64,000 bases of DNA from Daejeonella sp. JGW-45 (GTDB lineage Bacteria > Bacteroidota > Bacteroidia > Sphingobacteriales > Sphingobacteriaceae). The translations under genes and the position numbers were made by a program. Position 1 is the stretch's first letter. Each line of letters begins with the position of its first letter. Under the pieces are notes generated by a model. The model was not told the origin of the DNA. It saw only the letters and a list, made by a program, of their open reading frames with translations, and ran no database searches. The stretch is from contig NZ_JARKNC010000008.1 of NCBI RefSeq assembly GCF_029360805.1, forward strand, positions 62,001-126,000, written 5' to 3'. Shown here in pieces: positions 1 through 64,000 of the stretch.

Positions 1-1536
1 TGTATAGGTAAAAGTCCCATTGGCATTTTTCACTATTTTCAAACCTGATACAGGTTGATTCAACACCTGCTCAGCGGTTTTCCATCTTCTCAGATCCAGG
101 TGACGATGCTCTTCAAATGCCAGTTCAATTCTTCTTTCGTTACGGATGGCGATACGCATTTTTGCCTGATCATTTGCCAGCGGGACCGACTGATTACCTG
201 TTAGTCCGGCTCTTGTACGAACCATAGTTAATGCCTGTCGGGCAGTCATTCCGAATGTACCTGCATTATCAGGCCCGAAAGCTTCATTCATCGCTTCAGC
301 ATAGTTGAGCAATACTTCCCCATATCTGAACAATGGGAAAGAATGAAATCCGGTACCGGTTGGTGCTGTCCATCTGGCGCTCGCTACTAAGAATTTGCGC
401 AGGTAGAAACCTGTTCTGGTAGCTTTTGCGCCCTGTTTATCTTTACCGCCGTCGAACGTTTCGATCGTAGTACCCATCCATGAAGCTCCATTAAACAGGA
501 TACTTTTAGCAAACCGGGGATCTCTGTTTGCGAAAGGATTCGCAGCGTGGGTCGGATTACTCCAGCTAAACGGTGTACCGTCAATCCGCTCATAAGCGTT
601 CACGAGGTCAAGTGACGGATTAGTGCCGCCTTCCCCTCCGGCCAGACTTACCGGGCCATTCAGGCGCTCAAAGGTATTTGAAGCTGTTTGATGCTTTAGA
701 AATATAATTTCATTGTTATTCACAATGGTATTAAAAAATGCATCATACCCGGTTCCGGCGGTGTAGAGACTATACAAATTCAATTTGATAACCGCATCTG
801 AAGCTGCTGCGGCAGCCTGCCATTTGGCAACTGCACCCGAAGGATTATTTAACGGACTGGCGGCATACAAAAGCAATCTGGCTTTTAGAGCCATTGCAGC
901 ACCTCTGGTTGCGCGTCCAAAATCTGCAGTTGCATATGATGGCGGCAGAAGCGTTATAGCTTCATCACATAATGCAGTTATATACTGAACGCATTCGTCG
1001 TAAGAACTCTTGGCTATATTCAGGTTATCATCTGGCTTAAGAAGCGACTTCACAATAGGATAGCCTCCATAACGTTTTAGCAGCTCAAAATTGAGGAGCG
1101 CCCTGATAAAAAGTACTTGTCCGTATTGAATATCACGATTAGTCTTAGACATAACGGCATCGATAATTTTAGGATGGATCTCCTCGGAATAAACATAGGT
1201 TGCCCGGATACCCGCGTAAGAGTCCGAGAAACTGTCATCGCGCGGGGAGGAAGAAGCCCATAAGCCAGTTCCCCAGAATTCCGCTTCCGAGTTTCTTGGG
1301 CCGTGTACAGCCTCATCTGTTGCTGACGCCACCATCGAACTTCCCCCAAGCCTGTTATAGCCTGTCGGGACGTATGTATAAAGTCTGTTTACTGCCTGCG
1401 AAATATTGAGAGAGTTTCCATATATCAAATCTGATTGAACATATTGAACAGGTTCGCTATTGATGTCTTCTTTAGAACATGCTGCAAGAATGGCGATCAT
1501 CGTCATACCTGCAAAAGCGTATATGATTTTTTTCAT
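1..1536 (-). CDS. RagB/SusD family outer-membrane nutrient-binding lipoprotein (C-terminus cut by window edge)
   Basis: The reading frame is open from an ATG at 1536 to the window edge, so the C-terminus is missing. The leader has a lipobox (AILAAC, lipidation Cys about residue 20), placing the protein on the outer membrane. Near the window edge the reading runs through NERRIELAFEEHRHLDLRRW, a hallmark of SusD C-terminal regions, and the FELLKRYGGYPIV stretch fits the SusD helical repeat fold. SusD proteins capture oligosaccharides or other nutrients and hand them to the SusC pore. It starts 15 bp after the stop of the short SusC at 1552-4377, so the two are almost certainly co-transcribed and form one receptor complex. 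The substrate cannot be told from sequence alone. Family assignment is very secure. Confidence 0.95.
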   Translation of the reverse strand, partial: MKKIIYAFAGMTMIAILAACSKEDINSEPVQYVQSDLIYGNSLNISQAVNRLYTYVPTGYNRLGGSSMVASATDEAVHGPRNSEAEFWGTGLWASSSPRDDSFSDSYAGIRATYVYSEEIHPKIIDAVMSKTNRDIQYGQVLFIRALLNFELLKRYGGYPIVKSLLKPDDNLNIAKSSYDECVQYITALCDEAITLLPPSYATADFGRATRGAAMALKARLLLYAASPLNNPSGAVAKWQAAAAASDAVIKLNLYSLYTAGTGYDAFFNTIVNNNEIIFLKHQTASNTFERLNGPVSLAGGEGGTNPSLDLVNAYERIDGTPFSWSNPTHAANPFANRDPRFAKSILFNGASWMGTTIETFDGGKDKQGAKATRTGFYLRKFLVASARWTAPTGTGFHSFPLFRYGEVLLNYAEAMNEAFGPDNAGTFGMTARQALTMVRTRAGLTGNQSVPLANDQAKMRIAIRNERRIELAFEEHRHLDLRRWKTAEQVLNQPVSGLKIVKNANGTFTYT

Positions 1537-1551
1537 CTGTTTGTGTTGAGT

Positions 1552-4377
1552 TTAAAATTTCGCACTAAGACCAAGACTGATTGTGCGCTGAAGCGGATAA
1601 CTTAGCCCATTATCCTGGATCTCAGGATCTTTCTGACTTACATCATCCCACACAAAAACATTGTTTCCATTCAGGAAGATCCGTGCACCTGTCATTTTTA
1701 TCTTGCTGACAAGCTTAGCCGGGAGGGAATAACCCAACTCCAGGAACTTAAGTCTCACGAATGAGTTATCCTGCACCCAGTATGAGTTAGATACAAAGTT
1801 ATTAGGATTGCTTAGTGTTAAACGCGGGTAGCCAGCAGACTGACCGGATCCCGGAACCCAGCGATCCAGATGGTGCTCTGAGGCATTACCTGTTCTGTTT
1901 GTAAACTCCCAGTAAGAAGATCCCGAGTTATAGGTGGTACTGTTTCGTGTTCCCTGGAACAGTGCATTCAGATCAAAACCTTTGAACGACACACCAAAAT
2001 TAGCCCCAAAATGAACCTGCGGAAGCCTGGCATCACCGATGTCGGTCATGTCGTTCTCATCAATGATATTATCACCATTCAGATCTTTGTATTTCAAATC
2101 ACCCGGCTTTTGTGTACCCAGCAAAGTTTGATTTGGGAGAGCTGAGATATTATCCTGCTCAGTAAAGAAGCGGTCAAACACATAGCCTCTCCGGGTACCG
2201 TAAGGATTACCGGTTGTGTACATCCATGGGTAAGGTCTTAATTGCTCGTTTGAATAAATAATTTCATTGTCGGCACGCGAGTAATTAAGATTGACAGAAT
2301 AGCGGAAATCCTTTATCTGGTCAGTCCAGCCAGCCTGAAACTCAAATCCCTTGTTTTTAAGACGGCCGGCGGAACTATTGATGTCAGCTCCATACATGCC
2401 CGAGATAGCGTTTCGGATAAGAATATCCTTAGTGTCTTCATTAAAATAATCTGCCGAAGCGTGAAGTCTGTTCTTTAACAAAGCAATATCGATCCCAGCG
2501 TTTGCTTTGAGACTTTTTTCCCAGGTGATCGTATTGTTGGCTATCTTAAGCTCACCTATACCAATTGACGCGGCCGGTGTTGTACCAAATATACCTCCGG
2601 TACCATTTGCCTGAGAGTACGCGCCCAGATACTCAAAATACGTACCCGCAGGATTACCGGTTCTTCCGTATGAACCCCTCAGCTTCAGGAAATCAATGCC
2701 GCTGCCTTTTAAGAAGTCTTCTTCTGAAGCGATCCATCCTGCTGATACCGCAGGGAAGAATCCATAACGATCTCCTTTAGGATACTGCTCACTGCCTTCA
2801 TAGGAAGCCGCGAGATCTAAAAGGTATTTATTATTAAAACGATATGACAAGCTAGCTTTAGGACCCTGGAAATTCTGCGTCAGGTTTAATGTCCGTACAT
2901 TATCGATCTGATCACGGTCGTACATAACCATCGCGCTGATGTTATGCTTTCCTATTTCCCTATCATAATTCAGAGATAAGGAATGGTCAAAGATCCGGAC
3001 CACCTGATCGTAACCACCGCTGGCAGCGATCGGGCTGTTCAACCCTATTTTTGTGTAGGTTGTACCATTCGGATTTAAGCTGTACACCTCAAAGTTCTTG
3101 GCGCGGCTTATCATAAACTGGGTATAGTTCGTGAATCCGAAATTTCCTTTAAGCTGGAGGCCTTTTACCAGACTTCCAAGATTGTATGTTAGCTCAGAAA
3201 AAGTAGACAGCGATGTAGTGATGTAATTCGAATATCCCCGGTAATTAAGCATCCCGTAAGGATTATTGGTATATTCATTTGTTCCGCCTAATGACCCGTC
3301 AGCATTCTTAATAGGATACGCATTTGCAGGTGTATTATATAATGGTGCAAATATTCCCTCATCATAACTCGCAGAATAAGCACCCGGAGCATTGCGCTTA
3401 TCCCGTTTAGACCGCACATCTGTTAGAAGCTTGAGGTTTTTGGAAATATCGAGTTCGATATTAGCCCGCACATTGATCGCATCGATATTAGTGTTTGTGT
3501 TATACGTATTTACACTTTTATCGACATTAAATATTCCACCTTCACTCAGGTAGCTTCCCGAAAAGAAGTATTTTGCTGTTTTGCCTCCGCCGCTGATATT
3601 AAGGTTATTCCTGGTCTGCATGGAATAATCTTTCAGTAACTGGCCCGTCCAGTCAACGTTAGGGTATTTGAAAGGATCGCTGCCCGTTTGATAGGCTGAA
3701 AGAGCCGTCGCATCATATTTAACTCCCCCATTTGGGTTGTCATTCAGCATCGCCTCGTTGTAGAGCGTTGCGTAGTTGTACGAATCAAGGAATTTGGGAA
3801 GCCGGGTTGGCTGCTGGAACGAAGTCTGAGCATTGTAGTTTATCTTGATCTTTCCTTCCGTTCCCTTTTTTGTAGTGATCAGCACAATGCCATTTCTGGA
3901 ATTCATGCCATACAGCACCGTTGAAGCTGCATCTTTTAGTATTGTAATGCTTTCGATATCATTAGGTTCAATCATGGCGACATCGTCCCTTCGTCCGTTT
4001 ACCAGGATCAATGGACTATTAGAACCGCTGAATGAGTGATATCCCCGGATTGCAACTGTAGAACTTTCAAAGCCCGGTAAGCCATCAGTTTGGGATACAA
4101 AGAAGCCAGGCAAGCGTCCGGCAAGGGAATTAAGCCTGTTACTGCCGGGAACGGTACTCAATTGTCCGCCAAACACATGGGAAACAGCCCCTGTAACGTA
4201 TCTGAACGGTCTTGAACCGTTTAACAATGGAATATCTACAGAATCACGCCGCACACTGGCAACGGAATCTCTAAACACATTTGATCTTTCCTGGGCACCG
4301 GCATCATACACCAGAACCGCGAGCAAAGAGCCCGGGATTAAGATTTTTCTGAAAAATTTAGTAAATTTTCTATTCAT
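1552..4377 (-). CDS. SusC/RagA family TonB-dependent outer-membrane receptor, short form
   Basis: This is a 941-residue TonB-linked outer-membrane porin that imports the ligand bound by its SusD partner. A Sec signal peptide ends near residue 28 (VYDAGAQ). The plug domain lies at about residues 55-175, with LAGRLPGFFVSQTDG, ILVNGRRDD and VLYGMNSRNGIVLITTKKG; the rest is a 22-strand-type barrel ending in an aromatic residue (LSAKF). Unlike most SusC proteins it has no N-terminal STN domain and no carboxypeptidase-regulatory-like beta-sandwich, so it goes almost directly from leader to plug. It is therefore unlikely to signal to an anti-sigma factor itself. It lies downstream of a sigma factor (157 bp gap) and directly upstream of susD. 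Confidence 0.95.
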   Translation of the reverse strand: MNRKFTKFFRKILIPGSLLAVLVYDAGAQERSNVFRDSVASVRRDSVDIPLLNGSRPFRYVTGAVSHVFGGQLSTVPGSNRLNSLAGRLPGFFVSQTDGLPGFESSTVAIRGYHSFSGSNSPLILVNGRRDDVAMIEPNDIESITILKDAASTVLYGMNSRNGIVLITTKKGTEGKIKINYNAQTSFQQPTRLPKFLDSYNYATLYNEAMLNDNPNGGVKYDATALSAYQTGSDPFKYPNVDWTGQLLKDYSMQTRNNLNISGGGKTAKYFFSGSYLSEGGIFNVDKSVNTYNTNTNIDAINVRANIELDISKNLKLLTDVRSKRDKRNAPGAYSASYDEGIFAPLYNTPANAYPIKNADGSLGGTNEYTNNPYGMLNYRGYSNYITTSLSTFSELTYNLGSLVKGLQLKGNFGFTNYTQFMISRAKNFEVYSLNPNGTTYTKIGLNSPIAASGGYDQVVRIFDHSLSLNYDREIGKHNISAMVMYDRDQIDNVRTLNLTQNFQGPKASLSYRFNNKYLLDLAASYEGSEQYPKGDRYGFFPAVSAGWIASEEDFLKGSGIDFLKLRGSYGRTGNPAGTYFEYLGAYSQANGTGGIFGTTPAASIGIGELKIANNTITWEKSLKANAGIDIALLKNRLHASADYFNEDTKDILIRNAISGMYGADINSSAGRLKNKGFEFQAGWTDQIKDFRYSVNLNYSRADNEIIYSNEQLRPYPWMYTTGNPYGTRRGYVFDRFFTEQDNISALPNQTLLGTQKPGDLKYKDLNGDNIIDENDMTDIGDARLPQVHFGANFGVSFKGFDLNALFQGTRNSTTYNSGSSYWEFTNRTGNASEHHLDRWVPGSGQSAGYPRLTLSNPNNFVSNSYWVQDNSFVRLKFLELGYSLPAKLVSKIKMTGARIFLNGNNVFVWDDVSQKDPEIQDNGLSYPLQRTISLGLSAKF

Positions 4378-4534
4378 AGAATTTAGGTTAATAAATGAAT
4401 TACTAAGCCCCCAACAGGGATATTATCTGCGACCATATTAATAAGACATCCTGGCAGGCCCCTGGTAGTAGAATTAATTACAAAAAAATAACAATGTGGT
4501 AAAGTACTACTAAAACAGAACCGCAATGAGGTTA

Positions 4535-5122
4535 CTAAAAAGCTGAGGCGATAAGAAACACCACCATCCGGGTGAGAACGTCCAGTCGCAGTCTGATGAT
4601 CTTTATTGCATAACCAATCTGCTTTTTCACCGTTTTATCGGAGATCTCAAGCTGGTTTGCTATTTCTTTATGACTAAGGTTTTGGTGGCGGCTTAACTCG
4701 AAGATATGGCGCATTTTCTGGGGCAGGTTCTGAATTTGCTTCTCCACAACCCTTAGCATTTCTTTTTCGGTGATCTGATCAAGGATAGTATTCCTGGTTT
4801 CTTCCGCGTATAATGCAAGAGAGCTCAGATAATCCTTTCGTACAGCTTTTTGATGAATAATATTGATGATCTTGTTCCTTACCGAAATATACAGGTAGCC
4901 GGAAAGGCTCGTACTTAACACAATATCTTTTCCTTTAACCCATAAATTAGCGAACAAGTCCTGAACGACATCTTTGGCATCGTCTTCCTCACCCAGCATT
5001 TTCAATGCATGCCTGTACATTACTTCCCAATACCGGTAATGGATCTCAGCAAATGCATGACGGTCATCCGACTTTAATAGGTCGAGAAGCTCGGAATCGG
5101 TATATAATTTATAGGGCCTCAC
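4535..5122 (-). CDS. ECF RNA polymerase sigma factor (Bacteroidota sigma-70 family)
   Basis: A 195-residue extracytoplasmic-function sigma factor. Region 2 is seen at about residues 12-90 (FAEIHYRYWEVMYRHALKML, DVVQDLFANLW) and region 4 at about 125-180 (LPQKMRHIFELSRHQNLSHK, then EIANQLEISDKTVKKQI, a clear helix-turn-helix). The hydrophobic tail VVFLIASAF is common in Bacteroidota members. The first usable start is a GTG at 5122; no in-frame ATG gives an intact region 2. Such factors normally sit directly upstream of a FecR anti-sigma factor. Here the FecR gene is more than 3.6 kb away, separated by a complete SusC, and the sigma gene lies between two SusC genes. It is expected to transcribe one or both receptors. 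Confidence 0.93.
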   Translation of the reverse strand: MRPYKLYTDSELLDLLKSDDRHAFAEIHYRYWEVMYRHALKMLGEEDDAKDVVQDLFANLWVKGKDIVLSTSLSGYLYISVRNKIINIIHQKAVRKDYLSSLALYAEETRNTILDQITEKEMLRVVEKQIQNLPQKMRHIFELSRHQNLSHKEIANQLEISDKTVKKQIGYAIKIIRLRLDVLTRMVVFLIASAF

Positions 5123-5209
5123 TGTTAATAAGCTATTACGAATATAATAAGCTCAGATTAAAAAACAATGAAATAATTACCTTTTCAGGTATTCGGGTAC
5201 GTAAACTAC

Positions 5210-8200
5210 TTAAAAAGTCACATTCAGGCCCGCAGCGTAGAATTTATTTTGCGGCGAATATGCTCCGTTAGGTGTACCACTGTATTCAGGATCGATATGA
5301 TACTTCCCTAAATGATCGAATGTAAGGAGATTGAAACCATTCAGAAACAATCTGACACTTGCCACTCTTAACTTATCTGTGACCACTTTCGGCAGTGTAT
5401 AGCCTATCTCAGCGGTCTTTAAACGCAGATACTCCGCATTTAACAAATTGAATGTAGAGGCTTCCCTGGTATAAGCCGACCCTCCTATCTGCAGTGCGGG
5501 GTAGGTTGCTGTAGCCCTGGTATCCAGCCCGCGTGATGGGTCATATACCCAGCGTCCCTCCTTGTGGAAGGGCTGTACATTTGGGCCGAATTCATTGCTT
5601 ATAGGCCCTGAAGGCCGGATACTCACATTTGATGCACCCTGCCAGAATGTGGAGATATCAAAGCCCTTAAAGTCCAGGCTTAAATGGAAGCCAAACATCT
5701 TCTCCGGGAGATCAGTATAGCCCGCAAAAGTCTTATCGTCCGAATTAATGATTCCATCGGCATTCAGATCCTTGAACATCAGGTCTCCCGGTATGACGAA
5801 GCCAACAGGTTTTGGAACAGCCGGGTTGCTCAGATCAGGAGTATCGTAGAACTTTCCTGTCCACACATAGCCGAACGGTGTCCCGATAGGATTGCCCTTC
5901 TGCATCTGATATTCATATTTCTGAGGAATCTCGGCAATATAGTCTACCGTATTGCGAACAAAAGTATAATTACCTCCTATACTAAAACCAAGCTGACCAA
6001 GCTTGTCACGGTAACTTAGCTCAATCTCATAACCCCGGTTGGTCACCTGGCCAATATTCAGCGCCGGAAGTTTGGAGCTAAGCAGACCAGTATAGGAAGG
6101 AATATCCATCCTGGCGGCCAGTATATTGCTCCGTTTCTCCTGAAACAGATCACCGGTAAAGCTTAAACGGCTTTTAAATAAGCGGATATCTATACCAATA
6201 TTTGCCTTCCGGGCGATCTCCCACGATACCTTATCATTACCCAGGGTTCCTTCAATCAGTCCGACCTGGCCTACGGGTGAAATGCCCAGGCTGTAGTAGC
6301 TCGGATTGGTATTCGAAGTTAAAGGTGCCGGAGGGTTTGTAAATTCATATCGGTACAGATAATTATACCCTGTAATCTGATCGTTCCCGATCTCCCCATA
6401 CGATCCTCTCATCTTGAGAAAGTTGAGCCATCTCACATTGTTCTTTACGAACTTCTCTTCGGAGATAACCCAGCCTAAAGCGCCCGCAGGGAACAACGCA
6501 TAACGGTTTCCTTTACTGAACTGATCCGATCCATTATACCCCATGTTTCCTTCAACAAGGTATTTACCTTTGAAACCATAGGTTACACGACCTGAAACGC
6601 CCTGGAACGATCCGGGCAGCGCAATCTGGATTTCGTCTGTCGTACGTATAAAAACCACCATACCGGTGACCTGATGATTCGTTCCAAAAGTCCTGTCGTA
6701 GTTCACTGATGCTTCCATATACTGCGTTCGGCTATAATCCTGGAAAGCATTATTGATAGAATAAAGGGGGATGGTGGCGGGTCTTACCAGGGTATAAGCC
6801 TGGGTATTGGGATTATAAGACCAGATAGATGGCTGCTCATAGTTATATTTGGTAGAACCTGAACCGAATGACATCGCGTATTTACCCCGAATATAGAGAC
6901 CTTTGGTGAGGAAATCCAGTTTCTGGGTTAAGGTGAAGTTCGATTCCAGGGTATTCTGCAAGCGCCTGTAAAACCCGCCTTCATACAGGTCTGAAAGTGA
7001 GTTCCAGCCCAGAACACCGTCGCCAACAGCATACGTACCGTTTGGGTTATATAGCGGACTCGTATTGGGAAGGCGGTTTACAATATCGCTCCATGCGGTA
7101 GCATTTACACGCTGGCCACTATTCTCGCCCTTGGCACCGAAGTTCAGGTCGTTTAAGCGTCCATTTATCTTGATGTCAAACTGGGTGGATGGGCTGACCG
7201 CAAAGTCAAGGTTTGACCGCAGGTTGAACCGCCGGTAATTATATCTGGTTTGCTCTGTACTCACAAACAAACCGCCGGCCTGGTTAAACTCCCCGGAAAT
7301 ATAATACACCACCTTGTCTGTCCCCCCGGAAACGTTAGCCACATGCTGCTGCTCTATAGAATAGTCTTTTGTAAGGACTTCACGCCAGTTTACATCCGGG
7401 TGAGTAAACGGTTGTTCGCCGGTACGGTAATACTTCAGATCCTGCGCAGTATATCGTTCCGGCTGACCAATATTTCTCTGCGCTTCATTGTACAGGCTTG
7501 CATAATCAAACGATCCCAGGAACCTGGGAAAGGCAAGTGGCTGAAGCATCCTGACCTGGCTGGTGGCTTTGATCTTCGGTGCACCGACAGTTCCCCGCCG
7601 GGTAGTGATCAGTACCACTCCATTGGCTCCCCGAACACCGTACACTGCTGTCGCCGACGCATCCTTTAACACGCTGAATTGCTCAATATCCTCCGGATTG
7701 ATCCTGGAAAAGGAACCCTCCACCCCATCCACCAGCACCAAAGGCTGCTGCCCGTTGGTAGTAGCTTTACCACGGATAAAAAACTGTGCATCATCTAAGG
7801 TTCCGTTTGAAAACCGGTTCTGGGTACCGCCAATCGCACCATCCATATTCCGGGTAATCAGGCCGGGAATACGCCCGCCGATCGCGTTAGTCAAATTTGA
7901 AGGAGCAGCTTGTCTTAGCTTCTCCATATCAAAATTTGAAACCGATCCGACGAGACTTTCTCTCCGCTGGGTACCATAACCAACCATTATGACTATTTCC
8001 CCTAAAGACTCCGGATGTTCTGAAAGTGTTACCGCGAGCTCTGAATCTCCGTTCACCTTAACCTGCTCATTTTTATATCCCACAAAGGAAACTGTAAGCA
8101 TCGATCCATCTCCCGGCACCGTTATTCTAAACCGGCCGTCCGCATCTGAAATAACTCCCGAATTCGTCCCCTCAACACGGATTGTAGATCCCTGCAAGGG

Positions 8201-8560
8201 TATTCCCTGCTGATCGGTAATCCTTCCCTGAACAATTAATAACGAATCAGCGTTATCCTTAGAACCGGCAATATCTTCCCTTCGAAGGAGAATGTTGTTT
8301 TCAACGATCTTATAACTGTAGGGAAGGTTTTTTAAACACTCGTTTAATATTCTCTCGATGGGGGCGTTTCTCAAATTAACGCTTACCCGGCTGCCGGCGA
8401 GATCCTTATCGGTGTATAGAAATACATAGCCGGTTTGTTTTTCAATAAGCTGCAAAACATCCCCCAGAGCAGCATTTTTCCGATTGAGCGTAATCTGACC
8501 AAATGCTTGCACCGTAATTACCAGAAAAGCTATAAGTATCAAAAGCCTTTTTAGTTTCAT
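5210..8560 (-). CDS. SusC/RagA family TonB-dependent receptor with N-terminal STN signalling domain
   Basis: An outer-membrane TonB-dependent transducer of 1116 residues from the ATG at 8560. That start is chosen because it gives a clean Sec leader (MKLKRLLILIAFLVITVQAF); the frame extends 40 codons upstream without a leader-like start. Order of domains: STN/secretin-like (about 22-100, LNRKNAALGDVLQLIEKQ), carboxypeptidase-regulatory-like sandwich (about 108-190, QGRITDQQGIPLQGSTIRVE), plug (about 200-320, VGYGTQRRESLVGSVSNF, LKDASATAVYGVRGANG), then the barrel. STN domains contact FecR anti-sigma proteins in the periplasm, and a fecR gene lies 181 bp upstream. No SusD follows; the next gene is the sigma factor. 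It may use the SusD at 1-1536 or work without one. Confidence 0.95.
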   Translation of the reverse strand: MKLKRLLILIAFLVITVQAFGQITLNRKNAALGDVLQLIEKQTGYVFLYTDKDLAGSRVSVNLRNAPIERILNECLKNLPYSYKIVENNILLRREDIAGSKDNADSLLIVQGRITDQQGIPLQGSTIRVEGTNSGVISDADGRFRITVPGDGSMLTVSFVGYKNEQVKVNGDSELAVTLSEHPESLGEIVIMVGYGTQRRESLVGSVSNFDMEKLRQAAPSNLTNAIGGRIPGLITRNMDGAIGGTQNRFSNGTLDDAQFFIRGKATTNGQQPLVLVDGVEGSFSRINPEDIEQFSVLKDASATAVYGVRGANGVVLITTRRGTVGAPKIKATSQVRMLQPLAFPRFLGSFDYASLYNEAQRNIGQPERYTAQDLKYYRTGEQPFTHPDVNWREVLTKDYSIEQQHVANVSGGTDKVVYYISGEFNQAGGLFVSTEQTRYNYRRFNLRSNLDFAVSPSTQFDIKINGRLNDLNFGAKGENSGQRVNATAWSDIVNRLPNTSPLYNPNGTYAVGDGVLGWNSLSDLYEGGFYRRLQNTLESNFTLTQKLDFLTKGLYIRGKYAMSFGSGSTKYNYEQPSIWSYNPNTQAYTLVRPATIPLYSINNAFQDYSRTQYMEASVNYDRTFGTNHQVTGMVVFIRTTDEIQIALPGSFQGVSGRVTYGFKGKYLVEGNMGYNGSDQFSKGNRYALFPAGALGWVISEEKFVKNNVRWLNFLKMRGSYGEIGNDQITGYNYLYRYEFTNPPAPLTSNTNPSYYSLGISPVGQVGLIEGTLGNDKVSWEIARKANIGIDIRLFKSRLSFTGDLFQEKRSNILAARMDIPSYTGLLSSKLPALNIGQVTNRGYEIELSYRDKLGQLGFSIGGNYTFVRNTVDYIAEIPQKYEYQMQKGNPIGTPFGYVWTGKFYDTPDLSNPAVPKPVGFVIPGDLMFKDLNADGIINSDDKTFAGYTDLPEKMFGFHLSLDFKGFDISTFWQGASNVSIRPSGPISNEFGPNVQPFHKEGRWVYDPSRGLDTRATATYPALQIGGSAYTREASTFNLLNAEYLRLKTAEIGYTLPKVVTDKLRVASVRLFLNGFNLLTFDHLGKYHIDPEYSGTPNGAYSPQNKFYAAGLNVTF

Positions 8561-8741
8561 GATCAAAATAAATTTTGATAACCCGGATATAAGACACGTA
8601 CAGAACGAAACTGACCTACTTCTATTCCTCAGTGAAATATCTTTATTCAAAAATGCACCAGTTTTGCGACTGTGATACAAACTTAATTATATCCGCGAAA
8701 AACACCGACGAAATAAAATAGGGAATAAGATACCTGCCGAA

Positions 8742-9887
8742 CTAAAGTACGATAATTTTTATCCTTTCTGAAGAGGATGATGGTTCTTCCAGACGGAAGT
8801 TCACCTTAAAATAGCTAAGGATATCAAGCAATTTAGATGCATTTACATTTCTGTACATTTTACCAGAGAAAACAGTTTCAGGTGTGTCGCCCGCATATTC
8901 GACTTCGACATCATACCACCTCGACAACTGCCGCATAACAGATTTAATATCCGTATTTCTAAAATAAAAATATCCGTTCTTCCAGGCAACGGCTTGCTCG
9001 ACATCCGTCTGATTAACAGAAATATTTTTAGCATGCATTTCGGCCTGTTCTCCGGGTTTAACCAAAGCTGAAGATCTTCCTGAAGATACCCGAATGCTAC
9101 CCTCGAGCAAGGTAGCTTTTACCGATGCTTCGTCATCATATGCCATCAGGTTAAAGTGAGTACCGAGTACACTCACCTCCATGCCATTGGCTGATACTTT
9201 GAAGGGCCGGCCAGGATTCTTAGCTACCTCAAAATAAGCTTCTCCAGTGAGTGTAACACTACGATGTTCGTCAGAAAATGTGGTCGGAAAATAGATGGAG
9301 GAGGCTGAATTGAGCCATACTTTGCTTCCATCAGGAAGAATCACCTGGTACTCGCCGCCACGGGGCGTCGAGATGGTATTGTAGCCCTGTTCTGGCGCGC
9401 TTTGCAAAGCCCCGGATGCATCGTAAATAATTTGCCCATCTGAAGACTTACTTATCGTAATGTTTCCCTGCACGGCCAGCCTTCCATTTGAAATATCATC
9501 CAGAATTATTCTTGATCCGTCTGAAAGCGTGAGTACGGCCTTTTTACCGCCGGGAAGAAGGTCTGATACTCTGTCAACCTTTTGAACTACAGATTCTTCC
9601 GGCAGTCTTAAAAAATATGCGCCAAACCCGATAAATAATAAAACTGCGGCTGCCGAAGCAAGTTTTACATACAATCGAAACTTACTTCTCTCTGGGGGCA
9701 GTCCTGCTTTTTTAAGAGTGCCTAACCAGATTTCATCCTCGTACCGGCTTAAGTCATCGTCCGCTCTATCTGAATCCGGTTCATCAGACTCTTTGAGGTA
9801 CCATCTTTCAACAAGTATCCTTTCTTCCGGTGTACATTGATTATTAGCATAACGCTTCAGCAAGTCTTGCGCTTCGTCTTTATTCAT
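8742..9887 (-). CDS. FecR family anti-sigma factor / sigma regulator
   Basis: A 381-residue inner-membrane anti-sigma factor. The N-terminal cytoplasmic part (about 1-75) begins MNKDEAQDLLKRYANNQC, typical of Bacteroidota FecR proteins. A single membrane span follows (about 76-95, LASAAAVLLFIGFGAYFL). The periplasmic FecR domain is at about 175-270 (ISTPRGGEYQVILPDGSKVW, LTGEAYFEVAKNPGRPFKV), and a DUF4974 domain at the end (FYFRNTDIKSVMRQLSRWYD, LDILSYFKVNF). It receives the signal from the STN domain of the receptor encoded next (5210-8560) and controls an ECF sigma factor. The sigma gene is not in the usual place just upstream; the only one in the window is at 4535-5122, after the receptor. 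Confidence 0.95.
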   Translation of the reverse strand: MNKDEAQDLLKRYANNQCTPEERILVERWYLKESDEPDSDRADDDLSRYEDEIWLGTLKKAGLPPERSKFRLYVKLASAAAVLLFIGFGAYFLRLPEESVVQKVDRVSDLLPGGKKAVLTLSDGSRIILDDISNGRLAVQGNITISKSSDGQIIYDASGALQSAPEQGYNTISTPRGGEYQVILPDGSKVWLNSASSIYFPTTFSDEHRSVTLTGEAYFEVAKNPGRPFKVSANGMEVSVLGTHFNLMAYDDEASVKATLLEGSIRVSSGRSSALVKPGEQAEMHAKNISVNQTDVEQAVAWKNGYFYFRNTDIKSVMRQLSRWYDVEVEYAGDTPETVFSGKMYRNVNASKLLDILSYFKVNFRLEEPSSSSERIKIIVL

Positions 9888-10061
9888 TTATTCTTCCGTA
9901 CATGGATACTCTCTAATAACAGTTGAAATCTTCACCGGTAGTAGATTATGTTTAATTTATTTCGAAGTTTATTTGTCTCCTGATTTTTTTAATATGCTGA
10001 AATCTGCCATCACAAACTGCCCTACAGTATTTAAAACTGCGACAAAAATAGAAAAAAAGAC

Positions 10062-13052
10062 TTAATTAGCAGGTATACTGTTCATCGAATACCATGCCTC
10101 GGTACTCCACAAGCTACGGTCCGTTGTACTTTTAATCGTCTTATAGTTTAGCCGAACATAAACTACATGTTTCGCTTTCATTTCATTCAGTTCCAGGAAT
10201 ACCTTCTTCCTGTCGGGTGAAAGCTTAACCTCTTGTATGGAAAGATTCTCCTCGTCCATTTTAGGGCCGCCGTATTCTGCTGTAGGCTTAAACCACCATT
10301 GCCTGATCCTGTAATCTGAAGCCTGAGTGCCAACCCCCTCTTTTAATGGTTCCGTAAACTCTATTTCGATTCCATTAGGGCGTGCTTTTACGGATAACAT
10401 TTCGAAAGCCGGCTTATCATTATAGGTGAGCTTTTGCAGGCCGTACGTAAGCTTTCCATACTGCAACCAGCTTCCTCTCATACCGACTCCTCCGGCATAG
10501 AGCGCACCATCAGGGCCCCAGACCAGTCTGTTTATCCCAGCTTCAAGACCCTGGGTAAACCTGAATGAAGCACCCTGATATTCGCCGTTAACTTTCTCAA
10601 CAAACATGCGCTTTATACCGCCGTGCGTAATATCGCCATGCAGCATCTGATTTTTATAGGGTCCTTTGTCAAGCCTCACTGGCTGGCTTGGCGACCGCCC
10701 GATCTCATCCTGAGTTAAGTACACAACCGGAAGAGCCTCCTTCGCATTCTCAGTCCCCTTATAATCTACCGAGCGCGACCCGTACCAGGATCCCTGTTTC
10801 AAATGCACGATTTTGTTGGCCGGCAACCAATCCCCCTGATTGTCCGCGATGAACATTTCATCGTCTGTACCAATACCGATACCGTTGGGCGTTCTTAGTC
10901 CGCTTGCCACAAAACTATAAGAGCCATCGGCCTTAGAAATCTTAATAACCTTTCCGCGATCTGGGAGCTGAGGCTGTGAGCTGGCACCACCGGGATCTAT
11001 AGCCGTTGCCAGCGTCCCATAGAAGTAGCCATCCCGGTACAGCAATCCAAAAGCGAATTCATGGAAGTTTGAAGACACCTTCCAGCCATTAGACACGGTT
11101 CGGTATTCGTCAATAATGTCGTCCTTATTCACGTCAACAAGTTTGGTTAGCTCCTGTTTCTGCATAACGTATATCTCGTTGTCCACAACTTTTAGCCCTA
11201 ATGGTTCTGCCAGTCCGAAAGCGATCCGCTTAACCCTGATCGCTTCAGGATCATTACCCTGAACGCCATACAATATATAAACAGCACCAACGGAGTCCCA
11301 TGTACTTACCACCAGGCGGCCATCAGGCAAGAAATCCATTCCCCCTACCCGAGGCTGAAAGCCAGATGGCCGGGCCTGCGACAGGATGAAGGAAGGATGA
11401 ACTGATTCGAGCGGAAACGTATCTCCCGGAATAACCAAGCTTTCCAAAGGGATGATCTTGTTCTGAGTCCTCCTGATATCATTGTCGGTAAATGTAAATA
11501 GTTCAGGCGGCACCACTTCAAATTCCTTCTTTCCATAAGGTATCCACTGAAGGGACACCGCTTTATTATAGGTACCATGGAAATATTCAATCCTGAACGG
11601 ATGTTTCCCCTCATTGAGCACGGTCTCACTTTCCATCCCGCGAAGATTGTGAGGACCGTCATTATTGATAAGCAGTTTATCATCAATAAATATTCTGGAA
11701 CCTCCATCGCTTACAAGCCGGAAAACCGCTTTAGTCATTTTGGGAATGTTGATAGTTCCGCTGGCCTGGATGAGGAAATTGTTAGTAACAGGTCCGAAAT
11801 CCTTTGGGCCGAGATGGAGCGCGTTGATGCTGCCCGACAAATAAGGCAACATGTCTTTGCTAATGTCGGGCATACTGAGAACCCGGCCGTTAAACTGATA
11901 AACATTAAGCGCCATACCGGGCTGCTCCGCCTTGACAGCAGTTTGAGATGCAGGGCTTAACTTCAGATCGATCTTGTAGGACGGAACAGGCATCAACTGT
12001 CCGGTTACACGCGTTCCCTCTTCTTTTACGTCCAGGCTCATGATGTATGACACGATAGACACCACATCTTCCCGCGGAAGATTCTGATGGGGTGTCATAG
12101 GTATCGTACCCCAGTTACCGCTGCCGCCTTTTATCACCTTATCAAATAGCATTTCCCTGTTCTCGGGAGTATTAGGATACTGTTCTGCGATGGCCATATA
12201 CGACGGCCCTACCGACTTAGAATCCTTATTATGACAGGTTGCACAGTCGGTTTTATCAACCAATGCAAGTATCTGCTCTTCTTTGCTGAGAAATGGCTTT
12301 TCAGCGACCACCGCTTTAGGCTTTGGAGAAAACCGGGAATAAAACGCTGTTGGCTTGTTGCTGTTTAATAACAATGTTCCTTTGAGCGACAGATACTCCT
12401 TTTCCTCAATCTGCTCTGCAGATCTCTTTTCTAAAACAAACTGTCCATCTGTAACAAGATCCTTGTCGGATATCAGTGATGACACCTGAGCTTTCAATGC
12501 AATCTGCATACCCGTCGGAACATTAACGGTTTTAAATCGTCTTTCAAACCCTACCTTATCGCTGCCTCCCTGAACAAACTCGGGGTGCTCTTCGACAATC
12601 ATTGTCCTCCCATTGTAGGCAAGCTCATATTTGAGAGATATTTGGTTGTTAACGATGGTATGCCCCTTATAAGAAACTTCTGGTACGATCTCCTTCCTAT
12701 TAACGATCAGCCTCCATGGATTGTCTTCAGGTTCTGCCATATAGGTTATACCCCGGCTTGTTGGCAATACGGTGTGAGTTGCCGTATACACCGAACCCTC
12801 GAAGTTAATCCCGCCAGCCCAGGCTTTATACAATGACCCCGTTTTTGTGCTGTAGGCTACCCAGAGATCCTGATGAAGTGCAATACTTAACATCCGGGGC
12901 TTCATATCAAGAACAGAGCGTGCAGCCCATACGTCTACTGGGCGGGAGACGGTAGATCCGGCAGCAGCAGTGCTTTTATTCTGAGAAAATACGGTAACGG
13001 AAAGGGCAAATAATATTCCTGTGAAAAGGAAATTTGAAAATCTAAAACTCAT
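10062..13052 (-). CDS. Secreted multidomain cytochrome c / PA14-like / sugar dehydrogenase-type beta-propeller protein
   Basis: A 996-residue exported protein with a Sec leader (about 1-23). Domains in order: an unassigned N-terminal region (about 30-250); a class I cytochrome c with haem motif CATCH near residue 270 and a probable Met ligand in TIPMTPH about 45 residues later; a PA14-like sugar-binding sandwich (about 420-510, FRLVSDGGSRIFIDDKLLIN); a glucose/sorbosone dehydrogenase-like beta-propeller (about 555-880, VGGMDFLPDGRLVVSTWDSV, GLRTPNGIGIGTDDEMFIAD); and an Ig-like C-terminal module. It probably oxidises or senses a sugar and passes electrons through haem c. It is monocistronic or transcribed towards the FecR operon, with 174 bp in between. 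The exact substrate is unknown. Confidence 0.85.
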   Translation of the reverse strand: MSFRFSNFLFTGILFALSVTVFSQNKSTAAAGSTVSRPVDVWAARSVLDMKPRMLSIALHQDLWVAYSTKTGSLYKAWAGGINFEGSVYTATHTVLPTSRGITYMAEPEDNPWRLIVNRKEIVPEVSYKGHTIVNNQISLKYELAYNGRTMIVEEHPEFVQGGSDKVGFERRFKTVNVPTGMQIALKAQVSSLISDKDLVTDGQFVLEKRSAEQIEEKEYLSLKGTLLLNSNKPTAFYSRFSPKPKAVVAEKPFLSKEEQILALVDKTDCATCHNKDSKSVGPSYMAIAEQYPNTPENREMLFDKVIKGGSGNWGTIPMTPHQNLPREDVVSIVSYIMSLDVKEEGTRVTGQLMPVPSYKIDLKLSPASQTAVKAEQPGMALNVYQFNGRVLSMPDISKDMLPYLSGSINALHLGPKDFGPVTNNFLIQASGTINIPKMTKAVFRLVSDGGSRIFIDDKLLINNDGPHNLRGMESETVLNEGKHPFRIEYFHGTYNKAVSLQWIPYGKKEFEVVPPELFTFTDNDIRRTQNKIIPLESLVIPGDTFPLESVHPSFILSQARPSGFQPRVGGMDFLPDGRLVVSTWDSVGAVYILYGVQGNDPEAIRVKRIAFGLAEPLGLKVVDNEIYVMQKQELTKLVDVNKDDIIDEYRTVSNGWKVSSNFHEFAFGLLYRDGYFYGTLATAIDPGGASSQPQLPDRGKVIKISKADGSYSFVASGLRTPNGIGIGTDDEMFIADNQGDWLPANKIVHLKQGSWYGSRSVDYKGTENAKEALPVVYLTQDEIGRSPSQPVRLDKGPYKNQMLHGDITHGGIKRMFVEKVNGEYQGASFRFTQGLEAGINRLVWGPDGALYAGGVGMRGSWLQYGKLTYGLQKLTYNDKPAFEMLSVKARPNGIEIEFTEPLKEGVGTQASDYRIRQWWFKPTAEYGGPKMDEENLSIQEVKLSPDRKKVFLELNEMKAKHVVYVRLNYKTIKSTTDRSLWSTEAWYSMNSIPAN

Positions 13053-13356
13053 ATAAATAACATGACATTCGGTACAATAGTTTAAATCTCTGACGAGATA
13101 CTTATTAGATGACAGCCGATACAGGCGCTGGTAGTAGTATGCCGCTGTTTTTTCTTTATAATTCTTTATAATGTTTCCTTATGATCATAATTATCCAGAT
13201 CAGTTCCTCTGCCTTAGTGTGCATTTTAATACTTGTATATCCCGAATGCTATCCTTTACTTTGCATTTCAAAGTTCTTTAAACATACGTCACTGAACGGT
13301 GGATAATTAAACTGTCTCTCCGGCTGCTGGTGATTGAGATATTTACATCTATTCAA
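13053..13356. other. Divergent intergenic region, 304 bp
   Basis: The region lies between two divergently read genes, the cytochrome/PA14 protein on the minus strand and the MpaB-like gene on the plus strand, so it must carry both promoters. It is AT-rich. I see no clear operator palindrome, RNA gene or coding frame in it. A TTACTTTG at about 13255-13262 resembles the Bacteroidota -7 element only loosely. Confidence 0.4.
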
Positions 13357-14115
13357 ATGAACTATTTTGTTAAACCCGGCTCTGTGGTAAGGCAGATCTG
13401 GGGAAACCCCGACACCATACTTTTCATCTTTGCCGGTGCTTCGGCGGAGTTTGCCCTTAATAAAGCCGTTGACTGGTTATATTTCACCGGTAAGCTTCCT
13501 GCCGACCCTATAGGCAGGCTGTTTTCAACTGTAGAATATGCCCGAAAAATAGTCTTTTCGGAGCAACAGAACGCATTAAACGCCGTTGACCAGATAACGG
13601 CTATACATAAAAAGGTAGAAGCAAATCGCGGCATGTCCATCCCGGAGTGGGCTTACCGCGATGTGCTATACATGCTGATTGATTATTCGATGCGGTCGTT
13701 CGAGCTCTTAGAAAGAAAGCTGACAGCAGACGAAAGGGAAGAACTTTTCATGGTTTTCAATGCTGTGGGATTACGGATGGGTATTACCGGCCTGCCCGGT
13801 AATTATGAAGAATGGCAAGGAAGCAGAACATATCATCTGACCAGGGATCTTGCATGCACTGAATTTACTCAAGACTTGTACAAACAATACCGCAAACATC
13901 TTGGCGCGGTGCGTTACGCACTATTAAAGCAAGTCCAGATCCTCCTGGTGCCGCAAGAGGTCGCTAAGCTGCTTCCTTTTAATAGCTTACGCATTTTGGA
14001 TCCGCTGATTGGAGCTTACAAAATATTCCGGTTCCTTAGTCTGGATGATATAATGAAGAAGATCATCCTACCTGAAAAGTATAAAGATCAGATCCTGGCC
14101 TTGAAGGCCAATTGA
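13357..14115 (+). CDS. MpaB/latex-clearing-protein-like oxygenase domain protein (DUF2236)
   Basis: A 252-residue protein that matches the pattern of the DUF2236 family, which includes rubber oxygenase Lcp and fungal MpaB. Supporting stretches are VVRQIWGNPDTILFIFAG near the N-terminus, DPIGRLFSTVEYARKIVFS, and ITAIHKKVEANRG, whose His matches the family's conserved haem-ligand region, followed by AYRDVLYMLIDYSM. Characterised members are haem b oxygenases acting on isoprenoid chains, but most bacterial members are uncharacterised and the substrate here is unknown. The ATG at 13357 is preferred over an upstream in-frame GTG at 13330. There is no signal peptide. It is convergent with the M23 peptidase gene; the stop codons are 38 bp apart. 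Molecular function is uncertain, family moderately secure. Confidence 0.75.
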   Translation: MNYFVKPGSVVRQIWGNPDTILFIFAGASAEFALNKAVDWLYFTGKLPADPIGRLFSTVEYARKIVFSEQQNALNAVDQITAIHKKVEANRGMSIPEWAYRDVLYMLIDYSMRSFELLERKLTADEREELFMVFNAVGLRMGITGLPGNYEEWQGSRTYHLTRDLACTEFTQDLYKQYRKHLGAVRYALLKQVQILLVPQEVAKLLPFNSLRILDPLIGAYKIFRFLSLDDIMKKIILPEKYKDQILALKAN

Positions 14116-14153
14116 TGCACCTGCATTTACAGCTGAACCCCCCGGAGACCGTC

Positions 14154-15014
14154 TTACTTTCTACCGGAACCAGCGGCAGTCATATTCTGCTCCGGTTGCA
14201 TCCTGCTATAGACAGGTTTATTCCATTCGAAATTAATCCATTTCTTATCCTTCGAATCAAAGCTTGGCTGGACAACTTCAAAGTGAAGATGAGCGCCGGT
14301 ACTATAACCGGTATTACCGGACAACGCTATGAGCTGACCGGTTTTTACTGTGTCACCCTCCCTTACCAGCGAACCGTTCTTGCTTAGATGTACATAGTTG
14401 GCAATAGTGCCATCTGAATGGAGGATAGATATTACATTTGCCTTATTTACTAACTCCGGCCGGGCGCCACCGGCATCAAATTCTGTGTCAACGAAAGCTA
14501 CTACCCCATCACGTGCGGCAGTTACCGGGCTTCCCACTGGCATCGCAAAGTCGTAAGCGACGCTGTTCTGGTGACTAAATTGACCGCCAGGGCCTTGAGA
14601 AAGTGGATAAGAACTTTGGTCTTTAAAGGGATAAGCATATAGAAAATGCTTGTCAGGCGTTTTTGTTACGTCGCCGAGGACAATTTTCCAACGATAGTCG
14701 CACCGATACTCTTCGTCAGGGTCAACTTTTTTAAACCGGGCAACGATCTGGCCCGTTATCCGTGGTTGCAAAACCTCGGATAATTCTGAAATCGCCAGGC
14801 CTTGCAAGTTCGATAAGTCGAGAAACAGGTTGAGGCTTAAAGGAATAGCGAAGTGGTTATCAGCTTTTAACAGCAGGGAATCACCCGAAATTTCTTCCGT
14901 GTAAAGCCTGGTACGCTCATTAATACGATAATTTTGGCTATATCCGCTGGTTACGGACAGAAGGATGAGCACATAAATATACAGCGCTCTCCGGCAAATA
15001 AGTATTCTAAACAA
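14154..15014 (-). CDS. M23 family (LytM-like) metallopeptidase, secreted
   Basis: A 286-residue exported protein. The leader runs to about residue 26 (ILLSVTSGYSQ). The C-terminal half is a LytM/M23 domain with the zinc motifs HQNSVAYDFAMP (HxxxxxxxD) and HLHFEV, and the connecting strand HSDGTIANYVHLSKNGSLV. M23 enzymes cut peptidoglycan cross-bridges, although many Bacteroidota members may act on other peptides. The start appears to be a TTG at 15014, supported by an AGGGG about 9 bases upstream; no in-frame ATG keeps the whole leader. It stands alone between the oxygenase and a repeat region. Confidence 0.88.
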   Translation of the reverse strand: MFRILICRRALYIYVLILLSVTSGYSQNYRINERTRLYTEEISGDSLLLKADNHFAIPLSLNLFLDLSNLQGLAISELSEVLQPRITGQIVARFKKVDPDEEYRCDYRWKIVLGDVTKTPDKHFLYAYPFKDQSSYPLSQGPGGQFSHQNSVAYDFAMPVGSPVTAARDGVVAFVDTEFDAGGARPELVNKANVISILHSDGTIANYVHLSKNGSLVREGDTVKTGQLIALSGNTGYSTGAHLHFEVVQPSFDSKDKKWINFEWNKPVYSRMQPEQNMTAAGSGRK

Positions 15015-15178
15015 TTTATATTCCCCTGAAAACAGTTTTATTCCTCAGTTAACAATACCTATACGTGAAAATATAAAAGATATTTCACATCAGAAACTTT
15101 GTTACATTTTTTTGATAATTCGGAAGCCGGGTAACTTCTAACCACCGAGGGCGCAAAGTTTTACGCAGAGGGTGCAGG

Positions 15179-15380
15179 GGGCTCTTCCCCGATTTAGTCG
15201 GGGACCTCCCGTAGACGCGGTGAAACCCGCGTCCTCTGCACATTTGTAAGTAGCAGAAAGCATCCACCACAGCTGTAATTTCGCTGGGTGGGTCATTGCA
15301 AGCATTATTTCAGAGTCGGCACCGGCGGCTGGGGGCCGCGTGCCATAAACGAGATCCCCGACCCAGTCGGGGAAGAGCCC
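15179..15380. repeat. REPIN-like inverted pair of palindromic units
   Basis: Two 30-bp units, at 15179-15208 and 15351-15380, are inverted copies of each other and agree at about 26 of 30 positions; differences cluster in the loop. Each is itself a hairpin: CCCCGA-TTTAG-TCGGGG at 15187-15203 and CCCCGAC-CCA-GTCGGGG at 15356-15372. The DNA between them is GC-rich compared with its surroundings and contains another repeat-like stretch (CCGCGTC, GGGGGCCGCGTGCC). Small frames across it are not credible genes. The arrangement of two inverted palindromes about 140 bp apart resembles REPIN/BIME elements. The wider intergenic region is 15015-15504. Confidence 0.65.
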
Positions 15381-15504
15381 GTCAACTTCCCCCACATTCT
15401 TATTAACCTCGCCATAGCCCAACTTTTCTAAAAAAATGAAAACTCATCCTGATAACTATTGTTTTTTCAATAAACGTCTTCAGTGTAAACTAATTTAAAA
15501 GACT

Positions 15505-16281
15505 ATGAAAAAGTTAATAATTCTATTAGCCATGTGTACAGGAGGTTACACAATGGCGCAGGACATCATTACAACTTCCACTGTGGTGGAAAATGATGAC
15601 GTTCGTTTCATCAAAAAAGCTGCAATGACCAACATGAAGGAAATTAACGCCGGGAAAATGGCCCGGGAAAAAGCGGTCGACCCACGAGTAAGGTCCTTTG
15701 GAGAAATGATGGTAACAACCCACACCAATTCTTCTGCAGAATTAAAAACCATCGCAGATAAAAAAAATATTATACTGCCTATGAGTAATGCAGGAGCCTC
15801 ATCGACAGTCTATATGGGTACGACAGGGCGAAATACGTATCAGGGAACCATTTCTGCCAGAAGTTTAAGAGGCACCGCTCATATGAAACTATCGAAGGCA
15901 CAAACTACACCTTCGAGAAAATACTATAACGGTACCCCGACCTACTGGACCGACAAGGATGTTAACGTCGCTGTCGGCACCAGTACAACAACGCAGGACA
16001 TGGACACCGGCACATCTTATGACGCGACCCTGATCGACCTGGAAAATGAAAACAATGATAAACTAAACAGGCTGAGCCAGAAAAGCGGTGCTGAATTCGA
16101 TCATGAATATATGGATATGATGGAAGATGATCATGAAAAAACTGTTGATCTTTATGAAGATGCAGCAGGAAGCAGCGACGTTGATATAAGCTCCTTTGCC
16201 ACTAAAATGCTGCCTACATTGAGACAACATCGTGAGGAGGCTAAAAATATAAAGAGGGCCATAGACCCAGGAATTTTATAG
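15505..16281 (+). CDS. DUF4142 domain-containing exported protein with a central insertion
   Basis: A 258-residue exported protein with a short Sec leader (MKKLIILLAMCTGGYTMAQ). DUF4142 is a ferritin-like helical bundle of unknown function, common in Bacteroidota and proteobacterial periplasms. The first half of the domain is at about 30-92 (VRFIKKAAMTNMKEINAGKM, FGEMMVTTHTNSSAELK) and the second at about 180-252 (LSQKSGAEFDHEYMDMMEDD, LPTLRQHREEAKNIK). Between them lies about 80 residues rich in Thr, Ser, Gly and Tyr that the usual family lacks. A strong hairpin terminator follows the stop codon. No partner genes are obvious; stress or envelope functions are often proposed for this family. 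Confidence 0.85.
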   Translation: MKKLIILLAMCTGGYTMAQDIITTSTVVENDDVRFIKKAAMTNMKEINAGKMAREKAVDPRVRSFGEMMVTTHTNSSAELKTIADKKNIILPMSNAGASSTVYMGTTGRNTYQGTISARSLRGTAHMKLSKAQTTPSRKYYNGTPTYWTDKDVNVAVGTSTTTQDMDTGTSYDATLIDLENENNDKLNRLSQKSGAEFDHEYMDMMEDDHEKTVDLYEDAAGSSDVDISSFATKMLPTLRQHREEAKNIKRAIDPGIL

Positions 16282-16294
16282 TTAGTTTTAGCAT

Positions 16295-16338
16295 AAAAAA
16301 AAAGATCCCGGGTCGTTTTCATGATCCGGGATCTTTTT
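16295..16338 (+). terminator. Rho-independent terminator after the DUF4142 gene
   Basis: An A-run is followed by GATCCCGG (16304-16311), a 14-base loop, CCGGGATC (16326-16333) and a run of T. Flanking A and T runs extend the stem, so it could work in both directions. It sits 13 bp after the stop of the DUF4142 gene. Confidence 0.85.
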
Positions 16339-16340
16339 TT

Positions 16341-17352
16341 GCCCTTCGCAGCCTCCCCTCCCTTGGATCAGAATCCGATATTCAGAAATCGATAATGGCA
16401 TAGCCATAGATCAGAAAGGGTTTTCATCTGGAGCCAGAATGGCGGATTTATTTCACAGGAAATGATTCTGTTGTTGATGACAGGGAACAACTTCCACTTG
16501 GTATCCCTTGAGTTAATCATAGCTCAGCAAAAGAAACTGAAACGAGTAAAAACCATGATAACCAAACTGAAAATTTCAACGATCCGCATCCAGCCTTAGT
16601 GTATTAAACCGTTTATAAGACACTAAATTTACAGCAATTATATTACAGGAATTCTCGGGCTATAATGCCCGGATATCATAGTTTGCTGAACGAAAAATAA
16701 GGAAAACCGTGAATTCAAAAAATTTACACTGACAGCGTTTTTATACTAAAAAAGAAAATAGTCTAAAAAAGGCCTTTTGTTTAGGTCTTCTTTGTATCTT
16801 CTTTAGGTAAAAGTGCATTTTTGGCTACTTCAGCCAAACAATACCTAAACAAGACCACTACCAGAACACTAGAAGGCCCTTTGGAAGTGTTTTAAAACAA
16901 AAATTTCTTCCAATTTGATGAAAGCCCGCAAGGACACGGCCAGTGAATTATGGCTACGAAGCAAAACAAGCCTCTCTAAGAGATTTAATACTGTTCCATG
17001 GAGAAAGGAAAGGCTCAGGACATAAACGGCCCTCAAAACAGATTATTTGAATACGGCTACCGGACCGGATGCCGATTTTCGCATTTTTTGAATTTGGTGC
17101 GGTAACACGGACGTGTATTTTAGCCCAAACAATGTTAATATCAACCATTTAGATGGCTTTGACTTAGTGTATTTTAGCCGAAATCGTATCCCGTAATGTA
17201 CAGCCTTTCTGGCCGTTGAACATTACAGACAACTACTTTGTATTAAGCTACCATCCGGTAACATTAGTCTGCCAATCTAAAATGTTATAGTCACTTCTTT
17301 TGTGTTTAAAAATAAACCCTCATATTTAACCGTCCTGAATACAATAATTTTT
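16341..17352. other. One-kilobase region without a recognisable gene
   Basis: No frame longer than about 65 codons looks like a protein, on either strand. The base composition is not obviously foreign. The 13-mer GTGTATTTTAGCC occurs twice (17113-17125 and 17167-17179, 54 bp apart), and CTTAGTGTATT occurs at 16595-16605 and 17163-17173. It may be decayed coding DNA or a long leader of the SelA-like gene that begins at 17353. I found no RNA gene that I could support. Confidence 0.4.
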
Positions 17353-18918
17353 ATGAAAAGAAGAGATGTTATCAAAGGCCTTGCTATACTTCCTGTTTCC
17401 GGAGCTGTAGCCGGCACACTAGATTCAAATACACTTTCACCCACGCAGAAGGTAAAGTTAAAAAGCGTATATGAGCCCATTGGAGTCAGGCCGCTGATAA
17501 ATGCACGCGGCACTGTTACTGTTATAGGTGCGAGTAAAGTATTACCGGAAGTACGCGATGCGATGGACGCCGCAATTGATGAATATGTACAGATTGACGA
17601 GCTAATGGACGGTGTGGGAAAAAGACTGGGCGAATTAATGGGTACCGAATCGGGCTGCGTTACTGCGGGCGCTTCTGCAGCTATAACGGCGGGAACAGCG
17701 GGTTGCGTTACAGGTGGTGATCCGGATAAGATATGGATGATCCCTAATATCGCCGGCATGAAAGATGAAGTGGTGGTTCCCTCATATTCGCGCTCAGCAT
17801 ATGACGCTGCATGTAAAGCTGTGGGAGTCCGCATGGTGCAGGTTGCCAACCTGGAGGAACTGAAAGCAGCACTGGGGCCACGTACTGCCATGGTTTATCT
17901 GCTGGCAGGCGGGGGGTCAGAAAGAGGCCCCCTATCACTAAAAGTTATTTCGGAGCATACTAAGCCGCTTGGCATTCCTATTTTAATTGATGCTGCCGCA
18001 GAGGGACCGGAAAACCCTAACCCACATATTCAGCAAGGTGCCGACCTCGTTGCCTACAGCGGAGGTAAATATCTTAACGGACCCCAGTGTGCTGGTTTGC
18101 TCGTAGGCCGTAAGGATCTTGTTATGGCGTCCAGAATGAATACAGGACCTCATCACGGTTTTGGCCGGGGTTTCAAGGTAGGCCGTGAAGAAATCATCGG
18201 TATGCTTACAGCCGTCGAAATGTGGTTTAAACGTGATCATGTGGCTGAACGCAAGAAATGGACTGCCCGCCTGGAAAGTATATCTGCCCGGTTAAAGTCA
18301 ATTGAGGGCGTTACAACAAACATCAGGCAGCCTGCGGGCCGGTCGAATCCTAGCCCGGCCTTGTCGGTTTCCTGGGACCAGGCGAAGATCCCTTACATCG
18401 GCCAGGAAGTTGAAGACCTTCTCTGGAATGGCACACCCCGCATCTCGGTAGGTGCAGCGGGAAGTTACTTTCAGCCCAATCAGAGGCCTGGCATCTCGGT
18501 AAACTCCTCGCAGCTCAGCGACGGCGAAGAAAAGATAGTGGCAGACCGGATTTTCGAGATACTTTCAAAGCCTGCCAACCTATCCAGACCAAACGGGGCA
18601 CCCGCGGCAAACCTAAGCGGACAGTGGGATGTCGAAACGAAATATTACGCGGCTACTGTTAGCCAGACGTTCATGATCGAGCAAAAAGGCAATGATCTGA
18701 AAGGAACATACATAGGCCATATAGGCCCCCGCGACCTTACAGGAACCATTCATGGTAACGATATTTATATCAGAAGCACCTATGGTGTTGATGGCGCACG
18801 TGTACATTCTTTCTTTACAGGAAAGCTTTCAGGCGACACTATGGAAGGGCATTTAAGTGTGGGAGAATATGGAGAGGGTACGTGGAAGGCTAAGAGGCAT
18901 GTGTTTAAGATGTCATAA
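17353..18918 (+). CDS. SelA/DgaE-like PLP-dependent enzyme, Tat-type leader, with extra C-terminal beta domain
   Basis: A 521-residue protein of the selenocysteine synthase-related PLP family, whose characterised member DgaE is a D-glucosaminate-6-phosphate ammonia-lyase. The PLP core includes RPLINARGTVTVIGAS, GTESGCVTAGASAAI, LIDAAAEGPENPNP and YSGGKYLNGPQCAGLLVG; Lys239 in SGGK is the likely Schiff-base residue. The N-terminus MKRRDVIKGLAILP has a twin-arginine pattern, which suits export of a folded cofactor enzyme. After about residue 410 there is an extra domain (LSGQWDVETKYYAATVSQTF, LKGTYIGHIGPRDLTG) that looks like a beta-sandwich or barrel. The ATG at 17353 is chosen because it gives the Tat leader. 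It is convergent with a Rid-family gene. True selenocysteine synthesis is unlikely. Confidence 0.87.
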   Translation: MKRRDVIKGLAILPVSGAVAGTLDSNTLSPTQKVKLKSVYEPIGVRPLINARGTVTVIGASKVLPEVRDAMDAAIDEYVQIDELMDGVGKRLGELMGTESGCVTAGASAAITAGTAGCVTGGDPDKIWMIPNIAGMKDEVVVPSYSRSAYDAACKAVGVRMVQVANLEELKAALGPRTAMVYLLAGGGSERGPLSLKVISEHTKPLGIPILIDAAAEGPENPNPHIQQGADLVAYSGGKYLNGPQCAGLLVGRKDLVMASRMNTGPHHGFGRGFKVGREEIIGMLTAVEMWFKRDHVAERKKWTARLESISARLKSIEGVTTNIRQPAGRSNPSPALSVSWDQAKIPYIGQEVEDLLWNGTPRISVGAAGSYFQPNQRPGISVNSSQLSDGEEKIVADRIFEILSKPANLSRPNGAPAANLSGQWDVETKYYAATVSQTFMIEQKGNDLKGTYIGHIGPRDLTGTIHGNDIYIRSTYGVDGARVHSFFTGKLSGDTMEGHLSVGEYGEGTWKAKRHVFKMS

Positions 18919-18920
18919 TG

Positions 18921-19002
18921 AAACTGAAAGCTGAAAGCTGAAATTGTTGAGACATACCCGGTTTCAGTTTTCAGTTTTCAGTTTTCAGCTTTCAACTTTC
19001 AA
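18921..19002. repeat. Heptamer repeat array forming a hairpin between convergent genes
   Basis: Three 7-bp units of the AAGCTGA type (18921-18941) face six 7-bp units of the TTTTCAG/CTTTCAA type (18961-19002). The two halves are roughly reverse complements, so the transcript can fold into a long hairpin in either direction. The array fills most of the 88 bp between the SelA-like gene and the Rid gene and could act as a two-way terminator. Confidence 0.75.
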
Positions 19003-19006
19003 CTCC

Positions 19007-19558
19007 CTAATAAAGTTCCACAATCATCTCGATCTCAACTGCAATATTTCCAGGCAACGCGTTAGTACCAATAGCAGAGCGTGCGTGCCTGCCTTTCTCT
19101 CCGAAAATCTGAACGATCATATCAGAGAATGCATTCATTACCTGTGGTTGTTGCGAAAACTCTGGTGTACAGTTTACAAGTCCTAAAACTTTAACGACAC
19201 GTTTAATTTTGCTGAGGTCACCTATCTCCGCTTTTAAGCTGGAAAGCAATGCAATTCCAGTTAATCTGGCAGCTTCCTGACCTTGGGCGATTGTAAGGTC
19301 TCCCCCTACTTTCCCCACGATCTGCCCTCCACCTGGTTTATCAGGACCGTGACCTGACGTGAAGACTATCTTTTTCCCCAGCCTCACAGTTTTGATTATG
19401 CTTGCTGTGGAAGGTGCTACTGGCGACAAAGTAATATTCAACTCTTTCAGCTTAGCATCAACACTGCCAGCTTTAGGTTTTTGAGCTTGTGCTGAAGTTA
19501 CTGATGCACAAACGATTACAAACAAAGGAATTAATAAGGATAAAATGTATTTTTTCAT
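19007..19558 (-). CDS. Exported Rid-family (YjgF/YER057c/UK114-like) protein
   Basis: A 183-residue protein with a Sec leader (MKKYILSLLIPLFVIVCASV, cleavage near SAQA). The rest is a Rid domain of the subgroup that begins LKELNITLSPVAP and continues IVFTSGHGPDKPGG, IGDLSKIKRVVKVLG and GRHARSAIGTNALPGNIAVE. Classical RidA removes reactive enamine/imine intermediates released by PLP enzymes, using an Arg that has a counterpart in GRHARS. Secretion is unusual for the family. Its position directly opposite the exported PLP enzyme at 17353 suggests they act on the same substrate in the periplasm (inference). The ATG at 19558 is chosen over an upstream in-frame start because it gives the leader. 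Catalytic activity of this subgroup is not established. Confidence 0.9.
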   Translation of the reverse strand: MKKYILSLLIPLFVIVCASVTSAQAQKPKAGSVDAKLKELNITLSPVAPSTASIIKTVRLGKKIVFTSGHGPDKPGGGQIVGKVGGDLTIAQGQEAARLTGIALLSSLKAEIGDLSKIKRVVKVLGLVNCTPEFSQQPQVMNAFSDMIVQIFGEKGRHARSAIGTNALPGNIAVEIEMIVELY

Positions 19559-19727
19559 AATTTTCAATTTATTTATGTCCTCTAAAGTTAATTTTTTTCG
19601 TTCGGAATACAAGTAAAAAGACGGTGACCGTTAGCGCATCAAGCTCTGATCAAAATGAATTTTCATTTCATTACAGACTTATCAAATGCTTTTATCAATT
19701 TTATAAAGATTTACATTTCCAGAGCAT

Positions 19728-20645
19728 ATGTCTTACACCAGAAAAGAATTCCTTCAAAACTCTGCTATTTTAGCAGCGGCAGCAATGGTAAGTTCCTCAT
19801 TCATTATACTAAAGGAAAAACCCCGCCTTTCGTTCTCAACTATCGCATGTCCGGATTGGACACTCAGGCAGGCAATCGATGCAGCTGTACTGCACGGTTA
19901 TACCGGCCTGGAGATACGTGGAATAAATCGCGAGATGGATCTGACTAAAGCACCAGAATTCGTTACACCAGAAAGCCGGAAAGCTACCCTTGCCTTAATG
20001 AAAGAAAAGGGATTGAAGTTTATTAATCTTGGCGCTTCGACTGCTTTACACATGCCTGAGGGCCCGGTGAGAGAAAAGCACATGAAAGAGGCGAAATCTT
20101 TTATTGACCTGGCACAACAGATAAATTGCCCCTATGTAAGGGTATTTCCTAATGATTTTCCTAAAAATCAAGATAGGAATAAGACGATAGAATATGTATC
20201 CAGCGGTTTACTGGAGCTGGGCCAATACGCCAAAGACAGGAAGGTTACTGTGCTGCTGGAAACGCATGGCGCATTCTCACATTCGGATGATATTTTAAAA
20301 ACTATGACGGCAGCAGAGCATCCAAATATTGGGCTGATCTGGGATATTTCAAACATGTGGACTAAAACCAAGGAATCTCCGTCAGTGGTTTACCAGACTC
20401 TTAAGAAGTATATCCGTCATACCCATATTAAAGACGCTAAGCTGCTTCCTGGCGATAAGTTACAGTACGTATTTATTGGGAAAGGTGATGTCCCTATTTT
20501 CGAAGCGATAGACATCCTGGCAAAGGATGGCTACAAAGGCTATTATAGCTTTGAATGGGAGAAACTATGGCATCCTGAGATCGCAGAGCCTGAGTTAGCC
20601 TTAGCGGATTACACCAAAGCGATGAAGGAACATTTTAAAATCTAG
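19728..20645 (+). CDS. Exported sugar phosphate isomerase/epimerase-like TIM barrel (xylose isomerase-like)
   Basis: A 305-residue protein of the AP-endonuclease-2/xylose isomerase-like TIM-barrel family. The leader MSYTRKEFLQNSAILAAAAM resembles a Tat leader with RK in place of RR. Barrel strands and metal-site stretches visible are GYTGLEIRGINREMDL, VRVFPNDFP, VTVLLETHGAFSH, IGLIWDISNMW, IRHTHIKDAK and YYSFEWEKLWHPE; the Glu, Asp, His and Glu residues in these match the divalent-metal site of the family. It probably isomerises, epimerises or hydrates a sugar outside the cytoplasm. Similar proteins accompany Gfo/Idh and DUF1080 genes in 3-keto-sugar pathways. It reads convergently towards the cytochrome-dehydrogenase gene at 20684. 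Confidence 0.88.
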   Translation: MSYTRKEFLQNSAILAAAAMVSSSFIILKEKPRLSFSTIACPDWTLRQAIDAAVLHGYTGLEIRGINREMDLTKAPEFVTPESRKATLALMKEKGLKFINLGASTALHMPEGPVREKHMKEAKSFIDLAQQINCPYVRVFPNDFPKNQDRNKTIEYVSSGLLELGQYAKDRKVTVLLETHGAFSHSDDILKTMTAAEHPNIGLIWDISNMWTKTKESPSVVYQTLKKYIRHTHIKDAKLLPGDKLQYVFIGKGDVPIFEAIDILAKDGYKGYYSFEWEKLWHPEIAEPELALADYTKAMKEHFKI

Positions 20646-20683
20646 TAATAAAACATAATCATCTCACTGCTTAAGCTTTTATC

Positions 20684-22222
20684 TTATTTTTTAACGGGCA
20701 GGACCCTTACAATCAGCCCTGTATCTTCGGTTAATGCATATAAAAACCCGTCGGGTGCTACCTTAACATCCCGAACGCGGCCGATATTCTCCAGGAGCGT
20801 CTCATCGTGGCTAAAGATATCGTCTTTAAATACAGCGCGGTGCAGCAGCTTCACCGCAAGGCCTGCAGTAAATATATTACCTTTCCATTCGGGATAACGG
20901 TCACTATACAGGATCTCCAGATCACCAGGAGCCACGGCATAGTGGTGCAGCGGTGCTTGTATCCCCTCTTTGAAGGGACTTTCTGAAATGATTGCGCCGG
21001 TGTATTCCAGGCTGAATGAGACTATAGGCCAGCCATAATTAGTGCCCGGCTTAATCTCATTGATCTCATCACCCCCCAGTTCGCCGAATTCGGTAGAAAA
21101 GATACGGCCTGTTTTAGCGTCGTTTACTAAACCCTCGTGTACCCGGTGCCCATAGCTGAATATTTCCGGAAGAGCATTCGCCCGACCTACAAAAGGATTG
21201 TCGGGTGGAATAGTTCCATCATCTTTAAATCGCATTGTTTTCCCATCCTGTTTTGTCAGATCCTGTGCATTTTTTCGATCACTCTTAATTGGAACTGTAA
21301 AATACATGTATCCTTTTTTGTCAAAGAGGATCTTGTTCCCGTACCATTCACCGTCGCCCCGGAAGGGTCCGGCACGATATAATGTCGCTGTATCGGTCAG
21401 TTTGTTGCCATCGAGCCGGCCGCGCACGAGGAGCGCGTACCCCGATCCGCCTCTTGCAAGCGGATCAATATAATAAGACAAATAGACCTGTTTGTTCTTT
21501 GCGAAGTCGGGATGCAACTTAATATCCCGCAGGCCGCCTTCGGGCATATTTTCAATTGTGCCGGCAGGCTTGCCACCCTCTATCTTTACAAGCTTTCCAT
21601 CACGCTGGGCGACCAATACACGGCCATCGGGAAGAAACGCCATACTCCATGGACGCGTTAAGCCAGCTACCACCGTATCTGCCATATAATGCAGTGCTTC
21701 CGAACGGAACACATTACTCACCTTCTTCGGCAGTGGAAAATAATTCCCCCCGTTCATTGCGTTAAGCCTGTAACCTGCGATATTTTGGACCAGGTTGGGA
21801 TTCTCGCCCGAGCCCTTTTTAACGAACTGTCTCACATAGGCTATTAATTGCCAGCGTTGCAGGTCGGAAAAAACCGCCTTATACGAAGGCATAGACTTCC
21901 CCCGGCCATTAGTCAATTTCCAGAATAAGGCGCCATCCGTTTGATCGACAACCCGCTTGCTGTGGAAGTTTGCAGGCGGCGGAGTAAACTTACCCGGCGA
22001 ACCGTCCCCCAAGCCGCTTTTACCGTGACAGGATATGCAATAAACATTAAACAACTTTTCGCCTTCACGAATGTTCTGGGGACTAAAGGAAATCGGGCTT
22101 TTAATGGTATCAGCCTCTGCCGGTGCTTTCCAGGCATCCTGGATGCTTGTTGTGGTTCTGAACGACAGGAAAGCTACAGCACCTAAACCGAATGCAACAA
22201 AAACGAGTATTTTCTTATTCAT
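20684..22222 (-). CDS. Cytochrome c fused to glucose/sorbosone (PQQ-type) dehydrogenase
   Basis: A 512-residue exported redox enzyme. An N-terminal membrane anchor or leader (KKILVFVAFGLGAVAFLSF) precedes a class I cytochrome c with haem motif CISCH at residues 62-66 and likely Met ligand in GKSMPSYKAVF. A soluble aldose dehydrogenase-like beta-propeller follows from about residue 165 (GLTRPWSMAFLPDGRVLVAQ, GGLRDIKLHPDFAKN, FSYGHRVHEGL, GDEINEIKPGTNYGWPIVS). The HRVHEGL stretch corresponds to the HRNxQG/PQQ-site region of the family but is altered. It likely oxidises an aldose and donates electrons to its own haem. It is the last gene of the operon 27381-20684. An ATG four codons upstream (22234) is also possible. 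Confidence 0.88.
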   Translation of the reverse strand: MNKKILVFVAFGLGAVAFLSFRTTTSIQDAWKAPAEADTIKSPISFSPQNIREGEKLFNVYCISCHGKSGLGDGSPGKFTPPPANFHSKRVVDQTDGALFWKLTNGRGKSMPSYKAVFSDLQRWQLIAYVRQFVKKGSGENPNLVQNIAGYRLNAMNGGNYFPLPKKVSNVFRSEALHYMADTVVAGLTRPWSMAFLPDGRVLVAQRDGKLVKIEGGKPAGTIENMPEGGLRDIKLHPDFAKNKQVYLSYYIDPLARGGSGYALLVRGRLDGNKLTDTATLYRAGPFRGDGEWYGNKILFDKKGYMYFTVPIKSDRKNAQDLTKQDGKTMRFKDDGTIPPDNPFVGRANALPEIFSYGHRVHEGLVNDAKTGRIFSTEFGELGGDEINEIKPGTNYGWPIVSFSLEYTGAIISESPFKEGIQAPLHHYAVAPGDLEILYSDRYPEWKGNIFTAGLAVKLLHRAVFKDDIFSHDETLLENIGRVRDVKVAPDGFLYALTEDTGLIVRVLPVKK

Positions 22223-22281
22223 ATTAAATTCCATACCAAATGGCGAAGATATACCGCTTCGCCGCGATAATTTAGTTGCGG

Positions 22282-23706
22282 CTAAATCTTCACCTGGGTA
22301 GTTCCTCCTTTTTTCAGATCAATGTCGACCGGAGCATTGGATCTCCATGCGCCAGCTGTAAAATCGGGGACGTCAATAGAATTAGAGCGATTATTTACGG
22401 ACCACTCGCTCAAAGGAAAAACAACACTCCATGTCGCCGCATCATATACATCCTGGTCCAGTGGTAAACCATTACGCAGGCAATCTATTATACGCCAGTC
22501 CATCAGGAAATCCATTCCGCCATGCCCGCCAACCTTTTTTGCAAGTTCACCAACTTTGTTAACTATTGGCGGAGAGTACTTCTCTTCCAATTGTTTAAAT
22601 TCAGCAGCAGAAAGCCATCCTGCGTGGCTGTTCGAAATACGGCCAGGCTCAGGGTATTTTTGCGCTGTACCGGCCGTGCCACTTATCAGATGAAGACGGG
22701 AATAAGGACGTGGAGAGGTCACATCGTGCTGTATCATGATAGTACGGCCCCTGTTAGTACGGATCGTCGTGGTATTCATATTACCATTGAAGGTATCTTT
22801 AGCAAATTGCTTGTAAAAATCATCCGTAGATGCCAGTTTTTTGGCATGCTCAGCCATCTGAAAATCGTTGCTTTGCATAGACACCAGGTAATCAAGTTTA
22901 TCACCGCGGTTGATACCCATCACCTGGCATACAGGCCCCAGGCCGTGGGTCGGATAAAGACTGCCTCGCCTGGTAATATTTTCCTTTAGCCGCCACATAC
23001 CCTGATAACCTGTTTTGCTGAAATTAAGGTCAAGCAGATTATGAATGTAAGCTCCTTCCGCGTGGACAAGCTCGCCAAAATATCCCTGACGTGCCATGTT
23101 CAACGTTAGCAGCTCGAAAAAGTCATAACAAGTATTTTCAAGCATCATACAATGCTTTTTTGTCCGCTCAGAGGTTTCAACCATCTGCCAGCACTCTTCA
23201 ACAGTGACTGCTGCGGGCACTTCTATGAATACATGCTTTCCCATTTCCATAGCGTACAAAGCCATCGGGACGTGCAAGTGCCAGGGTGTGGCGATGTATA
23301 TAATATCCACATCTTTCCGGTCGCATAGTCTTTTCCATTCATCGGGGCCGCCTGAATAAAGTGTTGGCTTATGACCAAGGCTTTCAACTTTCTTCTGGAC
23401 TTTAACAACATTTTCTGCTATTAAATCCGACAATCCGACTATCTGAACCCCCTCACACTTCGTCAGGTTCATGACATGACCAGGACCCCTCGAACCAAGA
23501 CCGATAAATCCGGCTCTTATTGTTTCGAGCTTCGGAGCTCCATATCCGCTCATGTTAAATTGTTGAATATGTGGCCGGCCTGCATAAGGTTTGGTAAACA
23601 AGTCGTTTCCCCTTTCACCTGCGAATCCATTCAGAATCCCGCCACCGGCTATACCGAGCCCTGCTAAGCTGCTTGCTTTCAGAAAATCCCTGCGATTATT
23701 TTTCAT
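22282..23706 (-). CDS. GH109-type Gfo/Idh/MocA protein (alpha-N-acetylgalactosaminidase-like), Tat-exported
   Basis: A 474-residue NAD-dependent Gfo/Idh/MocA fold protein with a textbook Tat leader (NNRRDFLKASSLAGLGIAGG). The Rossmann motif is GFIGLGSRGPGHV, followed by DIIYIATPWHLHVPMALYAM and the catalytic-loop E of FIEVPAAVTVEE. The stretches GSLYPTHGLGPVCQVMGI and LPLDQDVYDAATWS match glycoside hydrolase family 109, whose characterised members remove alpha-linked GalNAc by transient oxidation at C3. Substrate specificity within the family varies, so GalNAc is a hypothesis. It sits between a lipoprotein amidohydrolase gene and the cytochrome-dehydrogenase gene in one operon. A bound NAD is consistent with Tat export. 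Confidence 0.85.
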   Translation of the reverse strand: MKNNRRDFLKASSLAGLGIAGGGILNGFAGERGNDLFTKPYAGRPHIQQFNMSGYGAPKLETIRAGFIGLGSRGPGHVMNLTKCEGVQIVGLSDLIAENVVKVQKKVESLGHKPTLYSGGPDEWKRLCDRKDVDIIYIATPWHLHVPMALYAMEMGKHVFIEVPAAVTVEECWQMVETSERTKKHCMMLENTCYDFFELLTLNMARQGYFGELVHAEGAYIHNLLDLNFSKTGYQGMWRLKENITRRGSLYPTHGLGPVCQVMGINRGDKLDYLVSMQSNDFQMAEHAKKLASTDDFYKQFAKDTFNGNMNTTTIRTNRGRTIMIQHDVTSPRPYSRLHLISGTAGTAQKYPEPGRISNSHAGWLSAAEFKQLEEKYSPPIVNKVGELAKKVGGHGGMDFLMDWRIIDCLRNGLPLDQDVYDAATWSVVFPLSEWSVNNRSNSIDVPDFTAGAWRSNAPVDIDLKKGGTTQVKI

Positions 23707-23739
23707 GTTATAATAAGTTTTCGGTTGATTTAAGTTTTT

Positions 23740-24846
23740 TCAGATACCTGGGAACCATTTCCTGGCGTTGGTACGATATATTTTATCTATCACTTCCTTA
23801 GGCAATTTAAGTCCATTGAACGACTCGTCGAAATATGAACCGCTCATTTTTTCGTTTGTAACAAAAAATTTCCAGTCGCTAACCCTCGTTCTATGAAAAT
23901 CTTCATTTGCTTCTGCAAAATTTGATTTCTTATTAACTCCATTATCCGTGGAGTAAATTAACCGGTCCTGATACTTAATAAAGAAATCGTGTACTTTTTG
24001 CCAGTCTTTCACCGCCTGATATTGTAAATGGCAGATCCTTTCGGCCATATCCATGGCAATGTTTGGATATTTATCAAGTCGTTTCGCAATTTCATCGACA
24101 TTCCATTCCAGGCTACCCAGGTGTGCAGCTACGAATCGCAGCTTCGGATGCTTACCAAGCATCCTGTCCCTTGCAGCGATCTGCTCGTCATATGAAGGAT
24201 ATTCGGGATGCAGATACATATGATACTGAGGGTGTTCAGCAAAATAATTCCTATCGCTATTTACTGTCATTTGGTCCAGCGGCAGCCAGGCATTACGCGG
24301 CTCACCTAAGTGTCCGAGCAGGGTTTTGTCGCTTCTTTCTATAAAGTCAATGATCGGGTCAATGCGCGGATCATCAACCATCACAAACTTTCCATCCCTG
24401 TCTCTCAGCTCCATCCCGACATTCTTCCATATCTTAACACCTATGGCGCCTTTTTCAAAAGAGTCCTTTAAGTATGCAAGGGTCTTCGCCTGCCAGCCGG
24501 GCTCATCCCATCCTTCCAAACTGAAAGCAGTAAGGTAGGCTAAACGATCGGGATATTTCTCGATTAGCCTCAACGCGATTTCTTGCTTCTCTTCAATATT
24601 TGAAGACGGCCCTGAGTAAACATTCACTGTTAAAAGGCGGAGATTATCTTTTTCAGCCTGTTTAATGAAAGTAGTATCATATACTCCGATATGACTGTGT
24701 GTGTCATATTTTTCCACGCGGCTAAAGTCTTCAAGCGTGTAAAAGTTTTCGTCAGCCTTAACCTTCCCGGCTCCTGCTTTATTCTGTGTGCAGCCTGACA
24801 CAAGCGCATAAAGAAAAATAAGGCTAAACCACGTAATTTTTTTCAT
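23740..24846 (-). CDS. Lipoprotein amidohydrolase (metal-dependent hydrolase, TIM-barrel)
   Basis: A 368-residue lipoprotein; the lipobox is ALVSGC, with lipidated Cys about residue 19. The fold is an amidohydrolase_2-type TIM barrel related to ACMSD and 4-oxalomesaconate hydratase: the HxH-like motif is YDTHSHIGVYD, the strand-5 His is in LLGHLGEP, the strand-6 His in RFVAAHLGSLEW, and the final Asp in LIYSTDNGV. All four metal-binding positions are present, so the enzyme should be active. It lies 12 bp after the membrane acyltransferase gene and 33 bp before the GH109-type gene, so it belongs to the operon. The substrate (lactone, amide or decarboxylated acid) cannot be told. Confidence 0.85.
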   Translation of the reverse strand: MKKITWFSLIFLYALVSGCTQNKAGAGKVKADENFYTLEDFSRVEKYDTHSHIGVYDTTFIKQAEKDNLRLLTVNVYSGPSSNIEEKQEIALRLIEKYPDRLAYLTAFSLEGWDEPGWQAKTLAYLKDSFEKGAIGVKIWKNVGMELRDRDGKFVMVDDPRIDPIIDFIERSDKTLLGHLGEPRNAWLPLDQMTVNSDRNYFAEHPQYHMYLHPEYPSYDEQIAARDRMLGKHPKLRFVAAHLGSLEWNVDEIAKRLDKYPNIAMDMAERICHLQYQAVKDWQKVHDFFIKYQDRLIYSTDNGVNKKSNFAEANEDFHRTRVSDWKFFVTNEKMSGSYFDESFNGLKLPKEVIDKIYRTNARKWFPGI

Positions 24847-24858
24847 ATAAACCTGCAG

Positions 24859-26097
24859 CTAGATTTTAATAAATATTTTTTTCTTATACATCCAGTATAG
24901 AATAAGCCACTCTACCAGCAACACGAGTCCACCGCTAATCAGGGTCGCGTAAGCTGCTCCGAAGATCTGGTCGAATCCTTGTCCCAGATGAATGAATAGC
25001 GATTTATGGATCACATCTTTGATCCCCCCGTCGGCTATACAGTAGGCGGCAATAGAGTTCATGCCGATTACCATCAGGAAGAACGACCATTTTTTCTTGC
25101 CAGTGATATCGATCACACCAAAGAAAAATGCCAGGAACAGAAAACAGACACCTCCGCTGAAAATAGTCCACGCCGGTGTCCAGATACGTTTTACTACAGG
25201 ATTTATTCCGGCGAAATGCAACAGCATACCGAATACTATAAGCACCAGGCCCGTTATAATGAAAATCCTTAGTTTCCTTATTTGTGCTATCGAAGAATTC
25301 AGAACATTACCAGCGAGTAAGCCCAAAATCATTGTGCCGAGGGTTGGAATAAAGCTTAACGTGGAATAACCGCCCCCGTTGAACATAAATTCCTTCTCTC
25401 TCGGAAAAAGATTCAGAAACCAGTTATCAAATGCCCAGGCAAGGTTCGTATTTTTATTCCAGTGAGCTGCAAAGCCATTGAAGTTATGTTCCCAATTCTC
25501 CTTAACACCAGCCAATGCGTAATTAAAATCAGGACCCGGTAGCGGATACAGGGCGAAAGCAGCAAAATATCCGATAAGAACAACTGCTAATCCCATCAGC
25601 TGAACCCGCTGGGAGTAAAGAGCCAGCAAAACAAGAAAGGTATATCCCAGGCCTATTTGAGTCAGCGTATCCTCGAAGGTAAAATTAGTCTGGTCAGAAT
25701 GCATGGAACGAAGGAATATCCCAAGGCAAATAAGGATTAACGAACGCTTCGCCGTGTGCAGCAGTAAACTGCCAACGCTTGCCCCTTTATTCCTGCGGCT
25801 GGCAATTGAGTAGGGCAGCACCACCCCCACCAAAAACGTAAACGAAGGTTGAATCATATCATGCAGGCTGAGCCAGCTCCACGCTACGTGGCTTTGCTGA
25901 AACGCCAGGAATTCCCAAAACGCACTCCCCGGTTCGGCGTCTGAAACTTTCGAAAGGGCCAGAACTTCAGCCATCATGAGAAACATAACCAAACCACGGT
26001 ATACGTCTACGGATGCTATTCGCTGCACCGGCATAGCCGGGTTAATGACTGCCCCTGAAACAGGACTATCTTGGCTGGGAGTTGCTTGTCCGGGCAC
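24859..26097 (-). CDS. HGSNAT/NagX-like integral membrane acyltransferase (DUF5009 type)
   Basis: A 412-residue polytopic membrane protein with about ten to eleven hydrophobic spans. The first span has the family signature RIASVDVYRGLVMFLMM, followed by HDMIQPSFTFLVGVVLP and SILILICLGIF-like segments. Human HGSNAT acetylates heparan glucosamine using cytosolic acetyl-CoA, and bacterial NagX relatives are linked to amino-sugar use; that points to amino-sugar transacylation here, but is inference. The first start is a GTG at 26097, nine bases after the permease stop; an ATG at 26034 (MPVQRIASVD) is an alternative, since the first 21 residues are not conserved-looking. Its operon neighbours are a FucP-like permease and an amidohydrolase. 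Confidence 0.85.
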   Translation of the reverse strand: MPGQATPSQDSPVSGAVINPAMPVQRIASVDVYRGLVMFLMMAEVLALSKVSDAEPGSAFWEFLAFQQSHVAWSWLSLHDMIQPSFTFLVGVVLPYSIASRRNKGASVGSLLLHTAKRSLILICLGIFLRSMHSDQTNFTFEDTLTQIGLGYTFLVLLALYSQRVQLMGLAVVLIGYFAAFALYPLPGPDFNYALAGVKENWEHNFNGFAAHWNKNTNLAWAFDNWFLNLFPREKEFMFNGGGYSTLSFIPTLGTMILGLLAGNVLNSSIAQIRKLRIFIITGLVLIVFGMLLHFAGINPVVKRIWTPAWTIFSGGVCFLFLAFFFGVIDITGKKKWSFFLMVIGMNSIAAYCIADGGIKDVIHKSLFIHLGQGFDQIFGAAYATLISGGLVLLVEWLILYWMYKKKIFIKI

Positions 26098-26106
26098 TTT
26101 TTACAG

Positions 26107-27381
26107 CTATGTTGTTCTTACTTTGTATCCGTACACAGCGAAATACAATATGTACAGGTAGCATGGTACCATTATCCAATAAGCCGACTGAGTACTGGTC
26201 ATATCAGCCAGGTATCCATATAACAGGGGAAGTATCGCACCACCCGCGATCCCCATGATGAGGATTGACGAACCTATTTTAGTAAATCGTCCTAAACCAG
26301 CAAGACCAAGCGGCCAGAGAGCTGGCCATACAAGTGAATTTGCCAATCCGAGAAGGGCGATAAATGCTACGGAAACGAATCCGCTGGTGAATATCGCTGC
26401 GAGCGACAAAATAATCCCCAAAATAGCAGAGAATTTAAGCGCAGTTTGCTGACTCAGATACCGCGGTATACAGATCACGCCGATAAAATACCCGACAATC
26501 ATGCTTATTAACGTTGCCGTAGTAAAGTATTTGGCTGTTGACAGTGAAATCCCCCAGGATGCACCGTAACTGATGATAGTATCGCCGGCAATTACCTCTA
26601 CACCGACATACAGGAAAAGGGCCAATGCGCATAACAAGAGATGCGGAAATTGCAGAATACTTGTCTTATTAGTGTTCGCTTTTGCTGAAACTTCATCTTC
26701 CTGGTCTGCGTCAACTTCGGGAAGTGATGAGCGGTTGAGCACTACCGCGAGTATAACCAACACAAGGATAATGATAATATATGGCACGATAACCCGCGAA
26801 GCCAGTTCATCGAGTTCTGCTGCTTTACTCGCCAGATCCATGCTGTTCAGTCGCTGCAAAAGAGAATCTGTGTCTTTAAGTACCACTGCGCCCAATGCAA
26901 TCGGTGCGATGGCTCCCGCCAGCTTATTACAGATCCCCATTATACTTATCCTTTTTGCTGCACTTTCAGGCGGACCAAGAATGGTTATATATGGGTTTGA
27001 GGCTGTTTGTAAAAGAGCCAGACCAGTTCCCTGTACAAATAAACCCAACAAAAACAAGACGTAGGTTCTGGACATCGCCGCCGGTATAAATATCAACGCG
27101 CCAAGGGCCATAACGGCCAGGCCCAAAGCCATACCTTTTTTAAATCCGGTCTTCTTCAGTACCATCCCTGAGGGAATAGCCATAACAAGATAAGAAATAT
27201 AAAAGGCGAATGCGACCAGGTAGGATTCGAAATTATTTAGTTCGCAAGCGATCTTTAAATAAGGAATCAATACGGCATTAAGCCATGTTACGAAGCCAAA
27301 AACAAAAAATAATGCACCAATGATAAATATTGGGTTCAGTGCAGTTTTAGCAGACTTCGCATCAGCAATTTGATTGGTCAT
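26107..27381 (-). CDS. FucP/GluP-family sugar:H+ symporter (MFS)
   Basis: A 424-residue permease with twelve predicted membrane spans. The stretches IIGALFFVFGFVTWLNAVLI, LVMAIPSGMVLKKTGFKKGM and GTGLALLQTASNPYITILGP are diagnostic of the fucose/glucose/galactose permease family (the last is the FucP-type QxxxNPY motif). Bacteroidota members carry fucose, glucose, galactose or N-acetylglucosamine across the inner membrane. It is the first gene of the five-gene minus-strand operon ending at 20684, so it probably imports the sugar set free by the exported enzymes encoded after it. Three dyad-symmetric sequences lie 80-135 bp upstream of its ATG and may bind a regulator. Confidence 0.92.
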   Translation of the reverse strand: MTNQIADAKSAKTALNPIFIIGALFFVFGFVTWLNAVLIPYLKIACELNNFESYLVAFAFYISYLVMAIPSGMVLKKTGFKKGMALGLAVMALGALIFIPAAMSRTYVLFLLGLFVQGTGLALLQTASNPYITILGPPESAAKRISIMGICNKLAGAIAPIALGAVVLKDTDSLLQRLNSMDLASKAAELDELASRVIVPYIIIILVLVILAVVLNRSSLPEVDADQEDEVSAKANTNKTSILQFPHLLLCALALFLYVGVEVIAGDTIISYGASWGISLSTAKYFTTATLISMIVGYFIGVICIPRYLSQQTALKFSAILGIILSLAAIFTSGFVSVAFIALLGLANSLVWPALWPLGLAGLGRFTKIGSSILIMGIAGGAILPLLYGYLADMTSTQSAYWIMVPCYLYILYFAVYGYKVRTT

Positions 27382-27463
27382 TAGAGTACTTTGTTTAAAG
27401 GGTTAATAATGTACGTGGTTACAAAAAAAGGTCTGTTGTGATAAAAAAGGTAGAAGGCCAGGA

Positions 27464-27515
27464 AATATTGCTTCAATATTAGATCTAACATTAGTCTAAT
27501 ATAAAGTGTTAACAC
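27464..27515. promoter_or_regulatory. Cluster of three palindromes upstream of the sugar-permease operon
   Basis: Within 52 bp there are AATATTG-CTT-CAATATT (27464-27480), ATTAG-T-CTAAT (27490-27500) and GTGTTAACAC (27506-27515), each a perfect dyad. They lie 83-134 bp upstream of the permease start at 27381 and could be operators. No dedicated regulator is adjacent. Confidence 0.45.
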
Positions 27516-27555
27516 ACACAAAACAAATTAAAACCCAGGAATCGCGTAAGCAAAC

Positions 27556-27587
27556 AAAAAACGCCATCCTGCAGGACGGCGTTTTTT
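27556..27587 (-). terminator. Rho-independent terminator of the exported amidohydrolase gene
   Basis: A 10-bp stem (27556-27565 with 27578-27587), extended by TCC/GGA around a TGCA loop, is flanked by six A on one side and six T on the other. It lies 21 bp after the stop codon at 27609 and would work in both directions. Confidence 0.9.
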
Positions 27588-27608
27588 GAATAAAGAAGAA
27601 AGATACGA

Positions 27609-29009
27609 TTAACGCCCTGCAGCAGCAGCAGCAGGCGTCGGACCTACAGGTTGTCCGATTCCATCGAGATCGTATACAATGTTTCCAGCCCGGATGGTCA
27701 TTTCTGTTTGAAGTCTTTGCTTTCCGGCAATCTTACCACCTCTCACAGGCCAGCCGTAATTTCCTTCGTTAACTTTGAAGATGGCTATATCAGCTACTGA
27801 CCCGACTGACAAGTTTCCAAGCTCTTCGCGTTTTATAGCTTTTGCAGGATTCCAGGTACTGGCAGTAATGACATCCTTAAGCGGCATACCGGTAGCCATA
27901 AATAATCCCATGATATTTTCCATGCTCTTCATTGGCCCGTTCATACTACCGGTGTGCAGATCTGTACTAATAGTGGTTGGATAAAAACCTTGCTTTATTG
28001 CGGGAACACCCTGGTTGTACAGGTAACTGGCGCCGCCGAAACCGATATCAAAAACAATTCCCCTGTCCCGTGCTTTATAAACATACGGTTTAACCTTGCC
28101 GTTCATGTCTACAATAGACTCTCTTCCATCCGGACTGTCGGTACCATTTCCGCCAAAAGCATGAGTATAGATATCGCCGGGGCGGAATTTCACGTTAAAC
28201 AATGAATCGAGCGGCAAATACGGATCTGCAGAACCGAAATCCACCATGATCGGAATATTGGCAAGTCTGCCTGCTTCCAGTGCGCGGTCAGTAGGTACCC
28301 AGGTACGACCCGAGAAGTGAGCGAGCTTCACACCAACTATATCTTTCGGATACTTCTTTGCCATCTCAGCCGTCTTTACCGGGTCCATCTCATCAATATT
28401 ATTTTCACCACGCCCATCCATACCTGTACCAACTATGTTTAGCATAGTTAATACGCGGGTTTGAGAAGCATCAATAGTCCGCTTTTTATAAAGCTCAAAA
28501 TCCCTCCATCCTGTACATCCCGCATCGACAACTGTTGTAACGCCTGTGCGGAAAGTAAATCCGTCGGCAGGCAGAGCTGTTGCCGCATCCTTCAAATAAC
28601 TTCCATCATGTCCCCAGAAAAAATGCACGTGGAGGTCAATCAGACCCGGAGTTACATATAAGCCTTTGGCATCGATTATTCTATCTGCCTGATCTGCACT
28701 GATGTTTTTTGCAACCAGGGCAACTTTTCCCTCCACAGCTGGCACTGCTTCACGCGCTGGAAGTGCCGGACGTGCAGGCCTGTTGCCCTCTGCAGGGCGG
28801 GCAGGAATTGCCGGGCGGGCGGGCATTCCCCTTGTTCCGGCAGTGATTGCAACATCCATTACCTCGTTAATGTTATTTTTCGGGTCGATCACATGGCCCC
28901 CTTTAATAATATAAGCATAGGGTTTACCGGATGGCCGTTGTTGTGGCTGTGCTGATGCGCCAAGTCCCAGCATCAGAAGCACAGATAATAAAAGTATCTT
29001 TTGTTTCAT
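27609..29009 (-). CDS. Exported amidohydrolase/deacetylase-family metallohydrolase with Pro-Ala-Arg insert
   Basis: A 466-residue amidohydrolase with a Sec leader (ILLLSVLLMLGLGASAQ). The metal motif is GLIDLHVHFFWGHDG; further family stretches are GVTTVVDAGCTGW, VGVKLAHFSGRTW (candidate bridging Lys), DIYTHAFGGNG, TISTDLHTGSMNG and LSVGSVADIAIFKV. It resembles the EF_0837/AHA_3915 amidohydrolases, which occur beside SelA-like PLP enzymes in other bacteria; here such an enzyme is encoded 10 kb away and is also exported. Residues 58-94 form an unusual low-complexity insert built from PARPA-type repeats, and the C-terminus ends in an alanine run encoded by repeated GCA-like codons. It has its own terminator and probably its own promoter. 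Confidence 0.88.
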   Translation of the reverse strand: MKQKILLLSVLLMLGLGASAQPQQRPSGKPYAYIIKGGHVIDPKNNINEVMDVAITAGTRGMPARPAIPARPAEGNRPARPALPAREAVPAVEGKVALVAKNISADQADRIIDAKGLYVTPGLIDLHVHFFWGHDGSYLKDAATALPADGFTFRTGVTTVVDAGCTGWRDFELYKKRTIDASQTRVLTMLNIVGTGMDGRGENNIDEMDPVKTAEMAKKYPKDIVGVKLAHFSGRTWVPTDRALEAGRLANIPIMVDFGSADPYLPLDSLFNVKFRPGDIYTHAFGGNGTDSPDGRESIVDMNGKVKPYVYKARDRGIVFDIGFGGASYLYNQGVPAIKQGFYPTTISTDLHTGSMNGPMKSMENIMGLFMATGMPLKDVITASTWNPAKAIKREELGNLSVGSVADIAIFKVNEGNYGWPVRGGKIAGKQRLQTEMTIRAGNIVYDLDGIGQPVGPTPAAAAAGR

Positions 29010-29216
29010 TTTGAGTTTTAGTTTATTGAAATGAAATATAGAAATAAACTAAAGCTCCAACAAGTGCGGCCTCGGGGCAGACGAAATTTACCGGGAAAAT
29101 AAACTTATATTTATAAGTAGATCAATGGAATACCCTAATAATAGCCCAAGTGTAACAATACCATTGTGAGTTAAGAAGGCCTGGTCAATTCAGGGTACGA
29201 GCAGCAATCACACGGC

Positions 29217-30224
29217 CTAGCTGGCCAGCTTCTGCCGCTGTTCTGTATCGCCTCCAATAGAAATTAAATCGGTAGAATAGTCCTGCATAAACTTCCCTGC
29301 CTGGATTACCATATTGGCCGAGCCAATGAAGAAGCCCGACTGCTGCTGAAGATCTTCCACGGGCAATTCTAAGATACTATCTCTGCCGTTCGTAGCTTTT
29401 CCTCCTGCTTGTTCAATTATAAATGCTAAAGGATTGCATTCAAAAATTAAGCTGTGTGCTTTCCGCTGAGAGGCAGCCGGACAGATGAAAATCCCTCCCT
29501 TGATAAAATTCCTATGCACATCGGCAATCAGGGAGCCGATATACCTGGCAGTATAGGGCCGTGCTGTGGCTGGGTCGTTTGCCTGACAATAGGCGATATA
29601 TTTCTTAAGACCCTCCGGAAACGTGGAGTACGACCCCTGACTAACCGAGTAAATTTTTCCCTCGACCGGTATCCGCATACCGGGATGTGAAAGACAAAAC
29701 TCTCCGATCGACGGATCTAGTGTAAAGCCATTTACGCCGTGACCAGTGGTGTAAATCAACATGGTCGATGAGCCGTATATGATATAGCCTGCCACCACCT
29801 GCTCAGCGCCTTTTTGCAATATGTCTTTCAGGCTTGCTTTACCGTCAGCGGGTTTTCGCCTGTAAATGGAGAACACGCTTCCCACAGCTGTATTAACATC
29901 GACATCTGCAGCTCCATCCAAAGGACTGAGTGCAACAAGGTACTTCGCGCTCTTAGCTGTCCGGGATTCAAGATGAATAGCATCACTGCTGGCTGAAGAA
30001 ACGATGAGGCAACATTCGCCTCCGCTTTGGAGTGCAGAAATAAACTGCTCGTTTGCATAGCGTTCCAGGTGCTTTCTATCCAGCAGACCAGCCCTGCGGA
30101 TCTCCCGGTTGATAATCTTAGAGGCTATGCCAATATCTCGCAATAAGCGGGAAAGCTCTCCCTTGGCATACGGAAAATCGGTTTGCTTCTCTATTATAAA
30201 TTGTCCGAGTGTCTTAAATCCCAT
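29217..30224 (-). CDS. Class I fructose-1,6-bisphosphatase-like protein lacking key metal ligands
   Basis: A 335-residue protein clearly of the FBPase class I family: FKTLGQFIIEKQTDFPYAKG, STMLIYTTGHGVNGFTLDPS, ARYIGSLIADVHR and FECNPLAFIIEQAGGKATNG. However, the canonical acidic motif ASEE(E/D) reads IVSSASSD (about residues 74-81), and the canonical DPLDGSSNID reads SPLDGAADVD with Ser100 where a metal-binding Asp is expected. About 14 residues of the dynamic loop between AGLLD and YANEQ are also missing. Asp103 and the Glu in FECNP remain. It may be inactive, regulatory or altered in activity. It is encoded 68 bp downstream of PEP synthase, another gluconeogenic enzyme. Confidence 0.88.
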   Translation of the reverse strand: MGFKTLGQFIIEKQTDFPYAKGELSRLLRDIGIASKIINREIRRAGLLDRKHLERYANEQFISALQSGGECCLIVSSASSDAIHLESRTAKSAKYLVALSPLDGAADVDVNTAVGSVFSIYRRKPADGKASLKDILQKGAEQVVAGYIIYGSSTMLIYTTGHGVNGFTLDPSIGEFCLSHPGMRIPVEGKIYSVSQGSYSTFPEGLKKYIAYCQANDPATARPYTARYIGSLIADVHRNFIKGGIFICPAASQRKAHSLIFECNPLAFIIEQAGGKATNGRDSILELPVEDLQQQSGFFIGSANMVIQAGKFMQDYSTDLISIGGDTEQRQKLAS

Positions 30225-30292
30225 TTATCGTAAATAATGTGCCCTGCAGGAGGGCCGCAAAAAGCTCATGTAATAATAACTCAGCTACTTCG

Positions 30293-32749
30293 TCAGGCAG
30301 AAAGCTGTCTTTCGATTGCGCCAGATATTAATCCCTCACCCTTCTCGACCGCATGAATTGCGTTTACGGTTTTAAAGAATGAGTCAGGCGTTACAGAGAT
30401 GGAATCGATACCTTCCTTAACCAGGAATTGTGCAAAATCCGGATAGTCGGAAGGACCCTGACCGCAGATACCGACTTTAATTCCGGCGTTTTTTGCTGCA
30501 GTAATCACCGTGGTGATCATACTTTTCACTGCATTATTCCGCTCGTCGTACACATGGGCTACAAGTGTTGAATCGCGGTCGATCCCTAATACCAGCTGAG
30601 TAAGGTCATTCGATCCGATCGAAAACCCATCGATATGTCTGGCGAATTCGTTTGCGAGGATAATGTTTGATGGAAGCTCGGCCATCAGATATACTTCCAG
30701 GTCTTCGATACCACGTTTCAGGCCAAACTCATCCATTACTTTGTAAACTTTCAGCAGTTCATCGACGGTGCGGCAAAAAGGAATCATAACCACCACATTT
30801 TTAAGGCCCATTTCCTCCCGGACCTTTTTTATGGCTTTAACTTCCAGAGCAAACGCTTCCTTAAATTCCGGCGAATAGTACCTGGAAGCACCGCGCCAAC
30901 CTATCATTGGATTTTCCTCTTTCGGTTCAAAATAACTCCCTCCCAAAAGATTGAAATATTCATTACTTTTAAAATCAGAAAAACGGACGATTACCTTATA
31001 GGGATTAAATGCCGCTGCGATCTTAGCGATACCATACGCCAGTTTATTGATAAAGAAATCTTCGCCATCCTTAAAGCCCCTCGTCAGCTCGTTAATTTGC
31101 GCTGTTAATGCCGGATCATTTAGCTCCTCATGTTTTATCAGAGCCATGGGATGCGCTTTTATGTAGTTATTGATAATAAATTCCTCTCGTGCTAATCCCA
31201 CACCTTTACATGGCAATTTTGCGTAATAGAGGGCATTATCCGGGGATGCGACATTCAACATGATCGGCATTTTTACTGGAGGCAATGATGAAATAGCTAT
31301 CTCTGTTCTATCGTAACTGATCGTCCCTGAATAGATCAGACCAACATCTCCTTCAGCACATGATACTGTAACTAACTCACCGTCCTCTAAAACTTCAGTG
31401 GCAATTTTGCAACCCAATATCGCCGGAACACCCATTTCTCGTGCTACAATGGCCGCGTGGCAGGTCCGGCCACCCTTATTTGTAATAATGGCCGATGCTT
31501 TTTTCATGATTGGTTCCCAGTCAGGGTCAGTCATTTCCGTCACAAGGATATCTCCCTCGTTAAAATCGTGATGATCAGAGTCGAGAGATGTCAGGATCTT
31601 AACCTTTCCACTGGCTATTTTATCGCCTACAGCTATACCTTTCAGCTTCACTTTCTCCGACCTTAGACTATCGTTTATGGTATATTCAGTTATACAATCC
31701 TGGTCTTTACGGGAATGAATTGTCTCAGGACGGGCCTGGACGATAAATAGTTCCTGGCTTATTCCATCAACAGCCCATTCGACATCCATCGGGCACCAAT
31801 GTCCCTTTAATTCTGAGTAGTAATCTTCAATTCCACGCACCCATATAGAGAGCTGTAAAACCGCATCTTCAGAAATACAGAATTTATTATTCTCCTCAAC
31901 CGTAGTGTTAACTATCTTTACACGTTCCCCTGGGGCGCTGCTATAGATCATTTTCCGGTCCTTCACCCCAAGTTTTTTCTCGATAATAGCAGCAAAACCC
32001 TGCTTCAATGCAGGCTTATAAACCAGGAATTCATCAGGAGAAACTGCCCCCTGAACAACCATCTCACCTAGGCCATAAGAGCCGTTGATAACCACTACAT
32101 CTTTAAAGCCGCTTTCGGTATCAATTGAAAAAGCCACTCCTGAAGCTGCAAGATCTGATCGCACCATTTTTTGCACACATACAGATAACGATATCTGGAA
32201 ATGATCGTATCCGAAACTCTGCCTGTAACTGATCGCCCGGTCTGTGAATAATGAAGCAAAGCAATTACGTACGGCGTCCAGGAGGGCTTCTGTACCGCAT
32301 ACATTTAAATAGGTATCCTGCTGCCCTGCAAAAGACGCATCAGGTAAATCTTCTGCTGTGGCTGACGAACGCACCGCAACATCAACATTGAACTGCTTGT
32401 ATCTTTCTGAAAGGTCTTTATAGGCGTCTGTAATTTCCTGACTTACTGTTTCCGGAAATTGTCCTTTAATTACAAGATTTCTTACGCTCAGACCGCAAGA
32501 CCTGAGTTGATCCAGATCATTGATATCTGTGGAATTAACCAGCTTCTCGATCTTCTGCTCTAACTTATTAAAGCGCAAAAATTCACGATAGGATTCGACG
32601 GTGATCACGAAACCATCCGGCACTTTTACCCCGATATGGCTCAGATTTTGAATCATTTCACCCAGCGATGCATTTTTTCCTCCGGCGATATCAATGTCAT
32701 TGATCCCGACATTTTTAAGTTCGATTACTAATTGCGCTTTACTTTCCAT
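30293..32749 (-). CDS. ppsA: Phosphoenolpyruvate synthase (pyruvate, water dikinase)
   Basis: An 818-residue enzyme that makes PEP from pyruvate and ATP at the start of gluconeogenesis. The N-terminal ATP-grasp domain begins GGKNASLGEMIQNL and has VAVRSSATAEDLPDASFAGQ. The swivelling domain carries the phosphorylated His in GGRTCHAAIVAREMGVPAIL (about residue 431). The C-terminal TIM barrel has GSNDLTQLVLGIDRDS and the catalytic Cys in VGICGQGPSDYPD. Length and motifs are normal, so it should be active. It is divergent from an AraC regulator gene (145 bp between starts) and leads into the FBPase-like gene. With the Lut proteins at 57.5-60 kb it would let the cell grow on lactate or pyruvate (inference). 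Confidence 0.95.
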   Translation of the reverse strand: MESKAQLVIELKNVGINDIDIAGGKNASLGEMIQNLSHIGVKVPDGFVITVESYREFLRFNKLEQKIEKLVNSTDINDLDQLRSCGLSVRNLVIKGQFPETVSQEITDAYKDLSERYKQFNVDVAVRSSATAEDLPDASFAGQQDTYLNVCGTEALLDAVRNCFASLFTDRAISYRQSFGYDHFQISLSVCVQKMVRSDLAASGVAFSIDTESGFKDVVVINGSYGLGEMVVQGAVSPDEFLVYKPALKQGFAAIIEKKLGVKDRKMIYSSAPGERVKIVNTTVEENNKFCISEDAVLQLSIWVRGIEDYYSELKGHWCPMDVEWAVDGISQELFIVQARPETIHSRKDQDCITEYTINDSLRSEKVKLKGIAVGDKIASGKVKILTSLDSDHHDFNEGDILVTEMTDPDWEPIMKKASAIITNKGGRTCHAAIVAREMGVPAILGCKIATEVLEDGELVTVSCAEGDVGLIYSGTISYDRTEIAISSLPPVKMPIMLNVASPDNALYYAKLPCKGVGLAREEFIINNYIKAHPMALIKHEELNDPALTAQINELTRGFKDGEDFFINKLAYGIAKIAAAFNPYKVIVRFSDFKSNEYFNLLGGSYFEPKEENPMIGWRGASRYYSPEFKEAFALEVKAIKKVREEMGLKNVVVMIPFCRTVDELLKVYKVMDEFGLKRGIEDLEVYLMAELPSNIILANEFARHIDGFSIGSNDLTQLVLGIDRDSTLVAHVYDERNNAVKSMITTVITAAKNAGIKVGICGQGPSDYPDFAQFLVKEGIDSISVTPDSFFKTVNAIHAVEKGEGLISGAIERQLSA

Positions 32750-32814
32750 GAGCCTCGTATTGTTTTTTTGTAAAATTATCGGCTTTTAGATTAGCATTGT
32801 AAATGAAAATTATC

Positions 32815-32825
32815 TAGTTTTGATA
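32815..32825. promoter_or_regulatory. TAGTTTTGATA motif in the ppsA/AraC divergent region
   Basis: The 11-mer TAGTTTTGATA lies between the divergent starts of ppsA and the AraC gene. The same 11-mer recurs at 34911-34921 upstream of the second AraC gene. Its first eight bases fit the Bacteroidota -7 consensus TAnnTTTG, so it could be a promoter element or an operator. Confidence 0.4.
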
Positions 32826-32894
32826 CTATCTTAACCTATTTATTAAAAAAAAGGTCATATATTAGTTATCTTAATACTATTTATAAGAAGGGTC

Positions 32895-33776
32895 ATGAAT
32901 CCGCATTTGCAATCCATACCGTTAAACAGCGATCAATCTTTCAGTGTAGAGTTGATAATGGGCCTGGATCTGTATAAGCAATGGCACTATCACAGGGAGA
33001 TAGAGCTTATCTATTTTATCAGGGGATCCGGGAAGCGATGTATTGGCGACAACGTGAAAAACTTCCAGGAAGATGAAATGATCCTTATCGGTTCCAATGT
33101 TCCACATATGATGCGGCCTGATAAAGCATACGATTCTTATAACCCGGATGAAGTAATAGTGATCCATTTCCTGCCTGAGATTCTTAAAAGCTTTTTAGTT
33201 CTGCCGGAAAACAAAGCCATCAGCGACTTATTGCAAAAAGCGTCGTATGGAATTGGAATCCATGGCGAAACTTTACTCGCGGCGAAAAGATTGGTATATT
33301 CAATCAGATCTGCCAGAAACACGGAGCGCTTTATTATATTACTGCAACTACTGAACCTGATCGCACACTCGGGCAACAACACACTCGTGTCTCATACGGC
33401 ATTTGGAGCTGCATTTCATAAATCAGATGACAACAGGCTGAACCGGATATATCACTATACCCTCAATAATTTTTCGCGGGAAATAACATTAAAAGAAATT
33501 GCCGCTCTTGTGCACCTGACGCCTCACTCCTTTTGCAGGTACTTTCGTTCCAGGACGCGCAAGAGGTTTTCCTTGTTTCTTTTGGAGGTGAGGGTAAGCC
33601 ATGCATGCAAATTACTTTCCGACACGGATCTGAGCGTCGGTGTGGTGTCCTACGAAAGCGGATTCATGAACTTGTCGAATTTTAACCGGCATTTTAAATT
33701 AGTGACCGACAAAACTCCCCTGGAATACCGGAAGCAGTTCCACAATTTAAAACAAGCAAATACAGTTCTGGTTTAA
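32895..33776 (+). CDS. AraC family transcriptional regulator, cupin sensor domain
   Basis: A 293-residue one-component regulator. The N-terminal cupin-like ligand domain (about 10-110) shows KQWHYHREIELIYFIRGSGK and LIGSNVPHMM. The C-terminal AraC DNA-binding domain (about 185-285) has both helix-turn-helix motifs: ITLKEIAALVHLTPHSFCRY and VGVVSYESGFMNLSNFNRHF. It is divergent from ppsA and convergent with a second, similar AraC gene at 33852-34790, with which it shares domain layout and several stretches. Targets probably include ppsA or nearby sugar genes; the ligand is unknown. Confidence 0.93.
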   Translation: MNPHLQSIPLNSDQSFSVELIMGLDLYKQWHYHREIELIYFIRGSGKRCIGDNVKNFQEDEMILIGSNVPHMMRPDKAYDSYNPDEVIVIHFLPEILKSFLVLPENKAISDLLQKASYGIGIHGETLLAAKRLVYSIRSARNTERFIILLQLLNLIAHSGNNTLVSHTAFGAAFHKSDDNRLNRIYHYTLNNFSREITLKEIAALVHLTPHSFCRYFRSRTRKRFSLFLLEVRVSHACKLLSDTDLSVGVVSYESGFMNLSNFNRHFKLVTDKTPLEYRKQFHNLKQANTVLV

Positions 33777-33851
33777 AAAGATCAGAGAGCTTTGGGCATA
33801 CAGAAACAGTAATTATCTTAACGAGATTTACATTTTATCCCAAAAATCTAT

Positions 33852-34790
33852 TCAAGCACACTCAGCCGACGGCCTGTTTGTAACTACCAGCCATCGCCCG
33901 GTACCTCCTACTACCTGAGGGACATTAACATTCGATGTTTTACGGTATTCACTTGGCGTCATATTCTTGATCTTTCTAAACTGCCTGTTGAAGTTAGCAA
34001 GATTATTAAACCCGCATTTATAAGCGATCTCTACAACATTTTCTTCCAATTCGCCCAGCAACTTGCACGCATGTCCTACCCTGACCTTATTCAAATACTC
34101 TACAAAGGTTACCCGGTAGTGTTCTTTGAAATAGTTACAGAAAGTACTTACTGCCATATTAGCTACAGATGCCACTTCGTTAAGAGTTATATCGTGATCA
34201 AAATTTCTAAGGATATAGGCATTGACCTTGCTGAACCTATCTGAACAATCTAATAAACCATGCTTTAAATATCCAGGGCTCGCCAGCAGTTCATACTCAT
34301 TTGTAGCACACAAAATATCGAAAATTGTAAGCAGTGAGGCGAGCCGTCTTATACCGCTCATGGTCTGCATATCTTCCATTAAAGCCGCAATCTTATCACG
34401 TGCATTCCCTTTAATTAACATCCCGTGTTTAGATAGCTTTAACAGGTTATTAATAGGCTCTACTTCGGGTAAGTGAAAAAAATCGGTTCCCAGGAAATTT
34501 TCAACAAAATGAATAACGATCGCCTCTGCAGTTAAATTAGCTTTCCCTTTGAAATATTGCGGATCGTTGGTCCATAAATGAGGGAGAGATGGTCCCATTA
34601 ATACAAGGTCGCCTTCTTTAAAATATCCGATATGATCACCCACCTGTCTTACGCCGGTACTTTTATTTACCAATACCAATTCAAACTCAGAGTGATAATG
34701 CCAGGGACAGGGAAAGAACGGACCTTCTTCCTTAAATATGATAAACGATTTATCTAACTCTAGCGGGATGTGATACTGTAAAGCTTTCAT
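33852..34790 (-). CDS. AraC family transcriptional regulator, cupin sensor domain
   Basis: A 312-residue regulator with the same plan as its neighbour. The cupin-type sensor is at the N-terminus (FPCPWHYHSEFELVLVNKST, GDLVLMGPSLPHLW) and the AraC domain at about 195-295 (ITLNEVASVANMAVSTFCNY, VVEIAYKCGFNNLANFNRQF). It reads convergently with the other AraC gene and divergently from the MFS permease gene at 35164, so it may control that permease and the following Gfo/Idh gene. The shared 11-mer TAGTTTTGATA lies about 120 bp upstream of its start. The ligand is not known; sugars are usual for this subgroup. Confidence 0.93.
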   Translation of the reverse strand: MKALQYHIPLELDKSFIIFKEEGPFFPCPWHYHSEFELVLVNKSTGVRQVGDHIGYFKEGDLVLMGPSLPHLWTNDPQYFKGKANLTAEAIVIHFVENFLGTDFFHLPEVEPINNLLKLSKHGMLIKGNARDKIAALMEDMQTMSGIRRLASLLTIFDILCATNEYELLASPGYLKHGLLDCSDRFSKVNAYILRNFDHDITLNEVASVANMAVSTFCNYFKEHYRVTFVEYLNKVRVGHACKLLGELEENVVEIAYKCGFNNLANFNRQFRKIKNMTPSEYRKTSNVNVPQVVGGTGRWLVVTNRPSAECA

Positions 34791-35163
34791 GATAAAATCT
34801 TGTTAATTGCTTAAACTAAATTTAAACTATAAAATCAACACAAATTCAATTTATAGAAAATAGTACCATAATTGTAAAGAAAAGTAGCATAAAAATGAAT
34901 ACAGGTGCGATAGTTTTGATAAACGGTCTGGCGGATAATACTTTATTACTGAGAATTCATATTATAGAAAGGGCTGTTTTTCAATTTATTACTAATTTGT
35001 AGCTTGACTTCCAATCATTGCCGGCAAGATAATTTTAACTGTTACAGTAATACTCACCTTAAGTTAAATCATAAATCTTATTTTAGGTAGATGAATAAAT
35101 AGATTCTTTCTGAGGAAAACCATAAACTTAATATTAACCTATATCACTAAACTCTAAACTCGT
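34791..35163. promoter_or_regulatory. Divergent AraC/MFS promoter region, 373 bp
   Basis: AT-rich DNA between the AraC gene (minus) and the MFS permease gene (plus). It contains the TAGTTTTGATA motif at 34911-34921. No coding frame or stable hairpin stands out. Promoters for both genes must lie here. Confidence 0.45.
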
Positions 35164-36399
35164 ATGCAAGCACAACTCAAAATCAAATTAGCATTCTTTA
35201 TGTTTCTCCAATATTTCATCTGGGGCTCCTGGTATGTCAGTATGGGAACATACTTAAGTAAAACTCTTCAATTTGATGGCGGACAGATCGGGCTTGCTTA
35301 TGGTGCTTTTGCAATTGGGGCAATGATTGCACCATTCCTGGTTGGCTTGCTCGCTGACCGGTATTTTGCTTCGGAGAGACTTCTGGCTTTTTTGGGAATT
35401 ATAGGGGGGCTGATGTTGTTTGTATTACCGATGATCACCACCTTCAGTTCGTTCTATCTCATGCTGATTTTATATTGCTGTACATTCGTACCTACCCTGG
35501 CTCTGGGGAATTCTCTTTCTCTACGCCATCTGGAGAACCAGAAGCGTGATTTCCCTCTGGTGAAAACGCTTTCTTCAATAGGCTGGATCGTCGCGGGCAT
35601 AACACTTAGTACTGTTTTTAAGGGGGAGCAATCGGCTGTACAATTTTATGTGGCAGGATCGGCATCAATTCTTTTTGGCTTGTTTTCATTAACCTTACCC
35701 CACACTCCTCCAATGAAGACTGGAAAAGACGTGAGTATGGGTGAAATTCTCGGACTGGATGCATTGGCTCTATTGAAGAAACCATCTTTCGCCATTTTCA
35801 TTCTATGCATGTTCCTGATCTGTATCCCTCTTTATTTCTATTTCGTGAATATGAACCTATACGTCACTGAGTTGGGTTGGGAGTTTACAGCAGCTAAAAT
35901 GTCCTTAGCACAGGTGTCAGACGTGATCTTTCTTATACTTCTTCCGATAATGCTTAGTCGCCTTGGTTATAAAAAGACAATCTTTATCGGAATTTTAGCA
36001 TGGGCAGCACGTTACTTTTTACTTGCAGGAAGTGTTGATTCTGTTTCGATGCAAACTATCATGGTATTTAGCGCAATTTTACTTCATGGTGTATGTTATG
36101 ATTTCCTGTTCATTGCCGGCCAGCTTTATGTTGATGATGAAGCTAATGAAAGGATGCGCGGTGCAGCGCAGGGATTGATCGCATTTATACTTTGGGGAGT
36201 AGGCGCATTTGTAGGAACCACGCTTGCAGGGAATTCTCAGGCTGCCAATACCCTCACCGAACCAGTCGGCAGCATTGCCCACAACTGGCATAATATCTGG
36301 ATCTATCCTGCGTGGGGCTCTGTAGCTGTCCTGGTTGTGTTCATCATTTTCTTCCGTGAGCCTAAAAAAGGTCCGAAGGTCGAAACCATTACGAAATAA
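35164..36399 (+). CDS. NupG-like nucleoside/sugar:H+ symporter (MFS)
   Basis: A 411-residue permease with about twelve membrane spans. LAFFMFLQYFIWGSWYVSMG at the N-terminus and IGLAYGAFAIGAMIAPFLVG, with LVGLLADRYFASERLLAFLG as the loop 2-3 signature, match the nucleoside:H+ symporter family (NupG/XapB). In Bacteroidota these permeases are often found beside Gfo/Idh enzymes and may carry sugars or keto-sugars rather than nucleosides. It is 93 bp upstream of a cytosolic Gfo/Idh gene on the same strand, with a strong hairpin between. The divergent AraC gene is a likely regulator (inference). Confidence 0.88.
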   Translation: MQAQLKIKLAFFMFLQYFIWGSWYVSMGTYLSKTLQFDGGQIGLAYGAFAIGAMIAPFLVGLLADRYFASERLLAFLGIIGGLMLFVLPMITTFSSFYLMLILYCCTFVPTLALGNSLSLRHLENQKRDFPLVKTLSSIGWIVAGITLSTVFKGEQSAVQFYVAGSASILFGLFSLTLPHTPPMKTGKDVSMGEILGLDALALLKKPSFAIFILCMFLICIPLYFYFVNMNLYVTELGWEFTAAKMSLAQVSDVIFLILLPIMLSRLGYKKTIFIGILAWAARYFLLAGSVDSVSMQTIMVFSAILLHGVCYDFLFIAGQLYVDDEANERMRGAAQGLIAFILWGVGAFVGTTLAGNSQAANTLTEPVGSIAHNWHNIWIYPAWGSVAVLVVFIIFFREPKKGPKVETITK

Positions 36400-36406
36400 A
36401 AGTTCT

Positions 36407-36459
36407 CCTGACTTAATGTCCGGAGAGTTGATCTTTCTTTTCAACTCTCCGGCGTCAGG
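36407..36459 (+). terminator. Two-tier hairpin between the permease and Gfo/Idh genes
   Basis: A perfect 12-bp stem, CCGGAGAGTTGA (36420-36431) with TCAACTCTCCGG (36441-36452), is enclosed by a second short stem, CCTGAC (36407-36412) with GTCAGG (36454-36459). There is no T run after it, so it may be an attenuating or mRNA-stabilising hairpin rather than a full terminator. Confidence 0.55.
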
Positions 36460-36492
36460 CATCCGGTACATAGCTATCCAAAAGCAATTATC

Positions 36493-37482
36493 ATGAATAA
36501 AATCCGCTGGGGTATTCTTAGCACGGCAAAAATCGGTGTAGAAAAGGTTATCCCTGCTATGAAGCTCGGGAAATACAGCACAGTTGCGGCGATCGCATCA
36601 AGAGACCCAGATCAGGCGAGTAAAGCAGCGTCGTCCCTTCAAATACCAAAATCATACGGTTCATACCAGGATCTTCTGGACGACAGCGATGTCGATGCGG
36701 TGTACATCCCCCTGCCCAATCACCTTCATGTGGAATGGGCAATAAAAGCATTAAACGCCGGCAAACATGTCTTGCTGGAAAAACCCGTTGGCCTTTCAAG
36801 TACTGAAGCAAAGAAGCTCTTAGTGGCCGCAAAAGAAAAGCCAGGACTAAAAGTAATGGAAGCCTTTATGTATCGGCACCATCCGCAATGGCAAAAAGCT
36901 AAAATGCTGGTAGAAAATGGAGATATCGGAAAACTCAGATCTATCCAAACCTTCTTTTCCTATTACAACACTGATCCGGAAAATATTCGCCACAACCCAC
37001 AGTTCGGAGGCGGGGGATTGATGGATATCGGGTGCTATTGTATTTCCTTATCGCGTTATATTTTTGGCCAGGAACCCTCCCGGGTTAGCGGCTTGGTTGA
37101 GTTTGATCCCTTGTTCAAAACAGACCGGATGGCTTCTGCCATACTCGATTTTTCGGAGGGAACCTCTGCATTTACATGCTCAACACAGATAATGCCATTC
37201 CAGCGTGTTAACATTTTCGGGGATACCGGCGGTATAGAAATAGAGATACCGTTTAATGCCCCGCCTGACAGGCCTACAAGATTATGGCTTCATACCATGG
37301 AGAGAACGCAGGAGATCGTATTTGATATTTGCGACCAGTATACTATTCAGGGCGACCTCTTTTCAAAGGCGATCCTTACCAATTCAGAAGTTCCCACTCC
37401 GCTTGAAGACGCCCTTAACAATATGCTTGCAATCGAGGCCGTCTTCAAGAGTTCTGAGACCGGGGAATGGGTTAACTTATAA
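36493..37482 (+). CDS. Cytosolic Gfo/Idh/MocA family oxidoreductase
   Basis: A 329-residue NAD(P)-dependent sugar oxidoreductase without a leader. The Rossmann motif is IRWGILSTAKIGVEKVIPAM; the family Lys motif is LLEKPVGLSS, where EKP supplies the catalytic Lys; the C-terminal domain has GGGGLMDIGCYCISLSRYIF. The GCY/His region resembles dimeric dihydrodiol/xylose dehydrogenase-like members. It follows the NupG-like permease gene, so it probably reduces or oxidises the imported sugar or 3-keto-sugar. It is convergent with the exported Gfo/Idh gene at 37518; the ends are 35 bp apart. Confidence 0.92.
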   Translation: MNKIRWGILSTAKIGVEKVIPAMKLGKYSTVAAIASRDPDQASKAASSLQIPKSYGSYQDLLDDSDVDAVYIPLPNHLHVEWAIKALNAGKHVLLEKPVGLSSTEAKKLLVAAKEKPGLKVMEAFMYRHHPQWQKAKMLVENGDIGKLRSIQTFFSYYNTDPENIRHNPQFGGGGLMDIGCYCISLSRYIFGQEPSRVSGLVEFDPLFKTDRMASAILDFSEGTSAFTCSTQIMPFQRVNIFGDTGGIEIEIPFNAPPDRPTRLWLHTMERTQEIVFDICDQYTIQGDLFSKAILTNSEVPTPLEDALNNMLAIEAVFKSSETGEWVNL

Positions 37483-37517
37483 GGTTTTATTATGTCATTA
37501 ATCTTTAACCAGAGATC

Positions 37518-38801
37518 TTATATCAAATCCCACTTTTTTCGGGGCTCTTTAGATAATAGGTTGTTTGCTTCCCTATCACCTATAAATTTCTCCCTTTTAT
37601 CATTCCAGTACAGTTTTCTTCCTAATTGATAAGAAATCAACCCCAGGTGCATCGGTAAAGTCAGTTCCCGCGCATATTCAAGATTAGATTCCGGCTGCGT
37701 ACGGGATTTAACCGCATTTACAAAATTTTGCTGATGCCCGGGTGATCTTTCCAAAGAAACCGGAACCTTCGTCAGATCAGGAACAAGCTCACCGCCTATT
37801 CTAACCTCGTGGGTATTGTAATCGCAGATTAAAGTGCCATTCTCCCCCTCAAAATAAGCCCCGATACCGCGTGCAGCAGCTCCGGGAACATTTGGCGGCT
37901 CACTTGTCCAGAATATGTTCAAGTCTTCATACTCATAGTCAACATCCATCCATTTCGCGACATCGGTAATACCTTCGGCCTTTTCGCCTCTGGCACTTAT
38001 ACTTTTTAGTCCTTTAGGCTGAATCGACCAGTAAACAACATCAGCGATATGCGACCAGAAGTCGCCAAAAACCCCACCGCCATAATCCGAAAAATAGCGC
38101 CAGTTAAAGTGGCATTTTTGCGGGGCATAATCTGACAAAGGAGCGGGCCCTAGCCACATATCCCAATCTAAATTTGGAGGAGCCTGCTGATAAGCGGCCA
38201 ATCCGAGGTCAGGAGGAAAACCTGTTTTCCATATCCGAACTGTATTGATCTTTCCAAGGATTCCTGAACGCACAAGTTCTACAACACGGTGATAGTTATC
38301 CCCTGCGTGGATCTGGGTACCGAGTTGGAAGACGCGATCGTAGCGATTAAGGTTCTTGAGCATCTCTTGTCCACCTCTTACATCATGAGATAAGGGCTTT
38401 TCACCATATACGTCCTTGCCGGCTTTGAAGGCGAGAGTTGCGATCTGGCTATGCCAGTGGTCGGGGGTGGCGCAGGTTATCGCATCAATATCCTTGCGAT
38501 CTAATATATGCCTGAAATCTTTGTAAGCCTGTGCCTTGTTTCCAGGGCGAAGCGTTTCCAGAGTTTTCATTGTGCTATCTAAATGCACCTGATCCACATC
38601 GCACAATGCTACAATATCAACTTCAGGAATAGCTGCAAACCACCTCATATGAGCATTCCCCATTCCCCCCAAGCCTATGTGCGCAACACGTAAGCGATCG
38701 CTGGCTGCTACTTTGCGCACCAGTCCAGGCAACATAAACACGCCCATTCCGGCGATACTCGTTTTCCTGATAAATTCTCTCCGGCTTGAATTTAATTCCA
38801 T
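37518..38801 (-). CDS. Exported Gfo/Idh/MocA family oxidoreductase (Tat leader)
   Basis: A 427-residue enzyme with a Tat-type leader (SSRREFIRKTSIAGMGVFML). The NAD-binding motif is VAHIGLGGMGNAHMRWF, followed by DAITCATPDHWHSQIATLAF and the catalytic motif YGEKPLSHDVRGG with the conserved Lys. The C-terminal domain includes FNWRYFSDYGGGVFGDFWSH, with the Asp/His pair expected in this subgroup. Such proteins probably oxidise the C3 hydroxyl of glycosides in the periplasm using a tightly bound cofactor. It is the last gene of a minus-strand series that includes two DUF1080 genes just upstream, an arrangement seen in 3-keto-glycoside pathways. Start at 38801 is a plain ATG with leader. Confidence 0.93.
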   Translation of the reverse strand: MELNSSRREFIRKTSIAGMGVFMLPGLVRKVAASDRLRVAHIGLGGMGNAHMRWFAAIPEVDIVALCDVDQVHLDSTMKTLETLRPGNKAQAYKDFRHILDRKDIDAITCATPDHWHSQIATLAFKAGKDVYGEKPLSHDVRGGQEMLKNLNRYDRVFQLGTQIHAGDNYHRVVELVRSGILGKINTVRIWKTGFPPDLGLAAYQQAPPNLDWDMWLGPAPLSDYAPQKCHFNWRYFSDYGGGVFGDFWSHIADVVYWSIQPKGLKSISARGEKAEGITDVAKWMDVDYEYEDLNIFWTSEPPNVPGAAARGIGAYFEGENGTLICDYNTHEVRIGGELVPDLTKVPVSLERSPGHQQNFVNAVKSRTQPESNLEYARELTLPMHLGLISYQLGRKLYWNDKREKFIGDREANNLLSKEPRKKWDLI

Positions 38802-38855
38802 AACCTAAATATTATATCCTATGATAATTATAATCGTAAATGATCATCATTTTTG

Positions 38856-38932
38856 CTATCAGCTATCAGCTGTGAGCTATCAGCTATCGAACTGGACAAT
38901 ACTCACCCCCCACTGCTCACTGCTCATTGCCA
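38856..38932. repeat. Heptamer repeat array (CTATCAG and ACTGCTC types)
   Basis: Five 7-bp units of CTATCAG type (38856-38890, third and fifth diverged) are followed after 21 bp by three units of ACTGCTC type (38912-38932). The array fills much of the gap between a DUF1080 gene and the exported Gfo/Idh gene. The period matches the arrays at 18921 and 49183, although the sequences differ. Confidence 0.7.
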
Positions 38933-38935
38933 TCC

Positions 38936-40294
38936 CTATTTCCCACTTAAATCCCTGATCCTGATATTTCTGAAAGCCAAAGGAGATCCGTGCCCAAGAA
39001 AGCCGATATGACCGCTGTCGCGTAATAAGCCCGGATGCTTCAACCCGTCGGCAGCACCGTTCTTCCTGGCATCAGTAATGTCTGCATCAAGTATCACAGT
39101 ACCGTTTAAAATCACTTTGATCTTAGGGCCCTGTACTACCACTTCCTGATAATTCCACTGTCCTGTAGGTTTCAGAAAGCCTCTTTTGGCAGGCAATGTT
39201 CCATAAATCGACCCGTGGTACTGGTAGACCTTAAGGTCTTTGTAAACAGGAGCTTCATTATCCAGGATTTGCAATTCCATTCCTTCATAAGCTGCATCGC
39301 CGGTTATAGGAGACCTAATTCCCAAACCGTTGTTAGCACCCGGAGTCAGTTGAAATTCAAAACGCAGTACAAAATCACTGAATTCCTCTTTAGAAAATAA
39401 ATTATTACCAAGGGAGCTTTTACCAGGTTTCGGGCGGACAACCATATTACCATTTTCTGTGATGTAATCCCTGGTATTACCTCTCCAGCTATGCATATTG
39501 GTTCCGTCAAACAATACCTTATAACCCTCCTTCTTCTCCTGCGCACTTAACCGAAATGGCTTTACACGGGGTAATTCCTTGATATAAATATTGCGGTAAG
39601 AAATGGGCGAACCATGTGCCTGAAGTTCTATTTGCTCTTCAGAAAAAATAGGCAAAGCTCTATCCCAGTAATTTTCAAGTATAACATTGTCCGTTACCAG
39701 CTCCCCGTTCAGATAAACTGTGACCCGGTCCGCCTTCATGATGATACGAAATGTATTCCACTCCCCTAACTTTTTATCAGCTACCTTGAGTGGTTTGCTT
39801 TCGTTTTCTTTATTATTATATAAACCTCCTGACCCGACCTGGGCCCCAACCTTTACACGGGCATTATCCCAGATCTGGACTTGCGGTGTACCCCGTAGAT
39901 AAATACCTGCATCACCTTCCTGTTTGCCGTCGTCAATAATCTTCCAGTCAACCAGCATCTCAAAATCTCCATATTTTTTTACCGTAGCAATATTGTTCCC
40001 ATGTCCGACAAACTGTAGCTCACCATTTGCCACTTTCCAGCCGTCTCTCATTTCTGCATCAGCTTTCTTTTGGGCTTCAGCCAAAGTTTTAGCATCCATC
40101 TTCGACCTTTTAATAGGATCCGCTACCAGGCCTTTCCATCCTTTCAGATCTTTCCCATTAAACAGAGCGACAAAACCCTCTTTCTGGAGCATTGCTGCAT
40201 CTTTATCTGTTGGCTTGGGATCTTCTTTAAATGAAATAACTACAGGAATTATCAATATCGCCAGAAGGCAGTACTTAAGTTTATTAAGATTCAT
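38936..40294 (-). CDS. Tandem DUF1080 (3-keto-disaccharide hydrolase-type) exported protein
   Basis: A 452-residue exported protein with two DUF1080 domains. The start at 40294 gives the leader LKYCLLAILIIPVVISF; an upstream in-frame ATG lacks one. The first domain begins FVALFNGKDLKGWKGLVADP and ends near GSPISYRNIYIKELP; the second begins YKVLFDGTNMHSWRG and ends GSPLAFRNIRIRDL. Each is a concanavalin-like beta-sandwich; family members split or eliminate 3-keto glycosides. It lies between a single-domain DUF1080 gene (75 bp upstream) and the exported Gfo/Idh gene, so it likely acts on the product of that oxidoreductase. Which of the two domains is catalytic cannot be told. Confidence 0.93.
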   Translation of the reverse strand: MNLNKLKYCLLAILIIPVVISFKEDPKPTDKDAAMLQKEGFVALFNGKDLKGWKGLVADPIKRSKMDAKTLAEAQKKADAEMRDGWKVANGELQFVGHGNNIATVKKYGDFEMLVDWKIIDDGKQEGDAGIYLRGTPQVQIWDNARVKVGAQVGSGGLYNNKENESKPLKVADKKLGEWNTFRIIMKADRVTVYLNGELVTDNVILENYWDRALPIFSEEQIELQAHGSPISYRNIYIKELPRVKPFRLSAQEKKEGYKVLFDGTNMHSWRGNTRDYITENGNMVVRPKPGKSSLGNNLFSKEEFSDFVLRFEFQLTPGANNGLGIRSPITGDAAYEGMELQILDNEAPVYKDLKVYQYHGSIYGTLPAKRGFLKPTGQWNYQEVVVQGPKIKVILNGTVILDADITDARKNGAADGLKHPGLLRDSGHIGFLGHGSPLAFRNIRIRDLSGK

Positions 40295-40369
40295 ATTTGA
40301 AATGTTTTTATTTGCAGCATTTAAATTAGGAATTATATCCATCAATTTGTCTGACGAGATTAAATTAAT

Positions 40370-41194
40370 CTATTTCGATGCCAAAGGAACTAGTTCCACT
40401 TTCCTGACAAACATCTCTGCGCCCTCAGACTGGATCTGGATTTTTCCCCTGGTTGGCTTTACGCGATAGGCCTGGTTAACAAGAACGCCGTTCAGATAGA
40501 CATCGATTTTGTCGCCATCTGCTATGCATTCAATTCTATTCCATTTTCCTACTTCTTTTTCGACGTCTTTCTCACCCCTGAAACCAAGAACATCTTTCCA
40601 GTTCGGATCACGTGCGAACCAATCGATCCTGCCTTTGTTAATAGTCAATGGCTGCCCTCCTGGCATGTAAACATTTCCGCCTCCTGGTTTTTTAGGTGCT
40701 ACATTACTTGTAAGTGAAAACTTGTCTGAGCCATCTCCTACTACGAGAAAGTCGCCAGTACCCCCTTCAATAATCTGGCACTCTATTGAATACATCCATG
40801 TACCTGAATAGCCACCATCGGCGCCGGTTGAATGCAGAAGTATACCATTATCTCTTGCTCTATCTACTCTGGGAGCGAAGGTTCTTGATCCCCATTTAAA
40901 GTCAACGGTCAGTTTGTAATCGCTGTATTCCTCATTAGTGGTAATACATCCATACTCTTCACCAGAGATCTTAATCAATCCGTCATCCACTGTAAACACC
41001 TTTTTAGGATCAATACCTGTTCCACGGCCTTTAACAAAGGTATACCAGCCGCTAAGATCTTTGCCATTAAATAAGCTGATAGCTTTGGACTGGTCGACTT
41101 TGACCTGACCTGGATTTGTTTTTGCCGTACCGCAGCCCTCAATTATTATCAGGGAAGAAATCAGCGCAATAGAAACTAAAAGTGTTCTTTTCAT
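40370..41194 (-). CDS. DUF1080 (3-keto-disaccharide hydrolase-type) lipoprotein
   Basis: A 274-residue lipoprotein with lipobox IIIEGC (Cys about residue 21). A single DUF1080 domain covers the rest: KAISLFNGKDLSGWYTFVKG, YKLTVDFKWGS, DNGILLHSTGADGG and KIQIQSEGAEMFVRKVELVP. The N-x-G-K-D-L-x-G-W opening is the family signature. DUF1080 enzymes cleave 3-keto glucosides and related sugars by hydrolysis or elimination. It is 24 bp after the large cytochrome/HEAT gene and upstream of the tandem DUF1080 gene, in the same series as the exported Gfo/Idh gene; the three together form a plausible oxidise-then-cleave unit. Confidence 0.92.
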   Translation of the reverse strand: MKRTLLVSIALISSLIIIEGCGTAKTNPGQVKVDQSKAISLFNGKDLSGWYTFVKGRGTGIDPKKVFTVDDGLIKISGEEYGCITTNEEYSDYKLTVDFKWGSRTFAPRVDRARDNGILLHSTGADGGYSGTWMYSIECQIIEGGTGDFLVVGDGSDKFSLTSNVAPKKPGGGNVYMPGGQPLTINKGRIDWFARDPNWKDVLGFRGEKDVEKEVGKWNRIECIADGDKIDVYLNGVLVNQAYRVKPTRGKIQIQSEGAEMFVRKVELVPLASK

Positions 41195-41218
41195 TTTAAT
41201 ATATGTTTAGTCGATTAT

Positions 41219-44200
41219 TTAATTCTTTTTTCTGATCGTGCCCAGTCCGTCGGGAAGTGAGTTAAGATAAGCCATTAAATCTGATAATTCTTCATTGGAC
41301 AATTGCTTATCGAGTCCCGGCGGCATCATCGATACCTCCACAGGCTCGATTCCGGTGATCTCCGAGCGTTGAACGCGGATAAGCACACCCGGCCCAACTT
41401 CTACTGTCAGCGCATCAGGGAATTGTTCTTTGATCACACCCACATGTGTGGTAGATTTAGTGATCACCTTACTGGTTTCATACTCCCTGGCGAAGCTTGC
41501 ACCCGGATATAAAATGGCTTCCAGGATGTCGTGACCAGAGCGGATCTGTCCGATATTGGTCAGATCGGGCCCAAACTTGCCACCCTTGTTAGCCACTGCG
41601 TGGCATGAAAAACAGATCCCCTTGCCGAAGAATATCCTGGCACCCTGGGCCACGTCCCCCCGTGTCAGGCGAGCTTCTATGGCCTGCAATTCCGAAAGGC
41701 GGGCTGCATTTCGCTCGCGTAGCCTTGCAATCAAAGGATCTGCCGATGTTTTAATCGCCTGAGGGTATTTATCCAACAGGGACTGCAGGTCCTGCTCCGA
41801 CAGGTTATCCAGGCGGTCGGCTGAAGCTCCAAGGGATTGAACAAAAGCCTTCCCCACTTCTGCATTACTGTTTGATCCAAAAGCACCTACCAGGCTTGGC
41901 AGCAGAAAAACATCTGTTTTAGCAACCTGTTCATTGGCCAGCTCGATCAGCTGGCTATCGTTCAGCTTCGCTTTTGAGAGTACACGGGCCGCCAGTTGTC
42001 TCACCGGGGATTCGTGCCTGGCCTCCAGATAACCCAGCACCATCCTGAATTCATCCTCTGAAACGGCTGGCTGCGAAAGAAGCCTGGAACTTAATGCATT
42101 CAGCCGGAAATCTGAAGACGTAGCCGGGTTCTGAACGATGCTGTTTAATTCATCATTCAAGGCTTTGATCCCCCGCGACTCAATGAGCCCCAATATCTGT
42201 GATTTGATCTCCGCACTTCCGCTTTGCAGCAGCCTGCCCATTTGATCAACCCAGATAGCCGGAAATTCCTTGACCGGGGAATGTGTGATCACATCGATCA
42301 ATAAAGCCTGTCTTGCCACAGGAGTCGCCGTGTCGGCAAGCTGTTCAGCCAGAAATTGCTGTAAAGGCTTATTGGCACTAAAGGTAACCATCAGGTCACG
42401 AACAGCTGTAAGGTCAGTAGCTGAAAGTTCCGCACTACCCAGTCGTTCTTTCAGGAAGCTGATCACCACATCAGACCATTCCGGACGATGAGCAGCAACC
42501 CAGATACCAACTTTACGGGATTCCGCATCCTGGCTGTTCAGGAAAGGAACCAGGTGCTCTCTGCCCAACACCGATCCATCCATTTGGTCCAGGGCTATCA
42601 GAGCGGATCTCCTCACCGCAAGGGAAGAATTCTTCAAGGCGGCGATCAGCGGAGCGGTGCTTTTCAGGGTGATCAGCGAATAGATGATCGAATGATCCAC
42701 AAAGCGGTCTTTATTCGTGGCGCTCGCATTCAACAAAGCCGGTACAGCACGCTTATCGCCGATCTGGCCCAGGGCTGTGGCCGCCTGACGGCGAACCGAA
42801 GGCTTGTCTTTTTGCACCTGCTCCATCAATTTGTCTACTGAGACCTTATCTTTGGCCAGGCCCATGACACGGGCTGCTGAAGTTCTGACAACCTCGCTGA
42901 CATCATTCAGACCCAGGCGTGCTTCTTTTATCGCATTGGCTGTACCGATCCTGTAGAGGGCAAATATCCCTGCAGCACGGATCTCCGCATTTTCGGAACG
43001 AAGCAAGGTGTTTTTAATTGCACCAACAGCTGATTCCCCTTTTTCAACCAAACGCTCAATTACGTTGTCGCGAACTGCCAGGCGCGGATCTTTAATATGG
43101 GAGGCCAGGGTTTGAACCGGGAGTGATCCGAGGTTCAGTTTCTTCCCCCAGGGGTCGCTTACCCTTGGTGCACCATTCTTCCGGATCCGGTAGATTCCAC
43201 CCTTGACATCCATCTTTGCTACTCTTGATAGCGGGCATCCGAGGATGAACCAGCCGCCGGTATTCAGCACCAGCATACTTCCATCGGCATCTTCCAACAC
43301 ATCCGTCAGGTGGATATCCTGGGTTGTGGAAGTTATAAACGGTTCATCAATGGTTTTATATGACGCCCCTTCAGCACTAACCTGATGGCGCATTATACGC
43401 CCCGTATTAAATTCGGCACTAAAGATATTGGTACTATACTCTTTCCCCAAGGCAGAACCCCGGTAACGCATCAGGCCAGATGGAGCCACCCGGGCCATTT
43501 TAGTCATCACCGGCATCAGGTCACCGGTCATCTTTAGTTTATCATTCCCGATCACAGGCCCTGATTTCGGAAACACCCCTCCTTCGACCCAGTGCATCAG
43601 GGCATCCCGCATCCCCCCTTCGGGGTTAACAAAATAGGTCATCGTACCAACCGTCTCTCCTGACGGCATAAATGCAATTTCAATAGAATTGTCGAAACCA
43701 CCCCCCGACATTGATTCCAGTCCTGAGCCATCAGGCCTGCATCTCCAAATCCTGGCAGAACCCCCCTTAAGATTTTTTCCCTCTTTGGTTGTAATATCAA
43801 ACCCGCGTCTGGCGTCAGTCAGGTACAACCATCCGTCGGGACCCATAAACGGACCGCCGAGCAAAGCGCCGTTAGCGTGCAGTACCCAGCCGGTAAGGAC
43901 CACTTCACGCTTATCAGCTACACCATCACCATCGGTATCCGTAAGGCGTAACAGATCGGGAGACGAGCTCACATAAAGGCTGCCCCTATAAAAAACACCA
44001 CCCTTAGGATATGTCAGCGAGTCGGCAAAGATCTTGCTCTTATCAAAGATGCCATCCCCGTCCGTATCTTCCAGGAGGCGGATGTGATAAGGTGGATTCT
44101 CTAACATGGCCTTATTGGATTCGGGCGAACTCCCGTCCGATTCAAAAACAAAAAGCCGGCCCTCGCCATCGAAAGAAGCAAACATTGGATAAGAAAGCAT

Positions 44201-44377
44201 TGCAGGATCAACTGCACGCTCGATAGAAAAGCCCTCGGGGACCTTAAGTCCGTCTAAATCTGTTACAATGATCTCCTTTTCTTTGCTGCTAATAAAAAAC
44301 AGAACAGCAAAACCTATTATAGTAAGGCCTATCACTTTTTTGTAGGTGCTTTGAAAGACCAGTAATAAATATCTCAT
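41219..44377 (-). CDS. PVC-type cytochrome c protein: dehydrogenase-like propeller, HEAT repeats, CxxCH domain
   Basis: A 1052-residue exported or membrane-anchored protein. A hydrophobic anchor (VIGLTIIGFAVLFFISS) precedes a beta-propeller of the Planctomycete-type membrane-bound dehydrogenase family (about 45-400, GLKVPEGFSIERAVDPAML, TDTDGDGVADKREVVLTGW), then HEAT repeats (about 430-800, e.g. RRQAATALGQIGDKRAVPAL) and a C-terminal cytochrome c with motif CFSCH (about residue 925), GPDLTNIG and a Met-rich MMPPGLDKQLSNEELSDLMA tail. It probably oxidises a sugar and passes electrons to haem. The ATG at 44377 is chosen over an upstream TTG. It is the first of a tight group with the DUF1080 genes. 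Confidence 0.92.
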   Translation of the reverse strand: MRYLLLVFQSTYKKVIGLTIIGFAVLFFISSKEKEIIVTDLDGLKVPEGFSIERAVDPAMLSYPMFASFDGEGRLFVFESDGSSPESNKAMLENPPYHIRLLEDTDGDGIFDKSKIFADSLTYPKGGVFYRGSLYVSSSPDLLRLTDTDGDGVADKREVVLTGWVLHANGALLGGPFMGPDGWLYLTDARRGFDITTKEGKNLKGGSARIWRCRPDGSGLESMSGGGFDNSIEIAFMPSGETVGTMTYFVNPEGGMRDALMHWVEGGVFPKSGPVIGNDKLKMTGDLMPVMTKMARVAPSGLMRYRGSALGKEYSTNIFSAEFNTGRIMRHQVSAEGASYKTIDEPFITSTTQDIHLTDVLEDADGSMLVLNTGGWFILGCPLSRVAKMDVKGGIYRIRKNGAPRVSDPWGKKLNLGSLPVQTLASHIKDPRLAVRDNVIERLVEKGESAVGAIKNTLLRSENAEIRAAGIFALYRIGTANAIKEARLGLNDVSEVVRTSAARVMGLAKDKVSVDKLMEQVQKDKPSVRRQAATALGQIGDKRAVPALLNASATNKDRFVDHSIIYSLITLKSTAPLIAALKNSSLAVRRSALIALDQMDGSVLGREHLVPFLNSQDAESRKVGIWVAAHRPEWSDVVISFLKERLGSAELSATDLTAVRDLMVTFSANKPLQQFLAEQLADTATPVARQALLIDVITHSPVKEFPAIWVDQMGRLLQSGSAEIKSQILGLIESRGIKALNDELNSIVQNPATSSDFRLNALSSRLLSQPAVSEDEFRMVLGYLEARHESPVRQLAARVLSKAKLNDSQLIELANEQVAKTDVFLLPSLVGAFGSNSNAEVGKAFVQSLGASADRLDNLSEQDLQSLLDKYPQAIKTSADPLIARLRERNAARLSELQAIEARLTRGDVAQGARIFFGKGICFSCHAVANKGGKFGPDLTNIGQIRSGHDILEAILYPGASFAREYETSKVITKSTTHVGVIKEQFPDALTVEVGPGVLIRVQRSEITGIEPVEVSMMPPGLDKQLSNEELSDLMAYLNSLPDGLGTIRKKN

Positions 44378-44458
44378 GATAATAGTGTCAAAAATTAACA
44401 AATAATCTCAGGCATCGTTCCAACCAGAACTGTGCCTCTACTGGCATCGCGAAAAAGG

Positions 44459-46045
44459 CTAAATGCCGCAACGTTTTAAAAAATTGGCGGTAATCCTCTG
44501 CACGCGCTCGTCCTCGCCATGGGGACGGCCAAAATGCGAGTTCGGAGTTATCACTCCCGGCGGAACTGCAAGTCCGAATGACCAGTAGATGGTTGCAGCA
44601 TTAAATACCCAATTGTTTTTGGGCCCGGGGTATACCGTTGCTGTATAATATGACTTCTGCTCTCCACTATTGGTTGTTGTACCCTCAGCAACGACTTCCA
44701 AACCTGGAATCTTTGCCGGATCACCATGATGTTCCCATCCAACAAGGCCCCGAATTCTATCTCCCTTCTTCATACCGGTACCCTCAAAAATCCAATGATC
44801 AGGCTTGCTCACAATCCAATCAGCCGAACCATTGAAGGGATACATTGTCCGGGCCCCGATCAGGGTATTTTCGTTCGGCCAGTCATCCCTTTCAAAAGGA
44901 CCCATAATACCAAGTCCTTTTTCCGCTTCGCTAAAACCACCAAAGCGGCCTATGCGGTGTATGATCCGGTTCGGATCGGGTGAAGCATCCGGTTTTAATG
45001 GCAGGCGCTCGCCGCCAGACTTGCTTAACCCTGAGGGTACATCAAGAGCTGAGATGTCGACATTAACACTGCCCTGCATATCTATCACCCACATTAAAGA
45101 GTTTCCCGAGAGGAAAGCTGCATTTAAGCCCCTGGCAACAGCACTTTTAACATTCTCAAACATTTTCAGAGTCCAATACTCATCGTGACCTACAGAAAGG
45201 AAACATTTAACGCGATCAAGACCTGCCGGATCCGCATGGGTGTCTATATTCGAACAATATGTAACGTCATAGCCGTGTTTCTCAAGCCAATAGCACAACG
45301 AATATTCCCACAATAGAAATTCGCCGGAACCTTGGGACAAAGGCTGATCTACCACCTGAGGATATTTGCCGTACGGGCGATCAAAGCTGACCCACGTTCT
45401 GGCACTAAGCGGCTGTTGAGGCGGGTCGCTGTCATAAAGGGAATATGTGTCCGGCCATTTGTTGTAAGCCTGCCAGGTGGTATCACTCGTTTGAAACATG
45501 ATATCTGCCTTCCGGTCGTCACGTACTATGAAGATAATATAACTCTCGTAGCGATGCGCAGAACAGGAAAGCTTTCCAAGATAAACACCGCTCAGCCACT
45601 CTTTTGGAATGGATAGAGACGTGGCGGTTTTCCAATCGCATTGGCGTAACCGGTTTTCAGCAATCGGTGGTACAGCCTGAGGACTAATAGAAAACGGCCC
45701 CAATCTTTTTACAAACCGCCCGCCTTTGCCACCGTAATAACCCATCCTGTAGATGTCGATCGCTATATCTGTCTGTGATGCAGCGTTTAAGAAAATGTCT
45801 AAGGTTTCTCCGGAACGTACGCTAGTTTTAGAACAATAGCCTTCGATAAGTTTAGATCGAAATTGTTCTGTTTTGATGAATGTGAGCTGCCAATCTGTTG
45901 TGCCTGGTTTCTCATTTTCGGTAGCGATCAGACTACCTTTTTTCTGGCTAATGTCAGCAAAACCTGACAGCGGCATAAGTGTCGCAGCCAGTCCTGCATG
46001 CGCAGCGTCTTTAATTAATTTACGCCGGGATATTTTCTTCTTCAT
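44459..46045 (-). CDS. N,N-dimethylformamidase beta subunit-like exported protein
   Basis: A 528-residue protein with a Tat-type leader (SRRKLIKDAAHAGLAATLMP). It resembles the large subunit of N,N-dimethylformamidase across its core: GYCSKTSVRSGETLDIFLNA (an N-terminal beta-sandwich), IDIYRMGYYGGKGGRFV, ARTWVSFDRPYG, and FLSVGHDEYWTLKMFENVKS, a glutamine amidotransferase-like region. Bacterial homologues are widespread and mostly uncharacterised; amide hydrolysis is the best guess and dimethylformamide an unlikely natural substrate. It sits between two large PVC-type cytochrome genes on the same strand (81 and 109 bp gaps). A role in removing N-acyl groups from glycoconjugates is possible but is inference. 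Confidence 0.82.
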   Translation of the reverse strand: MKKKISRRKLIKDAAHAGLAATLMPLSGFADISQKKGSLIATENEKPGTTDWQLTFIKTEQFRSKLIEGYCSKTSVRSGETLDIFLNAASQTDIAIDIYRMGYYGGKGGRFVKRLGPFSISPQAVPPIAENRLRQCDWKTATSLSIPKEWLSGVYLGKLSCSAHRYESYIIFIVRDDRKADIMFQTSDTTWQAYNKWPDTYSLYDSDPPQQPLSARTWVSFDRPYGKYPQVVDQPLSQGSGEFLLWEYSLCYWLEKHGYDVTYCSNIDTHADPAGLDRVKCFLSVGHDEYWTLKMFENVKSAVARGLNAAFLSGNSLMWVIDMQGSVNVDISALDVPSGLSKSGGERLPLKPDASPDPNRIIHRIGRFGGFSEAEKGLGIMGPFERDDWPNENTLIGARTMYPFNGSADWIVSKPDHWIFEGTGMKKGDRIRGLVGWEHHGDPAKIPGLEVVAEGTTTNSGEQKSYYTATVYPGPKNNWVFNAATIYWSFGLAVPPGVITPNSHFGRPHGEDERVQRITANFLKRCGI

Positions 46046-46154
46046 GGTATTCTATACATGCAGCCGCCTGTTGAGGTAAAATACTATATTAAGGGATGGT
46101 ATACCTACCATCAGCTATTGTGGTATTATATTACTGATCACCCTGAGTTATCTT

Positions 46155-49130
46155 TTATGCCCCTGCTTTCAGATACGCTATCAGTTTGGACATTTCATCT
46201 TTAGTGATAGCTTGCTCCAGCCCATCGGGCATGAGTGACAAACCTGAATTACTTAGAGAAGAAATATTTCTTCTAAGAATCGCTTCATCCGTTCCGAAGG
46301 TTGTGCGCAGAGTCAAACTATTTTCCGTTTCAGAAACCAACCACCCTGAAAACGAACGGCCGTCATTAGTTCGAACCGATATAGACTGGTAAGCCGGCAA
46401 AACCTCATAGTTTGGAACAAGTATATGCAGCAGCAGAGCATCAGCAGGCTGGTTCTTCACTCCAGTCAGATCCGGTCCGACTTTGCCCCCCTCATTTTTG
46501 TAAGTGTGGCATGCGGAACAAGCTTTCTGAAATACAGCTTTTCCCATTGGAGCATTGGCGGAAGTTGCGAGCGCATTTTTATATTCTTGATAAACCTTCA
46601 TCCGGTCGCCACCCTCAAGTTCCTTAAACAGGATTTTTGCCCTTTCACCTATCTCCGGATTCTTGTCGGACATTAAACGTACACGATCTGCTGAGGACAG
46701 CTCGGCTCCGGTGATGGCTCCCTTCTCGATCACAGCAAAAAGCTCATTAATAAATGCCGGTTTTGAAACCACGGCGGCTACCACAGCCGATTTGACACGG
46801 GGCGTGTATGCTGACCAGGCTTCCTTATTAAGCAGTATGGCCGCGCCGCGCGGGTCATTTAAGCGTGAAAATGCTGTTATAGCTTCTAATAGCAAATCCG
46901 GCGGGGTATTCGGAACGATCATTTTCTGAAGTGCAGCATGGCTTCGTTCAAAACTGGTATAGCCCAGCAAGGCTGTTGCTGATGTCCTCAGCCTGGTTTT
47001 TTCCGTCTGATCTCCGGCAATAGCGAGAACGTTGCCCAGAAACTTGTCCAGAGCCGCAACATCAGATGCCGGCACCGTACTTCCCTGTATTGCATATAAC
47101 AAGCCTTTTGGAGACGATCCGAATTCCTTCGACCTGCCACTAATTCCCTCCGCCAATCCAAGCATTGTAGCAATTCGCCACTCCGCTTCGCCGCTGGATG
47201 CTAATACTTCCTGTAAAAGTACACGGGCTTCCTCGGCTGAGCCACCGTTCCCAAACAAACGCCCGAGTTCTTTCATTACCGATGCGAACGCTACCGGCTC
47301 TGCATTTTGCTGTGCCCTGAAAGTAGTTAAGAACTCTGGCATGCGTTTGTCGATACCGCTTAAGATCGCAGCACGGAACCACTTGTCGGCTCCGTCTTTT
47401 GCCGCCAGTCTGGCAAGCGCCTGAACAGCCTGCGAGCCCTCCATAGAACCTAATACAAGCGCACTATTAAACCGAACGCGGATAGCCTCATCGCCCGAAG
47501 CGGCTATAACAGCTTGTGCAAGATTGGGATATTCCGGTAGTTTACTGCCGGCCAGTAATACTCCCTGCTCGCGCACACCAGATACCTTATCCGTCAAAAC
47601 CTTTTTTAGAGTAACTTCATCCAAAGACCCTAAGGAATTAAGCAGCCAGACCGCCCGAGCCCGGCTCTCAGGAAAAGCTGATTCAACAGCAATCTTTCTT
47701 GTAAGCGGGACTGCAGCTTTATCATTGCGTTCTAACAATAACCTGTGCGCAGTACTTCGTTCCCATTCCTCCGCAGACGACAGGTATTTAACCAGATCTG
47801 CTGTTGATGAAGCCGAACTGAGTCCGGTGTTACGATCATATTTCTTTTGAACGAAATCTTTCCGGACGACGCGATAGATCCTTCCATCTGTCTTCCCGCT
47901 CTCCCAGTCCAGCCCACCCCTGGCTTCTTCAGGCACATAAGCCGGATGATCGATTACTTTGCGGTGCATATCGGCTATGTAAAGTCCTCCTTCGGGGCCG
48001 TGTTGAACAGACACCGGGCGGAACCATTCGTCCGTCGACGACAAGAACTCTCTACCTTCATAAGCCGTCTTTGAGCTGAACGAGACTCCCTGCGGCTGTA
48101 CGATCTGACGTTGCACAAGATTTTGCGCTGATTCACAAATAAAAATATTACCCTGATGAGCAGGCGTAAGTCCGGTACCATTAAACACCATTAAACCACT
48201 AGCCGCAGTGAATGTCCCTGCATGTGAACGGCCAATCAACTTAGGGATAAAATCCGCGCTGGTAACCGATCTGCTCACTGGATAAACTACAGCCTCTGCT
48301 TCTACTTTGGAAACATTTTGTACAGTCTCATTAAAAAGAAGGTTGGCATTTCTGCGAAGATACCATGGCTCAATTACGGAATGCATAATCGGATGCCGGT
48401 TTGAGCAGCCAAAACGCCGTCCATAAGCGTCAAACGTCAAACCGAACTGGCTCTTTCCTCCTGTAACCTGAAACTCAAGGGTCTCCGGATTAAAACGTCC
48501 GTCTGTTTGTTTAAAAGCGACCGCAGGACGATCAGGATGCTCGGGGGAAGTTACATTTCCACCATTAAGTCCGGCAGTCACATAGATCCATCCATCCATA
48601 CCCAATGTAGGATGACTCATCCTGATCTGTGCAGTTTGCGTCGCAAAGAAACCGGTGAGCACCACCTTCTTGATATCTGCTATCCCATCACCATCCGTAT
48701 CCTTAAGGTAGTAAATATCCGGAGAGCACGTTACAAAAACCCCTCCTCTCCACGGCATTATTCCGTTAGGGTAAGTAAGACCTGTAGCGAAATCGCTTCG
48801 TTTGTCGTAAGTCCCGTCACCATTTGTATCCTTTAACAATGCGATGCGTCCAAGGGTCGTTGGTGACCCTCCCTCGGCAGGATCCGGATATCCCCGATCC
48901 TCAACGACATACATCTGACGGTCTTCATCAAATGCAATAGCAACTGGATCAATTACAAGGGGCTCCGCGGCAATAAGGTCAATTCGCATGCCCGGCTCCA
49001 CCTGAAAACTGTCCAGTGCCTTCTTTAATCTGACAGTGCGCGGATCAGGTTGTAAAGCAGCTATTGTAATTGCAAACACTATTAATAACAGGCCGAAAAA
49101 TCGATATCCTTTAAAGTTAAATCTATTCAT
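46155..49130 (-). CDS. PVC-type cytochrome c protein: dehydrogenase-like propeller, HEAT repeats, CxxCH domain
   Basis: A 991-residue paralogue of the protein at 41219-44377. The leader is FFGLLLIVFAITIAALQ. The propeller begins FQVEPGMRIDLIAAEPLVID and includes LKDTDGDGIADIKKVVLTGF and GPEGGLYIADMHRKVIDH. HEAT repeats fill about 440-820. The C-terminal cytochrome has CSACH (about residue 876), GPDLTGVK and a Met-containing LSLMPDGLEQAITKDEMSKL. The ATG at 49130 is chosen because the 17 upstream codons carry no leader. It is separated from the ceramidase-like gene by a 12-unit heptamer array. Redox partner and substrate are unknown, but the repeated pairing with glycan enzymes suggests sugar oxidation. 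Confidence 0.92.
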   Translation of the reverse strand: MNRFNFKGYRFFGLLLIVFAITIAALQPDPRTVRLKKALDSFQVEPGMRIDLIAAEPLVIDPVAIAFDEDRQMYVVEDRGYPDPAEGGSPTTLGRIALLKDTNGDGTYDKRSDFATGLTYPNGIMPWRGGVFVTCSPDIYYLKDTDGDGIADIKKVVLTGFFATQTAQIRMSHPTLGMDGWIYVTAGLNGGNVTSPEHPDRPAVAFKQTDGRFNPETLEFQVTGGKSQFGLTFDAYGRRFGCSNRHPIMHSVIEPWYLRRNANLLFNETVQNVSKVEAEAVVYPVSRSVTSADFIPKLIGRSHAGTFTAASGLMVFNGTGLTPAHQGNIFICESAQNLVQRQIVQPQGVSFSSKTAYEGREFLSSTDEWFRPVSVQHGPEGGLYIADMHRKVIDHPAYVPEEARGGLDWESGKTDGRIYRVVRKDFVQKKYDRNTGLSSASSTADLVKYLSSAEEWERSTAHRLLLERNDKAAVPLTRKIAVESAFPESRARAVWLLNSLGSLDEVTLKKVLTDKVSGVREQGVLLAGSKLPEYPNLAQAVIAASGDEAIRVRFNSALVLGSMEGSQAVQALARLAAKDGADKWFRAAILSGIDKRMPEFLTTFRAQQNAEPVAFASVMKELGRLFGNGGSAEEARVLLQEVLASSGEAEWRIATMLGLAEGISGRSKEFGSSPKGLLYAIQGSTVPASDVAALDKFLGNVLAIAGDQTEKTRLRTSATALLGYTSFERSHAALQKMIVPNTPPDLLLEAITAFSRLNDPRGAAILLNKEAWSAYTPRVKSAVVAAVVSKPAFINELFAVIEKGAITGAELSSADRVRLMSDKNPEIGERAKILFKELEGGDRMKVYQEYKNALATSANAPMGKAVFQKACSACHTYKNEGGKVGPDLTGVKNQPADALLLHILVPNYEVLPAYQSISVRTNDGRSFSGWLVSETENSLTLRTTFGTDEAILRRNISSLSNSGLSLMPDGLEQAITKDEMSKLIAYLKAGA

Positions 49131-49182
49131 AAAACTGTTGTATATTATTCTGAGATGCGAGATAAATTGCCCGTGAAACATC

Positions 49183-49266
49183 TTTGCTCTTTATTCTTTA
49201 TTCTTTATTCTTTGTTCTTTATTCTTTGTTCTTTATTCTTTGTTCTTTGTTCTTTATTCTTTGCTC
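49183..49266. repeat. Twelve-unit heptamer tandem array (TTTRYTC)
   Basis: Twelve uninterrupted 7-bp units made of TTTATTC, TTTGTTC and TTTGCTC variants span 84 bp between the cytochrome/HEAT gene and a ceramidase-like gene. Units differ only at the fourth and fifth positions. One strand is almost pure pyrimidine, so unusual DNA structure or slipped-strand length change is possible. Confidence 0.9.
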
Positions 49267-49290
49267 TTTAGCAGTTGGTTCCTTGGTCCA

Positions 49291-50754
49291 TTATTTATTT
49301 TGTTCATTTTTAAGTTTATTCAGCAATTCAAAAAGCACACTGCTTACTTTGGTGGAAGCATCCACCTCCAGGTAACTGGAGCGTGCACGCCAGGTTTCGT
49401 AACCTCCGAGCTTATGGTGCTCGGGAGTAGGCAAATAGCCATTGTAACCATTGGCCAGTGAAGTGGTAAAAGTTGGCTTAAAAGGACTTTTGGCCTTTAT
49501 GTCCAATCCGATTTCAACAAATATTTCGCAAGGCGCCGCCGTAACCGCCAGATCTCCTATACGAAAAGCCTGCAGGATCAACGGCACTTGTTTGGGAAAA
49601 TCCTTCATCAGCATAGTTTCCCGGGCATAGATTTCCTCCGCCGTATTCATTACCGGGCCTTTTGCTTTGGCGATGATTCCTTTTGCCCTTTCGATCTCTT
49701 CCTTTTCAGGGTGGCGTACCCCTAAATTAATCTCTGTTTGTGCAGAACTTAAAGAAACCCAATCCTGGTACCGGATAGTTTGATAGGTTTTATAAGCTTC
49801 GGCAGCCACAACATTAGCAACCTGACGCATTTTCTCGTATGGTGGCAAAACAGGCGGAGCTTCATTTGCAAACCAATTGATGTTATTAATATTGCCACTT
49901 GTTCCATTAGACAGCATTGCCACAAATGGCGGAAAACTCGTATTATCCGACTCCAGCAATGCTTTCATACGTTCTGCAAACATTCCAAAATAATCGGCTG
50001 AGATTTCACCGGAGCCTGTTCCACCTACATAGTGTAAGGAGTAGTTTGCAAGCAGGGCGATCGGTCTGCCTTCGGGAGTTTGTACTGAAATAATAGGTAG
50101 TTCCGGATCTGTCGGACCGGATGGTTCCAGACGATCCGGATTACCGACGCCCGGATTCATCTTTACCTGATCTACCCCACCGAAAGGATTCATTAATGGC
50201 TTACCGGGTTTCATTTTCCAACGGCGGTTAAATACCTGACTGGGCTCTTTTCCAACGGCCCAGCCGATACGGGCTGGAACGAGATTATTATTTGCCCGTA
50301 CAACCGCGTCGGCGATTCTCTCCCTGAGGAATTTCAGATATTCCGGATCCGGGTCACTTTGAAAGACCGAACAGGCAGTCCCGCCTGAATGCGTGTGAAT
50401 CGCGGACATCATCATGTTTTCTACAGGAATACCGGTTAATTCATGTGCCCTGCTTTTAGCTGCATCCAGTTCTTCCCTGTAAATCATACAAAGGTCGACA
50501 GTGAGCATGGCCAGTTTAGTCTGACCATCATCCAATACGATACATCTCGCATGAGTTTCATCGTGAATCTGTCTTACAATACCGTCTTTCATGTTACCGT
50601 TGATCGACGTCCCTATTTTAGGTGTAATATTACTCGTCGCAGCACCGGCCTTGAAAACCTTAGCCGGCTGAGCAAATCCATTCCGGGCGTTAAAGAACAA
50701 GTAACTAAAAAGTAAAACAGGAATACAGAGCGACAAAAAACGGGACCTGGACAT
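49291..50754 (-). CDS. Neutral ceramidase-like exported protein (N-terminal catalytic domain only)
   Basis: A 487-residue protein with a leader (FLSLCIPVLLFSYLFF); the ATG at 50754 is preferred because the 38 upstream codons lack one. It matches the neutral/alkaline ceramidase N-terminal domain: FKAGAATSNITPKIG, the zinc motif MMSAIHTHSGG, LANYSLHYVGG, APCEIFVEIGLDIK and NGYNGYLPTPEHHKLGGYE, so the zinc ligands appear kept. The amidase motif GDVSPN that holds the catalytic Ser of characterised ceramidases reads GNINNI here. The C-terminal domain of full ceramidases (650-700 residues) is absent. It probably hydrolyses something other than ceramide. It is one of four paralogues in this window. 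Confidence 0.88.
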   Translation of the reverse strand: MSRSRFLSLCIPVLLFSYLFFNARNGFAQPAKVFKAGAATSNITPKIGTSINGNMKDGIVRQIHDETHARCIVLDDGQTKLAMLTVDLCMIYREELDAAKSRAHELTGIPVENMMMSAIHTHSGGTACSVFQSDPDPEYLKFLRERIADAVVRANNNLVPARIGWAVGKEPSQVFNRRWKMKPGKPLMNPFGGVDQVKMNPGVGNPDRLEPSGPTDPELPIISVQTPEGRPIALLANYSLHYVGGTGSGEISADYFGMFAERMKALLESDNTSFPPFVAMLSNGTSGNINNINWFANEAPPVLPPYEKMRQVANVVAAEAYKTYQTIRYQDWVSLSSAQTEINLGVRHPEKEEIERAKGIIAKAKGPVMNTAEEIYARETMLMKDFPKQVPLILQAFRIGDLAVTAAPCEIFVEIGLDIKAKSPFKPTFTTSLANGYNGYLPTPEHHKLGGYETWRARSSYLEVDASTKVSSVLFELLNKLKNEQNK

Positions 50755-50900
50755 TGTGGCAAAAAAATGCGTTTGCACTCCCTCCCCCACAGGTATGTAA
50801 CCATCAGACCCGCAAGATATTTTGAAAATATTCGTTCGGCTTTTAAAACCTCCTATTGTCTTTTTCATCAGTACATAATTTGTTTTTTAGCGGTGATGAA

Positions 50901-50977
50901 GCCCGCCCGGCTGAACACCGTTCGGACGGGCTATCCTGAGCATATACATTATAGTTTGTGAGAGGCATGCTCAGGAT
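50901..50977. repeat. Interspersed palindromic repeat, related copy at 61429
   Basis: A 30-bp unit (50901-50930) starting GCCCGCCCGG and ending TTCGGACGGG matches 61429-61458 at 29 of 30 positions. Directly after it is an 11-bp perfect inverted repeat, ATCCTGAGCAT (50933-50943) and ATGCTCAGGAT (50967-50977). The element lies in the 352-bp gap between the sulfatase gene and the ceramidase-like gene; the rest of that gap holds nothing I recognise. Confidence 0.75.
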
Positions 50978-51106
50978 GGTTTCATTATAGATTAAGTTTC
51001 GTTTTACCGATAGTCAACACCTTAGTTTAAACTTGCGAAACCTTGTACTTTCACTCTTTTGTTAGCCGTAAGCTCATACAGGTTTCATTTCAATATTACT
51101 AAATTA

Positions 51107-52609
51107 TTATAGAACGACCGGAACAGGGTTATCAACCTTTCCCGGTGGTCTTTGATTTGCCCCCGGACGATCAGTATCTCCTAAATCTTCACGCCCCTTT
51201 TCCGCCAAGTCCATTAACCGGATGACAATTTCCGGATACTTTTCAGCTAAATTATAAGCCGAAGAAATATCTTCTTCAACATTGAATAATAGCGGCTTTT
51301 CACCCTCTCCTTTTTTGAAATGCGGATGTTGAACAAAACTCTTTAGCGGCACAAATAGCTTCCACGGACCAGATTTTACTGCTTGTAACTGATCTGCATT
51401 GTAATAATAAAATACCTTGTATGGTGATTTCGCTCCTTTCTTGCCTACAATTACTGACCGGTTATTATAACCATCGATGATCCGGTCATTTGGGATTTTA
51501 GCACCAGAAAGCGCAGCAAGGGTTGGTAAAACATCCATAGTGGTCACAAACTCAGTACACACTGTTCCACCTGGTATAGTTCCCGGCCACCACATAATGG
51601 CAGGAACCCGGAAAGCACCCTCTGCTGTAGTGTACCCCCTGCCAAACAACGGCTTATTCGTTCCGATTTCAATACTTGAACTATCCTCTGTCATTGGAGC
51701 ACCATTGTCGGATGTGAATATTAACAAGGTATTTCGGTCGATACCCAGCCGGACCAATTCTTTCATGATCTGCCCGATCGACCAATCCAACTCTTCAACA
51801 CTGTCTCCCCATAATCCACCATTGCTTTTCCCCCGAAAGGCATCACTGGAAAAAGGGGTCTTTGTACTTCCCGGCATTGCCTGTGGAAGATAAAGAAAAA
51901 AGGGTGATTCTTTATTCTCATTAATAAATTCCAGTGCCTTTTCTGTATATCTTTTGGTGAGTAAATTCCTGTCAACTCCGGCTTCAATTACTTTATTATT
52001 GAGCATTAATGGCAATGCAGGCCAACGATAGCCATCATAGCGATCTCCCAATCGCTGACCGACATCCTGGGTCATATCATCGCTGTAAGGAATACCGAAA
52101 AAATAATCAAAGCCCTGTGCAGGAGGTAAAAAAGGGGTTTGATCCCCCAGATGCCACTTCCCTATCAGGCCGGTTTTATACCCCTTACCCTTTAACACTT
52201 CAGCGACAGTAATCTCATTGGGATTAAGTCCATATGGCGAAATCGGGCGAATGACATAACCATCACGAGGATTCAGGTGCATGCCAACTCTTTGAGAGTA
52301 GCATCCCGTCATAATTGAAGCGCGGGAAGGGGTACAAACTCCCGCTGTCACATAAAAACTTGTAAATTTTCTGCCCTCTTTGACCATCTGATTCAGATTG
52401 GGCGTTCTGTTCACTTTGGAGCCAAATGGCTCAATATCCCCGTATCCCAGATTATCACAAAAAAAGATGATTACATTGGGTTGCTTTGCTTTGGATAATT
52501 TTAGATAAGAAGAAGTACTCCTAAGCATTTTTACCGGCCGTGGAAAAACCTGAACGCCTGCCAGCAAGCACAAACATGCGGAAAGAATAAATAACCTCAA
52601 TAATCTCAT
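51107..52609 (-). CDS. Exported arylsulfatase (Cys-type formylglycine sulfatase)
   Basis: A 500-residue S1-type sulfatase with a Sec leader (LFILSACLCLLAGVQVF). The active-site signature is VCTPSRASIMTG, with Cys92 to be converted to formylglycine by a maturase encoded elsewhere. Metal-site stretches are FFCDNLGYGD, where the second Asp of the usual DD pair is Asn, and LIFTSDNGAPM. GLIGKWHLGD is the conserved mid-domain motif. It removes sulfate esters from a glycan or glycolipid in the periplasm. It lies 69 bp downstream of a ceramidase-like gene and upstream of another, so the substrate of this series probably carries sulfate. Confidence 0.95.
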   Translation of the reverse strand: MRLLRLFILSACLCLLAGVQVFPRPVKMLRSTSSYLKLSKAKQPNVIIFFCDNLGYGDIEPFGSKVNRTPNLNQMVKEGRKFTSFYVTAGVCTPSRASIMTGCYSQRVGMHLNPRDGYVIRPISPYGLNPNEITVAEVLKGKGYKTGLIGKWHLGDQTPFLPPAQGFDYFFGIPYSDDMTQDVGQRLGDRYDGYRWPALPLMLNNKVIEAGVDRNLLTKRYTEKALEFINENKESPFFLYLPQAMPGSTKTPFSSDAFRGKSNGGLWGDSVEELDWSIGQIMKELVRLGIDRNTLLIFTSDNGAPMTEDSSSIEIGTNKPLFGRGYTTAEGAFRVPAIMWWPGTIPGGTVCTEFVTTMDVLPTLAALSGAKIPNDRIIDGYNNRSVIVGKKGAKSPYKVFYYYNADQLQAVKSGPWKLFVPLKSFVQHPHFKKGEGEKPLLFNVEEDISSAYNLAEKYPEIVIRLMDLAEKGREDLGDTDRPGANQRPPGKVDNPVPVVL

Positions 52610-52678
52610 ATTAAAACTTCAAATAAACAATAAGAAATTTGACAGATATCGAATTCACGGACATCATCAATTATCGGC

Positions 52679-54205
52679 TTACTTCAATTCAGGTGGCAAG
52701 TTGCCGTAAGCCCATGGCGCTTTGAAAGGAGGTGCGGGAGGAGGCAGGGGAACTTTACCGGGTGTCATTTGATTTGCCAGTTCTATGCCCGTATCAGCGA
52801 ACTGCCTTCCGGCTGAAACTTCCAGGTTACTGTAAGAAGTCAGCCTTGTTTCATATCCTCCTCCATTAGGCCCCAATGCCTCTTCAGTTGGAACGTATCC
52901 GGTAATACCGTTAGCCAGTTCCACAACAAAGGTAAAGGGGAATTTACTGCCGGCCTTTATATCCAGACCATATTGAACAAAATACTCTGCGGGATTAGAA
53001 ACAAATACGACGGGGCCTACCTGGATGGTCTGAACTTCGACCTCCACTAAAGGCCGTGCCTTGATGATCGCATCAAGCAACAACGTTTCCTTCGCAAAGG
53101 TCCATTCTGTGGTACCCGATTTTTCAGGTCCGGCTTTGACAAGTTCCAGCGCGTTTTTAACTTTTTCAGGCGTCGGTATACGGCGCTTAACGGTCCATAC
53201 TTTTTGTCTGGAGTCTAATGGGATCTCGCTTCCGGCTCCGCGGCGAATTAAGAGAAGAGTTTTATAAGCCTCGGCCCCAACACGGCCTCCCACGATATCC
53301 CACCATTCTTCTGCGGCAGGATTTTGAAATTTCGTCAGGTTATCGACCTGTGTGATATCTCCACAGGCGCCTTGCATAAATACTACAGGCAATGCCGCAT
53401 TTCCCGTAGCACCCCGGATAGTGCGTTCCATAGATCCGATCCAACTGGCCGAAATACCTCCCGGACTGGTAGTAGCATGGCATGAAAAATTCACTACGGT
53501 GCCCAGTAAATTACCTTTTAAATCCCATACGCCAATAGTTCCAACCTGTGGATCGATTGGGCCCGCATAATCTATGATATCAGGATTTCCTGCTCCAGGA
53601 TGAGAATAACTCAGCCCATTCTTCATCCGTAAACGACGGTTGAACGATACTTTGTCCTCGTGGCCGTTCCCAACAGCCAGCTTTGCATCTACGCGATTCT
53701 CATATGCAAATACGACCGCGTCTACGATCTGCTTTTTCAGAAGCTGAGTATAGCCAGGATTGGACACAATTGAATGATTATTTACCAGGTCTTTGACCAG
53801 GGGCGAGGCTTTATCGAAATCCCCTGGTTCTCCCATGCCAATCGGGCCCGATGAATGCGAATGCGAAGCGCCGATCATAACTGCCTCGGGCCGGATACCA
53901 CAACGCTTTTGAATCTCGGCACGAACCTCTTGTACCAAATGTCTGGTTACAAAAAGAAGGTCGATACCCACGAGCGCCACAGGCTTCTGCCCGTCATCGA
54001 AGACAACTGCTCTAACTTTACACGGGTCGTGGAAGCTTTTATGATGCGACTTTCCGTAATTTCCAGGCGATTCCATACCTATGTCCGGTGTAATATCCTT
54101 CTCGGCAAAACCCGCCTTAAAAACAGATGCAGGTTTTGGACCTCCTGCCGACACTGCCGACAATGCCAGTAAACATAATATGAGTAGTGGTAGAACTTTC
54201 TTCAT
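52679..54205 (-). CDS. Neutral ceramidase-like exported protein, divergent paralogue
   Basis: A 508-residue protein with a Sec leader (LPLLILCLLALSAVSAG). Ceramidase N-terminal domain features: FKAGFAEKDITPDIGM, IGASHSHSSGPIGMG (zinc motif HSHS), VVNFSCHATTSPGG, FVSNPAEYFVQYGLDIKA and NGITGYVPTEEALGPNGGGY. The serine-bearing GDVSPN motif of true ceramidases reads GDITQV, leaving a Thr where the Ser would be. A Pro-rich tail follows (PLPPPAPPFKAP). Its start overlaps the stop of the upstream paralogue in a TAATG, showing translational coupling. It is the most divergent of the four paralogues. The substrate is unknown; ceramide is not assured. Confidence 0.88.
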   Translation of the reverse strand: MKKVLPLLILCLLALSAVSAGGPKPASVFKAGFAEKDITPDIGMESPGNYGKSHHKSFHDPCKVRAVVFDDGQKPVALVGIDLLFVTRHLVQEVRAEIQKRCGIRPEAVMIGASHSHSSGPIGMGEPGDFDKASPLVKDLVNNHSIVSNPGYTQLLKKQIVDAVVFAYENRVDAKLAVGNGHEDKVSFNRRLRMKNGLSYSHPGAGNPDIIDYAGPIDPQVGTIGVWDLKGNLLGTVVNFSCHATTSPGGISASWIGSMERTIRGATGNAALPVVFMQGACGDITQVDNLTKFQNPAAEEWWDIVGGRVGAEAYKTLLLIRRGAGSEIPLDSRQKVWTVKRRIPTPEKVKNALELVKAGPEKSGTTEWTFAKETLLLDAIIKARPLVEVEVQTIQVGPVVFVSNPAEYFVQYGLDIKAGSKFPFTFVVELANGITGYVPTEEALGPNGGGYETRLTSYSNLEVSAGRQFADTGIELANQMTPGKVPLPPPAPPFKAPWAYGNLPPELK

Positions 54206-55680
54206 TACTTTATTTGATTGAAAAGATTTAAGATTTCAGCGACTATTTTTCTGGATGCCTCAGTTTCCACCTTGTTTGTTCCAAGCCAGGTCTCGTACCC
54301 TCCAACCTTGTGTTGCTCCGGAGTAGGCAGATACCCATAGGATCCATTTGCTATTGAAATGGTAAAGGACGGTTTGAACGGACTACGAGCTTTTATATCA
54401 AGACCGATCTCGGTAAAGACTTCAAAAGGGATAGCTGCTACGCCCAGGTCGCCAATGCGAAAAGCTTGCATCACCGCATTGATATTTGCTGGCCAGCCAT
54501 TTAGCTGCATGGTCCGTTCTGCATAAGTCTTTTCCAGATTATGTACCGGCTTTTCCGTGTCTGGCTTAGCCAAGACTTTCTGTGCATAAGCGAGCATCTC
54601 AGGTGTCGGCTTACGTACCTTCAAATTAAGTTCTGATTGTGCGGCACGAAGCCGAACCCAATTTTTGTATTGGATCGTCTGATAGACCCGTAAAACTTCC
54701 GTGGCCACATCGTTCGCCACAATACGCATTTTAGCATACGGTTCGTGCTTTTCGGCAGGCCCGCGGAAATTGATATTATTTACATCTCCGGATGTTCCGT
54801 TCGACATAATACCCACAAACGGTGGATCCTGCCGGTCGGCTTTAAGCAGTTCCTGTATACGATCAGCAAAAACTGCGAAGTAATCGGCAGAAATATGGTC
54901 TCTTGGTACTCCCCCTACATAATGCAAAGAATAATTAGCTAGCAGGCCAATCGGGCGCCCTTTAAGAGATTGTACCGAAATGAACGAAACCTGCGGATCT
55001 GTAGGGCCGGCTGGCTCCACCAAATCAGGATTGCCGACTCCCGGATTCATCCGAACCTGATCCATCCCGCCGAAAGGATTTACAACCGGGGATTTCATCT
55101 TCCACCGGCGGTTAAAAAGATGCTGCGGTACATTCCCGGCACCCCAACCAATACGAGCGGGTTCCAGGTTGTTAACTGCAACACGTACGCCGTCTGCAAT
55201 GCGGCGAATTAAAAAGCGCTGGTACTCATCGAAAGTTTTGCCTTGATGAGCGTTTCCTCTTAGTGCACCTATGCCGCTGGCGCTGCTGGCCGAATGCGTA
55301 TGATCGGACGAAATAAGCACTTGTGCTGGCGGAATCTTTGTTTCCTCAAAGATCAGGCGCTTTGCCTCATCGAGCACTTCACGAATCACACCAACGTTGT
55401 CGATAACAACAAAAACCAGTTTTGTTGTCCCGTCATCTAAAACAAGGCTGCGCGCATGCAATTCGTCATGCACATAGTTTGCGGGAGGCGGCACACCAAA
55501 ATTACCCACTAAGCCTGAGCCCAAAGGCGGAGTAATATTTGCAGTAGATGCCCCAGCTTTAAAAACGGCGTTTTGAGCATACAAATTCGAGGCAAAAGAG
55601 AGTGTCAGTACTATAGTCAAGATCGGCATTAACAGCTTGCACGATTTCTCAACATACAGAATCCTGGTCATTTTTTTCAT
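54205..55680 (-). CDS. Neutral ceramidase-like exported protein
   Basis: A 491-residue paralogue with a leader (LLMPILTIVLTLSFASNLYA). Visible ceramidase domain motifs: FKAGASTANITPPLGSG, SSDHTHSASSASGIG (zinc His), LANYSLHYVGGVPRDHISAD, AIPFEVFTEIGLDIKARS and NGSYGYLPTPEQHKVGGYE. The amidase motif is changed to GDVNNI, so the catalytic Ser is replaced by Asn. It is closest to the neighbour at 55889, suggesting a recent duplication. Its stop overlaps the start of the next gene (TAATG), and a tiny frame ends inside its start codon region. Enzymatic role unknown. Confidence 0.88.
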   Translation of the reverse strand: MKKMTRILYVEKSCKLLMPILTIVLTLSFASNLYAQNAVFKAGASTANITPPLGSGLVGNFGVPPPANYVHDELHARSLVLDDGTTKLVFVVIDNVGVIREVLDEAKRLIFEETKIPPAQVLISSDHTHSASSASGIGALRGNAHQGKTFDEYQRFLIRRIADGVRVAVNNLEPARIGWGAGNVPQHLFNRRWKMKSPVVNPFGGMDQVRMNPGVGNPDLVEPAGPTDPQVSFISVQSLKGRPIGLLANYSLHYVGGVPRDHISADYFAVFADRIQELLKADRQDPPFVGIMSNGTSGDVNNINFRGPAEKHEPYAKMRIVANDVATEVLRVYQTIQYKNWVRLRAAQSELNLKVRKPTPEMLAYAQKVLAKPDTEKPVHNLEKTYAERTMQLNGWPANINAVMQAFRIGDLGVAAIPFEVFTEIGLDIKARSPFKPSFTISIANGSYGYLPTPEQHKVGGYETWLGTNKVETEASRKIVAEILNLFNQIK

Positions 55681-55880
55681 ACTGATTCGTCATTTAGTCC
55701 ATTTAAATTATAAGAAACCTTATTGAGTAATATTGATATCCAGAGCAGGAGGATAAATGAAATTAAAACGCTTGTTTCAACCAAATCTACCTTCCAGGGC
55801 ACACACAAACCAATACTTATTTCGCCAATACCAATACTATATTCTGTCCGGCTGAACGTTAAGGTCGTGTAGAGTACCAA
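55677..55880 (-). CDS. Possible small membrane protein or gene fragment between two ceramidase-like genes
   Basis: A frame of 67 codons with a TTG start 8 bp after the stop of the upstream gene and an ATGA overlap with the next gene. It contains one strong hydrophobic span (VLISFILLLWISILL) preceded by IGIGEISIGLCVPW, which distantly recalls MauE/DoxX-type membrane proteins. There is no in-frame ATG. The tight packing argues for a real or once-real gene, the poor start against it. It may be a remnant. Confidence 0.3.
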   Translation of the reverse strand: MVLYTTLTFSRTEYSIGIGEISIGLCVPWKVDLVETSVLISFILLLWISILLNKVSYNLNGLNDESV

Positions 55881-55888
55881 AAAGCCAT

Positions 55889-57379
55889 CTATTTAATCTG
55901 GCCAAAAAGTTTGAGGATCTCTCTCACTATTTCCCGTGATGCTCCTTTTTCTACTTTATTTACACTCAACCAGGTTTCGTATCCGCCCAACTCATGTTGT
56001 TCAGGCGTAGGCAGGTACCCATAGCCACCATTGGCTAGCCCTATTGTAAACGATTTCTTAAATGGACTTCGGGCTTTGATCTCTAAGCCTGTTTCAGCAA
56101 ATACCTCGAAAGGAATTGCAGCAATTCCTAATTCTCCTATTTTGAGGGTTTGGAGAATTACGTCTATTTTCTCAGGCCATTCTTTCATCTGTATTGCCCT
56201 CTCGGCGAAGATCTTCTCCATGGGATGGTCAGTCTTTGCCTTCAACATAATGTTCTCAGCCCAGGCTAGCGTTGGTCCGTCCGGCTTCCGTACATTGAGG
56301 GTAAGTTCAGTTTGAGCAGCGCCGAGTGGTACCCAGTTTTTATATTCTATAGTTTGATATATTTTAAATACTTCTTCTGCTACGTCATTAGCAACTATTT
56401 TCATTTTAGCATATGGCGGATAGCTTGGAGATGCTCCCCGAAAGTCTATATTATTTACATCCCCTTCAGTACCATTTGACATGATGCCTACAAACTTAGG
56501 TTCCAGGCGATCGGCCTGCGCCAGCTGCTGAAGCCGGTCGGCGAATAAGGCAAAATAATCCGCGGAAATATGCCCCTTGGGAACCCCTCCCACATAATGC
56601 AACGAATAATTGGCGAACACCGCTATCGGACGACCCTTAACTGACTGAACTGAAAAGAATGAAACCTGCGGATCGGTAGGACCAGCGGGTGTCAATATAT
56701 TAGGGTTTCCGATTCCTGGGTTCATCTGCACTGCTTCACTTACCCCAAAGGGGTTGGTTACCGGTGATTTCAATTTCCAACGGCGGTTGAAAACATGCTG
56801 AGGAACTTGTCCTGTTCCCCAGCCTATCCGGGCTGGCTCCAGGTTGTTCAATGCGATCCTCACCCCATCTGCCATACGTCGGACAACAAATCGCTGATAA
56901 GCATCCAGAGGCTTAGGATAGTTTCCACGGGTGTTATCCCGAATGCTGAGAGCAGGTTCGGGTGGATCGATCTCATGCCCTGCCCAGGTAGACGAATGGG
57001 TGTGGGTTGATGACATAAGGATCTGTTCTTTGAGAATTCCGGTTTCTTCCGAAATCAGTCTCTTTGCCTCGTCAAAAACCTCCCGTGGGAGTTCAACATT
57101 ATCAACTACCACCAAAGCCAGTTTTATTTTTCCGTCATCCAATACAAGGCTCCTGCTGTGCAGTTCATCATGTATATGAGTCGCTAATGGTAAAGGCATC
57201 CAGCCACCTGCAATTCCCTGGCCCAGATCCGGGCTAATGTTTGCCATGGACGCACCTGCACGAAATACTTCACTTTGTCCGTAGATGATAGATGTTCCGG
57301 TAAACAGCAGTATTCCAATATGAAACATCTTTTTGACGCCAACTTTCATGGCTTGCTTTGCGATAGCGATTTTTTTCAT
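55889..57379 (-). CDS. Neutral ceramidase-like exported protein
   Basis: A 496-residue paralogue with a leader (MFHIGILLFTGTSIIYG). Motifs: FRAGASMANISPDLGQG, MSSTHTHSSTWAGHE (zinc His), FANYSLHYVGGVPKGHISAD, AIPFEVFAETGLEIKARS and NGGYGYLPTPEQHELGGYE. The catalytic-Ser motif reads GDVNNI, as in the downstream paralogue, so the Ser is Asn. It is the first gene of the minus-strand series of three ceramidase-like genes and the sulfatase gene. The 150 bp between it and lutC probably holds its promoter. The conserved zinc site and altered nucleophile suggest a different hydrolase reaction. Confidence 0.88.
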   Translation of the reverse strand: MKKIAIAKQAMKVGVKKMFHIGILLFTGTSIIYGQSEVFRAGASMANISPDLGQGIAGGWMPLPLATHIHDELHSRSLVLDDGKIKLALVVVDNVELPREVFDEAKRLISEETGILKEQILMSSTHTHSSTWAGHEIDPPEPALSIRDNTRGNYPKPLDAYQRFVVRRMADGVRIALNNLEPARIGWGTGQVPQHVFNRRWKLKSPVTNPFGVSEAVQMNPGIGNPNILTPAGPTDPQVSFFSVQSVKGRPIAVFANYSLHYVGGVPKGHISADYFALFADRLQQLAQADRLEPKFVGIMSNGTEGDVNNIDFRGASPSYPPYAKMKIVANDVAEEVFKIYQTIEYKNWVPLGAAQTELTLNVRKPDGPTLAWAENIMLKAKTDHPMEKIFAERAIQMKEWPEKIDVILQTLKIGELGIAAIPFEVFAETGLEIKARSPFKKSFTIGLANGGYGYLPTPEQHELGGYETWLSVNKVEKGASREIVREILKLFGQIK

Positions 57380-57529
57380 GATCCCATTTAAAGTTTAGCT
57401 TTCCAGCAAGGCCGATACGCTTAAATCATTCGCTTTTTAAGGATAGTTGATTTCCTTTTCGTACTTTCCATGGCTATTTTTTACTTATCTAAATAAAGAA
57501 CGTTCTCCCGCTAATTCTTCCTTTCCGTT

Positions 57530-58105
57530 TTAGATTACATATACACGCAAACTTCGGGCACCATGGGCTCCGATCACAAGATTTTGTTCAATATCAGCTG
57601 TTTTTGACGGGCCAGCTATAAAAACTCCGAAACCATTGTGCCCTGTTTTGATCTGCTGGTAGGCTTGGTGCATGTTATCAACAATATCTGCCGGATCCAA
57701 CACGATCACAAGATGCTGACATATAAAGGGAAGAAGGCGGTTGGACATCTGTTCTTCCGAAATCCACATGGCGCCATTTTCAGCGACACCGAGCTGTGCC
57801 CGAATGTAGCAAGTATCCAACCCTTTCAATTCAGACGCCGTCAGCTCCTCCCACTCTTGCCTCTCATCCTTTTCCAGAAGATTGATCATAAAATCACCCT
57901 GCTGTTTCACAGAGTCGATATCAGTCACAAGTAAATTCCCGCTATTTTCAAAAAACGTATCAGCTCCCGAGGCTTTCAGTACGTTCATAAATTGTTCTAC
58001 CAAATTACTGTAGCGAACTGCCTGCGAAAGGTCCATTTCCGGCAGCTCGATCAGATCGGGCTTATTTGCGGTTACCGCCTGTAAAATTTTTTCTCTGGCT
58101 TCCAT
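57530..58105 (-). CDS. lutC: Lactate utilisation protein C (LUD domain)
   Basis: A 191-residue LUD-domain protein of the LutC/YkgG type. Recognisable stretches are MEAREKILQAVTANKPDLIE at the N-terminus, FFENSGNLLVTDID, ARAQLGVAENGAMWISEE-like region (actual reading AQLGVAENGAMWIS) and GFGVFIAGPSKTADIEQNLV followed by GAHGARSLRVYVI at the C-terminus. LutC is one of three proteins that together oxidise L-lactate to pyruvate. It starts immediately after the lutB stop, so it is the last gene of the lutABC group. Confidence 0.92.
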   Translation of the reverse strand: MEAREKILQAVTANKPDLIELPEMDLSQAVRYSNLVEQFMNVLKASGADTFFENSGNLLVTDIDSVKQQGDFMINLLEKDERQEWEELTASELKGLDTCYIRAQLGVAENGAMWISEEQMSNRLLPFICQHLVIVLDPADIVDNMHQAYQQIKTGHNGFGVFIAGPSKTADIEQNLVIGAHGARSLRVYVI

Positions 58106-59470
58106 TTATTGATTCACTTTAAACCAGTCCCTGAAGCTTAGCTCCGGTGCTTTGGGCATTTCCCGTTGCTTATACCAAACATTAAGAGGATGGTTTATTA
58201 TAAAAGGAAACGTTCGCATAACCCAGCGCCCGATCTTTCCGGAAATCCGGTAAATACGGGGATTTGAAAGGATCCAGGCCGCACCGTGCATTCCAGCTTT
58301 CTTAGCCTTCCCGACATAGCCGTTAGCTACTACGACCTGGCGCCATTTCCAAAGCTGATCATGAATATCTATTTTCACCGGACATACATTGCTGCAGGAT
58401 CCGCAAAGAGTAGAAGCAAACGGCAGGTCTGAATTGGCCTTCATATCGAGATTCGGATTTAGAATCGAACCTATCGGACCTGCTACCGTCGAATGATAAC
58501 TATGCCCACCACTCCTTCTGTATACGGGACATGTATTGAAACAAGCTGCACAACGGATGCACTTCAGCGAATTCCTGAAGTCGGCCCGACCAAGCTGCCT
58601 GCTCCTTCCGTTATCGACAATAACAATATGCATCTGCTGTCCGGGACGGGGCTTATAAAAATGGCTGGAATATGTTGTTATAGGTTGTCCGGTTGCACTT
58701 CTTGCCAAAAGACGAAGAAATACACCAAGGTGCTCAGTTTTGGGGATCAGTTTCTCAATACCCATACAGGCGACATGAATATTTGCAGAATGCACACCCA
58801 TGTCGGCATTGCCCTCATTGGTACAAACAACAAAGCTTCCTGATTCAGCAACGGCAAAATTAACGCCGGTAATAGCAAGGTCTGCTTCAATAAAACGCTC
58901 GCGTAAATGATGCCGGGCCGATGCTGCGAGATATTGCGGATCGTAATTTCCTTTTTCTGTGTTCAGGTGCTCGTGAAAGGTTTCACTTACATCCTGGCGC
59001 TTCAGGTGAATAGCCGGTAGAACGATATGACTGGGCGCTTCCTTTCTCAACTGTACGATGTATTCGCCCAGGTCGGTGTCCAATGTATTTATTCCACGAT
59101 CTTTTAAATATTCATTTAAATGGCATTCTTCTGTAAGCATGCTTTTGCTCTTCACAATTTTACAGACCTTGTTATCGGCAATAATTTTGTAAATGATCCT
59201 GTTGTGCTCTTCGGCATCGGAAGCCCAGTGAATTTTTATACCGTTTGCAATGGCGTTATTCTCAAAGCTCTTAAGGTAGTGGTCAAGATTGGAGAGCGTA
59301 TGATTTTTTATTCGGGATGCCCAATCGCGTAGCAGCTCCCATTCGGGCAAGGTATGAACGGATTTGTCTCGCTTCTGCCTGACAAACCAAAGCGTTTCAT
59401 CATGCCAGTCGGTACGCGGTTCGTCACGGATGAATTCCTGAGCAGCTTCAGCATGCGTTTTTATGCTCAT
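58106..59470 (-). CDS. lutB: Lactate utilisation protein B, iron-sulfur protein
   Basis: A 454-residue protein. The N-terminal part is a LUD domain (VNFAVAESGSFVVCTNEGNA), and the C-terminal part holds two 4Fe-4S motifs, CIRCAACFNTCP (about residue 303) and CGSCSNVCP (about 357). LutB is the iron-sulfur component of the LutABC L-lactate oxidising system in the cytoplasm. Its start overlaps the lutA stop by four bases (ATGA) and its stop abuts lutC, the standard tight arrangement. Length and motifs are normal, so function is likely intact. Confidence 0.94.
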   Translation of the reverse strand: MSIKTHAEAAQEFIRDEPRTDWHDETLWFVRQKRDKSVHTLPEWELLRDWASRIKNHTLSNLDHYLKSFENNAIANGIKIHWASDAEEHNRIIYKIIADNKVCKIVKSKSMLTEECHLNEYLKDRGINTLDTDLGEYIVQLRKEAPSHIVLPAIHLKRQDVSETFHEHLNTEKGNYDPQYLAASARHHLRERFIEADLAITGVNFAVAESGSFVVCTNEGNADMGVHSANIHVACMGIEKLIPKTEHLGVFLRLLARSATGQPITTYSSHFYKPRPGQQMHIVIVDNGRSRQLGRADFRNSLKCIRCAACFNTCPVYRRSGGHSYHSTVAGPIGSILNPNLDMKANSDLPFASTLCGSCSNVCPVKIDIHDQLWKWRQVVVANGYVGKAKKAGMHGAAWILSNPRIYRISGKIGRWVMRTFPFIINHPLNVWYKQREMPKAPELSFRDWFKVNQ

Positions 59471-60204
59471 AAATTACTATTCAAAATTTCAGCCAGGTGA
59501 ATGGCTTTTACGCCGCTCCCCTGCCTTTTTAAAATCCCCTCAAGATGCATCAGGCAACTCGTATCACCACCAGTAATGAATTCGACATCATTGCGTAAGT
59601 GCTCCTGAATCCTGTCTTTACCCATTTTGACACTCACTGCTTCTTCAAACACACAAAATGTTCCTCCGAACCCACAGCATTCGTCTACTCTCGCGGGCTT
59701 CAGCAGCTCCAGGCCATCAACCATATTCAGTAGCTGCTCCGGTTTCGAAAACCCGGGATCGACAAGCTCGCTCATTGACGACAGGTGTAAACCTCGTTGC
59801 CCGTGACAGCTAATATGCATTCCCACCCGGTGTGGAAAAGAAGCTTTCAGCCGGGTGACTTTGAGAATGTCGATCAAAAATTCAGTAAGCTCATATACAC
59901 TATTGCGGATCCTGTCAATTTCAGCTGGGCTGGCGCCCTCATTTAAATGTTCCCTGACATGCAGGACGCAACTTCCCGAGGGTGCTACAATATAATCAAA
60001 CCCACTGAAATTGTTTACGAAATTTTTATCGCAGGCTTTGGAGAGGCCCGAAAATCCACTGTTAGCCATGGGTTGGCCACAGCAGGTCTGATCCATCGGA
60101 AAGCCCACATCGCAACCCAATTTTTTGAGCAGTTCATACGTAGCAATAGCGACACCAGGATAGAACTGGTCTATATAGCATGGAACAAACAAACCTACTT
60201 TCAT
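59467..60204 (-). CDS. lutA: Lactate utilisation protein A, CCG-domain iron-sulfur oxidoreductase
   Basis: A 245-residue protein with two CCG domains, typical of LutA/YkgE and heterodisulfide-reductase-like subunits. The first shows KVGLFVPCYIDQFYPGVA and DQTCCGQPMANSGF; the second shows GMHISCHGQRGLHL and DECCGFGGTFCVFEE. These Cys motifs bind iron-sulfur clusters. With LutB and LutC it oxidises L-lactate to pyruvate. It begins 28 bp after the stop of the PfkB kinase gene, so the lut genes seem to be part of a longer sugar operon rather than a separate lactate regulon. Confidence 0.94.
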   Translation of the reverse strand: MKVGLFVPCYIDQFYPGVAIATYELLKKLGCDVGFPMDQTCCGQPMANSGFSGLSKACDKNFVNNFSGFDYIVAPSGSCVLHVREHLNEGASPAEIDRIRNSVYELTEFLIDILKVTRLKASFPHRVGMHISCHGQRGLHLSSMSELVDPGFSKPEQLLNMVDGLELLKPARVDECCGFGGTFCVFEEAVSVKMGKDRIQEHLRNDVEFITGGDTSCLMHLEGILKRQGSGVKAIHLAEILNSNL

Positions 60205-60232
60205 GATTCTCTCAACTCAGCATTAATTGTTA

Positions 60233-61309
60233 TTATTCTTTGTTAAATCCGGAAAGCTCGCCCAGCTTCAGGCATTCCTGCCACGAAACAATGCTTTCGG
60301 AAGAACTCGCATCCATTAGGCTGGCCGCTGCAACACTTACTCCCAGCAACAGGCTTTGATCCATCGTCCAATTTTCGTGCACCCCGGCTAAAACCCCGGC
60401 AGCAAAAGCATCGCCGGCACCAACCGTCCCTTTTACCTCTTCACACGGCACATTGACACAGGGCTGATACAATTTCTCACCCCTTTTATTCAGAGCAATT
60501 GCGCCTTTGGGAAAATGAATTATTACCCAATCCTGTACGCCCATCTCTAAGATATCATTTGCTGCCTGATATGCGCGCGCCCGGGAACATTCACCCTGTT
60601 CATTACAGATCTCTACACCGGTAAGCATGTTTGCCTCGAATTCATTCACGAACAAGATATCAATAAATTGTAAGGACAACGGAATGATACTCCGAAATCT
60701 TTCAGATTGCTCACTAACAAGATCTGCCGACGTAATCATGCCGGCCTGCTGCGCAGATCTCAACACTTTGGCAGCACCGGTAAACCCATCTTCACCTATA
60801 ATATCAAGTTTGTCGAGCAGCAGTAAATAACCTAAATGAAATATCTTAGCCTCCGATCCTGAAAAATCAAAATAAGATTCATCTAAAAAAGCATTCGCTC
60901 CCCTGGAATGAAAAAAGGTACGTCTGCCTGTTCCCTGAACTGTCATTACATCTGTATAAGATGTATTGGTGTGTTCTACCTTCCTAATCCGGCCAGAGTC
61001 AATTCGGAGCTCGCGGCACTCCTTTAAAATAAAGTCTCCCCTGCTATCATTTCCGATAGCCCCAATTCCCTTAAGCGGGAACCGAAAGCCCATCTTACTC
61101 AAGGCTTTTAAAACGTTATATGGAGCTCCCCCATTACTGGTACTTTCCCTCAGGATATTCGCCAGTTTTTCTTCTTTTGGGTAAACGTCAACGAGCTTCA
61201 CATTATCAATGATCCAGTTGCCGCCAGCCAAAATCCCGGTTCCGGTATTTTCTTTCATATCGAATGCATTACCTTTCAGCAAGGTTTTAATAGCAAATTG
61301 TTTTTCCAT
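60233..61309 (-). CDS. PfkB family carbohydrate kinase
   Basis: A 358-residue ribokinase/PfkB-type sugar kinase. The N-terminal region reads GILAGGNWIIDNVKLVDVYP, the substrate lid region SNGGAPYNVLKALSKMGFRF, and the C-terminal signature GTVGAGDAFAAGVLAGVHEN has the catalytic Asp (about residue 302) in the GAGDAF anion hole. It phosphorylates a sugar or sugar acid in the cytoplasm. It precedes lutA by 28 bp and follows a Gfo/Idh gene and a class I aldolase gene, suggesting a pathway oxidise, phosphorylate, cleave. An internal ATG at codon 18 is an alternative start. The substrate is unknown. Confidence 0.9.
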   Translation of the reverse strand: MEKQFAIKTLLKGNAFDMKENTGTGILAGGNWIIDNVKLVDVYPKEEKLANILRESTSNGGAPYNVLKALSKMGFRFPLKGIGAIGNDSRGDFILKECRELRIDSGRIRKVEHTNTSYTDVMTVQGTGRRTFFHSRGANAFLDESYFDFSGSEAKIFHLGYLLLLDKLDIIGEDGFTGAAKVLRSAQQAGMITSADLVSEQSERFRSIIPLSLQFIDILFVNEFEANMLTGVEICNEQGECSRARAYQAANDILEMGVQDWVIIHFPKGAIALNKRGEKLYQPCVNVPCEEVKGTVGAGDAFAAGVLAGVHENWTMDQSLLLGVSVAAASLMDASSSESIVSWQECLKLGELSGFNKE

Positions 61310-61416
61310 GAATGTCCGGTTAAAATTATCTATTAGTAAAGTATGCTTTTATGCTTTGCATGGAACGTTTTCAGTCGATTTCCAAAAGGAGGCCCTATAC
61401 AAACACAGGCAAGCTT

Positions 61417-61606
61417 GACCCCGAAGGTGCCCGCCCGGATGAACACCGTTCGGACGGGGTCACATGTTTATAGAAAAATTCATTCTAACCTTTTTCCCGA
61501 CCCCGAAGGCGGTCGTATGTGTTTGATACTTTCACATACGACCACCTTCGGGGTCGGTTGTCGTGTATATCGATAAACTATAAACATACGACCACCTTCG
61601 GGGTCG
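61417..61606. repeat. Cluster of palindromic GACCCCGAAGG repeats
   Basis: GACCCCGAAGG occurs four times in 190 bp, twice in each orientation: 61417-61429, 61499-61521, 61533-61556 (inverted) and 61584-61606 (inverted). The two middle copies form a hairpin of about 23 bp with an 11-base loop and one mismatch. A 30-bp unit at 61429-61458 matches 50901-50930. The cluster fills the gap between the kinase gene and the Gfo/Idh gene (61310-61667). No T run follows, so it is not a classical terminator. Confidence 0.85.
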
Positions 61607-61667
61607 ACGAGCAAAAACTATTAACCGGACACTAGTAATTGTTTTCTTATAATTATTAAAACTTAAA

Positions 61668-62792
61668 TCATACCAAATCCACAACAGATTTAGTTTCGTG
61701 AGATTTTAAAGCTGCGTCAAACAATCGGTGACTCATTAAAGCCTCTTCAGGTGTCACACAGCCGAAGCGGCCATTTAACAGTCCTTCCCGCTCTGCGAAA
61801 TAAGCTGCCAGCATCTGGAAAAAACAGTCAGAGAAGCCCGGTTCAAATATTGAGCCGGTGTTGGTTGGAAAAGGTACCTGGAACCCGAGATCAACTCGTT
61901 GCCACAGCTGCTCCTTTTCGCGCTTAAAAGTCCATAATGCTTTTGTATCCTTCGTATTATATCTTACGCCGCCCTCAGTTCCAAGAATTTCAATATACCA
62001 TGAGTTAGTTTCGCCCGGTTTCAAACGCTTCATTTCAAGTGACATGGGGATGTCATTACCTTCTATTTTTACGGAAGCAGAAAGTGTTGCATTATTCCAT
62101 GTATCCCCTTCGGCCCATCCGCCTTTTCCATCCGGTCTTTTAGTTATTATCTTTTGCAGGTGAGCATATACCTTGTCAGGTTTCCACCCCAGTCTAAGTG
62201 GAATATGCATCACATGCATGCCGAGGTCGCCCATTACGCCTATCTCACCACAAAACTTCGATTGTCTTTTCCAGTTAATAGGTTTGAGCGGATCCATATC
62301 ACTGGAGTGGCAGAACCCTGCGTTTATCTCAATGATCTCCCCAATTTTTCCTGATATTACTTCATTGATAACCCTCTGAGGACCGGGTAAAAAAGGCATT
62401 TCTGAACAACATCTTACAAAACAGCCGGACCCGGAAATTGCCTCGTTGATGTTTTTTGCAGCATTAAGGTCTACCCCGAATGGCTTCTCGGCCAGGAGAT
62501 CCTTTCCTGATTTAATCACCTCTATATAATACTGTTCGTGAAGAAAATGAGGAAGAGCTACATAAACCACATCTACTTTCGAAGATGCAAGCAGCTCTTT
62601 ATAATCCGTAGTTAATAATTCCACCGATTGTATTTGCTCATACCATTTCAGGGCGTTTGCATCCAGGTCGCATACCGCTTTTAATTCAACTTTAACCGGG
62701 TAGTCGTTCAGAGAGAACCACCGTCCAAATGCGGAGGCTACTTCCTTACCCATTAAACCACCACCAATGATGCCTACATTTACGACTTTCAT
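61668..62792 (-). CDS. Cytosolic Gfo/Idh/MocA family oxidoreductase
   Basis: A 374-residue NAD(P)-dependent sugar oxidoreductase. The start at 62792 is chosen because NVGIIGGGLMGKEVASAFGR, the Rossmann motif, then lies at the N-terminus; the longer frame adds 20 unlikely residues. Further motifs: DVVYVALPHFLHEQYYIEVI, catalytic Lys in LLAEKPFGVDLN, and FCGEIGVMGDLGMHVMHIPL with the conserved Asp and His. There is no leader, so it works in the cytoplasm. It lies 68 bp after the aldolase gene and, across the repeat cluster, before the kinase gene. It probably performs the first or a middle redox step of a sugar pathway. Confidence 0.92.
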   Translation of the reverse strand: MKVVNVGIIGGGLMGKEVASAFGRWFSLNDYPVKVELKAVCDLDANALKWYEQIQSVELLTTDYKELLASSKVDVVYVALPHFLHEQYYIEVIKSGKDLLAEKPFGVDLNAAKNINEAISGSGCFVRCCSEMPFLPGPQRVINEVISGKIGEIIEINAGFCHSSDMDPLKPINWKRQSKFCGEIGVMGDLGMHVMHIPLRLGWKPDKVYAHLQKIITKRPDGKGGWAEGDTWNNATLSASVKIEGNDIPMSLEMKRLKPGETNSWYIEILGTEGGVRYNTKDTKALWTFKREKEQLWQRVDLGFQVPFPTNTGSIFEPGFSDCFFQMLAAYFAEREGLLNGRFGCVTPEEALMSHRLFDAALKSHETKSVVDLV

Positions 62793-62860
62793 TCTTATAT
62801 ATATTTTTTTAATAAAAATGAAGTCCGTCGGGAAAACCCAGCGGACTTGCATAATTGTTC

Positions 62861-63700
62861 TTATTTATTCCCCTTAACCCAGCCTATTACGTCCTCTGGT
62901 TTGGCATTATCGTGAACAATCGCCATCAAAGCCCGTGTCATGCCCCCAGAATTAACATGCTGCACTACGTTTCTGCCATAAACGATCCCTTTAACACCCT
63001 GCTTCATTAACCTGTAAGTACGGTCTAAAAGCTCCTCATCGTCAGCACGCCCGCCGCCTCTGACCAGGATCGGCACAGCACCGGCTACTTCAACAACCTT
63101 GTGGTAATCTTCTACTTTATCACAAGGATCGGCTTTGATTATATCAGCACCCAGTTCTACAGCCTGTCTTACTAAAGGCAATATGATATCGATATTGCCG
63201 TCAACCATATATCCGCCTGCCTCACTGTTCGGACGGAACACCAATGGCTCGATCATCAAAGGCATCGAGTAGTGATCGCACATTGGCTTTAATTTCAGAA
63301 TATTCTGGATACACTGATCAGTTACCTCCGGGGCTCCGGGTATACGGAACAGGTTAACAACCACACAGGTAGCATCAAGGCGCACGGCCTGAAGCACCGG
63401 TTCTTCGATCATTCTGCTATATAAAACTGATTGCAATTCCAGGCCGTAAACGTTTGCAACATCTGTTCGCAGCACTAAAGCCGGCTTCTTTTTGCCAGGT
63501 ACTGATTGTAAATGATGCGCTTGTCCAACAGTTAATTGTATAGCATCCGGATCAGCGTCAATCAGGATTCTAACTGACTTTTCAATGTTCTCTATACCTC
63601 CTAAAAATGTCAATTCATTGAAAAATCCATGATCGATAGCCACATCAAAGCATTTGCCTGATTTTTCATTGAACAATCTATTTAGTCTACTCTTTTTCAT
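62861..63700 (-). CDS. Class I (DhnA/DeoC-LacD type) aldolase
   Basis: A 279-residue TIM-barrel aldolase of the DhnA family, related to archaeal fructose-bisphosphate aldolase and to sulfo-sugar and tagatose aldolases. Key stretches are KCFDVAIDHGFFNEL (the conserved DHG), VVVNLFRIPGAPEVT, LGADIIKADPCDKVEDYHKV, whose Lys (about residue 190) is the likely Schiff base, and PILVRGGGRADDEELLD (phosphate-binding Gly-rich loop). It should cleave a phosphorylated sugar made by the PfkB kinase into triose-like products, one of which may become lactate for the Lut system (inference). Length is normal for the family. Confidence 0.88.
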   Translation of the reverse strand: MKKSRLNRLFNEKSGKCFDVAIDHGFFNELTFLGGIENIEKSVRILIDADPDAIQLTVGQAHHLQSVPGKKKPALVLRTDVANVYGLELQSVLYSRMIEEPVLQAVRLDATCVVVNLFRIPGAPEVTDQCIQNILKLKPMCDHYSMPLMIEPLVFRPNSEAGGYMVDGNIDIILPLVRQAVELGADIIKADPCDKVEDYHKVVEVAGAVPILVRGGGRADDEELLDRTYRLMKQGVKGIVYGRNVVQHVNSGGMTRALMAIVHDNAKPEDVIGWVKGNK

Positions 63701-63914
63701 CTTCTTTATTTTTATTTAATTAACAATTACTTTAATTTTCTCTTCCGGCCTTCAGATATTTCGAAAGAAGCTGATTCATTCCTTCAGCATTAGAAATACC
63801 AGAGCCTGCCGACCTTCCAGCGCGCTCAATTGAACCGATATTTTAAATGATCTGAGAAGGCAGAAGCCTTTGCATGAAATTCAAAAAGTGAGATCCATCA
63901 GGAACGCACTTTAA

Positions 63915-64000
63915 TTATTTATTTTTTTTCCTACGTGATAATACATCCGACACGCTGACTGGGATACCACCCTTTCTCTTGCTTTCGTCAGCAGCATCCA
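63915..64000 (-). CDS. C-terminal end of a gene running off the window, possibly Gfo/Idh
   Basis: A frame open from the window edge to a TAA at 63915-63917 encodes 27 residues, DAADESKRKGGIPVSVSDVL plus a basic tail. The Ala-Glu-Ser-rich end followed by G-x-P-V resembles the C-termini of Gfo/Idh enzymes. Too little is visible to be sure. The 214 bp between this stop and the aldolase start carries no recognised feature. Confidence 0.4.
   Translation of the reverse strand, partial: DAADESKRKGGIPVSVSDVLSRRKKNK

Follow-up and report, generated by a model that had tools for sequence, protein, structure and literature searches.

The 64,000-nucleotide stretch of Daejeonella sp. JGW-45 DNA analyzed here (the window) carries, at 49291-57379, four minus-strand genes for ceramidase-like proteins, cer1 to cer4, with a sulfatase gene among them, as an earlier note on this sequence had observed. 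The array lies within a sugar-catabolism cluster (SusCD, DUF7133-cytochrome c, DUF1080, Gfo/Idh, kinase, aldolase, and a distant NagB-like gene), and SusCD adjoins it. The features are as follows.

37518..38801, minus strand: Gfo/Idh/MocA oxidoreductase (PF19051, PF01408)
38936..40345, minus strand: double DUF1080 protein (PF06439 in two stretches, E 2.1e-85)
40370..41194, minus strand: DUF1080 / 3-keto-disaccharide hydrolase domain protein (PF06439, E 3.8e-31)
41219..44401, minus strand: second DUF7133 + HEAT + cytochrome c protein (PF23500, E 1.1e-41)
44459..46045, minus strand: N,N-dimethylformamidase beta-like protein (PF20254, E 6.7e-85)
46155..49181, minus strand: DUF7133 + HEAT + cytochrome c protein (PF23500, E 2.3e-120)
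49291..50868, minus strand: cer1, ceramidase-like Zn hydrolase by family, motif GNINNI, open reading frame of 525 aa
51107..52609, minus strand: sulfatase between cer2 and cer1 (PF00884, E 1.2e-51)
52679..54205, minus strand: cer2, distant ceramidase-like protein, motif GDITQV, 508 aa
54205..55680, minus strand: cer3, ceramidase-like Zn hydrolase by family, motif GDVNNI, 491 aa
55889..57379, minus strand: cer4, ceramidase-like Zn hydrolase by family, motif GDVNNI, 496 aa
57530..60204, minus strand: LutC-, LutB-, and LutA-like genes (lactate oxidation; PF02589, TIGR00273, PF02754)
60233..61309, minus strand: PfkB sugar kinase (PF00294, E 1.7e-34)
61668..62852, minus strand: Gfo/Idh/MocA oxidoreductase (PF01408, E 5.6e-16)
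62861..63700, minus strand: DeoC/LacD-type aldolase (PF01791, E 6.8e-30)

The cer3 stop overlaps the cer2 start (TAATG). The length of about 490-510 residues given in the earlier note holds for cer2, cer3, and cer4 and not for the cer1 reading frame, of which Met39 is probably the true start; a signal peptide seems, by eye, to begin there. The TIGR00273 score of the LutABC-like set (427.3 bits) is slightly below the cut-off of 444.8. Hydrolases of the DMFA, GDSL, and sulfatase types are found near the array.

PF04734, the neutral/alkaline ceramidase N-terminal family, is the sole Pfam family detected in cer1-cer4. Its gathering cut-off of 32.1 bits is passed by cer1 (33.6), cer3 (48.2), and cer4 (33.4) and not reached by cer2 (24.9 bits), which belongs to the family by fold (Foldseek to 2zws, E 2.2e-26). 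A PDB search with the single cer3 sequence gave noise only, and a profile was needed to find relatives: built from 44 of them, it matched the solved neutral ceramidases 2zws (E 1.4e-43) and 4wgk (E 2.2e-32), with just one further match at E < 1, a decarboxylase (0.095). Structure prediction, which the earlier note had proposed as a check, led to the same enzymes. AlphaFold models of cer3 (mean pLDDT 90.8; Foldseek to 2zws, E 3.1e-28) and cer2 (mean pLDDT 84.6) matched the Pseudomonas and human structures 2zws, 2zxc, and 4wgk at E 3.1e-28 to 4.0e-24, and the next-best matches were far weaker (E 2.4e-4 and 1.4e-3). The fold is thus assigned from models for two of the four proteins and from the profile for the clade. 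The PaCD chain has 646 residues, and the profile match stops at residue 491. Both the neutral-ceramidase domain and the missing C-terminal domain claimed earlier are borne out. With the NF041649 equivalog (neutral ceramidase, cut-off 1200 bits), cer4 scored 17.9 bits and cer1-cer3 gave no match at E 0.001; neutral ceramidase proper (EC 3.5.1.23) is marked by this score, a GDVSPN-type Ser motif, and the C-terminal domain, and cer1-cer4 have none of the three. We conclude that cer1-cer4 look secreted and have the neutral-ceramidase fold without the C-terminal domain.

The same profile aligns the family motif GDiNn with GNLSPN of PaCD and GDVSPN of the human enzyme. At the Ser position (human Ser354), cer1 has Asn (GNI-N-NI), cer2 Thr (GDI-T-QV), and cer3 and cer4 Asn (GDV-N-NI), exactly the motifs read in the earlier note. 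In 191 aligned rows (repeats included), this column holds Asn 142 times, Thr 21 times, and Ser 8 times, and Asn occupies it in 43 of the 44 rows of the tree clade, the remaining row having Gly. We dropped a value of 100% Asn in a 102-row core set as circular, the rows having been chosen by a motif that contains that Asn. Short relatives, which come from five or more phyla, therefore usually have Asn at this position and rarely Ser. The earlier note called the catalytic Ser lost, a wording that these counts do not support; because the tree is unrooted, it does not give the direction of the Ser/Asn change.

The remaining catalytic set is present. Equivalents of human H194, H196, R257, H303, E540, Y579, and Y591 are found in cer1-cer4, in agreement with the zinc motifs and late Glu and Tyr regions noted before. 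The Zn-ligand and proposed catalytic positions are kept in 92-100% of the 191 rows (residues mapped to human numbering: H127 191, H129 191, R191 182, H253 182, E420 176, Y450 187, and Y462 179). The four proteins thus carry the Zn-ligand and catalytic His/Arg/Tyr residues of PF04734, and Zn binding itself is predicted. The position of human Ser258 is Arg in 171 of 191 rows; in cer3, the two neighboring Arg residues are Arg191 and Arg192, and the Asn at the Ser position is Asn301. The earlier note took the Ser for the nucleophile; a review of the human structure, in the excerpt consulted, has Ser354 stabilizing Arg257 and gives the catalytic role to other residues, while also describing Ser354 as an active-site residue identified previously. 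The same review records that extra Zn may be inhibitory to the human enzyme. Since the catalytic residues of that review are all kept in cer1-cer4, the Ser-to-Asn change by itself speaks only weakly for a different reaction. Of the earlier proposal of a zinc hydrolase subfamily with another reaction beside a sulfatase, what stands is an uncharacterized subfamily, probably with another substrate and with an adjoining sulfatase. We consider it very improbable that catalysis disappeared together with the Ser, leaving pseudoenzymes or sugar-binding proteins: all four have indeed replaced a residue described in earlier work as active-site, but the Zn ligands and the residues proposed to be catalytic persist in them and across the rows, and selection is purifying. 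dN/dS was 0.026-0.092 in 12 of 27 comparisons (dS was saturated in the other 15), and the genes are under purifying selection where the ratio is measurable.

The array proteins are not close to one another (cer1, cer2, and cer4 are 30-63% identical to cer3). In an unrooted tree, three of them belong to an old clade, divided between two of its branches, and cer2 falls in a distant group; cer1 and cer4 are both in the 44-row clade, on different branches. The best tree forcing cer1-cer4 into one clade was rejected (AU test, p 9e-49), as was one forcing the three nearest array proteins together (p 9e-77, the trio having been chosen after viewing the tree), and the "expanded" subfamily of the earlier note cannot be read as a recent local expansion. 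The genome holds six further short PF04734-like proteins (in L031-L034), placed in the same family by profile and well separated from the array genes in the tree. Ser is absent from the Ser354-equivalent position of all six (GADQNP, GADQNA, GGDANP, and GADANP in four that form one clade; GDAKVG; GNITAG).

Many Sphingobacteriaceae make sphingolipids. The array proteins might be short ceramidases for which the Ser is dispensable, hydrolyzing ceramides or N-acyl sphingoid-like lipids that come from the bacterium itself or from its neighbors. Two observations speak for this: the fold comes with its full catalytic set, and a search of 29 carrier genomes at E 1e-20 found in none of them a canonical neutral ceramidase that could take on the task. 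We nevertheless find it unlikely, given the missing C-terminal domain, the sugar-catabolism context with its DUF1080 fusion, and the presence of at least four diverged ceramidase-like copies in 14 of 75 loci. Excerpts from the literature point the same way: the review names Ser354 an active-site residue, and a plant paper calls the Ser-holding hexapeptide of ceramidase crucial.

Across relatives, 29 of 75 loci have a DUF7133 gene directly beside the ceramidase-like gene and on the same strand. SusD was found in 19 of 75 loci and DUF1080 likewise in 19, in 7 of which it is fused to the ceramidase-like protein (7 of 162 relatives; one fusion was confirmed in Pfam). DUF1080 is a separate, directly adjoining gene in only 1 of 75 loci, which counts against deacylation of a sugar. 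Because many loci outside Bacteroidota are without SusCD, DUF1080, and the kinase set, one pathway may not fit all relatives. Among the 21 carrier genomes searched, 8 have a close copy of the NagB-like gene: in 6 of them a family member lies 8.6-13.7 kb away, and in the other 2 the gene is on a different contig. At E 1e-10, 12 of the 21 have none. The gene resembles NagB only distantly (PDB E 9e-05) and matches no Pfam family. In this genome, a PIG-L deacetylase gene, which gave no match at E 1e-15 in other loci, sits beside the NagB-like gene. The nearest solved relatives of the kinase (YdjH), the aldolase (MJ0400 and LsrF), and Gfo/Idh (an NAD-binding oxidoreductase and inositol-type dehydrogenases) do not name the pathway, and the DUF1080 protein has weak PDB matches only (E 0.007). 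LutABC-like genes lie directly upstream in the window and in near relatives, and the enzymes could act on muropeptides or other lactyl sugars and release lactate to them; we regard this as very improbable, as LutB occurs in just 5 of 75 loci and a sulfatase and DUF1080 are ill-suited to peptidoglycan.

Together, these data lead us to propose, with confidence and doubt in about equal measure, that cer1-cer4 are active, Zn-dependent amidases or esterases, secreted to the periplasm, that remove acyl groups from a sugar-like substrate rather than from ceramide. The residues equivalent to human H194, H303, E540, and Y579, which we take to be the ligands, would coordinate Zn, and Zn-bound water would attack the acyl carbonyl with help from the H196, R257, and Y591 equivalents. 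Judging from sequence, the Asn or Thr replacing Ser354 may help to position Arg257 next to the family-specific second Arg at human 258. The substrate would be imported by SusCD and would most likely be an N-acyl amino sugar or an acylated glycoside, perhaps an N-acyl amino-sugar glycoside. Its acyl group would be removed before or beside oxidation to a keto sugar by DUF7133 and Gfo/Idh; DUF1080 would then cleave the keto sugar, with products passing to the kinase, aldolase, and Lut enzymes. It is possible, if rather doubtful, that the kept Zn site instead serves a different bond, and that cer1-cer4 cut an ester, a lactone, or the 3-keto-glycoside itself and not an amide. The DUF1080 fusion and frequent DUF7133 neighbor would suit such chemistry, as would a pocket base altered by the second Arg and the Asn and the other hydrolase types close by, but the sole convincing solved relatives are amidases, and the NagB-like and PIG-L neighbors hint at nitrogen-bearing sugars.

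Short PF04734 proteins are readily labeled ceramidases when the family name is carried over to them. The clade described here, present in records from five or more phyla, retains the catalytic set bar one residue, sits in sugar clusters, and includes seven DUF1080 fusions, and none of the 29 carrier genomes searched yielded a canonical ceramidase. If the deacylase proposal is true, the ceramidase name misleads, and a so far uncharacterized deacylation step in the oxidative breakdown of glycans can be tested. As a tentative extension, the Asn-type short "ceramidases" could form a large class, as yet undescribed, of periplasmic Zn deacylases for oxidized (3-keto) or amino-sugar glycosides, a standard step of DUF7133-DUF1080 glycan breakdown in Bacteroidota and other phyla. 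The Asn/Thr-bearing family is also a natural test of the role of Ser354.

In the titles and openings of the open-licence papers listed, we found no description of short ceramidase-like enzymes in sugar clusters, which is weak evidence of absence; one paper that mentions both neutral ceramidase and SusD (PMC5561996) deals, in the part consulted, with a canonical-type ceramidase from a fish pathogen, which is a different family. According to excerpts of PMC9007349, one DUF1080 protein is a characterized 3-ketotrehalose hydrolase and another has been put forward, on the basis of fitness data, as a 3'-ketolactose hydrolase; the domain is also present in an endo-xanthanase/lichenase. In the 3-keto-glycoside pathways described there (BT2157; Caulobacter CCNA_01705), DUF1080 and dehydrogenase genes are co-clustered, as are the two DUF1080 genes and the sugar-dehydrogenase candidates (two DUF7133, two Gfo/Idh) here, and the excerpted description mentions no ceramidase-like enzyme. 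Compared with human neutral ceramidase ASAH2 (4wgk), the array family keeps all seven equivalents listed above but has Asn/Thr for S354, Arg for S258, and no C-terminal domain. With the Pseudomonas aeruginosa enzyme (2zws, 2zxc), it shares the N-terminal catalytic-domain fold and the equivalents of H97, H99, R160, and H204, whereas the array proteins have Asn/Thr at the Ser of GNLSPN, have the R160 equivalent followed by a second Arg, are without about 150 residues of C-terminal domain, and are encoded by tandem copies in sugar clusters.

From sequence, the four ceramidase-like (PF04734) genes cer1 to cer4 are best read as encoding Zn acyl hydrolases with the ceramidase fold, predicted to be secreted, catalytically active, and at work in sugar catabolism; they would split either an amide or an ester bond. 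They are arranged with a sulfatase gene as follows:

49291-50868, minus strand: cer1, open reading frame
51107-52609: sulfatase gene, separating cer2 from cer1
52679-54205, minus strand: cer2, open reading frame
54205-55680, minus strand: cer3, open reading frame
55889-57379, minus strand: cer4, open reading frame

Because cer3 and cer2 overlap by 1 base (TAATG), they are probably co-translated. Each of the four proteins has, by eye, a signal-peptide-like hydrophobic N-terminal stretch, which in cer1 begins at Met39. PF04734 (cut-off 32.1 bits) was the sole Pfam family detected, scoring 33.6 bits in cer1, 24.9 in cer2, 48.2 in cer3, and 33.4 in cer4; all four are members of this wide family, cer2 by fold and not by score. 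The NCBIfam neutral-ceramidase model, which has a cut-off of 1200 bits, gave cer4 a score of 17.9 and listed no match at E 0.001 for cer1, cer2, or cer3. Because they lack the Ser motif, the equivalog score, and, as the earlier note held, the C-terminal domain of neutral ceramidase proper, we do not class them as that enzyme.

The fold matches that of the neutral ceramidases. A profile of 44 relatives matched the Pseudomonas aeruginosa and human structures (2zws, E 1.4e-43; 4wgk, E 2.2e-32), with a decarboxylase as the single further PDB match at E<1 (0.095). The AlphaFold models of cer3 and cer2, the two proteins modelled (pLDDT 90.8 and 84.6), retrieved the same enzymes in Foldseek, with best E values of 3.1e-28 and 2.2e-26 and the next unrelated matches at 2.4e-4 and 1.4e-3, respectively. 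The rmsd over the entire alignment was large (6.5-8.4), so this likeness is one of fold, not of fine geometry.

We built an unrooted tree by a quick method from 81 rows out of 178 candidates, thinned at 72% identity except for rows of the window and its own genome; several branches are long. In it, cer1, cer3, and cer4 fall within one 44-row clade (SH-aLRT 100), which has Asn at the Ser position in 43 rows and Gly in 1, and cer2 lies in a distant group with Thr. Constraining all four to a single clade was rejected (AU p 9e-49), as was constraining cer1, cer3, and cer4 together (AU p 9e-77), a trio picked after the tree was seen. Within the clade, the cer1 branch (17 rows, support 88) and the cer3 and cer4 branch (22 rows, support 84) both include Verrucomicrobia, Acidobacteria, and Bacteroidetes, and Planctomycetia, Hydrogenedentota, and Kiritimatiellae occur in one or the other, as judged from record titles, many of them of MAGs; the copies therefore probably go back to an old divergence or were spread by transfer. 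Because the tree is unrooted, it is compatible with either loss or gain of the Ser. Of 27 comparisons with best-matching relatives from seven loci, 12 gave dN/dS values of 0.026-0.092 (dS 0.9-3.7, rough), and in the remaining 15 dS was saturated.

Relatives were encoded in 107 of 120 candidate stretches from a GTDB genome scan, the nearest being Daejeonella and Pedobacter records, which points to this section of Bacteroidota as the presumed origin of the window; the best 80 of the 107 were kept, so the resulting 75 loci lean to close relatives. Among 296 genomes of the phylum, 19 matched the family profile at E 1e-10, two of them (G101 and G294) through a long enzyme of 746-754 aa. The sole congeneric genome and the six further ones of the same taxonomic family in this sample gave no match, so the trait is patchy. 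Two of the 296 had a neutral-ceramidase match at 1e-20, neither above the model cut-off; the same query gave none at 1e-20 in the 29 carrier genomes searched, from which 29 of the 75 loci come. At least six more family members are encoded elsewhere in the window's own genome, all of them lacking Ser at the Ser position.

Non-overlapping genes from 63700 down to 37518 all lie on one strand, in the order aldolase, Gfo/Idh, PfkB kinase, LutA-, LutB-, and LutC-like, cer4, cer3, cer2, sulfatase, cer1, DUF7133-HEAT-cytochrome c, DMFA-like, second DUF7133, DUF1080, double DUF1080, and Gfo/Idh. Immediately beyond the window are Gfo/Idh, a GDSL-DUF7133 protein, a NagB-like protein, a PIG-L deacetylase, two more Gfo/Idh, an FGE-domain protein, SusD, SusC, and a PQQ dehydrogenase. 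Adding the window gave 76 loci, of which L106 dropped out because the overlap filter removed its gene. In the remaining 75, whose counts are non-independent since some share contigs or are orthologous, DUF7133 was present in 36 and adjoined on the same strand in 29; 19 loci had SusD, 15 sulfatase, 9 kinase, and 5 LutB. DUF1080 occurred in 19, in 7 as a fusion to the ceramidase-like protein; a separate DUF1080 gene adjoined directly in only 1 with the overlap filter and was found in 13 loci without it. The background in the own 4.1 Mb genome is 12 matched stretches each for DUF7133 and DUF1080. One family member was present in 38 loci and four to six in 14.

The fusions carry DUF1080 (3-keto-disaccharide hydrolase) at the C terminus of 7 of 162 relatives (759-763 aa; loci L053, L054, L056, L082, L083, L084, and L093, e.g. 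L056:11488-13773), one confirmed in Pfam. In its accessible text, PMC9007349 places among DUF1080 proteins a characterised 3-ketotrehalose hydrolase, a proposed 3'-ketolactose hydrolase, and an endo-xanthanase/lichenase. An amino-sugar substrate is a lead only, as the NagB-like gene is a distant relative by sequence and is linked in some genomes, and PIG-L was matched in none of the other loci. Among 21 genomes (the own plus 20 of the 29 carriers), 9 had a NagB-like match at 1e-10, of which 8 were close (E < 1e-100) and the ninth was weak and unlinked to a family member. The gene lay 8.6-13.7 kb from a family member (E 1e-60) in 6 of the 8 and on a different contig in 2 (G304 and G309); it resembles glucosamine-6-phosphate deaminase only remotely (PDB E 9e-05; NCBIfam 5e-07) and matches no Pfam family.

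Several further arrangements were seen. A fifth paralogue (GNINHV, ~490 aa) separates cer2 from the sulfatase or from cer1 in the orthologous arrays L036, L040, L041, and L047, and also in L092, whose array is cut by the locus end; it is absent from the window, where the cer2-sulfatase gap is just 69 bp. Directly upstream of the window, L142:1346-4471 (G000:C9) joins GDSL lipase/acylhydrolase, DUF7133, and cupredoxin-like domains, with close relatives in L037, L039, L042, and L082. At L033:6362-8559, in the own genome, a further ceramidase-like gene directly adjoins a DUF1080 gene. Two 3-hydroxyacyl-CoA-dehydrogenase-like genes flank a class-III aminotransferase near family genes in L046, L065, L083, and L084. 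A second sugar-oxidation group (window 20684-24846) comprises glucose/sorbosone dehydrogenase plus cytochrome c, a GH109-type Gfo/Idh, and an amidohydrolase.

Neutral ceramidases employ a Zn-bound water; the Zn would be held here by the equivalents of human H194, H303, E540, and Y579. In a profile alignment to the solved ceramidases, numbered with the human Ser as 354, the motifs read GNINNI, GDITQV, GDVNNI, and GDVNNI in cer1 to cer4, as first noticed from the sequence. Over 191 rows (154 plus 37 from a second set, some genes occurring twice), this column holds N in 142, T in 21, S in 8, and others or gaps in 20; the first 154 alone give N 128, T 19, S 4, and others 3. Of the eight Ser rows, four belong to a short clade that has no His in the alignment column of the third His, two are duplicates of a single full-length enzyme (GDVSGN), and the last two come from a GSHS group. 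Proteins of the short clade in loci L058, L061, and L109 have GDQSP/GDQTP/GDITP-type motifs, keep HxH, and with Ser or Thr there appear to have one Zn ligand changed; a long ceramidase-like protein (754 aa, L111) from a different genome of this phylum, G101, carries Glu at the Ser position (GDVEPN). The hexapeptide is called crucial for activity of a plant enzyme in the accessible text of PMC5874051. The earlier note's description of the Ser as nucleophilic does not hold on the account in the accessible part of a review (PMC6952831), in which human Ser354 stabilises Arg257 and other residues are named catalytic; on that account Asn could fill the same supporting role. Human H194, H196, R257, H303, E540, Y579, and Y591 correspond to H, H, R, H, E, Y, and Y in the family (H127, H129, R191, H253, E420, Y450, and Y462 in cer3), kept in 191, 191, 182, 182, 176, 187, and 179 of the 191 rows. 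At human Ser258, 171 of these rows have Arg.
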